Source: Marivita geojedonensis
GTDB lineage: Bacteria > Pseudomonadota > Alphaproteobacteria > Rhodobacterales > Rhodobacteraceae
Length of the DNA: 46,002 nt
Reading direction: 5' to 3'
Assembly: GCF_002115805.1 (NCBI RefSeq)
Contig: NZ_JFKC01000028.1
Span: 1-46,002 of the forward strand
The position numbers were made by a program, and so were the translations under genes. Position 1 is the first letter of the stretch. Every line of letters begins with the position of its first letter. Below, piece after piece: positions 1 through 46,002 of the stretch. The notes beneath the pieces were generated by a model. The model saw only the letters and a list, made by a program, of their open reading frames with translations, was not told the origin of the DNA and made no database searches.

Positions 1-40
1 TCCTGACCCTAGCCAAATGTTGTTTGGTTTGGAGATCGCA

Positions 41-370
41 ATGAAGAAGTCGCTTATGTCTGCTGCCGCTGTTATCGCACTTTCCTCGACTTCGGTTTGG
101 GCTGCTGGCGATGCTGCGAGCGCAATGGAAATCGCCCGTGCGCAGGAAGCTTGCGGCGAAGATCGCGCTATACTTTCCGCTCGCTGGCTTGATGACGGTC
201 GCATCGGGGTAACCTGCAATGCAGGCGCAGGCTGGCTCGGTGGAGGCGGCGCTGCGGCCGCTGGCGGTGCAGTTGCTACCAACTTTGTTCCGATCGCCGG
301 TGGCTTGTTTGCAGTTGTCCTTGGCGCGGCAGCACTCGGCAACAACTCGAGCACCTCGGACACGCGCTAA
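41..370 (+). CDS. small secreted Gly/Ala-rich protein of unknown function
   Basis: 109 aa starting at MKKSLMSAAA. The N-terminus is a typical Sec signal peptide ending near VWAAG, so the product is probably exported to the periplasm or envelope. The mature part has two cysteines (EACGEDR and VTCNAG) that could form a disulfide. It ends in a Gly/Ala-rich hydrophobic stretch (GGGGAAAAGG, then GGLFAVVLGAAALG) that resembles a membrane hairpin. An upstream in-frame ATG at 17 would place eight residues before the lysines of the signal peptide, so 41 was preferred. A convergent gene follows after a 23-nt inverted repeat. I do not recognise a named family. Confidence 0.7.
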   Translation: MKKSLMSAAAVIALSSTSVWAAGDAASAMEIARAQEACGEDRAILSARWLDDGRIGVTCNAGAGWLGGGGAAAAGGAVATNFVPIAGGLFAVVLGAAALGNNSSTSDTR

Positions 371-400
371 CAGCAATTGCTTGTTTGAGCCGTTTTTGGG

Positions 401-423
401 GCACTGGCCAATTTGGCCAGTGC
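401..423. terminator. inverted repeat between convergent genes
   Basis: GCACTGGCC and GGCCAGTGC form a perfect 9-bp stem around AATTT. It lies 30 nt after the stop of the gene ending at 370 and two bases before the stop of the converging gene at 426. Only a short T run follows on the plus strand. The role as a shared terminator is inferred from position. Confidence 0.5.
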
Positions 424-425
424 TT

Positions 426-899
426 TCAGCATTCTGGGGTTCCCAAACGGATCAGTTCCGCTCCCTTGATCGTGTGGTACCCATTCATGCGATAGCGCGC
501 GGTGGACATAAACCAGTCCTTGAGCGGCTTTGGATAGTGGTCTGCAATAACCTCTGACCAGTATTCAAAATGCTGTGGCGCCAGTGGTTGACCGTAGTAG
601 CTTGGGCCGTGAAAGCCAAAGCGTGTTTCAGGATCAACACAAACATCTCCAGCGCCTAGATACATCGTACAAGACGACAAACAGATGCGCCCGCGGATCT
701 CGACCCTCCGCCCAGCGGACTTCAACCGACGAATCTCGGCTGCGCGGTCACCAACTATTCCGCCACGATCATTTCCAACAACAAAGGCTGCAGACTGTGC
801 CTGCAAGGCACCGCCGACGAGCGTGAAGCAAACAACGGACGCAGAGACAATACGGAAGGGATTGCGCAACATGCGTTGCGCAGAACTTGGGAATTTCAT
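426..899 (-). CDS. secreted ClpP/crotonase-fold-like (COG3904-like) protein
   Basis: 157 aa from the ATG at 899, which has an AGGGTG ribosome site upstream; a GTG at 908 is an alternative. A hydrophobic signal segment (VVCFTLVGGALQAQSA) points to export. The mature part carries CLSSCTMYL followed about 20 residues later by FGFHGPS. This spacing resembles the nucleophile-serine and histidine regions of ClpP-like proteins grouped as COG3904 periplasmic proteins. I see no clear catalytic Asp, so activity is uncertain. The gene is divergent from the NusG-like gene at 1113. Function is unknown; the family link comes from motif resemblance only. Confidence 0.6.
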   Translation of the reverse strand: MKFPSSAQRMLRNPFRIVSASVVCFTLVGGALQAQSAAFVVGNDRGGIVGDRAAEIRRLKSAGRRVEIRGRICLSSCTMYLGAGDVCVDPETRFGFHGPSYYGQPLAPQHFEYWSEVIADHYPKPLKDWFMSTARYRMNGYHTIKGAELIRLGTPEC

Positions 900-1112
900 G
901 GGTTTCACCCTGATTTTGGAACTCGACTACCCAGGCGAACACAGGACGGTCCGCCCACCACGGGGACAGTTAAGCGGCTACCGATTAACAGGGCTTTGAA
1001 GTCACAACTGTCTTCAAGTTTTGTTCTTTCAAGCTGAACTCGAATTGGTTGCAAATCTGATCGATGAACGACAGAACGCACTGGTCTGAAATGGTCAGCG
1101 AGGGCGTTGGAC

Positions 1113-1625
1113 ATGTCCAAGAGACCCGCCGAAAATTGGTATGTCGCGCAACTCAGGCCGCAGGGTCTGAAGCGGGCAGAGGAAAACCTGAGCCGTCAGG
1201 GCTTCCAGAGCTTTTGCCCAAAACGATTGGAAAGCGCGTTACGCAACGGGCGCCGCACAAATAGATTTGCCCCTCTGTTTCCGGGCTACCTGTTCATTGC
1301 ATTTGATCCGAATGTATCTGGATGGACGGCGATCAATTCAACCCGCGGCATTTCACGATTGATCATCACTGACATTCGGAACCCAGTACCTCTGCCGGCC
1401 TCCTTCATGGCGGGCCTCATGGCGCGGTGTGATGAGGAAGATGTCGTGGGCGCGCCTCCTGACCTCAGCGAAGGTGACAGGATTCGCGTGCTGTCTGGCC
1501 CATTTGCTGAAGTGATCGCGCGGATCGAATCCCTTCAAGAAGGGGAACGTATCCAAATCCTCATGGACTTAATGGGTCAACAAACGCGGATCTCACTGCC
1601 AAGAAACAGGGTTGAGAAGCTCTAG
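1113..1625 (+). CDS. NusG/RfaH-like transcription elongation factor
   Basis: 170 aa. The N-terminal NGN domain is visible: NWYVAQLRPQGLKRAEENL, a basic segment, then FPGYLFIAF and the STRGISRLI strand, which is the standard NusG order. The C-terminus has a KOW-like stretch (EGDRIRVLSGPFAEVIARI). NusG paralogues of this kind bind RNA polymerase and suppress pausing or termination in chosen operons; in Rhodobacterales they often accompany exopolysaccharide clusters. It is not the housekeeping nusG, since secE and rpl genes are absent. No polysaccharide genes lie to its right within the window, so the target operon is not visible. GAGGG eight bases before ATG 1113 favours this start over TTG 1107. 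Confidence 0.8.
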   Translation: MSKRPAENWYVAQLRPQGLKRAEENLSRQGFQSFCPKRLESALRNGRRTNRFAPLFPGYLFIAFDPNVSGWTAINSTRGISRLIITDIRNPVPLPASFMAGLMARCDEEDVVGAPPDLSEGDRIRVLSGPFAEVIARIESLQEGERIQILMDLMGQQTRISLPRNRVEKL

Positions 1626-1742
1626 CTTCAATCGATCCTGAACTATCAGGACCTGCTGCAATTTGGACTCACCAGGACGATTCCTGTCTTTGGGTCCAAA
1701 CCATAACTTGCGCGATGGAAATTCGTGCGACACGCTCAAGAA

Positions 1743-2210
1743 ATGGGCGTTTTGAAAACTTTGGGATATGCGTCAATCGTTGCGATCTTGGGGACTTTGC
1801 CAGCAAGATCCGACGAAGCCTTGCTGGCCAGTATCACCGAATGTGTCGGTCGCTACTCGGCACAAATGGAGCATCATTGGCTTTATGCCGACCAGCCAAG
1901 CCAACATATTGAAACACAACGATCACACCTGATCGACATTCTGGACACCTTGGTAACACCCGAGATCGCCACAAAGGTTTTGGCCGCGCGCATCAATGCG
2001 AAAATGGCACATGCCTCGCTTCTGACCCAGGCCGCTTTTTCAAGCGATCCCAGAAAGGCCTCTTGGGCCGAGAAACGAGCGATTCAATCGCTTAACCACT
2101 GCCAGAAGTTCTTGCTCGCACCTCCAGAAGACAAGCCGCGAATGGCCGCCCAAGACGCCCCGAAACTTGATCGATTGATGAATCAGGAAACTTGGAAAGC
2201 GTCACAATAG
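1743..2210 (+). CDS. secreted protein of unknown function
   Basis: 155 aa from ATG 1743. A GTG at 1725 would add six residues and cannot be excluded, as neither start has a strong ribosome site. The first ~20 residues (MGVLKTLGYASIVAILGTLP) form a signal peptide or membrane anchor. The rest is largely helical, with cysteines at ITECVGRY and LNHCQKFL that may pair in the periplasm, an arrangement resembling small four-helix periplasmic proteins. I recognise no family. It stands alone between the NusG-like gene and urtA on the same strand. Confidence 0.6.
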   Translation: MGVLKTLGYASIVAILGTLPARSDEALLASITECVGRYSAQMEHHWLYADQPSQHIETQRSHLIDILDTLVTPEIATKVLAARINAKMAHASLLTQAAFSSDPRKASWAEKRAIQSLNHCQKFLLAPPEDKPRMAAQDAPKLDRLMNQETWKASQ

Positions 2211-2507
2211 GGCGCAGCGACAAGCGGATCCGCCCAAAAAACAGACAAACGGCCATTTGAAGATCAAAACGTAGGCAAACTGCCTGTCCAGATGCGCCGC
2301 GAGCACTGAGTCTGTTCCTGTCCCGAAAAACTCCATCCTAGATACCGGCGGCTGATGGTGATCATCAGCAGATAGCGTGCGATGAGGCCGGCCGTTCAAT
2401 TCCAAGCCCCACCGCACTCCGCAATTGACTTGCGTCAGCGGTATTTGGGGGCCGGAACTGCTCTTGGCAACCGCCGTTGCGCAAAACGTATGAAGGACGT
2501 TTGCATA

Positions 2508-3794
2508 ATGTCGATGAAATTCCTCAGCACAACAGCGGCTGCCGCGCTTTTCGTGTCCACACTTCCCGCTTTCGCGCAGGACGTGACCTGTCCGATCAAA
2601 GTTGGTGTCCTGCACTCTCTGTCGGGCACCATGGCCATCTCAGAAACCACGCTTAAAGACACGATGGAGATGCTGGTTGATCAGCAGAATGAAAAAGGTG
2701 GTCTGTTGGGTTGCCAGCTCGAAGCGGTCGTCGTCGACCCTGCCTCTGACTGGCCGCTCTTTGCCGAAAAGGCACGCGAGCTTCTGACGGTTCAGAACGT
2801 GGACGTGATCTTCGGCTCGTGGACCTCGGTGTCGCGCAAATCGGCGCTGCCGGTTCTGGAAGAACTCAATGGCCTGATGTTCTACCCTGTTCAGTATGAA
2901 GGTGAGGAAAGCTCCAAGAACGTGTTCTACACAGGTGCGGCCCCGAACCAGCAGGCGATCCCGGCCACCGATTACTTCCTCGAAGAACTCGGCGTTGAGA
3001 AATTTGCGCTTCTGGGAACCGACTATGTTTACCCGCGCACCACGAACAACATTCTCGAAGCCTATCTGAAAGACAAAGGCATCGCGGAAGAAGACATCTT
3101 CGTAAACTACACACCTTTTGGTCACTCCGACTGGTCCAAGATCGTGGCTGACGTCGTGGCGCTTGGCGCAGACGGCAAAAAGGTTGGCGTGATCTCAACC
3201 ATCAACGGCGACGCGAACATCGGCTTCTACAAGGAACTGGCGGCTGCCGGTATTTCCGCCGACGATATCCCTGTTGTTGCGTTCTCGGTGGGTGAAGAAG
3301 AACTCTCCGGTCTGGACACCACGAACCTGGTCGGCCACCTCGCGGCTTGGAACTACTTCCAGTCCGCCGACACACCGGCCAACGAAGAGTGGGTCGCTGC
3401 TTGGAAAGCCCGCATGGGTGAAGAGCGTGTGACCAACGACCCGATGGAAGCGCACTACATCGGCTTCAACATGTGGGTGAACGCCGTGACCGATGCCGGC
3501 ACAACCGATGTGGATGCCGTCCGGACCGCAATGTACGGTCAGGAATTCCCGAACCTGACCGGCGGAACTGCTGTCATGCTGCCGAACCACCACCTCTCGA
3601 AGCCGGTTCTGATCGGTGAAATCACAGAGGATGGACAGTTCGACATCATCAGCCAGACCGAAGAAGTCCCGGGCGACGCCTGGACCGACTTCCTGCCGGA
3701 ATCGGCGGTTCTCAAATCCGATTGGGCGGAACTGGGCTGCGGTATGTACAACACCGAGACCAGCACCTGCGTTCAGATCAAATCGAACTACTAA
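2508..3794 (+). CDS. urtA: urea ABC transporter, substrate-binding protein UrtA
   Basis: 428 aa periplasmic binding protein. The signal peptide ends at LPAFAQDV. The mature protein begins with IKVGVLHSLSGTMA, the Peripla_BP (amino-acid/urea type) fold, followed by GGLLGCQLEAVVVD, VIFGSWTSVSRK and the MFYPVQYEGEE segment typical of UrtA. It captures urea (or a short amide) for the UrtBC permease. ATG 2508 has AAGGACG nine bases upstream; the open frame extends back to 2382, but that extension lacks signal-peptide character and is unlikely to be translated. The 297-nt upstream gap should hold the operon promoter; I found no convincing site. A hairpin separates it from urtB. No urease genes appear in the window. 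Confidence 0.95.
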   Translation: MSMKFLSTTAAAALFVSTLPAFAQDVTCPIKVGVLHSLSGTMAISETTLKDTMEMLVDQQNEKGGLLGCQLEAVVVDPASDWPLFAEKARELLTVQNVDVIFGSWTSVSRKSALPVLEELNGLMFYPVQYEGEESSKNVFYTGAAPNQQAIPATDYFLEELGVEKFALLGTDYVYPRTTNNILEAYLKDKGIAEEDIFVNYTPFGHSDWSKIVADVVALGADGKKVGVISTINGDANIGFYKELAAAGISADDIPVVAFSVGEEELSGLDTTNLVGHLAAWNYFQSADTPANEEWVAAWKARMGEERVTNDPMEAHYIGFNMWVNAVTDAGTTDVDAVRTAMYGQEFPNLTGGTAVMLPNHHLSKPVLIGEITEDGQFDIISQTEEVPGDAWTDFLPESAVLKSDWAELGCGMYNTETSTCVQIKSNY

Positions 3795-3802
3795 AGAACT
3801 GA

Positions 3803-3824
3803 GGTGCGTGCTTCCGCACGCACC
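3803..3824 (+). terminator. intercistronic hairpin after urtA
   Basis: GGTGCGTGC and GCACGCACC form a perfect 9-bp stem with a TTCC loop, eight bases after the urtA stop. It is followed by CCTTCTCT rather than a T run. It may attenuate transcription into urtB or protect the urtA 3' end, giving more binding protein than permease. That role is inferred from its position. Confidence 0.6.
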
Positions 3825-3883
3825 CCTTCTCTACATCCATTCCCGGCGCAACCGAGGTTGCGCCACATCAAACGGATGACCCA

Positions 3884-5842
3884 ATGCTGCGTCTTGCCGC
3901 TTTTCTCCTCGTTTCGATATCACTTGCTCTTCCGGCTCAGTCTCAACAGGCAGAGGCACCGATACAGCAGCTTCTGCAAACCCACAGCGAGATCATTCTG
4001 AAGAGTTCTCGCAGGACGATCGGACCTGCGGTCGATGCGCTCGCGAACTCAGGTTTGCCAGAGTCACAAACGGTCCTCGACCGTTGGCAGAACAAAGAGA
4101 TGTGGGTCAACGAAGAAACCGGGCTGTTCGTTTTTGCCGAAGAAGTCGATCGGGACACATTGCGAATTTTCGATTTCGCCGACGGTTCGGAAATCGGTGT
4201 CGTGCCAGATGAAGGCTTTGATCAACTCAAGCCCAATTCGGGCATACGCGGCATGATCGCCACCGCCCTCGTCCAATTTCAACTGAGTGACCCAAACCCC
4301 GAAACGCGCCAGCGCGCTCTGGACGCGATCGAGCGCGGGGCGGAAGAAAGTCACCTCACCGCGCTGCGGGCAAGCATCCCACAGGAGACCGATGAAGCCC
4401 TGTTGACTCGGAAGAAGCGTTTGGAGCGTCTTCTGACGATTTCCTACGGCGAGGCCGATCAGGAACGGATCGAGGCGATTGAAAGCTTTGACGGGGACCT
4501 CGGCGTCGATGTACGCGCTGCACTTAACCCCCTGCTCGCTGTCCGCGTGGAAGCGGCAGAAACCGTGCCAGAAGACGCCGACGTGGGGCGTATTCTGAAA
4601 CCCGGCTCGGAAGCGCTCTCACGCGAAGACGCTTATGATTTGCTGGTTCGCGCCGAGCTTGCCAGACCCAGGATCAGTCTGGATGATCAGCGTCAGGCGC
4701 TGATCGCGAATATTGCTGATGGGCAGGTCGCGGGAATCCAGGTCGCCACACTCGACACGCAAGCTGCACGCGACATGGCCTACGCCGCACTCGCTGAGCA
4801 GGGAACGGTCACTGCCGCCGCAACCGAAGCTGAAGTGAATGAGCGTCTCGCAAATCATGTCTTCTACGAACGCTACGTCGGTGCCCCACCCGAGGTAGTT
4901 GCGGCCGCACAATTGGCACTGAAAGCCATTGAAAACAAAGTGGCGGTCAATCAGGCCTTTGATCTTGGTCTTGACGCTCTATCGCTGGCTTCGATCTATT
5001 TCCTCGCTGCCATCGGTCTTGCCATCACCTTTGGTGTGATGGGTGTCATCAACATGGCGCATGGCGAATTCATCATGATGGGCGCCTACACGGGCTATGT
5101 CGTCCAGCTGTTCATTCCCGACTACACGCTGTCGATCCTCGTCGCGATCCCGCTGGCCTTTGCCGTTACCTTTGGCGCGGGTGTGGCGATGGAGCGGCTG
5201 GTGATCCGCTGGCTCTACCATCGCCCGCTGGAAACGCTGCTGGCCACATTCGGCATCTCCATCGCGCTGCAGCAGATCGCCAAGAACATCTTTGGCACGC
5301 AGGCCCGGCCTTTGACTGCGCCGGGTTGGTTGGACGGATCGCTGGTCATCAACGACATCGTGTCGATCAGCTATATCCGCATCGCGATTTTCGTGCTGGC
5401 GCTTCTGTTCCTCGCGCTGTTCCTGTTCGTGATGAACCGCACACGGCTGGGGCTCGAGGTGCGCGCTGTGACCCAGAACCCGCGCATGGCGGCATCGATG
5501 GGGATCAATCCCGACAAGATCAACATGCTGACCTTCGGCTTCGGCTCGGGCATCGCGGGCATCGCCGGGGTCGCCATCGGGCTTTATGCCAAGGTCACGT
5601 CCGAGATGGGCAGCGATTACATCGTGCAGAGCTTCATGACCGTTGTGGTCGGCGGCGTCGGCAATATCTGGGGCACGCTGCTGGGCGCCACTATGGTCGG
5701 CTTCCTGCAAAAAGGCATCGAATGGTTCAACCCGTCGAACACGCTGGCGGCGCAGACCTACATGATCCTGTTCATCATCCTGTTCATCCAGTTCCGGCCA
5801 AAGGGCATCATCGCCCTCAAGGGCCGCGCGGCGGAGGCGTAA
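3884..5842 (+). CDS. urtB: urea ABC transporter permease UrtB, long form
   Basis: 652 aa. A signal peptide (LAAFLLVSISLALPAQS) is followed by a ~340-residue soluble, helical, probably periplasmic region with repeat-like segments such as NPETRQRALDAIERG. The LivH-type permease follows from about residue 365: LASIYFLAAIGLAITFGVMGVINMAHGEF, ending in FIQFRPKGIIALKG. The permease half pairs with UrtC to form the channel. The N-terminal extension is known in proteobacterial UrtB but is long here; its role is unknown. Start ATG 3884 fits the signal peptide. Three bases separate the stop from urtC. Confidence 0.93.
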   Translation: MLRLAAFLLVSISLALPAQSQQAEAPIQQLLQTHSEIILKSSRRTIGPAVDALANSGLPESQTVLDRWQNKEMWVNEETGLFVFAEEVDRDTLRIFDFADGSEIGVVPDEGFDQLKPNSGIRGMIATALVQFQLSDPNPETRQRALDAIERGAEESHLTALRASIPQETDEALLTRKKRLERLLTISYGEADQERIEAIESFDGDLGVDVRAALNPLLAVRVEAAETVPEDADVGRILKPGSEALSREDAYDLLVRAELARPRISLDDQRQALIANIADGQVAGIQVATLDTQAARDMAYAALAEQGTVTAAATEAEVNERLANHVFYERYVGAPPEVVAAAQLALKAIENKVAVNQAFDLGLDALSLASIYFLAAIGLAITFGVMGVINMAHGEFIMMGAYTGYVVQLFIPDYTLSILVAIPLAFAVTFGAGVAMERLVIRWLYHRPLETLLATFGISIALQQIAKNIFGTQARPLTAPGWLDGSLVINDIVSISYIRIAIFVLALLFLALFLFVMNRTRLGLEVRAVTQNPRMAASMGINPDKINMLTFGFGSGIAGIAGVAIGLYAKVTSEMGSDYIVQSFMTVVVGGVGNIWGTLLGATMVGFLQKGIEWFNPSNTLAAQTYMILFIILFIQFRPKGIIALKGRAAEA

Positions 5843-5845
5843 GAC

Positions 5846-7099
5846 ATGACTGACGCTGCCCTCCCCCGCCGCCAGCCTTTCGCGCTGCGCTTTCCGTCTG
5901 TGATGATCTTTCTGGCCATCCTTGCACTGTTTACCGTCGGGGTGACGATCCTGTCGGAAGGGTTCGGGATTGGCGTCATTTCTACCAGCTTCATCAAGAC
6001 GCTTGGCAAGACACTGTGCCTTTGCCTCGTCGCTTTGGCGATGGACCTGGTCTGGGGCTATTGTGGAATCCTCTCATTGGGACACATGGCGTTCTTCGGG
6101 ATCGGCGGCTACGCGATCGGCATGTGGCTGATGTATGCCCGGACCGAGATCATTGTTCTGGAAAGCCTTGCCGCTGCCGAACTGCCGCCAACTGCGCAGG
6201 AGGTGTCCGATGGGATTGCCACACAGATCTTCGGTGTCGTCGGGTCGTCCGAGTTTCCTCCGATCTGGGCCTTTGCACATTCGTTGCCGCTTCAACTGGC
6301 GGCCGTGATCATCGTTCCGGGTCTGCTGGCACTGGTCTTTGGCTGGCTGGCCTTTCGCAGCCGTGTGACGGGTGTGTACCTGTCCATCCTGACCCAGGCG
6401 ATGACCTTGGCGCTGTCGTTGCACCTCTTTCAGAATGACAGCGGATTGCGCGGGAACAATGGGTTGTCCGGGTTGCAGAACCTGCCGGGTCTGGATGACG
6501 TTCCTCAGGCGACTGTGTCGCTGTGGTTTTTCTGGGCCTCGGCCCTCGCCTTGGGTCTGGGCTATGTGCTCTGCGCTTGGATCGTGTCGGGAAAGTTCGG
6601 ATCCGTGATCCGCGCCATTCGAGATGACGAGGCACGGGTGCGCTTCCTTGGATATCCGGTCGAGGCGTTCAAACTGGTGATCTTTACGCTGACCGCCGTG
6701 ATCGCGGGCATTGCCGGGGCGCTCTACTATCCGCAGGCGGGCATTGTGAACCCGGCAGAAATCGCTCCCATCGCGTCGATCTACCTTGCCGTGTGGGTCG
6801 CCATTGGTGGGCGTGGTCGGCTCTATGGCGCTGTCATCGGCGCAGCGTTCGTATCGTTGCTGTCGACTTGGTTCACCGGTGGCCAGGCACCTGATATCAA
6901 TCTTGGGTTTTACACAATCAGCTGGGTGGACTGGTGGACCGTGCTGTTGGGCCTGTCGTTCGTGGCGGTCACGCTCTTTGCGCCCAAAGGCATCGGCGGC
7001 TTGGTGGATATTCTGATCGACCGCAAAAGCCCCAACCGGCACGGCGCAGACCTTGGTCCGGATCAAGGCGCATTGCGGGAACAGGAGGCAGACAAATGA
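5846..7099 (+). CDS. urtC: urea ABC transporter permease UrtC
   Basis: 417 aa LivM-type inner-membrane permease. Many hydrophobic spans are visible, with the family signature DLVWGYCGILSLGHMAFFGIGGYA near residue 70, FRSRVTGVYLSILTQA in the middle, and TLFAPKGIGGLV near the end. It forms the translocation channel with UrtB and is energised by UrtD and UrtE. GGAGGC sits upstream of ATG 5846. Its stop overlaps the urtD start in an ATGA arrangement, so translation of the two is probably coupled. Confidence 0.95.
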   Translation: MTDAALPRRQPFALRFPSVMIFLAILALFTVGVTILSEGFGIGVISTSFIKTLGKTLCLCLVALAMDLVWGYCGILSLGHMAFFGIGGYAIGMWLMYARTEIIVLESLAAAELPPTAQEVSDGIATQIFGVVGSSEFPPIWAFAHSLPLQLAAVIIVPGLLALVFGWLAFRSRVTGVYLSILTQAMTLALSLHLFQNDSGLRGNNGLSGLQNLPGLDDVPQATVSLWFFWASALALGLGYVLCAWIVSGKFGSVIRAIRDDEARVRFLGYPVEAFKLVIFTLTAVIAGIAGALYYPQAGIVNPAEIAPIASIYLAVWVAIGGRGRLYGAVIGAAFVSLLSTWFTGGQAPDINLGFYTISWVDWWTVLLGLSFVAVTLFAPKGIGGLVDILIDRKSPNRHGADLGPDQGALREQEADK

Positions 7100-7836
7100 G
7101 CACTCTTCTCGAAGTTTCAGGCGTCTCGGTGTCCTTTGACGGGTTCAAGGCCATCAATAATCTGTCTTTCCAGATCGCGGATGCGGAACTGCGCGCGGTG
7201 ATCGGGCCAAACGGTGCGGGCAAAACCACGTTTATGGACATCATCACTGGCAAGACGAAACCAGACGAAGGCCGGGTGATCTATGGCGACAAGGGAGCAT
7301 CGCTTCTCAAGATGTCGGAAAGCAAAATTGCGCAGGCCGGTGTGGGTCGGAAATTCCAGCGCCCCACAGTCTTCGAAGATCAGAGCGTCTTCGACAACCT
7401 GATGATGGCGCTGAAAAAGACGCGTGGCCCACTGGCGGTTCTGTTCTTCAAACCGTCTCATGAAGACAAAGACAAGGTGGCGGATCTCGCCGATCAAATC
7501 GGTCTCTCAGGCGCGCTGCACCGGAAATCCGGTGAGCTCAGCCACGGACAGAAGCAGTGGCTCGAAATCGGGATGCTTCTGGCGCAAGACCCGCGTCTCC
7601 TGCTGGTCGACGAACCAGCCGCTGGGATGACCCCTGCTGAACGCGAGCACACCACCGACATCCTGCGGGAGGCAGCAAAGACCCGCGCTGTCGTGGTGGT
7701 GGAACACGACATGGAGTTCGTTCGCCGGCTCGAATGCAAGGTGACCGTGCTTCACGAAGGGTCGGTTCTGGCCGAAGGCTCGCTTGACCACGTCACGAAA
7801 AACGAACAGGTGATCGAGGTGTATCTTGGCCGATGA
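7096..7836 (+). CDS. urtD: urea ABC transporter ATP-binding protein UrtD
   Basis: 246 aa LivG-type ATPase. Visible motifs are Walker A GPNGAGKTT, the signature LSHGQKQWLEI (an H replaces the usual second G, common in UrtD), Walker B LLLVDEPAAGM and the switch histidine in VVVEHDMEF. It supplies ATP hydrolysis for urea import at the cytoplasmic face. ATG 7096 lies in an ATGA overlap with the urtC stop. The open frame extends upstream inside urtC, but that part is urtC in another frame. Confidence 0.95.
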   Translation: MSTLLEVSGVSVSFDGFKAINNLSFQIADAELRAVIGPNGAGKTTFMDIITGKTKPDEGRVIYGDKGASLLKMSESKIAQAGVGRKFQRPTVFEDQSVFDNLMMALKKTRGPLAVLFFKPSHEDKDKVADLADQIGLSGALHRKSGELSHGQKQWLEIGMLLAQDPRLLLVDEPAAGMTPAEREHTTDILREAAKTRAVVVVEHDMEFVRRLECKVTVLHEGSVLAEGSLDHVTKNEQVIEVYLGR

Positions 7837-8533
7837 AATCCTGAAAACCGAACGCCTGACTCTGCATTACGGCGGCAGTCAGATCCTCAACGGCATCGAC
7901 ATGGCTGCCCGAAAAGGAGAAATCACCTGCGTCATGGGCACCAACGGTGTCGGCAAGACCAGCCTGCTCAAGGCGATCTCGGGCACCCATGCCTATTCCG
8001 GCGGGACACTGTCGCTGAATGGTGAAACCATTGATCACGCATCCGCTCATGCTCTGGCCCAAAAGGGCGTTGCTTACGTGCCGCAAGGCCGTGACATCTT
8101 TCCCCTTCTTACGGTGCGTGAAAACCTTGAGACTGGGTTTGCCTGCCTGCCGAAGTCAGAGCGCGCAATTCCCGAACACATCTTCGAGCTTTTCCCGATC
8201 CTCAAGGACTTCCTCAATCGGCGTGGCGGCGACCTGTCTGGAGGACAGCAGCAGCAACTCGCAATTGCACGCGCGCTGATCACGAAGCCGAAACTCCTGC
8301 TTCTGGACGAACCGACCGAAGGCATTCAGCCCAACATTATCCAGCAGATCGGACGGGTCATTGCCCTTCTGCGCGAACAGGCCGAGATGGCGATCGTACT
8401 GGTCGAACAGTATTTCAGTTTTGCCTACGACCTCGGAGATCAGTTCTACGTCCTTGAACGGGGCGCGGTAAAAATGAGCGGCGCAAAGGCTGATCTGGAT
8501 CGGGATGCATTGCTGGCCGGAGTATCGGTCTAA
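7826..8533 (+). CDS. urtE: urea ABC transporter ATP-binding protein UrtE
   Basis: 235 aa LivF-type ATPase, the second nucleotide-binding subunit. Walker A is GTNGVGKTS, the signature LSGGQQQQLAIA, Walker B LLLLDEPTEGIQP and the switch histidine position is VEQYF (Q, as in LivF/UrtE proteins). The TTG start at 7826 overlaps the end of urtD by 11 bases, implying coupled translation; MADEILKTERL aligns with the usual family N-terminus. It is the last gene of the operon, and a 13-bp inverted repeat follows 20 bases after the stop. Confidence 0.94.
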   Translation: MADEILKTERLTLHYGGSQILNGIDMAARKGEITCVMGTNGVGKTSLLKAISGTHAYSGGTLSLNGETIDHASAHALAQKGVAYVPQGRDIFPLLTVRENLETGFACLPKSERAIPEHIFELFPILKDFLNRRGGDLSGGQQQQLAIARALITKPKLLLLDEPTEGIQPNIIQQIGRVIALLREQAEMAIVLVEQYFSFAYDLGDQFYVLERGAVKMSGAKADLDRDALLAGVSV

Positions 8534-8553
8534 GGACCCAGGTCAAAACCTAG

Positions 8554-8584
8554 TACCCCGGAGCGCATGTCGCGCTCCGGGGTA
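8554..8584. terminator. bidirectional terminator between urtE and proW
   Basis: TACCCCGGAGCGC and GCGCTCCGGGGTA form a perfect 13-bp stem with an ATGTC loop. It sits between the convergent ends of urtE (8533) and proW (8603). A TTTC follows on the plus strand. The stem is strong and the placement is ideal for ending both transcripts. Confidence 0.8.
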
Positions 8585-8602
8585 TGTTTCACCTGAACCG
8601 CT

Positions 8603-10189
8603 CTACTTTTGATCCGCCCGCTTGAACGCGCCTTGCACGACGCGATCCATGACCATGGCAAGGAACAGGATTGCGAAACCGCCGAGCAGCCCCGGCCCTT
8701 TGGCCGCGAATTGCAGCGCCTCGAGGATTTCCTGGCCCAAGCCGCCCCCGCCTATGAGCGAGATGATCACCACCATCGACAGACACATCAGGATTGTCTG
8801 GTTTACCCCGGCCATGATCGATGGGAGTGCCAAGGGAATTTCCACATCCTTCAAGAGCTGCCATTTGGATGCGCCAAAGGCGACTGCGGCTTCCTTGATG
8901 CTTTCCGGTACGCCACGCATTCCGAGTGCGGTCAGACGAATGACGGGAGGCATGCCGAAGATGATGGTCGCCAGAATGCCCGGCGGGTTGCCAGTGCCAA
9001 AAAACGCAATGATCGGAATCAGGTAGACGAAAGCAGGCAACGTCTGCATCAGATCGAGCACGGGTTCGGCCATTCGGTACGCGCGCTGCGATTTCCCGAA
9101 CCAAACGCCCAACGGGATACCGATCACTACGCACAGGATCACCGCCGCGCCGACCAGAGCAACCGTTTCCATCGCCAATGACCAATAGCCCAGCAACGCC
9201 GTGTATGCCATCGCAGCAACGGTGAAGATCGCTACCCTCGGCCCAGCCGCCCGATATGCAGTGACGGCAATGACCAGCATGACCACTGGCCAAGGCGAAC
9301 CGTTCAACGCAAGCGTCAAACCGTCCAGAACCGTCCTGACGCCAGTTACGATTCCATCAAAAACATCCCCGCCCGCAGTCGCAGCGGCATCGATACGGGC
9401 CTCCATCCACGAAGCCACAGCACCGAAGAGTGTCCCTTCGCCTTCACCAAGGACAGCCTCAGAGACCTGACGCTCCGGGAACTCGTCGAGAAGCGCGAGC
9501 GAGTTGCTGACGGTGAATTTGTAGATGATCAGTGGCGCGATGGCTGCGGTCAGTACCGCTCCCAGAACCAGATTGGTTGTCGACCTGCCGCTTTCCGTTC
9601 CAGCCGGATCAATGCGCCAGCGTGAATACTGCTTTTCATACGCGACATTGGCGTAAACGCCCTGAATGAGCTTGAACAAAAGCAACAACGCGACGCCCGT
9701 GAGCAGTATCCCAAACCCTTCGGCCTGAGCCGCCTCGGCACGCTCTATGTTCTGATCGATCGCTTTCTGCATATTCGCGGCGAGCGTTTCAAAACGCTGT
9801 CGGCTGGTTTCATCAGCAGCTGCGGCGGCCTGATCCAGGCGCTCCTGCATGCGCTCGCGCTGTTGTTCAGCACGTTCCAGAAACTCCGCCCCTAGATTCC
9901 CCCATAACCCACGACCGATTTGCACCCATGCAATGATCTCGAGGATCAGGAAAGCCCAGAACATCCCCCAGATCGCGCGGGATGCCGCCCAGATCGGACC
10001 GAGCACCGCGGCCGCCACGTTGAAGGTTCGCGGAAGGGTGCCCGTACTGTCGTGAATCTTGTGAAAGGCTTCGACATAATAGGCGCCATTCGGGTCTGCG
10101 AAGGTCCGGATGGAACTGTCCAGGGCCTCGCGATCAACCTCGATATCCGAGGCAGCAGTGACCCTCACATCCGTAGCTGCGTCACTCAT
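8603..10189 (-). CDS. proW: glycine betaine/proline-type ABC permease (ProW family, long form)
   Basis: 528 aa inner-membrane permease, longer than ordinary ProW (about 350 aa). The N-terminal ~290 residues hold a membrane span (WGMFWAFLILEIIAWVQIG), a coiled-coil-like segment rich in E, Q and R (ERAEQQRERMQERLDQ), and further spans. The C-terminal half is the BPD_transp_1 domain, with ILCVVIGIPLGVWFG, PAFVYLIPIIAFFGTG and the coupling-loop region EAAVAFGASKWQLLKDVEIPLA. It transports a quaternary-amine-like solute with ProV and ProX. Its start overlaps the proV stop by eight bases. The operon context (sulfonate/amino-acid enzymes upstream) suggests the substrate may not be plain glycine betaine. 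Confidence 0.88.
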   Translation of the reverse strand: MSDAATDVRVTAASDIEVDREALDSSIRTFADPNGAYYVEAFHKIHDSTGTLPRTFNVAAAVLGPIWAASRAIWGMFWAFLILEIIAWVQIGRGLWGNLGAEFLERAEQQRERMQERLDQAAAAADETSRQRFETLAANMQKAIDQNIERAEAAQAEGFGILLTGVALLLLFKLIQGVYANVAYEKQYSRWRIDPAGTESGRSTTNLVLGAVLTAAIAPLIIYKFTVSNSLALLDEFPERQVSEAVLGEGEGTLFGAVASWMEARIDAAATAGGDVFDGIVTGVRTVLDGLTLALNGSPWPVVMLVIAVTAYRAAGPRVAIFTVAAMAYTALLGYWSLAMETVALVGAAVILCVVIGIPLGVWFGKSQRAYRMAEPVLDLMQTLPAFVYLIPIIAFFGTGNPPGILATIIFGMPPVIRLTALGMRGVPESIKEAAVAFGASKWQLLKDVEIPLALPSIMAGVNQTILMCLSMVVIISLIGGGGLGQEILEALQFAAKGPGLLGGFAILFLAMVMDRVVQGAFKRADQK

Positions 10190-11219
10190 TCTTGCCCCCC
10201 TGAATTCCGCGCAGCAGGCGCGGCTTGGTTACGATCCCGATATCCGCGTTACCCTGTGTGATAACGACGGGAAGCTCCGTTTCCACGGCAAGATCAATCA
10301 ACTGATCCAGATCCGCTCCCTCATCGGCGCGCGGAGCACCTTCAAGAGAACCTGTGAAGCTCTCCAAAGGCTCCATGATCGAATGGGCTTTCACCAGCTT
10401 GAGCTTCGAGATGCCCTGCACAAATTCGCGCACGTAGTCGTCCGCCGGGTTCATGACTATGTCTTCCGGGGTTCCGATCTGGACGATGACCCCATCCTTC
10501 ATGATGGCAATGCGATGCCCAATCCGGATGGCCTCATCAAGATCGTGGGTAATGAACAAGGTTGTTTTCTTGAGCTGCGCCACAAGCGCCTTGAACTGAT
10601 CCTGCAGCTGCAACCGGATGAGCGGATCGAGCGCCGAAAACGGTTCGTCCATCAGCAGGATTTCAGGGTCCGACGCCAAGGCACGCGCAATGCCCACACG
10701 CTGCTGCATCCCGCCCGACAATTCACGTGGCAGACGGTCTTCATAGCCTGTCAGATCGACAAGGCCCAGCGCATGATCCGAAATCGCCCAGCGTTTGGAT
10801 TTCGAGACTTTCCTGATTTCCAGCGGATAGGCCACGTTGTCCCGCACCGACCTGTGCGGCAAGAGCGCCATATGCTGGAACACCATCCCGATCTGCTGCG
10901 CGCGAATGCGACGCAATTCGCTGGCCGAGATCGCTGAAACATCCTGCCCCAGAATTTCGATCTTGCCGGCTGTCGGTTCGATCAATCGGTTCACATGTCG
11001 CACAAGGGTGGACTTGCCTGAACCTGACAGCCCCATAATGCAAAAGATCTCGCCTCGGGAGACTTCGAAACTGGCGTCTTGCACGCCAACAACACACCGA
11101 AAGCGTTCGAGGACTTCGGGCTTGGTCAGACCTTCGTTCAGGACGGCCTTCATCGCCTCGTCACTGCGCTCTCCGAAGATCTTCCAGACGTTTTCAAGTT
11201 TTACGACGGGATCGTCCAT
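10182..11219 (-). CDS. proV: glycine betaine/proline-type ABC ATP-binding protein (ProV family)
   Basis: 345 aa. MDDPVVKLENVWKIFGER is the ProV-type N-terminus. Walker A is GLSGSGKST, the signature LSGGMQQRVGIA, Walker B ILLMDEPFSALDP and the switch TLFITHDLDEA. The last ~90 residues form a truncated CBS-like regulatory region (ending VITQGNADIGIVTKPRLLRGI). It energises transport through ProW. ATG 11219 has GGGAGAGG just upstream; an ATG at 11234 is a weaker alternative. A terminator-like hairpin separates it from proX, which may lower its expression relative to the binding protein. Confidence 0.9.
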   Translation of the reverse strand: MDDPVVKLENVWKIFGERSDEAMKAVLNEGLTKPEVLERFRCVVGVQDASFEVSRGEIFCIMGLSGSGKSTLVRHVNRLIEPTAGKIEILGQDVSAISASELRRIRAQQIGMVFQHMALLPHRSVRDNVAYPLEIRKVSKSKRWAISDHALGLVDLTGYEDRLPRELSGGMQQRVGIARALASDPEILLMDEPFSALDPLIRLQLQDQFKALVAQLKKTTLFITHDLDEAIRIGHRIAIMKDGVIVQIGTPEDIVMNPADDYVREFVQGISKLKLVKAHSIMEPLESFTGSLEGAPRADEGADLDQLIDLAVETELPVVITQGNADIGIVTKPRLLRGIQGGKNE

Positions 11220-11280
11220 ACGCCTCTCCCTCATGCTGTCCGTGCCCAAAAACGCGGTATTCGCAGGGCACATCGGAAAA

Positions 11281-11306
11281 GGGCCGCTGCGGTATCGCAG
11301 CGGCCC
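11281..11306 (-). terminator. intercistronic terminator-like hairpin between proX and proV
   Basis: GGGCCGCTGCG and CGCAGCGGCCC form a perfect 11-bp stem with a 4-base loop, followed on the minus strand by TTTTCC. It begins 14 bases past the proX stop, reading on the minus strand. It looks like a partial Rho-independent terminator that lets some transcripts continue into proV and proW. Confidence 0.7.
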
Positions 11307-11319
11307 TGATGAGAGAGGC

Positions 11320-12282
11320 TTAGTTGGTCAGCCAGTTGATCACGGTGTCTTCGTTATCCGCGACCCATTGCTTGGCAAAGTCGGCCGCTTCAACACCATC
11401 CACGGCAAGGGCCTTGCCCATTGCGCTGAGGTCGTCGCCGGACATCTGGTAGTTCCGGAACAGCGACGCGACTTCCGGGTAGCTGTCTTCAAGTTCCTTC
11501 GCGTAATGCAGGTGCAGGGTCGCACCGTTCCACGCGGTGGATGCCTGTGATTTCTCAAGCCAATCCGGATCATCGGTCGGCTGAACGATGGTCCAGGTAG
11601 ACGGATCATGTGCAGGCTCTTCAAGAACGTGCAGGTCCTGCGTCACAAAGATGTAATGTGGGCTGTAGCAGAAGCCGATCCACGGATCGCCTGCGGTGGT
11701 TGCATTCGCAAGGTTGGCGTAGGCAATGGTTTCTTCGTATTCGGTGAGTTCGAACAGCTGGTCGTAGCCATACGACTTCGCGCGGATCTTCTCGACCACG
11801 GTCGAGGCCCAGCCCGGAGCACCGATCCAGACTTCCGGCGTGCCATTTCCGTCGGTGTCGAAGATCGCGATCTTGTCCGGGTCACTGAGATCATCAATGG
11901 TTTTGATGTCGTACTCTTCTGCGATGTAGGACGGAACGCACATCCCCTGCTCGGCTTGCACCGGGTTCGTGTTCATGACCACGCTGCCTTTTTCTTTGAC
12001 ATAGGTGTCATGCAGGTTCTGTTGGTTGGGCATCCACACTTCGGGATGCACATGCATGGAGCCGGAATCCATTGCCTCGAACACAATCGGGTTGGTGCCG
12101 TTCTGCAACTCCACATCCAGCCCGAGGTTGTCCTCAATGACAACTTCCAGAACATGGGCCGTAGCATTCACGGACGCCCAGTTCGGCACACCGATCACGA
12201 TGTCTGCCGCCTGAGCCGTCCCGGCCGCCATCATTCCCACAAGAGCGGTCGTGGTCAGCACCTTTGCTGTCTTGATCTTCAT
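11320..12282 (-). CDS. proX: glycine betaine-type ABC substrate-binding protein (ProX/OpuAC family)
   Basis: 320 aa periplasmic protein. The signal peptide ends at AAGTAQAAD. The OpuAC domain starts at IVIGVPNWASV. Several tryptophans (PNWAS, EVWMPN, APGWAST, DPWIGF) could form the aromatic cage that holds a quaternary ammonium head group, as known for ProX. Ligand identity cannot be read from sequence; betaine, proline betaine or a related zwitterion are possible. It is the fourth gene of the run that begins with the CuyA-like lyase, 33 bases after the racemase gene, and is followed by a terminator-like hairpin. Confidence 0.88.
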   Translation of the reverse strand: MKIKTAKVLTTTALVGMMAAGTAQAADIVIGVPNWASVNATAHVLEVVIEDNLGLDVELQNGTNPIVFEAMDSGSMHVHPEVWMPNQQNLHDTYVKEKGSVVMNTNPVQAEQGMCVPSYIAEEYDIKTIDDLSDPDKIAIFDTDGNGTPEVWIGAPGWASTVVEKIRAKSYGYDQLFELTEYEETIAYANLANATTAGDPWIGFCYSPHYIFVTQDLHVLEEPAHDPSTWTIVQPTDDPDWLEKSQASTAWNGATLHLHYAKELEDSYPEVASLFRNYQMSGDDLSAMGKALAVDGVEAADFAKQWVADNEDTVINWLTN

Positions 12283-12315
12283 ATAAATGTCCTTTCCCTG
12301 TTGATTGATTTTGTT

Positions 12316-13059
12316 TCAGAGGGACGTGGCAATTCTTGCTTCGTCATCCCCCTCTTTCACGTCGGATGAGGACACACCCGACCGCGAATACTCAACTGCG
12401 GCGCTCACAAGCACCTGCAGCGCATCGAACACTTGTACCTTAGCGACAATATCTGTCGTCAAAAGTGAAAACTCAGTGCAGCAAATACAGATCACATCTG
12501 CCCCATCCGCCTCCATCTGGGCACAAACATCGGACAGGGTATGGGCGGCAAATTCGGACGGTCCCTGCGACTTGATCGACCGGATCGTGGCAAGGACCCG
12601 GCCTTGCTCGGACGCATAAACCGGGCTCAGGCCCGCATCAGCCAAGGCCCGTTCAAATACGCCGACCTGCTGAAGTGCTGGCGATCCAAGCAGGCCCACT
12701 TTGCCGCCCGGAGAAATTCGCGCAGCTTCGGCGCACGCCATTTCAACCATGTTCAGAAATGGTTTATCCGTCGCGGCGGCGACCTGATCGGCATAGTAGT
12801 GCGCCGTGTTGCAGGGCATGACAAGCGCCTCTGCCCCGGCGGCGACCAATCCCTTTGCCATCTGCGCAAGCACTGGCCCAGGGTCCTCTCCGCGTCCTTC
12901 AAGAATGGCGGCGATACGGGACGGCACCTGCGTGTTGTTGTCGACGAGAAGCGGAATATGGTCCGCATCATCTCGGGCCTGAACAGCGTCCACAACCTTT
13001 TGCATGAAATAGATTGTCGCCTCGGGACCCATCCCCCCGAGAACCCCGATCCGGCGCAT
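12316..13059 (-). CDS. aspartate/glutamate racemase family protein
   Basis: 247 aa cytoplasmic enzyme. The start MRRIGVLGGMGPEAT is the classic N-terminus of this family. Both catalytic cysteines are visible: PCNTAHYY in the first half and CICCTEFSLL in the second, with TIRSIKSQG between them. The two-Cys mechanism inverts the alpha carbon of an amino acid without PLP; Asp and Glu are the usual substrates, but cysteate, an Asp analogue, would be chemically plausible. ATG 13059 shares its A with the TGA stop of the aminotransferase gene, and AGGAGC lies upstream. It is therefore translationally coupled in the operon. Confidence 0.88.
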   Translation of the reverse strand: MRRIGVLGGMGPEATIYFMQKVVDAVQARDDADHIPLLVDNNTQVPSRIAAILEGRGEDPGPVLAQMAKGLVAAGAEALVMPCNTAHYYADQVAAATDKPFLNMVEMACAEAARISPGGKVGLLGSPALQQVGVFERALADAGLSPVYASEQGRVLATIRSIKSQGPSEFAAHTLSDVCAQMEADGADVICICCTEFSLLTTDIVAKVQVFDALQVLVSAAVEYSRSGVSSSDVKEGDDEARIATSL

Positions 13060-14261
13060 CAGGCTGCTCCTTTTTGTAAGGTCTGCCCGACCACATGCGC
13101 GATAATGTCCGCAACATGCGCGCAATCCTCAAGGCTGAACGTCAATGGAATTCGCATATCAAGCAGTCCGGCAAGTATCGCATCCGTTCTGGGCATTTTC
13201 TGAGCGGGCATGTAGCGCCAACTCTGGTGGTTTGACGTAAATCCAACCGGCTTGGCTGCCCCGAACCACTTGAGTTCGACTCCAAGGGCCCTGACACGCT
13301 CGACGACTTCCCGAATGGTCTCTGCACCGACTTCAGGCATCAGAAACTGGAAAGACGACCCAACATATCTCTCGGCGTCAGGCCGGTGCGGAACGTAAAT
13401 GCCGTTCATCTTGCGCAGGCGATCGGCGATCAGGTCATGTCGCGCGTTCCAGCGGTCAATGTTGGTTTCAAGACCCGCCAACTGTGGAAGCAGGATGGAC
13501 GCGCGCAGATTGTCCATGCGACCAGACATATTGGGCGTGTCCAGACGAATGTCCTCGAACACGTCCGCTGCCGGCCCGGCACCGTGCCGCTCATAGAGCA
13601 TGTACGACCCGGACAACATGATCGCTCGCGCCATGAATTCCGGATCATCAGAGGTCAGAAGCCCCCCTTCACCGCTGTTCATGTGCTTATATGTCTGGGT
13701 GGAGAAACAACCGGCGATACCAAAGCTGCCGGATTTCCTGCCGTTCCATGCAGCGCCCATCGTGTGCGCGCAATCCTCGATCAAAGGCACGTTGTGGCGA
13801 TCGAGAACCGCCATCAGTGCCTCCATGTCACAAAGATGTCCTCGCATGTTCGACAGCAGGAGAACCTTCGGCGCGCTTGCGGCGATCTTTGCTTCAAGAT
13901 CATCCAGATCTAGCACCAGATCAGGTGTAATCTCGACCAGTACGGGTTCTGCGCCAACCCCGGCAATCGCACCAGGCACCGGGGCCAGAGTAAACCCGTT
14001 GGTCAGAACCTTGTCACCGGCACCCACGCCCAGCGCACGCAATGCTGTTGCCATTGCATATCCGCCGGAGGTGCACGCCAGACAGTAAGCCGCCCCCTGA
14101 TATGCTGCATACGCCTTTTCGAGTTCAGCTGCTGCGCCAATCTCACTGCCGGTTGTGTTGTAGCGATGCAGCCGCCCACTGCGCAGCACCTCAACCGCCG
14201 CGCCTATCGCCTCTTCGGCAATAGGCTCCTGCTGGGTAAAGCTGCCGGTGAATGGCTGCAT
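13059..14261 (-). CDS. DegT/DnrJ/EryC1/StrS-type PLP aminotransferase
   Basis: 400 aa, type I aminotransferase fold. The CLACTSGGYAMATALRALGV segment, EDCAHTMGAAWNGRKSG and the PLP-lysine region TQTYKHMNSGEGG are all in family order. Members transfer amino groups, usually to keto-sugars, but some act on small non-sugar ketones or have other roles. No sugar-nucleotide genes are nearby; the neighbours are a racemase and a cysteate-lyase-like enzyme, so a small sulfonated or amino-acid substrate is a reasonable inference. The start MQPFTGSFTQQEPI has GGAG ten bases upstream and lies 7 bases after the stop of the cuyA-like gene. Confidence 0.85.
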   Translation of the reverse strand: MQPFTGSFTQQEPIAEEAIGAAVEVLRSGRLHRYNTTGSEIGAAAELEKAYAAYQGAAYCLACTSGGYAMATALRALGVGAGDKVLTNGFTLAPVPGAIAGVGAEPVLVEITPDLVLDLDDLEAKIAASAPKVLLLSNMRGHLCDMEALMAVLDRHNVPLIEDCAHTMGAAWNGRKSGSFGIAGCFSTQTYKHMNSGEGGLLTSDDPEFMARAIMLSGSYMLYERHGAGPAADVFEDIRLDTPNMSGRMDNLRASILLPQLAGLETNIDRWNARHDLIADRLRKMNGIYVPHRPDAERYVGSSFQFLMPEVGAETIREVVERVRALGVELKWFGAAKPVGFTSNHQSWRYMPAQKMPRTDAILAGLLDMRIPLTFSLEDCAHVADIIAHVVGQTLQKGAA

Positions 14262-14268
14262 CAGGGCA

Positions 14269-15294
14269 TCACTCCGCTGCCATGGTCGGCGCGTCGTAGT
14301 CGAACGCTGCGGTATAGCCAAAAAGCGCGACACCACCGCCCGTATGGACAAAGACGATATTCTCGTCGCCCGCGAACGCACCTTTGCGGATCAGGTCGAT
14401 CAGACCAGCTGCGCCTTTGCCGGAATAGACCGGATCAAGCAGGATGCCTTCAAGACGGGCAAACATTTCGATGGCTGCAAGACCTTCCTTGGTCGGAATG
14501 CCGTAGCCTTCACCGACGTAATCGGTGTTCGCCTCAACATCCTCACGGGACACAACACCGGGGCAACCTAGTTTCTCAGCCGTTTTGACGGCGAGGTTAT
14601 AAACGTTCTCTTCCTGCTTTGGCTTGGGCGCACGCACACCGATGCCCAGCAGCGGGATATTCGCATTGATCGCCTTCAGACCGACCACAAGGCCGGCCTG
14701 CGTGCCTGCGCTCCCGGTCGCGTGCACAATACGGTCGATCTTGAGACCCATGTTATTGGCCTGCGTCACCAATTCCATGGCCGCATTTGCATAGCCCAAC
14801 GCGCCGGTCGGGTTCGATCCACCGCCGGGAATTGTGTAGACGTTGCGCCCTTCCGCGCGGAATTTCTCGGCAACGACCTCCATCGCAGCATTCATGTCCA
14901 AACCGGTGCCCGGACGCTTTTCAGCTGTCGCCCCGTGCAGGAAGTCCAGGAAGACGTTGCCGTTCAGATTGTAGTTCGGATCATTCGACCCGGTGCGATC
15001 CTCAAGCAGGATGTGGCAGTCCATCCCCAGCTTGGCAGCGCAAGCAGCCGTCTGGCGGGCGTGGTTGGACTGTGTTGCACCCTGAGTGATGACGAGATCG
15101 GCACCCTGCGCCTGTGCCTCTGCCATCAGGAATTCGAGCTTGCGGGTCTTGTTTCCGCCGGTCGACATGCCGGTGCAGTCATCCCGCTTGATCCAGATGC
15201 GTGGGCCGCCAAGCTCTTTGGACAAACGGTCCATCGGCTCCAAAGCGGTGGGAAGATGAGCAAGGTTTACGCGGGGGAATCGGGAGAAGTGCAT
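14269..15294 (-). CDS. cuyA: L-cysteate sulfo-lyase-like PLP enzyme (CuyA / D-cysteine desulfhydrase family)
   Basis: 341 aa fold-II PLP enzyme. [21 protein letters not shown] carries the PLP lysine, followed by [29 protein letters not shown] and [13 protein letters not shown]. It matches the D-cysteine desulfhydrase/ACC deaminase family, and as I recall it resembles CuyA of Ruegeria pomeroyi, which converts L-cysteate to pyruvate, sulfite and ammonium. Desulfhydrase activity on D-cysteine is the main alternative. ATG 15294 has AAGGACG upstream. It is the first gene of a six-gene minus-strand run and is divergent from a LysR regulator. No sulfite exporter (cuyZ) or sulfite oxidase is beside it. 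Confidence 0.82.
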
Positions 15295-15370
15295 CAGACG
15301 TCCTTTCGAATGAGTCCCGGTATCAGTTGTGCATGTTACCAGCCTCGTCAAATAGAAAAACTGGCGCTAA

Positions 15371-15407
15371 TATGCGCATTCTGCATAATGGGGGCACTAT
15401 GCGCATA
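15371..15407. promoter_or_regulatory. probable LysR operator between cuyA-like gene and its regulator
   Basis: TATGC-GCATTCT-GCATA is an inverted repeat at 15371-15387 that contains a T-N11-A core (15373-15385). A second palindrome, TATGCGCATA, lies at 15398-15407 over the regulator's start codon. LysR-type regulators bind T-N11-A dyads beside their own divergent promoters. The second site would suit autorepression. Binding itself is inferred. Confidence 0.6.
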
Positions 15408-16292
15408 GACTGGATCGAAGACCTTGTCGCCCTTCTGGACAGTGGTGGCGTTGCGGACGCAGCCCGCCTGAGAAATATAACACAACCCGCGTTTTCGCGG
15501 CGCATCAAAGTTCTCGAAGAAGTGCTCGGGATCGAATTGATCGACCGATCGGTGAAACCTAGCGGCCCATCCTCGGTGCTGCGTGATCGAGAGGCCGAAC
15601 TCCGCAAGCTCGCAACAGAAACCCGGTTGCTACTCTCGGACATGCGGCAGGAACAGACGATGGGGCTCAGGCAGCTCGTGATCGCAAGCCAGCACGCCAT
15701 TACAACCTCTCTGGGAACGCAAATCATCAAGTCGGTCGCCGAGCCCAGCCACACGCACGTTCGTCTTCGCTCTGCCAACCGCGACGAATGCGAGACGCTT
15801 CTCATACGACGTCAGGCAGCGATTTCCCTGACCTACCGGATCAAGTCCGAACCAATCGGAGAATTGCCATCCTTCCTTACAGAAGCCGTCCTTGGGTCAG
15901 AAACACTTATCCCTGTCTGTGGTACCGCACACGCAACGGAGCTGATGAAACTGTTCAATTCCGGAGTCCTGAGAATCATTGGGTATCCTGCGGACGTGTT
16001 TCTCGGAGCTGCGATCACCCGCCACGTCCTGCCGGCACTGGAAGGTCGGTGCAGCGTCAGCGTCGTCACCGAAACGGGCCTCTCCACCGCCGCGCTTCAA
16101 CTGTCGCAATCGGGTCTTGGAGTGGCCTGGGTCCCAGAAGCCCTCGCACGACCTGCCCTTAGGAGGGGTGAGCTCACCAATCTTCAAGACACGCTTGGCG
16201 GTATCGAGATGGATCTTGTCGCGCAAAGGTGGTCTACAACATCAAATGCAGCCACACTTGATGCCTGGACCCGTCTGACGGAAGCACTCTGA
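15399..16292 (+). CDS. LysR-type transcriptional regulator
   Basis: 297 aa. MRIDWIEDLVALLDSGGVADAARLRNITQPAFSRRIKVLE is the N-terminal winged helix-turn-helix of LysR proteins, followed by the linker helix and a substrate-binding effector domain (VIASQHAITTSLG to the C-terminus). It is divergent from the cuyA-like operon and probably controls it, sensing a substrate or product such as cysteate. The start 15399 matches the usual family N-terminus; ATG 15372 would add nine residues and overlap the operator. A CuyR-like role is an inference from position. Confidence 0.88.
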   Translation: MRIDWIEDLVALLDSGGVADAARLRNITQPAFSRRIKVLEEVLGIELIDRSVKPSGPSSVLRDREAELRKLATETRLLLSDMRQEQTMGLRQLVIASQHAITTSLGTQIIKSVAEPSHTHVRLRSANRDECETLLIRRQAAISLTYRIKSEPIGELPSFLTEAVLGSETLIPVCGTAHATELMKLFNSGVLRIIGYPADVFLGAAITRHVLPALEGRCSVSVVTETGLSTAALQLSQSGLGVAWVPEALARPALRRGELTNLQDTLGGIEMDLVAQRWSTTSNAATLDAWTRLTEAL

Positions 16293-16311
16293 CTCGAAAG
16301 GCTCCGTCCCT

Positions 16312-16647
16312 TCAGCTTTTGCCTCTCACGCGTCGGACCTGTTCCGCGACAGAGGCCCGCAACTCATCCGGCAAACTGTCAATGGCGCGGGCCAGATGAC
16401 TCAGATCTCGCCGCGTTTCGTTCAACCGGTCGATCAATGTCAGCACAACTGGAAGCGCATCCGTTGGAACCTGCATGTCCTTCCTGAGATCACAAAGCAG
16501 CCTGATCCGCGCAACATCAACTTCGTCAAACATCGGCCCCACATCACTCTGCGCCGGTTTGACCCATCCCTCGCGCACCCAGAAACGCAACTCCCTGAGG
16601 GTTACGCGCCGCACCTCGGCAAGCACCCGACGTTCGTCCATACTCAT
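16312..16647 (-). CDS. cbpM: chaperone modulator CbpM-like (MerR-type HTH)
   Basis: 111 aa. A MerR_2-type helix-turn-helix begins the protein (TLRELRFWVREGWVKPAQ). A predicted coiled coil follows (VVLTLIDRLNETRRDLSHLARAI). CbpM proteins bind the J-domain of CbpA and block its co-chaperone action. The gene overlaps the cbpA stop in an ATGA arrangement and has GGAGGC upstream, so the two are translated together, as is usual for this pair. It converges with the LysR gene. Confidence 0.85.
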   Translation of the reverse strand: MSMDERRVLAEVRRVTLRELRFWVREGWVKPAQSDVGPMFDEVDVARIRLLCDLRKDMQVPTDALPVVLTLIDRLNETRRDLSHLARAIDSLPDELRASVAEQVRRVRGKS

Positions 16648-17579
16648 GTTTGCCTCCGCAGGTCTTTTCGCGGGTCGAACCGCGACACCTCACGCCATCG
16701 CTTGGCCAAGTCCTCCAACTCGGACTCAATGACATCCGGCAGAACGACCTTCAGCCGCACAAATTGGTCGCCGGCACCCCCTTTGGCGCGTTGAACACCC
16801 TTCCCCTTGAGACGCAGCCTCCGACCAGAGGACACGCACTTGGGGATGGACATGGAAACCGTGCCTGAGACTGTCGGCACGTCGACTTTGGCACCCAGAA
16901 CAGCCTCGTCCACTGTGATCGGCAGCTCGATTTCGATGTCATCGCCATCGCGGGCAAACACAGGATGTGGACGTACCGCAATTGTAATCAGCGCATCGCC
17001 GGGTGGCCCTTCTCCTATCCCCGCCGAGCCTTTTCCGCGAAGCCGCAGCGTCTGACCGTCCCTGACACCTTTCGGAATCGCGATTTCGATTCCCTTCCCG
17101 TCAGGCATGGTCACGCTGCGTTTGCTTCCAAGCACAGCATCAAGAAAATCGACTGTCAGGTGATATCGAGTGTCTTGACCACGTGCGTTGAAAGACTGCC
17201 ATGCCTCACCTCCTCCGCTGCGATAGCGACGTCCAAAGAGATCTGAGAACACATCCGACATGTCCTCAAACTCATGCGTGCCCCGGCCCGGATCATAACG
17301 TTGCCCGGCGTCCTGCCCTGCGTAGTGGTGGTAATACTGCCGTTCCGGGCGTTGCTGCCCGCTCGCATCAATCTCTCCCGCATCAAAGCGCTTACGCTTC
17401 TCGGGGTCACCCAATAGCTCATAGGCTGCTGAGAGCGCCTGGAATTCGGCCAACTTGGATGAGTCGCCCGGATGGAGATCGGGATGCAGGGTTTTGGCGA
17501 GCTTTCGGTAGGCCTTCTTGATCTCGTCCTGCGTTGCAGATTTCGTGAGCCCAAGGACCTTGTAGGGATCGTCACTCAT
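16644..17579 (-). CDS. cbpA: DnaJ-class co-chaperone CbpA-like
   Basis: 311 aa. The N-terminal J-domain (DPYKVLGLTKSATQDEIKKA) contains the HPD motif (KTLHPDLHPGD) that stimulates DnaK ATPase. A G/F-like linker and two beta-sandwich client-binding domains follow (TVDFLDAVLGSKRSV, then ELPITVDEAVLGAKVDVP). The zinc-finger domain of true DnaJ is absent, which defines the CbpA type. It acts with DnaK in protein folding and is probably restrained by CbpM encoded just downstream. ATG 17579 starts MSDDPYKVLG, the normal family start; the longer frame adds nothing domain-like. Confidence 0.93.
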   Translation of the reverse strand: MSDDPYKVLGLTKSATQDEIKKAYRKLAKTLHPDLHPGDSSKLAEFQALSAAYELLGDPEKRKRFDAGEIDASGQQRPERQYYHHYAGQDAGQRYDPGRGTHEFEDMSDVFSDLFGRRYRSGGGEAWQSFNARGQDTRYHLTVDFLDAVLGSKRSVTMPDGKGIEIAIPKGVRDGQTLRLRGKGSAGIGEGPPGDALITIAVRPHPVFARDGDDIEIELPITVDEAVLGAKVDVPTVSGTVSMSIPKCVSSGRRLRLKGKGVQRAKGGAGDQFVRLKVVLPDVIESELEDLAKRWREVSRFDPRKDLRRQT

Positions 17580-17812
17580 CCGATGTTCACCCCAAAATGC
17601 TAAATGCGCAGTCAACTCCACCAACAGCACGGGGCTGCGGTGCCAAGATACCCCTCACATCACCATCGCTTCGATTCGTAGGACAGATGCCCGAACTCGG
17701 CCTTGAGTCAGATCAATACTCGCCTTTGCGAGATCGAGACACACGTCAAGCACATCGAGCCATCGCGCACGCACACAACAGCGCATAAAAACAATAATCA
17801 GTTGTATGGGGA
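17580..17812. other. non-coding gap between cbpA and the island border
   Basis: 233 bases without a convincing gene. It should contain the cbpA promoter on the minus strand, but I see no clear sigma-70 or heat-shock sites. Toward its right end the DNA becomes A/T-rich (AAAAACAATAATCA) just before the island repeat. Confidence 0.5.
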
Positions 17813-17828
17813 ATGGTGCCCAGGAGAG
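17813..17828. repeat. left attachment-site repeat
   Basis: ATGGTGCCCAGGAGAG is identical to 32639-32654, the 3' end of tRNA-Leu with its CCA. It is a displaced tRNA fragment left by integration and marks the left border of the island. Confidence 0.92.
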
Positions 17829-17875
17829 ACACCAACATATTGTATTACAATGTTTTTATTTGTCCATCTTTGTCA

Positions 17876-17966
17876 GTATCCCCCTAAAAACACTGCCCTA
17901 TCTATCCCGTTCTGTCTTGCCGTGTTCGCCTGCATCCAATAACCTAGGGTGGATATTTCGGTGGAC
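17876..17966. promoter_or_regulatory. possible integrase arm-type sites, left end
   Basis: The 11-mer GGTGGATATTT at 17948-17958 recurs at 32565-32575 near the right border. GTATCCCCCTAAA at 17876-17888 is the inverse of a TTTAGGGGGGTAC string at 32573-32585. Sites shared between both ends of an island and lying next to the integrase gene are typical of arm-type recombinase binding sites. A 13-base palindrome ATTGTATTACAAT at 17839-17851 lies between them and the left repeat. Confidence 0.5.
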
Positions 17967-17971
17967 ACAGA

Positions 17972-19165
17972 ATGCGCGCCCAGAACAGACTTTCGGCTCA
18001 ATTCATCAAACATGCCCCTGTCGGCAAGCATTGCGATGGTGCGGGTCTGTGGCTGGTAAAACGTGACGACGGCGGGGCGCAGTGGGTGTTACGCGTCACC
18101 GTTTACGGTAGACGCAAAGAAATGGGTTTGGGTGGGTTCCCAACTGTGTCCTTGGCCGAAGCCCGCAAATTGCGAGACCGCTGGAGAAAGGTAGCGGCGG
18201 CAGGTCGCAATCCCATAAGAGAACGGGAAGCCGAACGGCGCGCCGCGCGGCGCGAAGACATTTCGCTTGCCGTTATCACGGCTGATGCGTTTGAAGCCCG
18301 AAAAGCAGAATTGAAGGGCGATGGCGCGGCTGGGCGATGGCTGTCACCTCTAACCCTTCACGTCTTGCCCAAACTGGGCCGTGTTCCCGTGACTGAACTA
18401 GACCAGCGCGACATTCGCGACACGCTGGCCCCCATCTGGCACACGAAAGCCGACACGGCGCGCAAAGCCATGAACCGTCTTTCTATCGTCCTGCGTCATG
18501 CGGCGGCGCTGGGCTTGGATGTGGATTTGCAGGCAACCGAGAAAGCCAAGGCTCTGTTGGGCAAGTCGCGCCACAAGCCGAAAAACATCCCGGCGATGGA
18601 TTGGCGCGATGTGCCTGACTTCTATGCAAGCCTCGAAGAACCGACACTGACCCATCTGGCGCTGCGCCTTCTCATTCTGACCGGCGTGCGTTCTGGGCCG
18701 CTGCGGAACTTGCGGCTTGAGCAAATCGACGGTGACATTTGGACCATCCCTGCTGACGCCATGAAGGGGCGAAAGGGCGCAACTGAGGACTTCCGTGTGC
18801 CCCTGTCAGATGAAGCGAAACGCGTGATTGATCTAGCGCGTCCGCACGCCCGCAACGGCTATCTGTTTCCGAACACGCGTGGCGGCGTGATTAGCGACAT
18901 GACGCTGTCACGGCACATGGAACGGCGGGGGCTAAAAGCGCGCCCGCATGGGTTTCGCACCAGCCTGCGCACATGGCTGGCCGAAGCCACTGACGCCCCG
19001 CACGAAGTCGCAGAAGCGATGTTGGCGCATGTTGTGGATGGCGGTGTGGTGCGGGCCTATCGGCGGACAGATTACCTCGAACAGCGTGCCACGCTAGCCG
19101 AGCGCTGGGCCGACTTTTTGAACGGCGGTGCTGGGCAGGTGGTGACGTTGGCGGGAAATGGGTGA
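17972..19165 (+). CDS. int: tyrosine-type site-specific integrase (P4-like)
   Basis: 397 aa. The N-terminus is the arm-binding DUF4102-like domain (GLWLVKRDDGGAQWVLRV, then MGLGGFPTVSLAEARKLRD). A SAM-like core-binding domain is centred near residues 90-180. The catalytic domain shows LTGVRSGPLRNLRL (Arg I), HGFRTSLRTW (His-X-X-Arg), MLAHVV (His) and the tyrosine region VRAYRRTDYLEQR. It should insert and, with a directionality factor, excise the island at tRNA-Leu. Its stop overlaps the next gene (GTGA). It lies 143 bases inside the left repeat, at the end far from the tRNA gene. Confidence 0.93.
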   Translation: MRAQNRLSAQFIKHAPVGKHCDGAGLWLVKRDDGGAQWVLRVTVYGRRKEMGLGGFPTVSLAEARKLRDRWRKVAAAGRNPIREREAERRAARREDISLAVITADAFEARKAELKGDGAAGRWLSPLTLHVLPKLGRVPVTELDQRDIRDTLAPIWHTKADTARKAMNRLSIVLRHAAALGLDVDLQATEKAKALLGKSRHKPKNIPAMDWRDVPDFYASLEEPTLTHLALRLLILTGVRSGPLRNLRLEQIDGDIWTIPADAMKGRKGATEDFRVPLSDEAKRVIDLARPHARNGYLFPNTRGGVISDMTLSRHMERRGLKARPHGFRTSLRTWLAEATDAPHEVAEAMLAHVVDGGVVRAYRRTDYLEQRATLAERWADFLNGGAGQVVTLAGNG

Positions 19166-20004
19166 AGATGCGAGGAAATGGTTTACCCAAATCGTTGCCG
19201 GTTTCGGCCATAATTGCAGCGTTTAATTTAAGAAACTCTGAAGTTTCTGAGTCACTGAACGCTGCCCTCGCTCGTGCCCAAATTGATGAATGGGGCGGGA
19301 CACACCGCCCCTTGGACTGGGCCAGAAATTTTTTCGAAACCGCATACCAACCGAACCCAGTAACCGGTGCGGCATCTTTTGTTGGCATTCCGAAATCAAT
19401 CCAAAGCCTTCTTTTGCACTTTGCCGCTGAAACGGAACTCGCCGTGAACGGCCAAATCTCGGAGGGCATAGGGTCAGAAATTGCGCATTGGGCAGCAACT
19501 GACTTTGACACATTCACGATGGCGCAAATGATGGTGATAGAGGCTGCAACTGGGAAGCCTCGACTGCCTGCGTCGCTCCATAACCTTACCAAGAAAATTG
19601 CTTCTGGCACGACCGCGCCCCAGAAAAGAGGGGACCGCTCTTGGAAGCTTTCCAACCGCAATCGAATTGGCATTGCTGCGCTAAACGTGCTGACTAATGA
19701 AGCAGGTTTCGACTTAACGCCGACACGAAGTGTAGCGAGCAGCGGTGTGTCGGCCTGCGACATCCTTGCGGAAGCGGCGAGCGGCTTTGGATGGGCGAGT
19801 ATTACAGCCGCTGGTGCTGATGAGATTTGGCGCAATCGGGAGCGTTGGACTCTCGAGTGGCACTTGTGCCTTGCGCTGGGTGCATTCATGACCGGCGAAG
19901 AAAAAGGATTGCCTACTGAATTTACCTTACGGGCACTTAGGTGGTTGAAAGCCGTACCGTCGGGGCGAAAAGGCAAAAACCAACCCGATGAGCCGACAGC
20001 CTGA
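19162..20004 (+). CDS. island protein of unknown function, coupled to the integrase
   Basis: 280 aa. The GTG start at 19162 overlaps the integrase stop as GTGA; ATG 19168 is an alternative two codons later. No signal peptide and no clear membrane spans. The middle is helical (SIQSLLLHFAAETELAV, TMAQMMVIEAATG). The segment SNRNRIGIAALNVLTNEAGFDLTPTRS could be a small-molecule or DNA-contact region, but I can name no domain. The C-terminus is basic (GRKGKNQ). Tight coupling to int suggests a role in integration or its control, or an accessory cargo gene. Unrecognised. Confidence 0.75.
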   Translation: MKMRGNGLPKSLPVSAIIAAFNLRNSEVSESLNAALARAQIDEWGGTHRPLDWARNFFETAYQPNPVTGAASFVGIPKSIQSLLLHFAAETELAVNGQISEGIGSEIAHWAATDFDTFTMAQMMVIEAATGKPRLPASLHNLTKKIASGTTAPQKRGDRSWKLSNRNRIGIAALNVLTNEAGFDLTPTRSVASSGVSACDILAEAASGFGWASITAAGADEIWRNRERWTLEWHLCLALGAFMTGEEKGLPTEFTLRALRWLKAVPSGRKGKNQPDEPTA

Positions 20005-20049
20005 ATAGGACAAATCTGCACTGCACCTTATGAGAAAGGACAGTGCAGC

Positions 20050-20232
20050 ATGGAAAACTACCTCACTTTGAATGAACTGCGCGCCAAGCTGGGCAATCGC
20101 TCACGCTCTGCGATTTATGGCGACTTGGCCGCGGGCCGTTTGCCGCAGCCCATCAAACTGGGTGGCCGTATTTACTGGGCTGAAGCCGACGTTGACACCC
20201 ATCTGCGTAATCTAAGCGGGGAGGCAGCGTAA
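20050..20232 (+). CDS. AlpA-like helix-turn-helix regulator / excisionase
   Basis: 60 aa. LTLNELRAKLGNRSRSAIYGDLAAGRLPQPIKLGGRIYWAEADVDTHL matches the AlpA/Phage_AlpA MerR-type fold: a first helix, the recognition helix with SRSAIY, then the LPxPIKLGGRxYW wing. AlpA proteins activate island integrases or act as excision directionality factors. AAAGGAC lies upstream of ATG 20050. It begins the second gene block of the island and is the best candidate to control excision. Confidence 0.88.
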   Translation: MENYLTLNELRAKLGNRSRSAIYGDLAAGRLPQPIKLGGRIYWAEADVDTHLRNLSGEAA

Positions 20233-20237
20233 AAAAA

Positions 20238-20420
20238 ATGATCGACCAGAGAGCAAACCCCGGCGCAGCGGCAACTGCGACCGGGGCGGATAGCAAATTT
20301 GAAGCTGAAAAACCTCTCACGCAGAATACGCCTCAAATCGTTTTTTTCGCAAGCTTCTATTGGGATCGGCGGTCTGGCTCGGTCGAGCGCCTCCGCAGCT
20401 TTGCGGGGATCGCGACATGA
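20238..20420 (+). CDS. possible small island protein upstream of the TOPRIM gene
   Basis: 60 aa, no recognised family. It is supported by a strong GGGGAGG ribosome site about 13 bases upstream of ATG 20238 and by an ATGA overlap with the TOPRIM gene start at 20417. The product is polar at the N-terminus (MIDQRANPGAAATA) and has an aromatic patch (IVFFASFYW). It may be a real peptide, or only a leader whose translation primes the next gene. Low confidence because of its size and lack of homology. Confidence 0.4.
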   Translation: MIDQRANPGAAATATGADSKFEAEKPLTQNTPQIVFFASFYWDRRSGSVERLRSFAGIAT

Positions 20421-21298
20421 AGGACATTTTTCAGGCTAGCCCGATAAAACGCCCTCGCGCCACCAAGGCCGACATGGAAGCGCGAGCGCAATTTCTAATA
20501 GAATATGCAGAAGAGCATGGTCCCGTCACTGTGCGGGGTTTGTTCTACGCGGCCACCGTCGCAGGCGTTCCCGGCATCGAAAAGACCGATGCAGGATATA
20601 ACAAGGTGCAGACTCAAGTGCTGAAATTGCGCCGAGAGGGCAAAATGCCCTACGGGGTAATCTCCGATGGCACACGCTACATGCGCCGACCCCGTACTTA
20701 TGACGGCTGGACAGAGGCGCTTCGCACAACTGCCGAGGCGTATCGCAAAAGCCTGTGGACAAATCACCCGGAGCAAGTCGAAATCTGGATTGAGAAGTCC
20801 GCGCTCTCAGGAGTTATCTTTCCCGTGACGGCTGAGTATGAAGTGCCGCTCATGCCAACCGGTGGCTACGTTTCCGAAACATTTGCTCACGATGCCGTCG
20901 AGAACATGCGCGGCACCGGCCAGCGTCTAGTGGTCTATTCGCTCTATGACTTCGACCGCAGCGGACGGGATGCTGAGGCTTCCTTGAAAGAGAAGGTCGA
21001 GCGGTTCGGGCGTAAGTATGGTGTCCCGGTCAGCTTCGAACCTTTGGCCCTGACCTACGCGCAAGTGAAGGCGCTGGATCTTCCTACCCGCCCCGCCAAG
21101 CGCAAGACAGCCGCAGACCAGCGGTGGACCTATCCCTTCGCGGCTGAACTAGACGCGATACCGCCTGACAAGCTGCGCGACATGGTTCGCGGCGCGATTG
21201 AGCGTCACTTGCCAGCATCCGAACTCGAACATCTCAAGATGATTGAGCAGGCCGAGCGCAACACGATGTTGCAATTCATCGGGGAAGCATCGTTATGA
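20417..21298 (+). CDS. Spo11/TopoVI-A-like winged-helix plus TOPRIM protein
   Basis: 293 aa. The N-terminal half resembles the 5Y-CAP winged helix of Topo VI-A/Spo11: GPVTVRGLFYAATVAG has R40 and Y44 in the arrangement of the V-R-D-I-F-Y catalytic motif. The TOPRIM part shows E126 (IWIEKSALSG) and the DxD pair D178/D180 (YSLYDFDRSGRD), the metal-binding acidic residues. All expected catalytic positions are therefore present. Type IIB topoisomerases need an ATPase B subunit, and none is visible here, so it resembles the B-less 'Mini-A' type I recall from mobile elements. It may nick or cleave island DNA during replication or excision. It overlaps both neighbours by ATGA. Confidence 0.75.
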   Translation: MKDIFQASPIKRPRATKADMEARAQFLIEYAEEHGPVTVRGLFYAATVAGVPGIEKTDAGYNKVQTQVLKLRREGKMPYGVISDGTRYMRRPRTYDGWTEALRTTAEAYRKSLWTNHPEQVEIWIEKSALSGVIFPVTAEYEVPLMPTGGYVSETFAHDAVENMRGTGQRLVVYSLYDFDRSGRDAEASLKEKVERFGRKYGVPVSFEPLALTYAQVKALDLPTRPAKRKTAADQRWTYPFAAELDAIPPDKLRDMVRGAIERHLPASELEHLKMIEQAERNTMLQFIGEASL

Positions 21299-21684
21299 GC
21301 GTTTCTCAGCACATCCCCCCCGATATCAAGAAGGTTGCGCGCTGTGTTGGTTACGCTGCGTGGCTGCATACAGTCGATGCATGGCTTGGCTTGCCGGTTG
21401 TTCTGGAGGCGCGTCTTGCACCGCACAAACGCGCTGCACTGGCCCACGCGACGTTGCGCTCCCTCTGCAATGAACACGTCGAGGCGGTCTGCGCGTCCGT
21501 CTTGCCGCAGAATGCAGGACAGCCGCAGGCAGCCTTCTCGGGTATCATGGACCAAGCCGCGTTCTGGGCCGATTTGGCAACTCAGGATGAGCGTGACGCG
21601 TACATGCTGGCGTCTTTCAACCGGTCGCCGGAAACCCGTCAAGCAGCCTTCCTTGAATTCGTGCAGCGGAGGGCGGCGGCATGA
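21295..21684 (+). CDS. unknown protein between TOPRIM and RepA-like genes
   Basis: 129 aa, mostly helical, cytoplasmic. It has Cys residues at VARCVGYAAW, LRSLCNEH and VEAVCASV with no clear metal-site spacing. Starts in an ATGA overlap with the TOPRIM gene and ends in an ATGA overlap with the RepA-like gene, so it is translated in step with both. That position suggests a partner of one of them in DNA processing. I recognise no family. Confidence 0.75.
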   Translation: MSVSQHIPPDIKKVARCVGYAAWLHTVDAWLGLPVVLEARLAPHKRAALAHATLRSLCNEHVEAVCASVLPQNAGQPQAAFSGIMDQAAFWADLATQDERDAYMLASFNRSPETRQAAFLEFVQRRAAA

Positions 21685-22823
21685 TGCGCGATTTTGACGA
21701 TATGGACCACCAGGACCAAGCGCACCGAGCCGAGCATCCCAAGGCGCATGACGAACGTGCCAAGGCCGGCGAGAAGTCGCGCTTCTATTGCGCTGCTACG
21801 CTTAAGGGAGCGCCTGTACCGCCGCGTGAGTGGCTTGTGCATGACCTTATCCCTCAAAACACCGTCACGTTGTTCGGCGGCGACGGCGGCACAGGCAAGA
21901 GCCTGCTGGCCTTGCAGCTGGCCGTTGCCGTTGCCACCGGGCGCGAGTGGATTGGTAAGGCCGTTCCCAAGGGCAATGTTATCTTTATCAGTGCGGAGGA
22001 TGACGACGCAGAATTGCATCGCCGCCTTGATAACATTCTGAGAGCCGAGGGCCGGACCTACGACGACTTGTCGGGCCTGATCCTGCGTTCCTTGGCTGGC
22101 GAAGACGCGCTTCTCGCCGTTGATACACAAGTTAAATTGATGGCGTCCGAACTGTTCAAAGAACTCGATGCCCGTGCTGCGGATGAAGTTCCGCTGCTAA
22201 TCGGTATCGACACTCTGGCTGATGTCTATCCGGCAAACGAAAACGACCGGGCCAAAGTCCGCCAGTTTATCGGCATCCTGCGCGGTCTCGCGCTCAAGAG
22301 ACAATGTGCCGTCGTTTTGCTTGGCCATCCGTCCCTGACGGGGATCTCGAGCGGCACCGGCACATCCGGGTCGACCGCTTGGAATAACTCTGTGCGATCC
22401 CGTTTGTACCTGTCGCGGATCAAGGACGGGTCGTTCGAGGCCGATCCTGACCGCCGTGTGCTGACGACGATGAAGGCCAACTACGGCCGCATTGGCGGTG
22501 AAACGCATGTCAAATGGAAGGCTGGTGTCTTTGTCCTCGAGCCGAGCGAGGGAGGCATGGACAAAATGGCAGCCGGGGCCAAAGCGCAACGCGTGTTCAC
22601 GAAATTGCTGGATACCTTCACGGCACAAGGGCGACGCGTGAACCATGCGGGCGGGACCACGTACGCACCAAAGGTATTCGCGGAACATCCTGACTCCGAA
22701 GGCATGACCAAGAAGGCATTGAAGACGGCGATGGAGGGTCTGCTTGCGGCGAAAAAAATCAAGATTGAAACCGAAGGACCGCCATCGAAGCGGCGCTCAT
22801 TTCTGGCGAGGGCCGACCAATGA
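21681..22823 (+). CDS. RepA-like AAA ATPase (replicative-helicase type)
   Basis: 380 aa. A RecA-like ATPase core contains Walker A GGDGGTGKSLLALQ, a Walker B-like LLIGIDTLADV (about residue 175), and a sensor/motif region VVLLGHPSLTGISSGTGTSGSTAW. This order resembles RepA of RSF1010-type plasmids and AAA_25 proteins of islands, which load or act as hexameric helicases. The C-terminal ~100 residues form a basic winged-helix-like region (KKALKTAMEGLLAAKKIKIETEG). It implies that the element can replicate after excision or uses its own helicase. Coupled by ATGA overlaps at both ends. Confidence 0.82.
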   Translation: MMRDFDDMDHQDQAHRAEHPKAHDERAKAGEKSRFYCAATLKGAPVPPREWLVHDLIPQNTVTLFGGDGGTGKSLLALQLAVAVATGREWIGKAVPKGNVIFISAEDDDAELHRRLDNILRAEGRTYDDLSGLILRSLAGEDALLAVDTQVKLMASELFKELDARAADEVPLLIGIDTLADVYPANENDRAKVRQFIGILRGLALKRQCAVVLLGHPSLTGISSGTGTSGSTAWNNSVRSRLYLSRIKDGSFEADPDRRVLTTMKANYGRIGGETHVKWKAGVFVLEPSEGGMDKMAAGAKAQRVFTKLLDTFTAQGRRVNHAGGTTYAPKVFAEHPDSEGMTKKALKTAMEGLLAAKKIKIETEGPPSKRRSFLARADQ

Positions 22824-23053
22824 TTGACCTTCCAACCCCATTCCAACCCGACCCTCCAACCCCTTCCAACCTAGGGCCCAACCCCTTGCCTACCCCCGTT
22901 CCAACCCCTGTGTTCCACTATCCCCATACCCCTAAGGGACTGCGCATCCCCCTAGGCGGGGCTGCGCATCCTATCCCAAGCCGCATACCGTTCGGCGCGG
23001 CCAGCGCTCGCGAAGCGGAATTCAATAATTTGGTGTTCAGAAATGACCCGTAA
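22820..23053 (+). CDS. possible Pro-rich small protein over CCAACCC repeats
   Basis: 77 aa, very Pro-rich (PTPFQPDPPTPSNLGPNPLP). The ATGA overlap with the RepA-like stop and the 11-base overlap with the next gene favour translation. Against this, the Pro-rich part is a by-product of repeated CCAACCC DNA, so the stretch may be cis-acting DNA that happens to stay open. No domain is visible. Confidence 0.4.
   Translation: MIDLPTPFQPDPPTPSNLGPNPLPTPVPTPVFHYPHTPKGLRIPLGGAAHPIPSRIPFGAASAREAEFNNLVFRNDP
22830..22908. repeat. six CCAACC(C) repeats after the RepA-like gene
   Basis: (T)TCCAACCC-type units occur at 22830, 22841, 22855, 22864, 22877 (CCCAACCCC) and 22899, all in the same orientation, spaced 9-22 bases apart. 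They lie directly after the RepA-like gene. Clustered short direct repeats there could be iterons for replication initiation. Low-complexity coding sequence is the alternative. Confidence 0.55.
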
Positions 23054-23492
23054 AAACCGCTCAAATACGGAAGGTCGTAGCCCTGACGGCACATTCGCTC
23101 CCGGCAATCCCGGCAAGCCGAAGGGCGCGCGCCACAAAGCCACACAGGCCGCACTGGCGCTGTTGGACGGCGAAGCTAACGCACTGACCCGCAAAGCGGT
23201 TGAACTGGCTTTGGAGGGCGACACAACGGCTCTGAGGCTTTGTCTAGAGCGTATTGCACCGCCTCGCAAAGATGCTCCGGTGACCTTTGATCTGCCACGA
23301 ATGAGATCAGCGGAAGACGCTGCAAAAGCGGCAGGCTCGGTTCTTGATGCTGTTGCGTCTGGAGGCCTAACCCCGACCGAAGGCGCTCACATTATGGCCT
23401 TGGTGGAAAGCTATCGGCGGACACTGGAGACGGCTCAGTTGGAGGGTCGACTTGACGCGCTTGAGAAAGCACTTGGGAGGCATGATTGGTGA
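23043..23492 (+). CDS. DUF5681-domain protein
   Basis: 149 aa. The N-terminus SPDGTFAPGNPGKPKGARHKAT matches the DUF5681 signature found in phage and island proteins, often near packaging or replication genes. A helical region follows (ALALLDGEANALTRKAVELALEGDTTALRLCLERIAPP), then a coiled-coil tail. It is probably DNA-associated, judging by the basic Gly/Pro N-terminus. It overlaps the previous small gene by 11 bases and the next gene by GTGA. Function is unknown. Confidence 0.8.
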   Translation: MTRKNRSNTEGRSPDGTFAPGNPGKPKGARHKATQAALALLDGEANALTRKAVELALEGDTTALRLCLERIAPPRKDAPVTFDLPRMRSAEDAAKAAGSVLDAVASGGLTPTEGAHIMALVESYRRTLETAQLEGRLDALEKALGRHDW

Positions 23493-23953
23493 AAAAGATA
23501 TCGCAGAAGGTCTACGCGACATTAACACCGACACAACGCGTAGCCGCGTATGTTGAGGCTCTCGCCCGCGGCGACGAAGACGAAGTGCAACGCTTGAGGA
23601 GTAGTTGCCCCAGAGTTGAGTACCGCCGAATTGACCCGCGCTTCACAATAAGACTCGACACGTTGTTTGCTCTGGCAATGGCGACCGAGGCTGATCTCAA
23701 AGAAAGCGCACTAGGTTTCTTCGTCGCGATGCGGTTGGATCCAACGAAGGCAAGAGATTATCTGCAGCAGTTTGCGAATACACGCCATGCTTGGCAGACC
23801 ATCCTATCCACCTTTGGAGTGGACGCAAAGGCCATGCAATCGGTTGGACCGCCCTCAAGCCCATTTTTCGAGTTCATCGACCCATTGATCCCGAAACCCG
23901 ACGAAGAAGCCTCCAGAAAACTCTCAAGTGAAATGCTCAGGTTTCTCGACTGA
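23489..23953 (+). CDS. unknown island protein following DUF5681
   Basis: 154 aa from GTG 23489, chosen because GGGAGG lies eight bases upstream and it makes a GTGA overlap with the previous stop. The product is helical: LTPTQRVAAYVEALARGDEDEVQRL, a possible regulatory or partner-binding helix bundle, then LFALAMATEADLKESALGFFVAM. No motif that I can name. It ends the plus-strand gene chain that starts at 20050 and converges with hsdS. Confidence 0.75.
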   Translation: MKKISQKVYATLTPTQRVAAYVEALARGDEDEVQRLRSSCPRVEYRRIDPRFTIRLDTLFALAMATEADLKESALGFFVAMRLDPTKARDYLQQFANTRHAWQTILSTFGVDAKAMQSVGPPSSPFFEFIDPLIPKPDEEASRKLSSEMLRFLD

Positions 23954-24067
23954 CGGCATTTAGTCGACTATCCCAAAGCCAGCTACGCTTGGTCGGTGCA
24001 CTGTTTCCAATCGGCGGAGCAGAGTAGCGAGCGGCACCTGCGTCCGATTAGGCGGGTGGCGTGATCG

Positions 24068-25804
24068 TCACTCAGCGGTCTCTTGGATAGATGCAGTGGG
24101 CTCCAGCGCCTCCTGGAGCAAGGCTTCGAGGAGGCGGGTGCGGGTGGTGTCGGCGTTGGTCAGGGAAGCCTCCAGCCGGTCGCAGAGGGCCATGAGGGCG
24201 TCGACCTTGGCCACGATACGGTGTTGCTCGGCGAGAGGCGGCAGAGGTATCAGGACCGTCTCAAGAATACCCAGATTGATATTCTTCTGCGCGGTTGCTG
24301 GAGCAAATTCCAACAGGTTCGCCTTCGCCGTCCTGATGAAATACTCGAAGTATCTCGCGTTATCGAACATTGATGCTGGAACGAGGCCAACCACGCTGTC
24401 TGGAAAACAGGCATCGAAGTCCAAAATGCCACTATCGGCGATATTCGCGGCAATCGTGATGCACATAGTGCCACGCGGCCAGAGCATGCTCTGCGCCAAA
24501 CCGACTTCATTATAGAAGCCGGTATTGGACGTGATCCGACCACCTGACCTTGCGACGTCTCCGGTCTGAATGAATGGAATCTCTCCATCCCTGTAAAGTG
24601 CGGGATCGTTTCGTGGTCTGTGTTGGGATTTACCACGACCGAAAGTCCCAAGTTCCGGAAATCTGGCCCAAGCCCAACCAAACGGCAGATCGAAAGGTGC
24701 CAATGTCATATCTACAGGTGGGAGCGGTTTAGGCCTTTTGAACTTTCCAGCTTTTGCCAGTTCATTTTGCTCTACCGCTATTGCTTCCAGCAACTCCGAT
24801 GCCGGTTCATCTTCCGCCTCCTGCTCCACCAGCTTCCCACGAACCGCGAGGTTGAGGATGTTTTGGCGGAGGGACTTGATTTGGTCGGAGCGCGTGGTGA
24901 GTGCGGGGAGGGCTTCGAGGGCGAAGCGGGCGTGGGTGGGGAAGTCCTCGGGCGTGGTGTCGGGGCCGGTCAGGCGGGCAAGGCTGGCGGCGGTGAGCTT
25001 GTCGCGCACTTCCTCCCGCGTCTTGCGGGCATCCTCCAGCCGATCACAGAGCGCCATAAGTTCATCGACCTTGGCGACGATCCTGTGCTGTTCAGCGAGA
25101 GGGGGAAGCGGGACGGTTAGCTGCCTTACCTTATCTGCGTTCAGATTCTGAACAACGGCGCCTGATGCTGCCTCCGCAAACGAACGCTTGGCGTGCGCCG
25201 ATAGGAACAACGCGTGGAGGAATAGTTTGCTGATGAGTTTCTCAGGCGTCCGAATGACCAGCCAACCATCGTGAATACAACCTTCAACATTCGTGATGTA
25301 TGGGAAGCCAAAACTCATCGAGTTGGATAGAAGCAAATCCCCCGGAACTACGAGTCGAGACTTCGCAAGACCCTCTGGCTTAATGCGTTCTACGGTGCTG
25401 TCGATGTATATACTGCCACGATTTGAATCGCCGATTTTGATCCATGGAATTCCATTCGGGTCGTCCGTCAAATATGATTTGATTGGGCGGGGCGAACCGC
25501 CTCGTGCAACGGCAGCTAAATCATCCAAATAGCACCAATGCCAGTTCGCGGGGAGTTGGAACGCAAATTCTTCCTGCTTCCTTTCAAATGTCCCCTCATA
25601 CTGCTTGAACCTGCCGTCACGGACAATTTGCGATTTCTCTACCTCGATCCGCTTCAGAAGCTGTGTCGCTGGTTCATCCCCCGCGTCCTGCTCCACCAGC
25701 TTCCCACGCACCGCCAAATCCAACACGAACAGCCGCAGACGCGCGATTGCATTCGGCGCTTCGCTGATCTTCTCGTAGACCTCCAGCAACCGTTCGGCGT
25801 TCAT
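24068..25804 (-). CDS. hsdS: type I restriction-modification specificity subunit HsdS
   Basis: 578 aa. Two target-recognition domains, each opening near a LPxxWxW motif (LPANWHWCYL, LPFGWAWARF), alternate with conserved helical regions. Both halves carry the paired motifs LAVRGKLVEQ and LPPLAEQHRIVAKVD, with LMALCDRLE after the latter. HsdS reads a split DNA sequence and positions HsdM and HsdR on it. Each TRD reads one half-site; the two differ, so the target is asymmetric and cannot be told from sequence. The start ATG 25804 overlaps the hsdM stop as ATGA. A 22-base direct DNA repeat (24820-24841 and 25687-25708) encodes part of the duplicated motif. Confidence 0.94.
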   Translation of the reverse strand: MNAERLLEVYEKISEAPNAIARLRLFVLDLAVRGKLVEQDAGDEPATQLLKRIEVEKSQIVRDGRFKQYEGTFERKQEEFAFQLPANWHWCYLDDLAAVARGGSPRPIKSYLTDDPNGIPWIKIGDSNRGSIYIDSTVERIKPEGLAKSRLVVPGDLLLSNSMSFGFPYITNVEGCIHDGWLVIRTPEKLISKLFLHALFLSAHAKRSFAEAASGAVVQNLNADKVRQLTVPLPPLAEQHRIVAKVDELMALCDRLEDARKTREEVRDKLTAASLARLTGPDTTPEDFPTHARFALEALPALTTRSDQIKSLRQNILNLAVRGKLVEQEAEDEPASELLEAIAVEQNELAKAGKFKRPKPLPPVDMTLAPFDLPFGWAWARFPELGTFGRGKSQHRPRNDPALYRDGEIPFIQTGDVARSGGRITSNTGFYNEVGLAQSMLWPRGTMCITIAANIADSGILDFDACFPDSVVGLVPASMFDNARYFEYFIRTAKANLLEFAPATAQKNINLGILETVLIPLPPLAEQHRIVAKVDALMALCDRLEASLTNADTTRTRLLEALLQEALEPTASIQETAE

Positions 25805-27249
25805 CGGGCCAACGCTTCGGTCAGGATGGATTTCAGTTCGGCGCGGAGGCTCTCGACCGAAGATTCGGCCTTGGTCAGGTCGCCCAACAGGGTCTCGGGG
25901 TCGCCCCAATCCTCTTCGACCACATGCGGGTTCTTGATGTCTAGATTGAAGCCGCAGTCGCGGATCTCGTCGATCGACACCTTCCAGGCGCGCTCGTTTT
26001 CATCGCGCCCTTCGCGGTTCGGACCTCCCCACCATGCGGCGCAGTCGTCCAGATGCTCCAGCCGGATCGGCTTGGTCATGGAATAGGCTTTCTGCGTCTC
26101 GGGCACGCGGTGTTCCCAATACCAGATGTCCTGCGTGGGCGTGCCTTTCTCAAAGAACAGCAGATTGGTGCCGATGGAGGCATAGGGTTTGAAGACCGAG
26201 TTCGGCAGCCGCACGATGGTGTGCAGGTTGCATTCCTCCAACAGGTGTTCCTTGAGCCGGGTCTTGATGCCTTCGCCAAAGAGAGAGCCATCGGGCAGCA
26301 CCACAGCGGCGCGGCCCTTGTCCTTGAGCAGACGGATGATCAGGGCGAGGAACAGATCGGCGGTTTCCCGGGTGCGGAAGGTGGGGAAGTTGTTCTCGAT
26401 CCCGTCCTCTTCCTTTCCGCCGAAGGGAGGGTTGGTCAGGATGATGTCCACCTTGTCCGCCTGCCCCCAACTGACCAGCGGACGCGCAAGCGTGTTGTCG
26501 TGGCGCACCCAGGACGGCTCCTCGACCCCGTGCAGCAGCATGTTGGTTACGCAGAGCATGTGAGGCAGGGGTTTCTTTTCCACCGCGCGCAGGGAGGATT
26601 GCATTAGCGCGTCATCCTCAGGGCTTTTGATGTGGTTGTCCCGCATGTGGCGCATCGCGCAGGTCAGGAAGCCGCCCGTGCCGCAGGCCGGGTCCATGAG
26701 GATTTCACCGGGCTTCGGGTCTATCTGCCGGACCATGAAGGCAGTGACTGCGCGGGGCGTGTAGTATTCACCTGCGTTGCCCGCGTTCTGCAGGTCGTTC
26801 AGCAGCTGTTCGTAGATGTCACCGAAGTGTTGGCGCTCAGACAGGTTGTTGAAATCGACCTCGTTGATCTTGTTGATCACCTGCCGCATCAGCTGGCCGG
26901 ATTTCATGTAGTTGTAGGCATCCTCGAAGACGTCGCGGACGACCTTGGCGCGCGGGCCAATTTGCGGTGAGAGGAGCTTGAGACGCGGGAACAACTCATC
27001 ATTGACGAAATCCAGCAGGGTGTCGCCGGTGATGCCTTCGGGATCCGCCGCCCATGTGCGCCATTGCAGGTCTTCGGGTATGGGGGACGTGTAGTCATCC
27101 TGTGTGATTTCCAGCGCTTCGTCCTGATCGTCCATGATCTTGAGGAAGAACATCCACACCAATTGCGACATACGCTGCGCGTCCCCGTCGACGCCGGTAT
27201 CCTTGCGCATGATGCCTTGGATCGATTTGACGAGGTTGCGGACGGACAT
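25801..27249 (-). CDS. hsdM: type I restriction-modification methyltransferase HsdM
   Basis: 482 aa N6-adenine methyltransferase. The N-terminal helical domain (LVKSIQGIMRKDTGVDGDAQRMSQLVW) precedes the SAM-binding motif ILMDPACGTGGFLTCA and the catalytic IILTNPPFGGKEED (NPPF). With HsdS it protects host DNA; with HsdR it forms the restriction complex. Operon order is hsdR, hsdM, hsdS. The stop overlaps hsdS by ATGA, and the start lies 3 bases after hsdR. Confidence 0.96.
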   Translation of the reverse strand: MSVRNLVKSIQGIMRKDTGVDGDAQRMSQLVWMFFLKIMDDQDEALEITQDDYTSPIPEDLQWRTWAADPEGITGDTLLDFVNDELFPRLKLLSPQIGPRAKVVRDVFEDAYNYMKSGQLMRQVINKINEVDFNNLSERQHFGDIYEQLLNDLQNAGNAGEYYTPRAVTAFMVRQIDPKPGEILMDPACGTGGFLTCAMRHMRDNHIKSPEDDALMQSSLRAVEKKPLPHMLCVTNMLLHGVEEPSWVRHDNTLARPLVSWGQADKVDIILTNPPFGGKEEDGIENNFPTFRTRETADLFLALIIRLLKDKGRAAVVLPDGSLFGEGIKTRLKEHLLEECNLHTIVRLPNSVFKPYASIGTNLLFFEKGTPTQDIWYWEHRVPETQKAYSMTKPIRLEHLDDCAAWWGGPNREGRDENERAWKVSIDEIRDCGFNLDIKNPHVVEEDWGDPETLLGDLTKAESSVESLRAELKSILTEALAR

Positions 27250-27252
27250 GGG

Positions 27253-29703
27253 TTACGCACTTTCCTCATATAGCGCCGCCTGCATTTCATGCACGGCGCG
27301 GATGTAGTCGGGTTTCTTGCCGAAAGCGCGGATCAGTTCAACCTCGGTGCCCATGCCGGAGAAGGGGTTGATTTTCAGGATCTTGGGGTCGTCGATGCTG
27401 ATGACGCCATCATCCGAGTATTTCTGCAGCAAAGCTTCCAACACCGCGCGGGCCTGTGGGCCGTATTTTGTAAAGACATCGCGCTTGCGAACATTCTCGG
27501 CTCGCTCTTTGCGCGTTAGAGGCTTTGCGTCAAAGGCGATGTGGCAGATCAGATCGAACGGGTCGAGATCCAGCCCAAGTTCATTGGCAATCACGTCAAG
27601 CGGCAGCCCTTCTTCAGCCAGTTCCTCTATCAGCGCGTGCTTGCGGTCCGTTTGCCTCCAGCGACGCAGGAAATCATCGAGACTGGTGAACCGCTGGCGC
27701 ATCGCTTTTCGGGTGTAGTCGCGCAAGGACTCGGTGACCAGCCGACCGTTTTCATCCAAGTATTCAACCCGTTCCGCCACGATGTCAGCACCAACGCCAT
27801 CAATGTAGACCTTGACCCGCGGACCCGTGTTTGGGTTGTTGAACAGGTCTTGGTTTCTGGGATCGATCAGAACGGTCTCGTTTTCGTCAACTTGTTTTGA
27901 GATGGAGGCGTCGTCACTGCCGGGCGTTTCATCTGGCGGGTTTACCGGATCGTCCGGGCCGGGCTGGTAGATTTGAACTGGCTCGCCGTCGAAATCGGGG
28001 TCGGCGAAATGACTTGAGGCGCCACGGAAATCCATCAGAGTAAAGAACAGTTTGCGTGTGTCTTCATGCACCCGCGTGCCGCGCCCGACGATCTGCTTGA
28101 ACTCCGTCATGGAGCCGACCTCGCGATCAAGCACGATCAGGCGGCAGGTCTGAGCATCGACACCGGTCGATAGAAGCTTCGAGGTCGTGACGATGACTGG
28201 ATAGTCGGCTTCAGGATCGATGAAATTCCCGAGCTGATCAATCCCTTCCTTGTCATTTCCTGTGATCCGCATCACGTATCGCGCGTTCTTTGCGACGAGG
28301 TCTGCGTTCTCGTTGATGAGCGCCTGCCGCATGCGTGCAGCGTGTTCCTGATCCACGCAGAACACGATTGTCTTGGCCATCGGGTCACCGCTTTCGCGCA
28401 GGAACTCGCTGACCTTTTTCGCGACAAGTTTCGTTCGATCATCAAGAACCAGCGTGCGGTCGAAATCCTTGGCGTTGTAGAGGCGATCTTCGACCTCTTC
28501 TCCATCGCGATCCAGCTGACCTTTCTCAGGCCGGTAGCCCTGCACGTCGCGGTCGATATGGACCTTGATGACTTTGTACGGGGCAAGAAAGCCGTCTCTG
28601 ATGCCCTGTTTGAGCGTATAGCTGTAAACAGGCGGACCGAAATAATCGATGTTCGACGCGTATTCAGTTTCCTTAGGCGTGGCCGTCAAACCGATTTGCA
28701 CGGCCGACGAGAAATGATCGAGGATCTCCCGCCAAGCTGAGTCCGCTGACGCGCTGCCGCGGTGACATTCGTCTATGATGATCAAATCGAAGAAGTCTTT
28801 TGAAAACTCTCTGTAGATTTTCTGGCTGTCTTTGGGGCCCGTGATCGCCTGATAGAGACCAAGGTAAATCTCATAGGAGGAGTCGATCCGGCGCTTACTG
28901 TCCATGGCCAGCGTGACGCTTTCCTTGCTGCCGTCGGGTCTTTCGATGGTCTTCGATTGCGTTGAAAGCTTTGCCATCTTGCCACTGAACGGCCTGAAAT
29001 CATTGACCATGGTCTGATCGATTAGAACGTTGCGGTCCGCGAGAAACAGCACGCGCTTGCCGGGGAATGCTTGCCGGAACCGCCATATGATCTGAAACGC
29101 CGTGTACGTCTTTCCAGTCCCAGTGGCCATGACCAGCAGCACGCGGTCTTGGCCTTTGGCGATCGCCTCCATCGTCTTGTTGATGGCGTTGACTTGGTAG
29201 TAACGCGGCTCTTTGCCGGACCCATCGTCATGGTAGTCTTGCAGAGCAACCTTTGCCTCAGCGTTAGTCAGACCTTTCCAAGCCTTGTACCGCTGCCTGA
29301 GGTCCTGCGGACTCGGAAACTCATCCAAGCCTAAGTTTTGTTCAATCTCAGACGATGCTCCGGTGCGGTCGTGAAACACAAACCCATCCCCGTTTGACGA
29401 GAACACGAATGGGATGTCCAAGGTTTCTGCATAATCCAGCGCTTGTTGCATGCCGCCGCCAACAGGCTGCTTGTTGTCTTTCGCCTCTATGATGGCGATG
29501 GGAATGTTAGGCTTTACGGACAAGACATAGTCGGCACGTTTACCCTCACCTCGACTCACCATTTTGCCGCGAACGATGATCCGACCTTTGGTGAAGCTGA
29601 CCTCTTCGCGGACTTGATCCGCGATGTTCCAGCCTGCGGAGACAAGGGCAGGTGTAATGAACTTCGAGCATATATCACGTTCACTCAGGCTACGCTTGTT
29701 CAT
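27253..29703 (-). CDS. hsdR: type I restriction endonuclease subunit HsdR
   Basis: 816 aa. The N-terminal nuclease has the PD-(D/E)xK core as RADYVLSVKPNIPIAIIEAKD. Then the SF2 motor: motif I LLVMATGTGKTYTAF, motif II LIIIDECHRGS, a SAT-type LTATP, and motif VI region IVGRGTRVHEDTRKLF. A C-terminal helical region binds HsdM. It translocates DNA and cuts at distant sites when the target is unmethylated. Length fits EcoEI/type IB-like HsdR. First gene of the hsdRMS operon, with its promoter presumably in the 335-base gap upstream. Confidence 0.95.
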   Translation of the reverse strand: MNKRSLSERDICSKFITPALVSAGWNIADQVREEVSFTKGRIIVRGKMVSRGEGKRADYVLSVKPNIPIAIIEAKDNKQPVGGGMQQALDYAETLDIPFVFSSNGDGFVFHDRTGASSEIEQNLGLDEFPSPQDLRQRYKAWKGLTNAEAKVALQDYHDDGSGKEPRYYQVNAINKTMEAIAKGQDRVLLVMATGTGKTYTAFQIIWRFRQAFPGKRVLFLADRNVLIDQTMVNDFRPFSGKMAKLSTQSKTIERPDGSKESVTLAMDSKRRIDSSYEIYLGLYQAITGPKDSQKIYREFSKDFFDLIIIDECHRGSASADSAWREILDHFSSAVQIGLTATPKETEYASNIDYFGPPVYSYTLKQGIRDGFLAPYKVIKVHIDRDVQGYRPEKGQLDRDGEEVEDRLYNAKDFDRTLVLDDRTKLVAKKVSEFLRESGDPMAKTIVFCVDQEHAARMRQALINENADLVAKNARYVMRITGNDKEGIDQLGNFIDPEADYPVIVTTSKLLSTGVDAQTCRLIVLDREVGSMTEFKQIVGRGTRVHEDTRKLFFTLMDFRGASSHFADPDFDGEPVQIYQPGPDDPVNPPDETPGSDDASISKQVDENETVLIDPRNQDLFNNPNTGPRVKVYIDGVGADIVAERVEYLDENGRLVTESLRDYTRKAMRQRFTSLDDFLRRWRQTDRKHALIEELAEEGLPLDVIANELGLDLDPFDLICHIAFDAKPLTRKERAENVRKRDVFTKYGPQARAVLEALLQKYSDDGVISIDDPKILKINPFSGMGTEVELIRAFGKKPDYIRAVHEMQAALYEESA

Positions 29704-30038
29704 AATATTCCACCAAATTGCTTAACCATAAGTAATTCGGACGTTATGTTGTGCTGTCGCACAAAAGCAAGTCGGACCGGTGACGGAGCGAAGATGGAAC
29801 CACCAAAGCGGCTTTGTGCGAATCGAGCCACTGAAACTGGTAGAATAGTCCTCAACTTGTAGGTCGGGGGCTCGGGCCCATCTTGAGCAACATTTCTCAA
29901 ACTCGAAGCATGGCAGTCTCGCCGAGTCAGGATGACAGAATCGCTTCCAAGGAAGAGTCAAGCTTTTTCAGATAAAAGGTGTAGTTATCGCTGGCTTGAC
30001 GATTCTCGCTTGGTTAAAAGGATCCTGAGAGGGAATTA
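29704..30038. other. non-coding divergent region between hsdR and the TIGR04255-like module
   Basis: 335 bases. It should hold promoters for the hsdRMS operon (minus) and the downstream unit (plus). It is A/T-richer than its surroundings near both gene starts. TTGACG at 29996 is a possible -35 for the plus genes, but I see no -10 at proper spacing. A GAGGGA ribosome site precedes the ATG at 30039. No gene is supported here. Confidence 0.5.
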
Positions 30039-30842
30039 ATGCAGCGACCTGACCACCTACCTGATTTTACCGATCCGCCTCTGGACGAGGTGGTCATTGG
30101 CGTGCAGTTTGCGCCAATTCCCGGTTACGCGTCGGTCCACTCGATGAAAGTGTGGGACCTATTCATGGAAGAGTTCCCGACGGTTCAAGAATTTCCGGTT
30201 CTCGAACCACAGTTTGAAACATTCGGCGGCGTGAACGCCCAAGCCGGTCCTCGCATCCAAGTTGGCGCTTTACCGGTTGGCAGTCGACTCTGGTTCCTAT
30301 CCGACGATGGAAATCACCTGATCCAGTTTCAGCCAGATCGCTTTATTACTAACTGGCGGCGCGAGCCCAATACGAAGCCTTATCCGCGTTTCGAAGGACT
30401 TTCGGAGGCTTTTGCATCAAATATTAGGAAGATCGCCAAACACTTCGAGTCTGATTTTGGCTACCTAGTAAATATCAACCAGGCTGAGGTCGCATATATC
30501 AACATCATTCCAGTCGATAGCTTTTCAGACGCGGGGCAATGGTTCGAATTGTGGAATGGTGTGTCGTTTGAGGTCGAAGCGCTGAACACCAGCTTCAACG
30601 AGGTGGTAAAGGGTGCGGATGGCAAACCATTTGCGCGCCTCAACCACCAAATTCAGTCGGTCCTAACGGCGGATGGAAAGCAACGTGCTTTCCGGCTGTC
30701 GCTGACCTTCAAAGGAAAACCGGCTGGAAGTGACATTGAATCTGCAATGGCGTTCTTCGCGGCTGGCAGGGATGCCATTGTCACGCGCTTTGCCGAGATT
30801 ACGACCTCGGTGGCCCAGCGGAAATGGGGGAAAGTCGAATGA
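30039..30842 (+). CDS. TIGR04255-family-like protein
   Basis: 267 aa. The opening PDFTDPPLDEVVIGVQFAPI, then HSMKVWDLFMEEFPTVQEFP, matches the 'sporadically distributed, TIGR04255' family. The middle holds LWFLSDDGNHLIQFQPDRFITNWRR and YLVNINQAEVAYINIIP, alternating beta strands and helices. No catalytic motif, signal peptide or membrane span is visible. The family's function is, to my knowledge, not established, but members are patchily distributed. It leads a three-gene plus-strand unit (ATGA overlap with the next gene) beside a restriction system. Confidence 0.75.
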   Translation: MQRPDHLPDFTDPPLDEVVIGVQFAPIPGYASVHSMKVWDLFMEEFPTVQEFPVLEPQFETFGGVNAQAGPRIQVGALPVGSRLWFLSDDGNHLIQFQPDRFITNWRREPNTKPYPRFEGLSEAFASNIRKIAKHFESDFGYLVNINQAEVAYINIIPVDSFSDAGQWFELWNGVSFEVEALNTSFNEVVKGADGKPFARLNHQIQSVLTADGKQRAFRLSLTFKGKPAGSDIESAMAFFAAGRDAIVTRFAEITTSVAQRKWGKVE

Positions 30843-31345
30843 ACGCGCAACGTGACTTCACGACGGCATTCCAAGACGAGATTCCAAACTATCGTGCGGT
30901 TACTGACGGGATTTCGTCCCTAGGCATACGCAGCACGCGCGTCCGGGTTGCGAACCCAAGATCGGAATGGGTCAAAGAACTTGAAGAACGCTTTGACGTG
31001 TTAACTTCTCTTCGCAGAGGCTGGGATGGCTACACTGGTGTTCCGGTGTCGTTCACGTGCGCCCAATTTGCAGCTAATCTCATCGAACGGCTCTACAACC
31101 GGTCTCTTCCCGCGCCGCAGTTGGTACCTATGGCTAATGGCACCATGCGCCTTGAATGGCACATGAACGAGTTTGATGTCGAAGTAGATGTTCTGGGTCC
31201 TTACGATGTGGTCGCCTACCGGGCCGACCTTCTGAATGACACCGAAGAAGAGATCGAAATCCAGACCGATTTCACCGAACTCTCCGAATGGATCACTGAG
31301 TTAGCGACCGAACGTTTAGAAATCCAGGTACAAGCCGGGGGCTGA
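30839..31345 (+). CDS. unknown protein with a GWDGYTG motif, TIGR04255 partner
   Basis: 168 aa, acidic, cytoplasmic. The segment LTSLRRGWDGYTGVPVSFTCAQFAANLIERL has the R-x-W-D-G-Y motif that I recall from uncharacterised proteins, followed by a helix. The C-terminal half is beta-rich (MRLEWHMNEFDVEVDVLGPYDVVAYRAD) and then acidic (TEEEIEIQTDFTELSEWI). ATG 30839 overlaps the TIGR04255-like stop. Strict coupling suggests a protein pair. Function is unknown. Confidence 0.72.
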   Translation: MNAQRDFTTAFQDEIPNYRAVTDGISSLGIRSTRVRVANPRSEWVKELEERFDVLTSLRRGWDGYTGVPVSFTCAQFAANLIERLYNRSLPAPQLVPMANGTMRLEWHMNEFDVEVDVLGPYDVVAYRADLLNDTEEEIEIQTDFTELSEWITELATERLEIQVQAGG

Positions 31346-31351
31346 TTTTCT

Positions 31352-31801
31352 TTGGCGGCACAACCCTACGACGAAGCCGAAATCGACGACGAAGACACGA
31401 TTATCAGACGCGTTCCGGCGCACCAAATTGTATGGACTGAAAATGGTGGGCCTCGTCGCGGACGGATTTCATCGGCAGTCTACGCGAAATCGAGTGGGCC
31501 ACGGGAAGGCATGTCAGTCGACATTGAGGCGCTTATGATCGAAAACGACGTAGACCCGACAGACTATGTTACCTCTGAGGAGTTCCCCGGAGCAGTTTCG
31601 TTCTCAGCCGCTGAAATTCGCTCTCTAGAACTGACAGTCGGATACGATCCGATTAAGGACGATCCCAACCTTCCCGACAACCCATACCATGGGGAGGTTT
31701 GGAGAAAGACAGAAGCCCGACGGTTCACAGGTGCGCAATCAAAAGGGCTTCAGAATGCTGCCAAGTGGTACGTTGAGATCGAGGACGTTGACTTGAAGTA
31801 A
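31352..31801 (+). CDS. unknown acidic protein, third gene of the TIGR04255-like unit
   Basis: 149 aa. Starts at TTG 31352, six bases after the previous stop, after GGGGG. It is acidic throughout, especially the N-terminal DEAEIDDEDTIIRR. RISSAVYAKSSGPREGMSVDIEALM includes an R-x-SS-A-[VF] strand and MSVDIE, seen in uncharacterised proteins. The rest, with RSLELTVGYDPIKDDPNLPDNPYHGEVW, is unplaced. The three genes form one apparent transcription unit. Function unknown; the shared position suggests a module. Confidence 0.7.
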   Translation: MAAQPYDEAEIDDEDTIIRRVPAHQIVWTENGGPRRGRISSAVYAKSSGPREGMSVDIEALMIENDVDPTDYVTSEEFPGAVSFSAAEIRSLELTVGYDPIKDDPNLPDNPYHGEVWRKTEARRFTGAQSKGLQNAAKWYVEIEDVDLK

Positions 31802-31857
31802 GCGGTGCATAGAAGCATCGACTGCGAATTATCGTAACACATTCGAAATTACGCACA

Positions 31858-32346
31858 TCACGTTGGCCCAAACCGACGCCTTTCGACCGTGACGCGTCCA
31901 TTCGCATCAACCCGAACAATGTGTAGGTCTCCGTATTCAAGCGGCGCCGGTTCAAGAAGCGCGAAACTATCCCAGATATTTTGAATGTTGCCCTTGTTTC
32001 CAATCCAAATCACTGAACGACCGGCGGCCTCCTGTGCCAAACGAGGCGCTGGGTTTTCTTGTGTGCGGCGTTCGATAGGTAGGCCACGAGCGTTTGACAG
32101 GGGCGCAGCGGTGTCGAGATTGCGTTTTATCCCCGGACTGTAAATGGCGTCCAGAGCCATACCTTGTAACGCGGACACTAAGGCAAGCGCGCGCTGCTGT
32201 CCTTTGAGGCTCAAAACTTCACCGTCCCGGTCGCCATGTCGGGTAACTATCAGCGTTGTATTGCGGGCCAAACGTACCTCTCTCGATGCCCCGCATCCGG
32301 CGACTAGGAACCCAACCACGAAATTAAGGAATAAGCGGCGATACAT
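31858..32346 (-). CDS. histidine-phosphatase-family lipoprotein
   Basis: 162 aa. The signal peptide ends in a lipobox (FLVAGCGAS), so the protein is probably lipid-anchored in the envelope. The phosphoglycerate-mutase-like core opens with TLIVTRHGDRDGEVLSLKGQQRA, where RHG holds the phospho-accepting histidine. YSPGIKRNLDTAAPL provides the second conserved Arg region. It is shorter than full histidine phosphatases (about 200 aa), and the second catalytic histidine is not obvious. It is the last gene before the right border of the island and stands on the opposite strand to the three-gene unit. Substrate unknown. Confidence 0.75.
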   Translation of the reverse strand: MYRRLFLNFVVGFLVAGCGASREVRLARNTTLIVTRHGDRDGEVLSLKGQQRALALVSALQGMALDAIYSPGIKRNLDTAAPLSNARGLPIERRTQENPAPRLAQEAAGRSVIWIGNKGNIQNIWDSFALLEPAPLEYGDLHIVRVDANGRVTVERRRFGPT

Positions 32347-32517
32347 TCTGGCTCCAAGATTTTAGCTACCCAAAGATAGGCCCTTCGGTTCGACGCGTCA
32401 GCGCATCGGGCGTCAAGTCAATGAAACGATGCCGCATCGCATCTATAACGACAGCTACGATCGAGAAGCTATACAGGGCGCAACGTGAGTCGTAACGGTG
32501 ACGATCAGCCGAGCACC

Positions 32518-32562
32518 ATGAGCGCCATGAGCGCCATGAGCGCCATGAGCGCCATGAGCGCC
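32518..32562. repeat. 9-base tandem repeat, five copies
   Basis: ATGAGCGCC occurs five times in perfect head-to-tail array. It lies 77 bases left of the right attachment repeat, between the phosphatase gene and the tRNA. A length-variable (slipped-strand) tract is likely. No gene is supported here. Confidence 0.9.
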
Positions 32563-32564
32563 AA

Positions 32565-32585
32565 GGTGGATATTTAGGGGGGTAC
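32565..32585. promoter_or_regulatory. possible integrase arm-type site, right end
   Basis: GGTGGATATTTAGGGGGGTAC shares its first 11 bases with 17948-17958 and its last part with the inverse of 17876-17888. It lies about 55 bases inside the right repeat. Inferred recombinase-binding arm site. Confidence 0.5.
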
Positions 32586-32638
32586 AAACAACACCAATTC
32601 CAATAAAGCATTAATGATCAATTGCTTAATGTGGAATT

Positions 32639-32654
32639 ATGGTGCCCAGGAGAG
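32639..32654. repeat. right attachment-site repeat within tRNA-Leu
   Basis: ATGGTGCCCAGGAGAG, identical to 17813-17828. It covers the CCA end and acceptor 3' strand of tRNA-Leu. The strand exchange point lies within this repeat. Confidence 0.92.
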
Positions 32655-32726
32655 GACTCGAACCTCCACGTCCGTACGGACACTAGCACCTGAAGCTAGC
32701 GCGTCTACCAATTCCGCCACCTGGGC
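32640..32726 (-). tRNA. tRNA-Leu, anticodon CAG, with encoded CCA
   Basis: On the minus strand the 5' acceptor arm GCCCAGG pairs with CCTGGGC, followed by ACCA. The D region is TGGCGGAATTGGTAGACGC. The anticodon stem CTAGC/GCTAG encloses loop TTCAGGT, giving anticodon CAG. The long variable arm and T-loop TTCGAGT are typical of class II Leu tRNA. The gene is complete despite the island at its 3' side. Confidence 0.96.
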
Positions 32727-32877
32727 AGGTGTCGTGAGGCTGGCGTTTAATCTTGTGCTCAGGGGGTGTCAACGGGCTTTTTTCAAACTCAGACAACCGC
32801 TTTGCGGCAATCCTACACCTTGCCCGCAGATGGTGACGCGGATAGAGGTCAATCGAGTTATGACCGGGAGCATTCAC

Positions 32878-33858
32878 ATGTCCAAACTTGTCACGATTTA
32901 CGGCGGATCGGGGTTTGTCGGGCGTTATATCGCGCGGCGTATGGCCAAGGATGGCTGGCGTGTGCGCGTGGCGGTGCGTCGTCCAAACGAAGCGATCTTC
33001 GTAAAACCGTACGGCGTTGTCGGACAGGTCGAGCCAATCCTGTGCAACATCCGTGACGACGCTAGCGTCAGGGCAGCGATGCATGGGGCAGATGCCGTGG
33101 TCAATTGTGTGGGTATCCTTGCGGAATCCGGGAAGAACACATTTGAGGCGGTTCAGGCCGAAGGCGCAGAACGGGTTGCGCGGCTGGCTGCCGAAGCTGG
33201 AATTCAAACGCTGGTTCATATCTCGGCTATTGGTGCCGATGCCGAAGGCGAAAGCGACTATCAGCGCACGAAGGCAGAGGGCGAGTCGGCCATACTCAAA
33301 CACATGCCGGGTGCTGTGATCCTTCGTCCGTCGATCGTGTTTGGGCCAGAGGACGAGTTCTTCAATCGGTTTGCAGGAATGACCCGTCTGGGTCCGATCC
33401 TGCCGGTTGTCGGCGCAGAGTCGAAGTTCCAACCGGTATATGTGGATGACGTCGCCAAAGCCGCCTGCATGGCTGTCACCGGTAAAGCGGCCGCAGGTAT
33501 CTACGAGCTGGGCGGTCCGGATGTGAACACGTTCCGGGAGCTTATGCAGCAGATGCTTCAGGTGATCCGTCGTCGCCGTCTGATCGTGAACATCCCCTTC
33601 TTCGCAGCATCGATCCTGGGCGGGCTGTCCGATTTCGCAAACACAATCAGTGGCGGATTGATCCCGGCTATGATTACGCGCGATCAGGTCAAGAACCTGC
33701 GCAACGACAATGTCGTATCGGATGGAGCGAAAACCTTCGCAGATCTGGGCATCAAGCCTGTCGCACTTGAAGCCGTCCTTCCGGATTACCTTTGGCGCTT
33801 CCGCCCGTCAGGCCAGTACGCGGGCATCAAGGAAAGCGCAAAGAACCTGCGCGTCTGA
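32878..33858 (+). CDS. NAD(P)-binding NDUFA9-like (complex I-associated) SDR protein
   Basis: 326 aa. An atypical short-chain dehydrogenase with Rossmann motif TIYGGSGFVGRYIARRMA, VVNCVGILAESG, and SAIGADAEGESDYQRTKAEGE (YxxxK). This resembles the NDUFA9/Rv-type subfamily that, in alphaproteobacteria, is associated with complex I or ubiquinone metabolism. Binding of NADPH is likely; the catalytic role is unclear. The open frame begins far upstream, reading across the tRNA, but ATG 32878 follows GGGAG and matches the family start. A terminator-like inverted repeat follows. Confidence 0.88.
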   Translation: MSKLVTIYGGSGFVGRYIARRMAKDGWRVRVAVRRPNEAIFVKPYGVVGQVEPILCNIRDDASVRAAMHGADAVVNCVGILAESGKNTFEAVQAEGAERVARLAAEAGIQTLVHISAIGADAEGESDYQRTKAEGESAILKHMPGAVILRPSIVFGPEDEFFNRFAGMTRLGPILPVVGAESKFQPVYVDDVAKAACMAVTGKAAAGIYELGGPDVNTFRELMQQMLQVIRRRRLIVNIPFFAASILGGLSDFANTISGGLIPAMITRDQVKNLRNDNVVSDGAKTFADLGIKPVALEAVLPDYLWRFRPSGQYAGIKESAKNLRV

Positions 33859-33865
33859 CCACATC

Positions 33866-33893
33866 TGCCCGCCAGACTCAGTGGTGGCGGGCA
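33866..33893 (+). terminator. inverted repeat after the NDUFA9-like gene
   Basis: TGCCCGCCA and TGGCGGGCA form a perfect 9-bp stem with a 10-base loop, beginning eight bases after the stop. AAGACTTT follows. It overlaps the last bases of the converging DUF6455-like gene. Confidence 0.55.
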
Positions 33894-34144
33894 AGACTTT
33901 CAAGGGTTTTGGTGTTGGCACATCCCGGCGGGGCAGTGCTGGTCAGAGCCAGCTGCTCGCCCAGCCAGCACTTGCAATTCTCTACCAGAGCGCATTCCCG
34001 ACAGGCGGTCACGAGAGAGGCATAATCCTGTGCCGTGATCCTGTCACTCGCCATGGCCTCTGACAGGTTTACCCCCATCACCCGCGCAACGCTGCGCGTC
34101 AGCCAGAAGTGGAGTTCCGGGCTTCCCATCTCATTCTGTGCCAT
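33878..34144 (-). CDS. DUF6455-like cysteine-motif protein, copy 3
   Basis: 88 aa. Helix LHFWLTRSVARVMGVNLSEAM is followed by CRECALVENCKCWL and later PPGCANTKTL. The motif C48-x2-C51-x5-C57-x17-C75-x-N is shared with both upstream paralogues and could bind a metal or Fe-S cluster. No signal peptide. ATG 34144 lies inside the end of copy 2, a 14-base overlap. Family assignment (DUF6455) is by recollection of the N-terminal pattern; function unknown. Confidence 0.72.
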   Translation of the reverse strand: MAQNEMGSPELHFWLTRSVARVMGVNLSEAMASDRITAQDYASLVTACRECALVENCKCWLGEQLALTSTAPPGCANTKTLESLARHH

Positions 34145-34436
34145 CGTTCTGCCTCTTCGATAACAGGTGCAGCAGGTCCGCGTTGAGACAGTCTGCTGGC
34201 GGGGTGGCAGACGAGTCGATATCGGTTCTGTCCAGCCAGCGCTCGCAACCATTTACCCACTGGCACGACCGGCAGCGCTGCACCATGTCCACCCATTCCT
34301 GTTCGACTATGTCGCCTTCGCGCGCGGCCTGGGCGGTGTTGACGCCACAGGTCTTGGCCATTCGTTGCACCAACCAAAAGTGCACACCTGTATCGCCCAG
34401 CGGACGCCATCGGGAATGGTTCAGTTCTTCTGTCAT
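34131..34436 (-). CDS. DUF6455-like cysteine-motif protein, copy 2
   Basis: 101 aa. It shares the VHFWLVQRMAKTCGVN helix and the motif CRSCQWVNGCERWL with copies 1 and 3; C55-x2-C58-x5-C64-x18-C83-x-N is kept. It overlaps copy 1 by ATGA and copy 3 by 14 bases, making one three-gene transcription unit. It is the longest copy. The product is probably cytoplasmic; no signal peptide is visible. Metal binding is inferred only from the invariant cysteines. Confidence 0.72.
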   Translation of the reverse strand: MTEELNHSRWRPLGDTGVHFWLVQRMAKTCGVNTAQAAREGDIVEQEWVDMVQRCRSCQWVNGCERWLDRTDIDSSATPPADCLNADLLHLLSKRQNDGTE

Positions 34437-34687
34437 TTTGGTTTCAACGCGCCGAACATGTCACCATTGCGACAGTACTCCGGCAACTCCAATGCTGGGC
34501 CTGCGCTGTCGAGCAGGCATTTACAGGCATCGGGCTGGGTGCACCCCATGCACCTGTCCACAGCCAGTTCAAACTGTTCTTCTGAAATCTCGGCGCGCAG
34601 CACCATCTCCTGAAGGTCCAACCCCTGACGGTCGGCCATACCAAGAACCAGTTGCGTGTGCGCCTCACGTTTCGAGTCGTAGGACAT
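34433..34687 (-). CDS. DUF6455-like cysteine-motif protein, copy 1
   Basis: 84 aa from ATG 34687, which follows GGGGAGC; an ATG at 34702 would add five residues. A long helix (HTQLVLGMADRQGLDLQEMVL) precedes CMGCTQPDACKCLL and EYCRNGD. The pattern C46-x2-C49-x5-C55-x16-C72-x-N matches copies 2 and 3. It is the first gene of the tandem trio, divergent in sequence from the others, so the duplication is old. Function unknown. Confidence 0.72.
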   Translation of the reverse strand: MSYDSKREAHTQLVLGMADRQGLDLQEMVLRAEISEEQFELAVDRCMGCTQPDACKCLLDSAGPALELPEYCRNGDMFGALKPK

Positions 34688-34765
34688 AACAATGCTCCCC
34701 ATTGTTCTGCCCTAAGGTTAAGCTGCGCGCTGAACCCCAGCCTTGATGCAGGTCAATCTGTAGGT

Positions 34766-35485
34766 TCAGAGACCTTCAGCGGTCCGGCGGACCATTTCCA
34801 TCCGCGCCGCGTTCGGTGGGTGCGATCCAAGGAAACGATTGCCGGGATCAGGTATCCTGTTGAAGAACTGGGCGCCACGCACCGGGTTGTAACCCGCACG
34901 GGCAGTGATGATCGTACCAAGACGATCTGCCTCCAATTCAAAATCCTTGGAATAGGTTCGGGCACCAAGCGAGGCTCCTATCTGCTCGGCCGATTGGACC
35001 GCTGCCGCGTCAGCGCCGCCAAGCGCTACAAGGCCAGAGAGAATCACTGCGCCGACCGCCGCGTTCTGCTGTGTTCGACCCAAATGCCCCAGAACATGAT
35101 GCGCGGCTTCGTGCCCCATGACAAAAGCCAGCTCATCGGCATTCTCTACCGATGCGATCAGTCCAAGGTTAAAGGCAAGGATCGGGCGCCCATTGCGGTC
35201 GACCGTCTGGAAGGCGTTCGGCGGTTGACCCGGACGGTCATCGACCACGATCTGAAAATCGCAATTCGCGCGCGGTGCCATCATTCGGCATTCGCGCTCG
35301 GCCACTGGCTCTACAGTCTCCACGACGGAAACGAACTGGCGCGCTGCAATCCCGGCACGACTGCGCGCTTCCTGTTCTGTCAACTGCGGCGCACTGCTTT
35401 GTGGACGTGCTGCACCGGGTGATGCCGTGGTCGCGACATCACAGGCTGCGAGCACCGCAAAGGCCAATAGAACGAGCCAGCGCAT
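34766..35485 (-). CDS. M48-family metalloprotease lipoprotein
   Basis: 239 aa. The signal peptide ends with a lipobox (LLAFAVLAACD), so the enzyme is anchored in the envelope facing the periplasm. The catalytic motif is FVMGHEAAHHVLGH (HExxH), with the third zinc ligand in FELEADRLGT. It resembles BepA/LoiP-type peptidases that assist outer-membrane protein quality control, though without the TPR domain of BepA. The domain is complete. It is divergent from the small gene at 35617. Confidence 0.9.
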   Translation of the reverse strand: MRWLVLLAFAVLAACDVATTASPGAARPQSSAPQLTEQEARSRAGIAARQFVSVVETVEPVAERECRMMAPRANCDFQIVVDDRPGQPPNAFQTVDRNGRPILAFNLGLIASVENADELAFVMGHEAAHHVLGHLGRTQQNAAVGAVILSGLVALGGADAAAVQSAEQIGASLGARTYSKDFELEADRLGTIITARAGYNPVRGAQFFNRIPDPGNRFLGSHPPNAARMEMVRRTAEGL

Positions 35486-35616
35486 CCAGTCACTCCCTGC
35501 ATCTGAGTGGATAGAAATAAGGTGAACAACGCCGGGCCGCCAGTGGTCAAATCACATCGGTGTTTATCCGCAGATGCGACTTGGCTTTTGACCGGACACC
35601 GCGCTACGCTTCAGAC

Positions 35617-35856
35617 ATGTTTAGCATCGAACACGAATTCGACTCGACCGTTGTGACGCTTGTGGATGAAGGCGAAGGCCCGCTTCAGGAAGACGTTATC
35701 GTCAACGGTTTTGAAGAATGCATCACGGTTGAACAGTACGATCCACGTACGGATCGTGTGAACCGGATTACGCTGTCAATGTCGCAGATGCGGGATCTTG
35801 CTGCCGCGATTTCATTGCCGGAAGGCGTGTATTCCCGAGAAGACGCGGCGAGTTAG
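35617..35856 (+). CDS. small conserved-looking protein of unknown function
   Basis: 79 aa starting MFSIEHEFDSTVVTLVDEGEGP. Acidic, beta-strand rich, then a helix (MSQMRDLAAAISLPEG). No signal peptide. ATG 35617 fits better than the longer frame from 35560, which has no ribosome site. I recall similar proteins in Rhodobacterales without a function. Its stop overlaps the end of the DUF167 gene on the other strand by four bases. Confidence 0.65.
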   Translation: MFSIEHEFDSTVVTLVDEGEGPLQEDVIVNGFEECITVEQYDPRTDRVNRITLSMSQMRDLAAAISLPEGVYSREDAAS

Positions 35857-36107
35857 TCAAGTCGAAACACTTTATCTCGCCCCTTGTGCCCCTGGACGAG
35901 ATTCAGACGGGTCTTTGCAACACCAAGCGCCTTGGACAGAAGCTTGATTACGGCCGCATTTGCTTTTCCATCCGCAGGCGGCGCGGTGACGCTGATCTTG
36001 ATAGTCTCATCCTCAATCTCCACCTTATTGGCCCGGGCGTTTGGCGTGACGCGCACGGCGAGGGTCGCGCCCGACTGAGCAAAACTGGCAAGACTGTTCT
36101 TCGACAT
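35853..36107 (-). CDS. DUF167 (YggU-family) protein
   Basis: 84 aa. LAVRVTPNARANKVEIEDETIKISVTAPPADGKANAAVIKLLSKALGV is the DUF167 core: the conserved VTPxA, APPxxGKAN and the helix LLSKALGV, then LVQGHKGRDKVFRL. The fold is small alpha/beta; the biochemical role is unknown across the family, though it is widespread and often beside YggT genes (not here). Start ATG 36107 is near the usual family start. Confidence 0.9.
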   Translation of the reverse strand: MSKNSLASFAQSGATLAVRVTPNARANKVEIEDETIKISVTAPPADGKANAAVIKLLSKALGVAKTRLNLVQGHKGRDKVFRLD

Positions 36108-36187
36108 GGTTTCGGCCTATCACGCCAATTGTCCTGTCCAAAGCCCCAACCGGGGCGAAGTCCGGCAAACAAGACGAAGGAGGCCCC

Positions 36188-36766
36188 ATGCCAGAGGAAA
36201 ACACGGCAGTTCTGGAATTCCTGCAGACACGACGGTCTCGCCCAGCCAAGCTGCTTCAGGACCCCGCGCCTGATCGGGATGCGCTCTTGCCGATCCTGAC
36301 CGCAGCGGCGCGCACGCCTGATCACGGGAAACTGGAGCCTTGGCGCTTCATCGTTCTTGAAAAGGCTGCTCTGGCGCGTCTTGCAAACGCCGTTGACCAG
36401 TGCGGCCGTGAGTCAGGACGTTCGGATGAGGACATTACCAAGGCGCGCAACCAATTTGAGAACAGCCCGTTATGCGTGGCGGTGATCGAAGTGCAGAAGC
36501 CGTCCGAGAAGATCCCGCCTATCGAACAGACCTACTCCACCGGAGCGGTATGCCTTGCCTTGCTGAATGCGGCGTTGGCGTCTGGCTGGGGCGCAAACTG
36601 GCTCAGCGGGTGGCCGTCACACAGCAGCGAATTCTGCAGTGCCGCGCTGGGTCTGTCGGAGAATGAGCGGGTGGCCGGTTTCATTCACATTGGGACGGCG
36701 TCTGCCATTCCGCCCGAGCGCCCGCGTCCGGACATCGGCGCAATTACAACCTGGCTCGACTCATGA
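36188..36766 (+). CDS. nitroreductase family (YdjA-like) FMN oxidoreductase
   Basis: 192 aa. LEFLQTRRSRPAKLLQDPAP opens the FMN-binding nitroreductase fold, followed by AAARTPDHGKLEPWRFIVLE (typical of the YdjA subfamily) and GWGANWLSGWPSHS near the C-terminus. It would reduce nitro or quinone compounds with NAD(P)H as a homodimer; the natural substrate is unknown. AAGGAGG precedes ATG 36188. Its stop overlaps the start of the EI24 gene by ATGA, so the two are co-translated. Confidence 0.9.
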   Translation: MPEENTAVLEFLQTRRSRPAKLLQDPAPDRDALLPILTAAARTPDHGKLEPWRFIVLEKAALARLANAVDQCGRESGRSDEDITKARNQFENSPLCVAVIEVQKPSEKIPPIEQTYSTGAVCLALLNAALASGWGANWLSGWPSHSSEFCSAALGLSENERVAGFIHIGTASAIPPERPRPDIGAITTWLDS

Positions 36767-37464
36767 TCCTGCGCAGTTTTCTTCTGACCCTGGGCCAGTT
36801 GGGCGATCCTCGGTTTCGGAAAGTTCTGTTCCTGGGAATAGGACTTGGATTTGCACTGCTGGTTGCGTTTTTCGCTGCGCTTATGTGGCTGTTGAACGCA
36901 ACGTTGGGACCGGAAGCGACACTGCCGTTTATCGGAGAAGTGACCTGGCTGGACGACTTACTCAGCTGGACGGCCCTCATCTCGATGATTGTTCTGTCGG
37001 TCTTTCTGATGGTCCCCGTCGCGTCAGCAATCACGTCGATGTTTCTCGACGATGTCGCGGACGCAGTCGAAGAACAGCATTATTCACATCTTCCCAAGGC
37101 AGAGCGCGTTCCGTTTGGTGACGCGCTTCGCGATACAGTCAATTTTCTGGGCGTACTAATCGGAGCGAATATCTTCGCGCTTATTCTCTACGTGATGTTC
37201 CCGCCATTCGCCCTGTTCATCTTTTGGGGGTTGAACGGGTTTCTGCTTGGACGTGAATACTTCACGCTGGCAGCCATGCGGCGCGAAGGGCGCGCCGGTG
37301 CCAAGGCGCTCCGCAAACGCCACGCCGGAAAGATCTGGATCGCCGGAACGCTGATGGCAATGCCGCTTTCCCTACCGCTGGTGAACCTCGTGATCCCAAT
37401 CCTTGGCGCGGCGACGTTTACCCACCTGTACCACCAAATTCAGGCGCGGGCCCCATCCGGTTGA
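36763..37464 (+). CDS. EI24-domain membrane protein (CysZ-like)
   Basis: 233 aa inner-membrane protein. Hydrophobic spans are at about residues 24-48 (VLFLGIGLGFALLVAFFAALMW), 68-92, 130-165 (FLGVLIGANIFALILYVMFPPFALFIFWG) and near the C-terminus. The order matches EI24/CysZ proteins; CysZ transports sulfate in enterics, but this family also has members of unknown role. Co-translated with the nitroreductase. Its 3' end overlaps the converging DUF1467 gene by 47 bases. Confidence 0.85.
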   Translation: MILRSFLLTLGQLGDPRFRKVLFLGIGLGFALLVAFFAALMWLLNATLGPEATLPFIGEVTWLDDLLSWTALISMIVLSVFLMVPVASAITSMFLDDVADAVEEQHYSHLPKAERVPFGDALRDTVNFLGVLIGANIFALILYVMFPPFALFIFWGLNGFLLGREYFTLAAMRREGRAGAKALRKRHAGKIWIAGTLMAMPLSLPLVNLVIPILGAATFTHLYHQIQARAPSG

Positions 37465-37714
37465 AGAAATCAATGTCACGGATGGTGATCCATCCTGACA
37501 CAATGATACCCGCAATCACGATCCACAGCGCAATGCTGACAAACGTCGTGATCCACGCCTTCTTCTTGAGGTTGTGAACCTCCGGTGAGCCAGCATGCGT
37601 GCCTGGCACCACCTGTCCCAGATCACCCTGTGTCTGGAGCCGGATCGGAATGACGATCAGGAACACCATGAACCAGATCACGGCGAACAGGACGATGGCA
37701 GAGGTGATGGACAT
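37418..37714 (-). CDS. DUF1467 membrane protein
   Basis: 98 aa with two spans: ITSAIVLFAVIWFMVFLIVIPI and WITTFVSIALWIVIAGIIVSGW. Between them VVPGTHAGSPEVHNLKKKAW carries the conserved PGTHAGSP segment of DUF1467. In alphaproteobacteria this gene commonly follows methylmalonyl-CoA epimerase, as here. It converges with the EI24 gene and overlaps it. Function unknown. Confidence 0.9.
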   Translation of the reverse strand: MSITSAIVLFAVIWFMVFLIVIPIRLQTQGDLGQVVPGTHAGSPEVHNLKKKAWITTFVSIALWIVIAGIIVSGWITIRDIDFFNRMGPAPEFGGTGG

Positions 37715-37748
37715 TTACGTACTCCTTTTCCCCAAATTTGGGATCAGG

Positions 37749-38153
37749 TCAGACTTGTTCCAGTTCCACGAGGCAACCGTTGAAGTCTTTCGGATGCAGA
37801 AACAGAACGGGCTTGCCATGAGCCCCGATTTTCGGTGTCCCATCCCCGAGAACCCGGGCACCGGTTTCCCTGAGATGATCCCGCGCAGCAAGAATATCAT
37901 CGACTTCATAACAGACGTGGTGAATCCCACCGGAGGGGTTTTTTTCAAGGAAACCCGCAATTGGGCTGCTGTCACCAAGCGGGTAGAGCAACTCGATTTT
38001 TGTATTCGGAAGTTCGATGAACACGACCGTAACGCCGTGATCCGGTTCATCCTGCGGATCGCCAACCTTTGCGCCCAGCGCATTGCGGTACTGGTTGGAC
38101 GCCGCCTCGAGGTCAGGTACGGCAATGGCTACGTGATTCAATCGTCCGATCAT
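37749..38153 (-). CDS. mce: methylmalonyl-CoA epimerase
   Basis: 134 aa VOC-fold enzyme. MIGRLNHVAIAVPDLEAA opens the first module, with metal ligand His in NHVAIAV; GGIHHVCYEVDDI and CLVELEQV give further ligands. VVFIELPNTKIELLYPLG and GKPVLFLHPKDFNG are also typical. It interconverts (S)- and (R)-methylmalonyl-CoA in the propionyl-CoA route to succinyl-CoA, cytoplasmic. The start at 38153 gives the usual length; the longer frame (to 38459) is not part of the family. Its 3' neighbour is DUF1467. Confidence 0.95.
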   Translation of the reverse strand: MIGRLNHVAIAVPDLEAASNQYRNALGAKVGDPQDEPDHGVTVVFIELPNTKIELLYPLGDSSPIAGFLEKNPSGGIHHVCYEVDDILAARDHLRETGARVLGDGTPKIGAHGKPVLFLHPKDFNGCLVELEQV

Positions 38154-38279
38154 CTGGTCTCTCCGTCTGCACTTGGGCGCGCTTATCCCCCGGTCCACGA
38201 AATCAGACAAGAGGCGAGAGCGCATTAACGACCTGTTAGCCCTGACCGCGCCAAAATGAAGCGACTCATGGAGGGCGAG

Positions 38280-38996
38280 ATGATTGATGATGAGGCTTTG
38301 GACCAATTTCGAAGACCAACGGCAACCCGGCCCCTGCTTGGCCTGACCATCCTCGCGGTCGAGGACAGCCGCTACGCCTGTGATGCGCTCAGATTGATGT
38401 GTCTGCACAGTGGTGCCCGATTGCGACGGGCTGATTGCCTCAAGTCTGCACGCCGCCACTTACAGGTCTATCGCCCATCCGTGGTGATCATCGACATGGG
38501 ATTGCCAGATGGCAGCGGTGCTGAGCTGATCTCGGAACTGGCATCGGCGACCCCGAGAGTGTCTGTAATCCTTGGAACAAGCGGAGATGCTTTTGCCGAG
38601 GACATCACTTTCGCAGCCGGGGCAGATGGATTTCTCGCCAAACCGATCACCAACTTGGGTGTATTTCAGAACGCGATCCTGCAGCACCTTCCCGAGGACC
38701 GACAGCCCAGTGGCCTGCGGCCCGTCAGAAACGATCAGGTCCATCCCGACCCGATCACATTCCGTGAGGATATGGCGCATGTGGCAGAGATACTCGGCGG
38801 TCCGGTAGATGAGCGGATGATCGACTACGTAACCCTGTTTCTGCAGGGCGTGGCAAGAACTGCAGAAGACACCATTCTCGAGGATGCTGCCGCCGATCTT
38901 GCCAACGCGCGTTCAGACGGGGCGCCGCTTTTGGGCCCAGTCTCAAAGCTTTCGGGTTTGGTGCAGGCAAGGCTACAGGATGCGGTCGCTATTTAG
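38280..38996 (+). CDS. response regulator, receiver domain with a C-terminal helical domain
   Basis: 238 aa. Receiver domain features are LAVEDSRYA (acidic pocket), VVIIDMGLPDGSG (phospho-accepting Asp), the Thr/Ser region LGTSGDAF, and FLAKPITNLG with the conserved Lys. The C-terminal ~90 residues (VAEILGGPVDERMIDYVTLFLQGVAR) form helices resembling a phosphotransfer or dimerisation bundle; I see no DNA-binding or GGDEF motif. No histidine kinase is adjacent. ATG 38280 has GGAGGG four bases away; ATGs at 38256 and 38268 are alternatives. Confidence 0.85.
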   Translation: MIDDEALDQFRRPTATRPLLGLTILAVEDSRYACDALRLMCLHSGARLRRADCLKSARRHLQVYRPSVVIIDMGLPDGSGAELISELASATPRVSVILGTSGDAFAEDITFAAGADGFLAKPITNLGVFQNAILQHLPEDRQPSGLRPVRNDQVHPDPITFREDMAHVAEILGGPVDERMIDYVTLFLQGVARTAEDTILEDAAADLANARSDGAPLLGPVSKLSGLVQARLQDAVAI

Positions 38997-39036
38997 CGCC
39001 AACCCGACCGAAAAAGCCATGTTCACTGAAGATACC

Positions 39037-39065
39037 TGTTCGGACCGGACAAACCGATCCGAACA
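39037..39065. terminator. inverted repeat between the response regulator and aspS
   Basis: TGTTCGGA and TCCGAACA enclose a second short stem CGG/CCG with loop ACAAA. It sits between the convergent ends at 38996 and 39075. No long T run, so it is a moderate candidate for a shared terminator. Confidence 0.5.
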
Positions 39066-39074
39066 AAGAAGGAC

Positions 39075-40853
39075 TTAGTCCTCTTTGGGAATAACGCGGA
39101 GACCCAGTTCCATCAGCTGGTCGCTGGTCGGATCAGACGGAGCGTTCATCATCAGATCTTCTGCCCGCTGGTTCATCGGGAACATGATGACCTCACGGAT
39201 ATTCGCTGTGTCTGCGAGCAGCATTACCATTCGGTCAATGCCGGCAGCACAACCACCGTGGGGTGGGGCACCAAACCGGAATGCATTGACCATACCACCG
39301 AACCGCTTGCGCACTTCGTCTTCGCCGTAGCCTGCAAGTTCAAACGCTTTGAACATAATCTCAGGCTTGTGGTTCCGGATCGCTCCAGACACCAGTTCGT
39401 AGCCGTTACAGGCGAGGTCATACTGGTAGCCCAGGACGTCAAGCGGATTGCCCTGAAGCGCGTCCATACCACCCTGCGGCATCGAGAACGGGTTGTGGCT
39501 GAAATCCACCGCGCCGGTTTCCTCATCGGCTTCGTACATCGGGAAGTCGACGATCCAGGCAAACGCAAAACGGTCCTTGTCGGTCAGGCCGAGCTCATCG
39601 CCGATCACCACCCGCGCTTTGCCGGCAACGGTTTCGAAGCTCGAAGGTTTTCCTCCAAGGAAGAAGGCCGCATCGCCCACCTCAAGGCCCAGCTGCTGGC
39701 GGATTGCCTCGGTGCGTTCGGGGCCGATGTTCTTGGCCAGCGGACCAGCCGCCTCCATTCCATCTCCCTGATCGCGCCAGAAGATGTAGCCCATACCGGG
39801 CAGACCTTCTTTCTGAGCGAAGGCGTTCATCCGATCACAGAATTTGCGGCTGCCTCCGCCAGGTGCCGGGATTGCCCGGATTTCAGTGCCTTCCTGCTCG
39901 AGCAACTTGGCGAAAATTGCAAAGCCCGAACCGCGGAAATGCTCGGTGCAATCCTGCATTTTGATCGGGTTGCGCAGGTCCGGCTTGTCTGTTCCATACC
40001 AAAGAGCTGCATCCCGGTAGGAAATCTGTGGCCAGTCAGTATCGACTTTCCGGCCACCGCCGAATTCCTCGAACACACCCTGCATAACGGGTTGGATGGT
40101 ATCGAACACGTCCTGCTGGCTGACAAAGGACATCTCCATGTCCAACTGGTAAAAGTCGGTCGGCGATCTGTCTGCGCGCGGGTCTTCGTCCCGGAAACAG
40201 GGGGCGATCTGGAAATACTTGTCGAAGCCACTGACCATGATCAGCTGCTTAAATTGTTGCGGCGCTTGCGGAAGCGCATAGAACTTCCCGGGGTGCAGGC
40301 GACTGGGCACAAGAAAATCGCGCGCGCCTTCCGGGCTGGAAGCCGTGATGATCGGGGTCTGGTACTCGCGGAAACCACTGTTCCACATGCGCTTGCGAAT
40401 TGACGCCACTACATCCGAGCGAAGGGTCATGTTGCGCTGCATGGCTTCACGGCGCAGATCGAGATAGCGATACCGGAGGCGTGTTTCCTCGGGATATTCC
40501 TGATCGCCAAAAACGATGAGGGGCAATTCTTCTGCCGCCCCGAGCACTTCCATGTCGCGGATGAAGACCTCGATCTCACCGGTCGGCAGCTTCGGGTTCA
40601 CAAGGCTTTCGTCCCGCGCCTTGACCTCACCATCAATCCGGATGCACCACTCGGAGCGTACATTCTCGACCGCATTGAAAACCGGGCTGTCCGGGTCGCA
40701 AAGAACCTGCGTGATCCCGTAATGATCGCGAAGGTCGATGAATAGCACCCCGCCATGGTCCCGGATGCGGTGCACCCAGCCAGACAGGCGAACAGTCTGG
40801 CCAACATCGGCCTTGGTCAGATCAGCGCAGGTGTGGCTGCGATAGGCATGCAT
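39075..40853 (-). CDS. aspS: aspartate--tRNA ligase
   Basis: 592 aa class IIb synthetase. The N-terminal OB-fold anticodon domain is seen as [24 protein letters not shown]. Class II motif 2 is [24 protein letters not shown], with the bacterial-type GAD insertion following, and motif 3 is [13 protein letters not shown]. It charges tRNA-Asp; in alphaproteobacteria it is often non-discriminating and also charges tRNA-Asn, with GatCAB completing the amide. ATG 40853 gives [12 protein letters not shown], the usual start. Confidence 0.96.
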
Positions 40854-40985
40854 GTCGGATTTCCAATTCTCTGTACGTTTCAAGTCGCCCGGCTCAATGA
40901 TGCAGGTTCATCGAAAAGTCCAGCCATACCGTTGGAATCCACGCCTGTTGTCGCTGGTTTTCACCCCAACGTCATCGCAGGCGGT

Positions 40986-41543
40986 CTAAGGCATCGCCAA
41001 TTCGAACCGACATGCCTTTGAGCCCGCCGCACAGCAGGCGGTTTCAACAAAGCTCAACCGAGTATCGATCGCCTGACTGAATACGGTCTCAAGGACGGTT
41101 TGCTGAAAGACACAGACAGGATCTTTGCTGACTTCAGACCGCGTGACTGGATTGTTGCCGATCTCAAGTGTCGATGTCTTGACCACCCGGAAATCACCGC
41201 TGCCTGTAAAGGTCCATGCATTCTGCGTGGTTGTCCGGACAAGCATCCATGTCGCCAAGGACCATGGCAGTCGACGCAGCAGATCGCGCGCTGCAGGTTC
41301 CATGCGATAATCAAGTACAACTCTTCCGGCCATTTCGCCCGCGGCTTTCATGATGTGCGGCCAGTCATCCGGAAACTCGCGCCGAACCGTCTGATGGACT
41401 TGCGCCACCTGGCGTTCCCGCACCGGTTCCTGCGGTGAAGGAAGAAATTTCAGGCCGGCGTCCCGAAACAAGCGGTCACGATGGTCAGTGCTGATGAACC
41501 TCGAAAGAACGTCATGAATCGGGAGAATCATGTTGGCGCTCAT
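40986..41543 (-). CDS. V4R-domain protein resembling BchJ
   Basis: 185 aa. The conserved central segment LLRRLPWSLATWMLVRTTTQNAWTFTGSGDF, followed by LEIGNNPV and the Cys-rich end VETACCAAGSKACRFEL, matches the V4R family, in particular BchJ, described as a bacteriochlorophyll 4-vinyl-reductase-related factor. The domain probably binds a small hydrophobic ligand. Its neighbours are aspS and carB, not a photosynthesis cluster. GAGAGGAG precedes ATG 41543. A PpsR-type palindrome lies about 270 bases upstream. BchJ identity is likely but not certain, so no symbol is given. Confidence 0.75.
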   Translation of the reverse strand: MSANMILPIHDVLSRFISTDHRDRLFRDAGLKFLPSPQEPVRERQVAQVHQTVRREFPDDWPHIMKAAGEMAGRVVLDYRMEPAARDLLRRLPWSLATWMLVRTTTQNAWTFTGSGDFRVVKTSTLEIGNNPVTRSEVSKDPVCVFQQTVLETVFSQAIDTRLSFVETACCAAGSKACRFELAMP

Positions 41544-41812
41544 GAAGCTCCTCTCCCGTGGCTGCTTCAACGGACCCGGCGTCGGCGCAGTCATGCTCGT
41601 CTCCCACCCCTCAACGCGCCTGCGACTCGCACAACACGCCTTCGTCCTGACCGGTTTTGACAACGCTCCAATGTCACCGGATCAGCACTTATTTCTCGCA
41701 GTTTGCCCCTAAGGACGCATGACCATCCATGCCTATTGACGGCCAAAAACCGCGTTTAACATTGAAATAGTAACACGGGACTCGGCTCGCAATTGCATTC
41801 AGACACCAAAAA

Positions 41813-41830
41813 TGTCCAACAAAGTTGACA
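41813..41830. promoter_or_regulatory. PpsR/CrtJ-type palindrome TGTC-N10-GACA
   Basis: TGTCCAACAAAGTTGACA fits the TGT-N12-ACA consensus of the PpsR/CrtJ repressor, in its extended TGTC...GACA form. It lies 270 bases upstream of the BchJ-like gene and 213 upstream of carB. Eight fixed positions within 500 bases make a chance match unlikely on a simple count (about 1 in 130), though not impossible. PpsR usually binds two sites; the second here is imperfect. Confidence 0.5.
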
Positions 41831-41951
41831 CACTGATGCATGAATCCGCCGGAACCCGTCGCAATTGGCTGGTTGGAGGCGCCGTCGCGCTCAGTACAAG
41901 ACAGATCGACCGGAAATTGTTCTGCGACTGAAAAAGCAGGTCTCAAGAGGC

Positions 41952-41979
41952 TTGAACGTCACTCGCGCATGTCTATAAC
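41952..41979 (+). promoter_or_regulatory. sigma-70-like promoter before carB
   Basis: TTGAAC (41952-41957) and TATAAC (41974-41979) are spaced by 16 bases. Transcription would begin about 57 bases before the carB start. It is the best -35/-10 pair in the gap. Confidence 0.5.
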
Positions 41980-42042
41980 CCGCTGGAATTTGCCAGCCGG
42001 GGCGATCCGCCGGCACGGATCTGCGCGAAACGAGGTGACACA

Positions 42043-45000
42043 ATGCCCAAACGTACCGATATCAAGTCCATCATGATCATCGGAGCCGGGCCCATCGTCA
42101 TCGGGCAGGCTTGTGAATTCGACTATTCCGGCGCTCAGGCATGTAAGGCTCTGCGCGAAGAAGGGTATCGGGTCATCCTCGTCAACTCCAACCCGGCCAC
42201 CATCATGACCGACCCGGAGCTGGCGGATGCCACCTATATCGAGCCGATCACGCCCGAGGTCGTCGCCAAGATCATCGAAAAGGAGCGCCCCGACGCGCTT
42301 CTGCCGACGATGGGTGGCCAAACCGGTTTGAACACCTCTCTCGCGCTTGAGGAAATGGGCGTTCTTGAGAAATTCGGCGTTGAGATGATCGGCGCAAAAC
42401 GCGAAGCCATCGAGATGGCCGAGGATCGCAAACTGTTCCGCGAAGCGATGGACCGTATCGGACTTGAAAACCCCAAGGCGACTATCGTCACGGCACCGAA
42501 AAAGGCAGATGGCAACGCCGATCTCGAGGCCGGCGTCGCTCTGGCTCTCGCAGAACTGGAACACATCGGCCTGCCCGCGATCATCCGGCCGGCGTTCACT
42601 CTTGGCGGAACCGGCGGTGGCGTGGCCTACAACCGCGAAGACTTCATGTATTACTGCCGGTCCGGTATGGACGCCTCTCCGGTCAACCAGATTCTGGTCG
42701 ACGAGTCCCTGCTTGGCTGGAAAGAATTCGAAATGGAAGTTGTCCGTGACAAGGCTGACAACGCCATCATCGTCTGCGCCATCGAAAACGTGGATCCCAT
42801 GGGTGTTCACACAGGCGACTCCATCACCGTTGCGCCCGCGCTGACACTGACCGACAAGGAATACCAGATCATGCGCAACGGCTCGATCGCCGTGTTGCGC
42901 GAGATCGGCGTAGAGACCGGCGGTTCAAACGTTCAGTGGGCGGTGAACCCCGCGGACGGTCGCATGGTTGTCATCGAAATGAATCCTCGGGTCAGCCGTT
43001 CTTCTGCTTTGGCGTCAAAAGCCACCGGTTTTCCGATTGCCAAAATCGCGGCGAAACTCGCGGTTGGGTATACGCTCGATGAATTGGACAACGATATCAC
43101 CAAGGTGACGCCTGCCTCATTTGAGCCCACCATCGATTATGTCGTCACGAAGATCCCGAAATTTGCGTTCGAGAAGTTTCCCGGTTCCGAGCCCTACCTG
43201 ACCACCGCGATGAAATCGGTGGGTGAGGCCATGGCGATTGGACGGACGATCCACGAAAGCCTTCAGAAAGCACTGGCCTCAATGGAATCGGGTCTGACCG
43301 GATTTGACGAGGTTCACATCGAGGGTGCGCCGGAGAAATCGGCGGTCATCAAAGCGATCAGTCAGCAAACACCGGATCGTATGCGCACCATTGCTCAGGC
43401 GATGCGTCACGGGCTGTCCGATGACGAAATCCATGCGACCACAATGTTCGACCCGTGGTTTCTGGCCCGCATCCGGGAAATCGTCGAAGCGGAGGAAGAC
43501 GTTCGGTCTAAGGGTTTGCCGAACGACGAGTCCGGGATGCGCGCGCTCAAAATGCTTGGTTTCACCGATGCGCGACTGGCAAAACTGACCGGAGTGACTG
43601 AAAAGGACGTCCGTGCCAAGCGGCTCAAGTTGAACGTGAAAGCCAGCTTCAAGCGCATCGACACGTGTGCGGCCGAATTTGAGGCGCAAACACCCTACAT
43701 GTACTCCACCTACGAAATGCCGATGATGGGTGAGGTAGAGTGCGAGGCACGCCCCTCCGATCGGAAAAAAGTTGTCATTCTTGGCGGTGGGCCCAACCGG
43801 ATCGGGCAGGGGATCGAGTTTGACTACTGCTGCTGTCACGCGTGTTTTGCCCTGACGGATGCCGGATACGAGACCATCATGGTCAATTGTAACCCTGAAA
43901 CCGTTTCCACGGACTATGACACTTCTGATCGCCTGTATTTTGAACCGCTGACATTCGAACACGTGCTCGAGATTCTGCGGGTTGAGCAAGACAATGGAAC
44001 GCTGCATGGCGTGATCGTACAATTCGGCGGGCAGACGCCACTGAAGCTTGCCAATGCGCTCGAAGCTGAAGGCATTCCGATCCTCGGAACCACGCCAGAC
44101 GCCATCGATCTTGCCGAGGACCGCGAGCGGTTCCAGGATCTGGTGAACAAACTCGGCCTCAAACAGCCGCACAATGGCATTGCATCAACCGATGAACAGG
44201 CGCTTGCGATTGCCGAGGACATTGGATTCCCTCTCGTCATTCGTCCGTCATACGTTCTGGGTGGACGTGCAATGGAGATCGTGCGCGACATGGCGCATCT
44301 TGAACGCTACATCAACGAAGCCGTCGTGGTTTCCGGTGACAGCCCTGTTCTCCTTGACAGCTATCTGTCCGGCGCGACTGAGCTTGACGTCGACGCTCTG
44401 TGTGACGGGACTCGCGTGCATGTTGCGGGCATCATGCAGCATATTGAGGAAGCAGGTGTTCACTCGGGTGACAGCGCATGCTCCCTGCCGCCATACTCTC
44501 TGTCGGATGACCTCCTGGCAGAAATCAAGCGCCAGACAGAGGCTCTGGCCCTCGCTCTGAATGTCCGAGGTCTGATGAATGTTCAGTTTGCGATCAAGGA
44601 TGGGGAAATCTACCTGATCGAAGTCAATCCGCGCGCATCGCGGACGGTTCCCTTTGTGGCAAAGGCCACAGACTCTGCCATTGCGTCCATCGCAGCCCGC
44701 GTCATGGCTGGCGAACCGCTGACCAACTTCCCAATGCGGGACCCTTATCCGGAAAACGCTGATTACGACACCGTGCTCCCGCTGGCCGATCCAATGACCC
44801 TGGCGGATCCGATGATGCCGTGGTTTTCGGTCAAGGAAGCTGTTCTGCCCTTCGCACGATTTCCGGGTGTTGATACAATTCTCGGCCCTGAAATGCGCTC
44901 TACTGGCGAAGTCATGGGATGGGACCGGTCGTTCCCTCGCGCATTCCTGAAGGCGCAAATGGGTGCCGGAACCCATCTTCCAACGTCAGGAACCGTATTC

Positions 45001-45375
45001 TTCTCGATCAAGAATGAAGACAAGACAGAACAACTGATCGAAACAGCGAAGATTCTGACCGACCTCGGCTTCACGATCGTGGCGACCGCAGGAACCGCAG
45101 CATTCCTGTCGCAGCAGGGAATTGCGTGCGAGATGACCAAGAAAGTGTATGAAGGCCGTCCCAACGTTGTCGACCTCATGAAAGACGGCGGAATCGATCT
45201 GGTCATGAACACGACAGAAGGAGCCGCGGCCGTTGAAGACAGTCGGGAAATCCGATCCGTCGCGCTTTACGACAAAATCCCGTATTTTACGACAGCAGCC
45301 GGCGCGCATGCCGCTGCGCTGGCCATGAAAGCGCGCGAAGAGGGCGATCTAATCGTGAAGCCGCTGCAAGCCTGA
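42043..45375 (+). CDS. carB: carbamoyl-phosphate synthase, large subunit
   Basis: 1110 aa, full family length. Two homologous halves each hold an ATP-grasp domain: first half [21 protein letters not shown], then [13 protein letters not shown]; second half [21 protein letters not shown], then [13 protein letters not shown]. The C-terminal ~150 residues form the MGS-like allosteric domain ([15 protein letters not shown]). It makes carbamoyl phosphate from bicarbonate, ammonia (from the CarA glutaminase) and two ATP, for arginine and pyrimidine synthesis. carA is not in the window, so the pair is split, as is common in this order. Start ATG 42043 has CGAGGTGA upstream. Confidence 0.97.
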
Positions 45376-45384
45376 TGGCTTGCA
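45365..45384 (+). terminator. short inverted repeat at the carB stop
   Basis: TGCAAGCC and GGCTTGCA form an 8-bp stem with loop TGAT that includes the carB stop codon. There is no T run after it. It may act as a weak terminator or an mRNA 3' end structure. Confidence 0.35.
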
Positions 45385-45478
45385 CGAGCACTTACAGGAT
45401 AGCGCCACTGGCCGTTCTCATTCGCGTCGCGTCGCAAGTTTGATGGTCTGACGATACGGTCGCGCACTGAATTCCTGA

Positions 45479-46002
45479 CTATCGAAAGCTGTTGACACGG
45501 TCTTCGGAGATCTCGGTTCCGTCCGATAATATCAGTGTGGCCTCGCCACCATCAAAGCGCACTTCTTCGATCACGGCCTGCGTGGTGACCGTTGTTTCCG
45601 TGTGGAAATCATCGGAAACGCGCCAGACTTCTGCCGAATAGAGAGCAGAAGCCAGCAAACGCCCCTCCAATCCAGTACCGTCCCAAGTTGCCTTGAACTG
45701 CCCGCTCCCAAGTTCGATCTCAGCGACCACGTTGCCCGAATCGTCCAAGATCACAATTTTTGTGTCGCTCGAGAAAATTTCGTTCTTGATCTCAAGTTCG
45801 ACAGGTGCGCCAGAAAATTGAAATGCCTGATCATGGACGGCAACCCGCCCCACAAGACTTGCGTAGCCTGGCAACCCTCCAGCAGATATCGAGGAAATCA
45901 ACGCTTCCAAATTCTGGTTGGTCAAAGTTTGCTGCTCAACCATGGAAAACGTCGCGAGTTGACTTGCAAACTGATCCGCCTCCATCGGGCTTAGGGTCAG
46001 GA
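45479..46002 (-). CDS. flgD: flagellar hook capping protein FlgD, 5' end beyond the window
   Basis: Partial: at least 173 codons, with the N-terminus lost past the right edge. The visible part begins LTLSPMEADQFASQLATFSMVEQQTLTN, the conserved FlgD N-terminal region, followed by the FlgD Ig-like and Tudor-like domains (IKNEIFSSDTKIVILDDSGNVVAEIELGSGQFKATWDG). FlgD forms the cap on which hook subunits (FlgE) assemble, then leaves. A flagellar gene cluster is therefore expected to the right. The stop is at 45479. Confidence 0.9.
   Translation of the reverse strand, partial: LTLSPMEADQFASQLATFSMVEQQTLTNQNLEALISSISAGGLPGYASLVGRVAVHDQAFQFSGAPVELEIKNEIFSSDTKIVILDDSGNVVAEIELGSGQFKATWDGTGLEGRLLASALYSAEVWRVSDDFHTETTVTTQAVIEEVRFDGGEATLILSDGTEISEDRVNSFR

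Follow-up and report, generated by a model that had tools for sequence, protein, structure and literature searches.

What does a relative of topoisomerase VI subunit A and Spo11 do on a small bacterial island when it has no B subunit beside it? The question is raised by the open reading frame at 20417-21298 (plus strand, 293 aa) of the window, by which we mean the whole 46,002-nucleotide stretch of Marivita geojedonensis DNA analysed here. On PHROG, alignment, fold and profile evidence, this frame encodes Mini-A, a truncated relative of topoisomerase VI subunit A (topo VI-A) and Spo11. The founding description of Mini-A is reportedly that of Takahashi et al. 2020 (NAR Genom Bioinform 2:lqz021), where a C-terminal motif is said to tell topo VI, topo VIII and Mini-A apart. 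The family is already published, so that the island protein adds a member to it and the new part is the setting.

The frame was given no name by Pfam, NCBIfam or PADLOC, Pfam family TP6A_N (PF04406) did not match it, and a phmmer search of the single sequence against PDB returned chance hits. PHROG 6247, ‘DNA topoisomerase’, matched residues 18-287 (2e-38), and tblastn found homologous proteins in phage NP1 (2e-24, phage records) and in plasmid LC711082 (6e-15, plasmid records), the latter annotated ‘Topo Mini-A’; the best named relative is from Roseivivax. The protein has about 300 residues, a topo VI-A-like winged helix with its tyrosine and a TOPRIM domain with Glu and DxD, it lies on a mobile element with no B subunit, and by sequence similarity it is homologous to the named Mini-A proteins of NP1 and LC711082. 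NP1 is given as a Mini-A example in the legend to Figure 4 of PMC7614492, and the family is described in passages of that paper, PMC8185306 and PMC11302465.

We found that Y44, which sits in VRGLFY, and E126, D178 and D180 do not vary in any of three alignments, of 18, 59 and 31 sequences (overlapping sets, the last taking in an archaeal plasmid protein), and the occurrence of these residues in Mini-A is therefore more than chance; mean column identity is 37% in the 59-protein and 35% in the 31-protein alignment. When the Mini-A profile was compared with five topo VI-A sequences, E126, D178 and D180 fell on the topo VI-A E/D/D residues (pairwise E 7e-5, HH probability 63). With the N-terminal part alone, Y44 fell on the tyrosine of the topo VI-A R-x3-Y motif with a score of 19.4 (p 0.013, HH probability only 3), which none of 300 column shuffles reached, the largest scoring 18.7. 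Against one topo VI-A sequence the profile gave an HH probability of 1.3, and profile searches of PDB placed 1d3y first but weakly (E 0.48, 0.23 and 0.41). The predicted structure (pLDDT 92) is a winged helix plus TOPRIM, and Foldseek returned six PDB matches below 0.001, all of them topo VI-A; on the query their TM-scores are only 0.35-0.37, and the rmsd over the whole chain is 7-18 Å. The winged helix alone gave no Foldseek match below 0.001 and a best Z of 8.0 (1d3y), tied with other winged helices, and a BFVD fold search of Mini-A named no topo VI-A relative.

A B subunit was searched for in the genome and in the records of relatives. The topo VI-B family (PF09239) had no match in the genome carrying the island, with 4 of 14 control genomes positive, and the GHKL ATPase family (PF02518) had none in 37 Mini-A records (6 named phage or plasmid records and 31 from IMG/VR, the latter possibly fragments); a plasmid with a true topo VI-A had 11 PF02518 matches, one of which is the adjoining VI-B. 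Collectively, these results bear out an initial annotation made from the sequence, which had read the protein as a Spo11/topo VI-A relative with this tyrosine, Glu and DxD and without a B subunit, and had guessed at Mini-A: the fold match and the E/D/D register agree with it, and Y44 aligns with the topo VI-A tyrosine at the modest score given above. As a separate observation, TP6A_N matched in one of 398 genomes of a phylum sample, where the region of interest (790-3134 of the locus) has a topo VI-A 54% identical to an M. jannaschii fragment and a neighbouring ORF of at least 404 aa that may, judged from position only, be topo VI-B.

Mini-A lies on a 14.8-kb element at tRNA-Leu, at about 17.8-32.65 kb of the window. 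The element is bounded by a 16-nt left att repeat (17813-17828, plus strand), which is an exact direct repeat of the right one (32639-32654, plus strand) within the 3′ end of tRNA-Leu(CAG) (32640-32726, minus strand); with one mismatch allowed, the window holds just these two copies of the 14-nt core, against 0.01 expected. Reading rightward on the plus strand, the island carries a tyrosine integrase (17972-19165; Pfam Arm-DNA-bind_3, Phage_int_M and Phage_integrase; phrog_1), a 280-aa protein with no Pfam, PHROG or NCBIfam match (19162-20004), a 60-aa AlpA-like excisionase/regulator (20050-20232; Phage_AlpA 21.6 bits against a cut-off of 21; phrog_66), Mini-A, the small protein orf129, a RepA-like AAA_25 ATPase, a DUF5681 protein (23043-23492; Pfam 33 bits, cut-off 27.5) and a 155-aa protein with nothing above cut-off in Pfam, PHROGs or NCBIfam (23486-23953). 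The cargo consists of type I restriction-modification genes on the minus strand (24068-29703: hsdS 24068-25909, hsdM 25801-27249, hsdR 27253-29703; Pfam, PADLOC) and three plus-strand genes (30039-31801), namely a TIGR04255 protein (30039-30842), orf173 (30824-31345) and orf149b (31352-31801). No virion genes were recognised on the island, orf173 and orf149b having been scanned with NCBIfam and PADLOC (orf173 also with PHROGs) rather than Pfam. From its gene content, the island has the layout of a PICI-type satellite, with an integrase, an AlpA-like gene, a replication module and att repeats at a host site in about 15 kb. Separately, orf173 matches the C-terminal part of the PADLOC candidate defence proteins PDC-M32A (7e-12), and with the adjoining TIGR04255 protein it is possibly a defence pair.

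The restriction genes match a Paracoccus plasmid, and no plasmid record covered 80% of the island. We compared nine same-genus loci, taken from 11 genomes with a long right-flank match. All nine align with the window from 32632-32640 rightward, and none of the eight with a left flank aligns with the window sequence left of the right att repeat. The window's own left flank (16300-17640) has short matches elsewhere in three of eight sibling genomes and none in five, and positions 12316-15360 are matched at other places in five of five siblings; because the left flank is unmatched or matched only elsewhere, no clean empty site was found among the sibling genomes compared. Among the eight sibling loci, L183 and L187 share their flank at the 3′ end of tRNA-Leu(CAG), as do L184 and L188, and no others do; by this comparison the site (window 32640) looks like an integration hotspot.

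Next to Mini-A, the replication genes form a chain: orf129 (21295-21684, plus strand) overlaps Mini-A and repA by ATGA at either end, and repA (21681-22823, plus strand) encodes the AAA_25 ATPase (Pfam 1.8e-34; phage primase/helicase PHROGs). The placing of Mini-A in an island gene chain was thus correct, and of its supposed translational coupling to the RepA-like ATPase the chain of overlaps stands, whereas direct coupling does not, since orf129 lies between and any coupling would run via this third gene. Homologues of orf129 adjoin Mini-A in three further loci (L022, L026 and L047), which makes the orf129 family protein a candidate Mini-A partner on sequence grounds; we also observed that orf129 is downstream of Mini-A on the island and upstream of it in those three loci.

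Directly 3′ of repA, an iteron-like cluster (22831-22906, plus strand) holds five TCCAACC (six CCAACC) within 75 bp, and is a candidate origin. In 100 dinucleotide shuffles of the window there were at most three CCAACC per 100 bp, and eight window tiles outside the island held at most three spaced 7-mers. The repeats are spanned by a 77-aa Pro-rich ORF (22820-23053), which overlaps the end of repA (ATGA) and extends into the DUF5681 gene, so that they may instead code for a Pro-rich peptide. Clusters of at least four spaced 7-mers were found downstream of Mini-A in 10 of 31 loci and upstream in 2, some upstream stretches being shorter than 3.5 kb. Shuffles were made for the downstream clusters only, and 9 of the 10 exceed their own 20 shuffles, the cluster of L051 being equalled by its shuffles. 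No iteron motif common to all elements was found. The repeats downstream of Mini-A are, from their distribution, suggestive of an origin. Furthermore, arrays of CGTCACC and GGTGACG in mixed orientation lie downstream of Mini-A in L024, L031 and L046, those of L031 and L046 being closely alike and the three Mini-A proteins differing widely; the three elements possibly share an origin type.

We then turn to the relatives. Mini-A relatives were found by tblastn in 70 of 50,697 phage records, a count that includes some sequences entered in both GenBank and RefSeq, and in 30 of 72,556 plasmid records. Of whole genomes, 6 of 385 from the class to which the window belongs carry one, as do 14 of 394 from its family, and both counts include the genome of the window itself. 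IMG/VR yielded 597 relatives of the Mini-A homologue of phage PaMx25, a single type, of which 80 were kept. In a neighbour survey of 19 loci (the window and 18 others, some of them truncated where the contig stops), 13 have an integrase homologue within about 7 kb of Mini-A and 11 have a replication-type gene adjoining it (in the window, one small gene away). The neighbour is of the AAA_25 kind in the window, L026 and L029, Prim-Pol in L001 and L023, D5-type in L022 and L030, a DUF7146/Toprim_3 primase in L024, L032 and L033, and DUF3631 in L035, the assignments in L029, L030, L033 and L035 being by cluster. No replication gene was recognised beside Mini-A in the other eight: unnamed ORFs, a terminase and a capsid gene follow it in L027, and a weak HTH match and a methyltransferase in L028; L038 has an integrase (by cluster) next to it, L034 and L036 stop at or near it, and in L025, L031 and L037 no neighbour was named. 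Because the neighbouring replication genes are of several unrelated kinds, RepA is not a specific partner of Mini-A. The specific tie that had been proposed, and the co-occurrence with RepA-like genes through which it was to be checked, thus failed, as AAA_25 is the neighbour in 3 of 19 loci and a Prim-Pol, D5-type, DUF7146/Toprim_3 or DUF3631 gene is found as often. Judged from these neighbourhoods, Mini-A accompanies replication modules and not one replication protein.

Two further IMG/VR loci place Mini-A beside head genes. L046, a whole 10.6-kb contig, reads integrase, unnamed, Mini-A, terminase, HNH, major head, protease, unnamed and portal, with no tail family in PHROGs among 10 of its 13 ORFs scanned (Mini-A and two small minus-strand ORFs being left out), and its AlpA-like ORF clusters with that of the island; L047 reads Mini-A, RepA-type ATPase, head-tail adaptor, terminase, HNH, major head and portal. 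We take this layout to be that of capsid-forming PICIs, and the two contigs could also be phage fragments. Among the phages, PaMx25 and Pam3 are annotated with DNA-modification-type genes (QueE/QueC in the former, aGPT-Pplase and Nmad5 in the latter), and such modification might call for DNA enzymes of the phage's own such as Mini-A. The Mini-A of phage PDS1 (5959-6845) is split in the annotation between two ORFs that overlap, one called ‘DNA topoisomerase’ and the other ‘DNA primase’, which reflects either a frameshift or a real split.

On balance, we favour the reading that Mini-A is a Spo11-like nicking or break-and-reseal enzyme, working independently of ATP in the replication of a satellite-like (PICI-like) island, a conclusion drawn from sequence and held with modest confidence. 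Mouse SPO11 alone, as a dimer in which one subunit gives the tyrosine and the other the metal ligands, cleaves and nicks DNA and is able to reseal nicks, as stated in a passage of PMC11922746. Since Mini-A keeps the residues of SPO11 and has no B partner, ATP-independent nicking or break-and-reseal is its likeliest chemistry. We infer that Mini-A, as part of the replication module, would act after the integrase and the AlpA-like protein have excised the island. A homodimer would pair Tyr44 of one subunit with the metal site that E126, D178 and D180 form in the TOPRIM domain of its partner, would make 5′-tyrosyl-linked nicks or paired breaks in island DNA without ATP, and may reseal its own breaks; this nicking or swivel activity would serve replication driven by RepA in the neighbourhood of the iteron-like repeats. 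Archaeal Mini-A is described as uncharacterised, and the related topo VIII as having faint or weak activity, in passages of PMC8185306 and PMC7614492, and no measured Mini-A activity was found in the text of the literature searched, a search that lay outside the founding description. For the cleavage or nicking step that had been suggested in island replication or excision, the replication half is the one that gains from the 11 of 19 loci, while the excision half loses ground to the island's own integrase and AlpA-like gene.

Could Mini-A instead start replication, nicking the origin, staying on the 5′ end and leaving a 3′-OH primer as an HUH Rep does, with RepA as the helicase? Topo VI-A chemistry leaves a 3′-OH, and the smallest elements argue for this rather unlikely reading. 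LC711082 is an 8776-bp circular archaeal plasmid whose other 15 CDS (15 of 15) lack a Pfam match above cut-off, so that Mini-A is its only recognisable enzyme; in a 15-kb Paenibacillus plasmid Pfam was run on 15 of the other 28 CDS and recognised no Rep family, the named proteins being a Zot/AAA-type ATPase and one of MerR/DUF3967 type. However, a 427-aa protein of LC711082 and a 519-aa protein of the Paenibacillus plasmid, without a PDB match at E 0.1 by phmmer, could be unrecognised Reps, and 13 of the 28 Paenibacillus CDS were outside the scan. Most relatives with a named neighbour, moreover, have a primase, helicase or RepA of their own, and in PaMx25 Mini-A lies between ligase and RecA genes. 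In a bolder form of this reading, Mini-A proteins would be a class of replication-initiating nickase in their own right, opening an iteron origin with a Spo11-type tyrosine and TOPRIM and leaving a 3′-OH as primer; they would do so unaided in minimal plasmids (LC711082 for one), and in satellites and phages together with helicases or primases that can stand in for one another. We regard this form as improbable.

The PaMx25 neighbourhood, where Mini-A is flanked by genes for DNA ligase and a RecA-type ATPase and a RecB-type exonuclease is encoded close by, points another way, as does the terminase that is the next recognised gene after Mini-A in L027 and L046: Mini-A might make double-strand breaks, or cut replication intermediates, so that the element can recombine or be packaged, much as Spo11 initiates recombination in meiosis, and not act at forks. 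This is quite improbable, given that 11 of the 19 loci, the window included, have a replication-type neighbour and that the integrase is the only recognised recombinase on the island. That 13 of the 19 loci have an integrase homologue no more than about 7 kb away would fit an aid to island excision or integration, for which there is very little chance, as a tyrosine integrase and an AlpA-like gene are already present and Mini-A also occurs in lytic phages and free plasmids, which need no excision. Its presence in lytic phages speaks equally against a role as a cargo nuclease directed at phages or plasmids, in the manner of the fold-sharing JetD/MksG of Wadjet; PADLOC matched neither Mini-A, orf129 nor RepA, no SMC, kleisin or kite partner was seen among the Pfam-scanned island proteins, and we think such a defence role highly improbable. 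Equally hard to credit is a DNA-binding protein that has lost catalysis, a reading in line with the lack of any reported activity in the literature searched and at odds with four catalytic residues kept in 59 and 31 proteins at the mean identities given above.

If Mini-A does act in replication as we favour, a Spo11/topo VI-A nuclease module would work in bacteria without any B subunit, and this, if true, bears on how Spo11 became a nuclease. The setting of Mini-A in the island makes the replication role testable, small islands and the 8.8-kb plasmid being systems where one point mutation would test it.

Among known systems, topo VI-A and Spo11 share with Mini-A the fold and the register of the catalytic Tyr, Glu and DxD, and Mini-A differs in being shorter, without a B subunit and without a TP6A_N match; topoisomerase VI itself was rejected on these last two grounds, PF09239 having no match in the genome, and a true topo VI-A adjoins VI-B. 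Topo VIII resembles it as a type IIB relative on plasmids and integrated elements, as a passage of PMC7614492 describes, and was rejected since it requires A-type and B-type parts, whereas Mini-A has 293 aa and no GHKL match, nor has any of the 37 records. Wadjet (MksBEFG) was likewise set aside, as none of the neighbouring proteins searched (10 with Pfam, 10 with PADLOC) matched SMC, kleisin or kite. Published Mini-A proteins are, like that of the island, of about 300 aa, with a winged helix and TOPRIM, no B subunit and a place on mobile elements; the island protein differs in sitting without recognised virion genes and together with restriction cargo and an AAA_25 RepA. L046 and L047 resemble capsid-forming PICIs, L046 having head genes and no recognised tail genes. 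In layout, the island itself resembles PICIs in its tRNA site, att repeats, integrase, AlpA-like gene, replication module and repeats 3′ of the Rep gene, and differs from them in carrying Mini-A.
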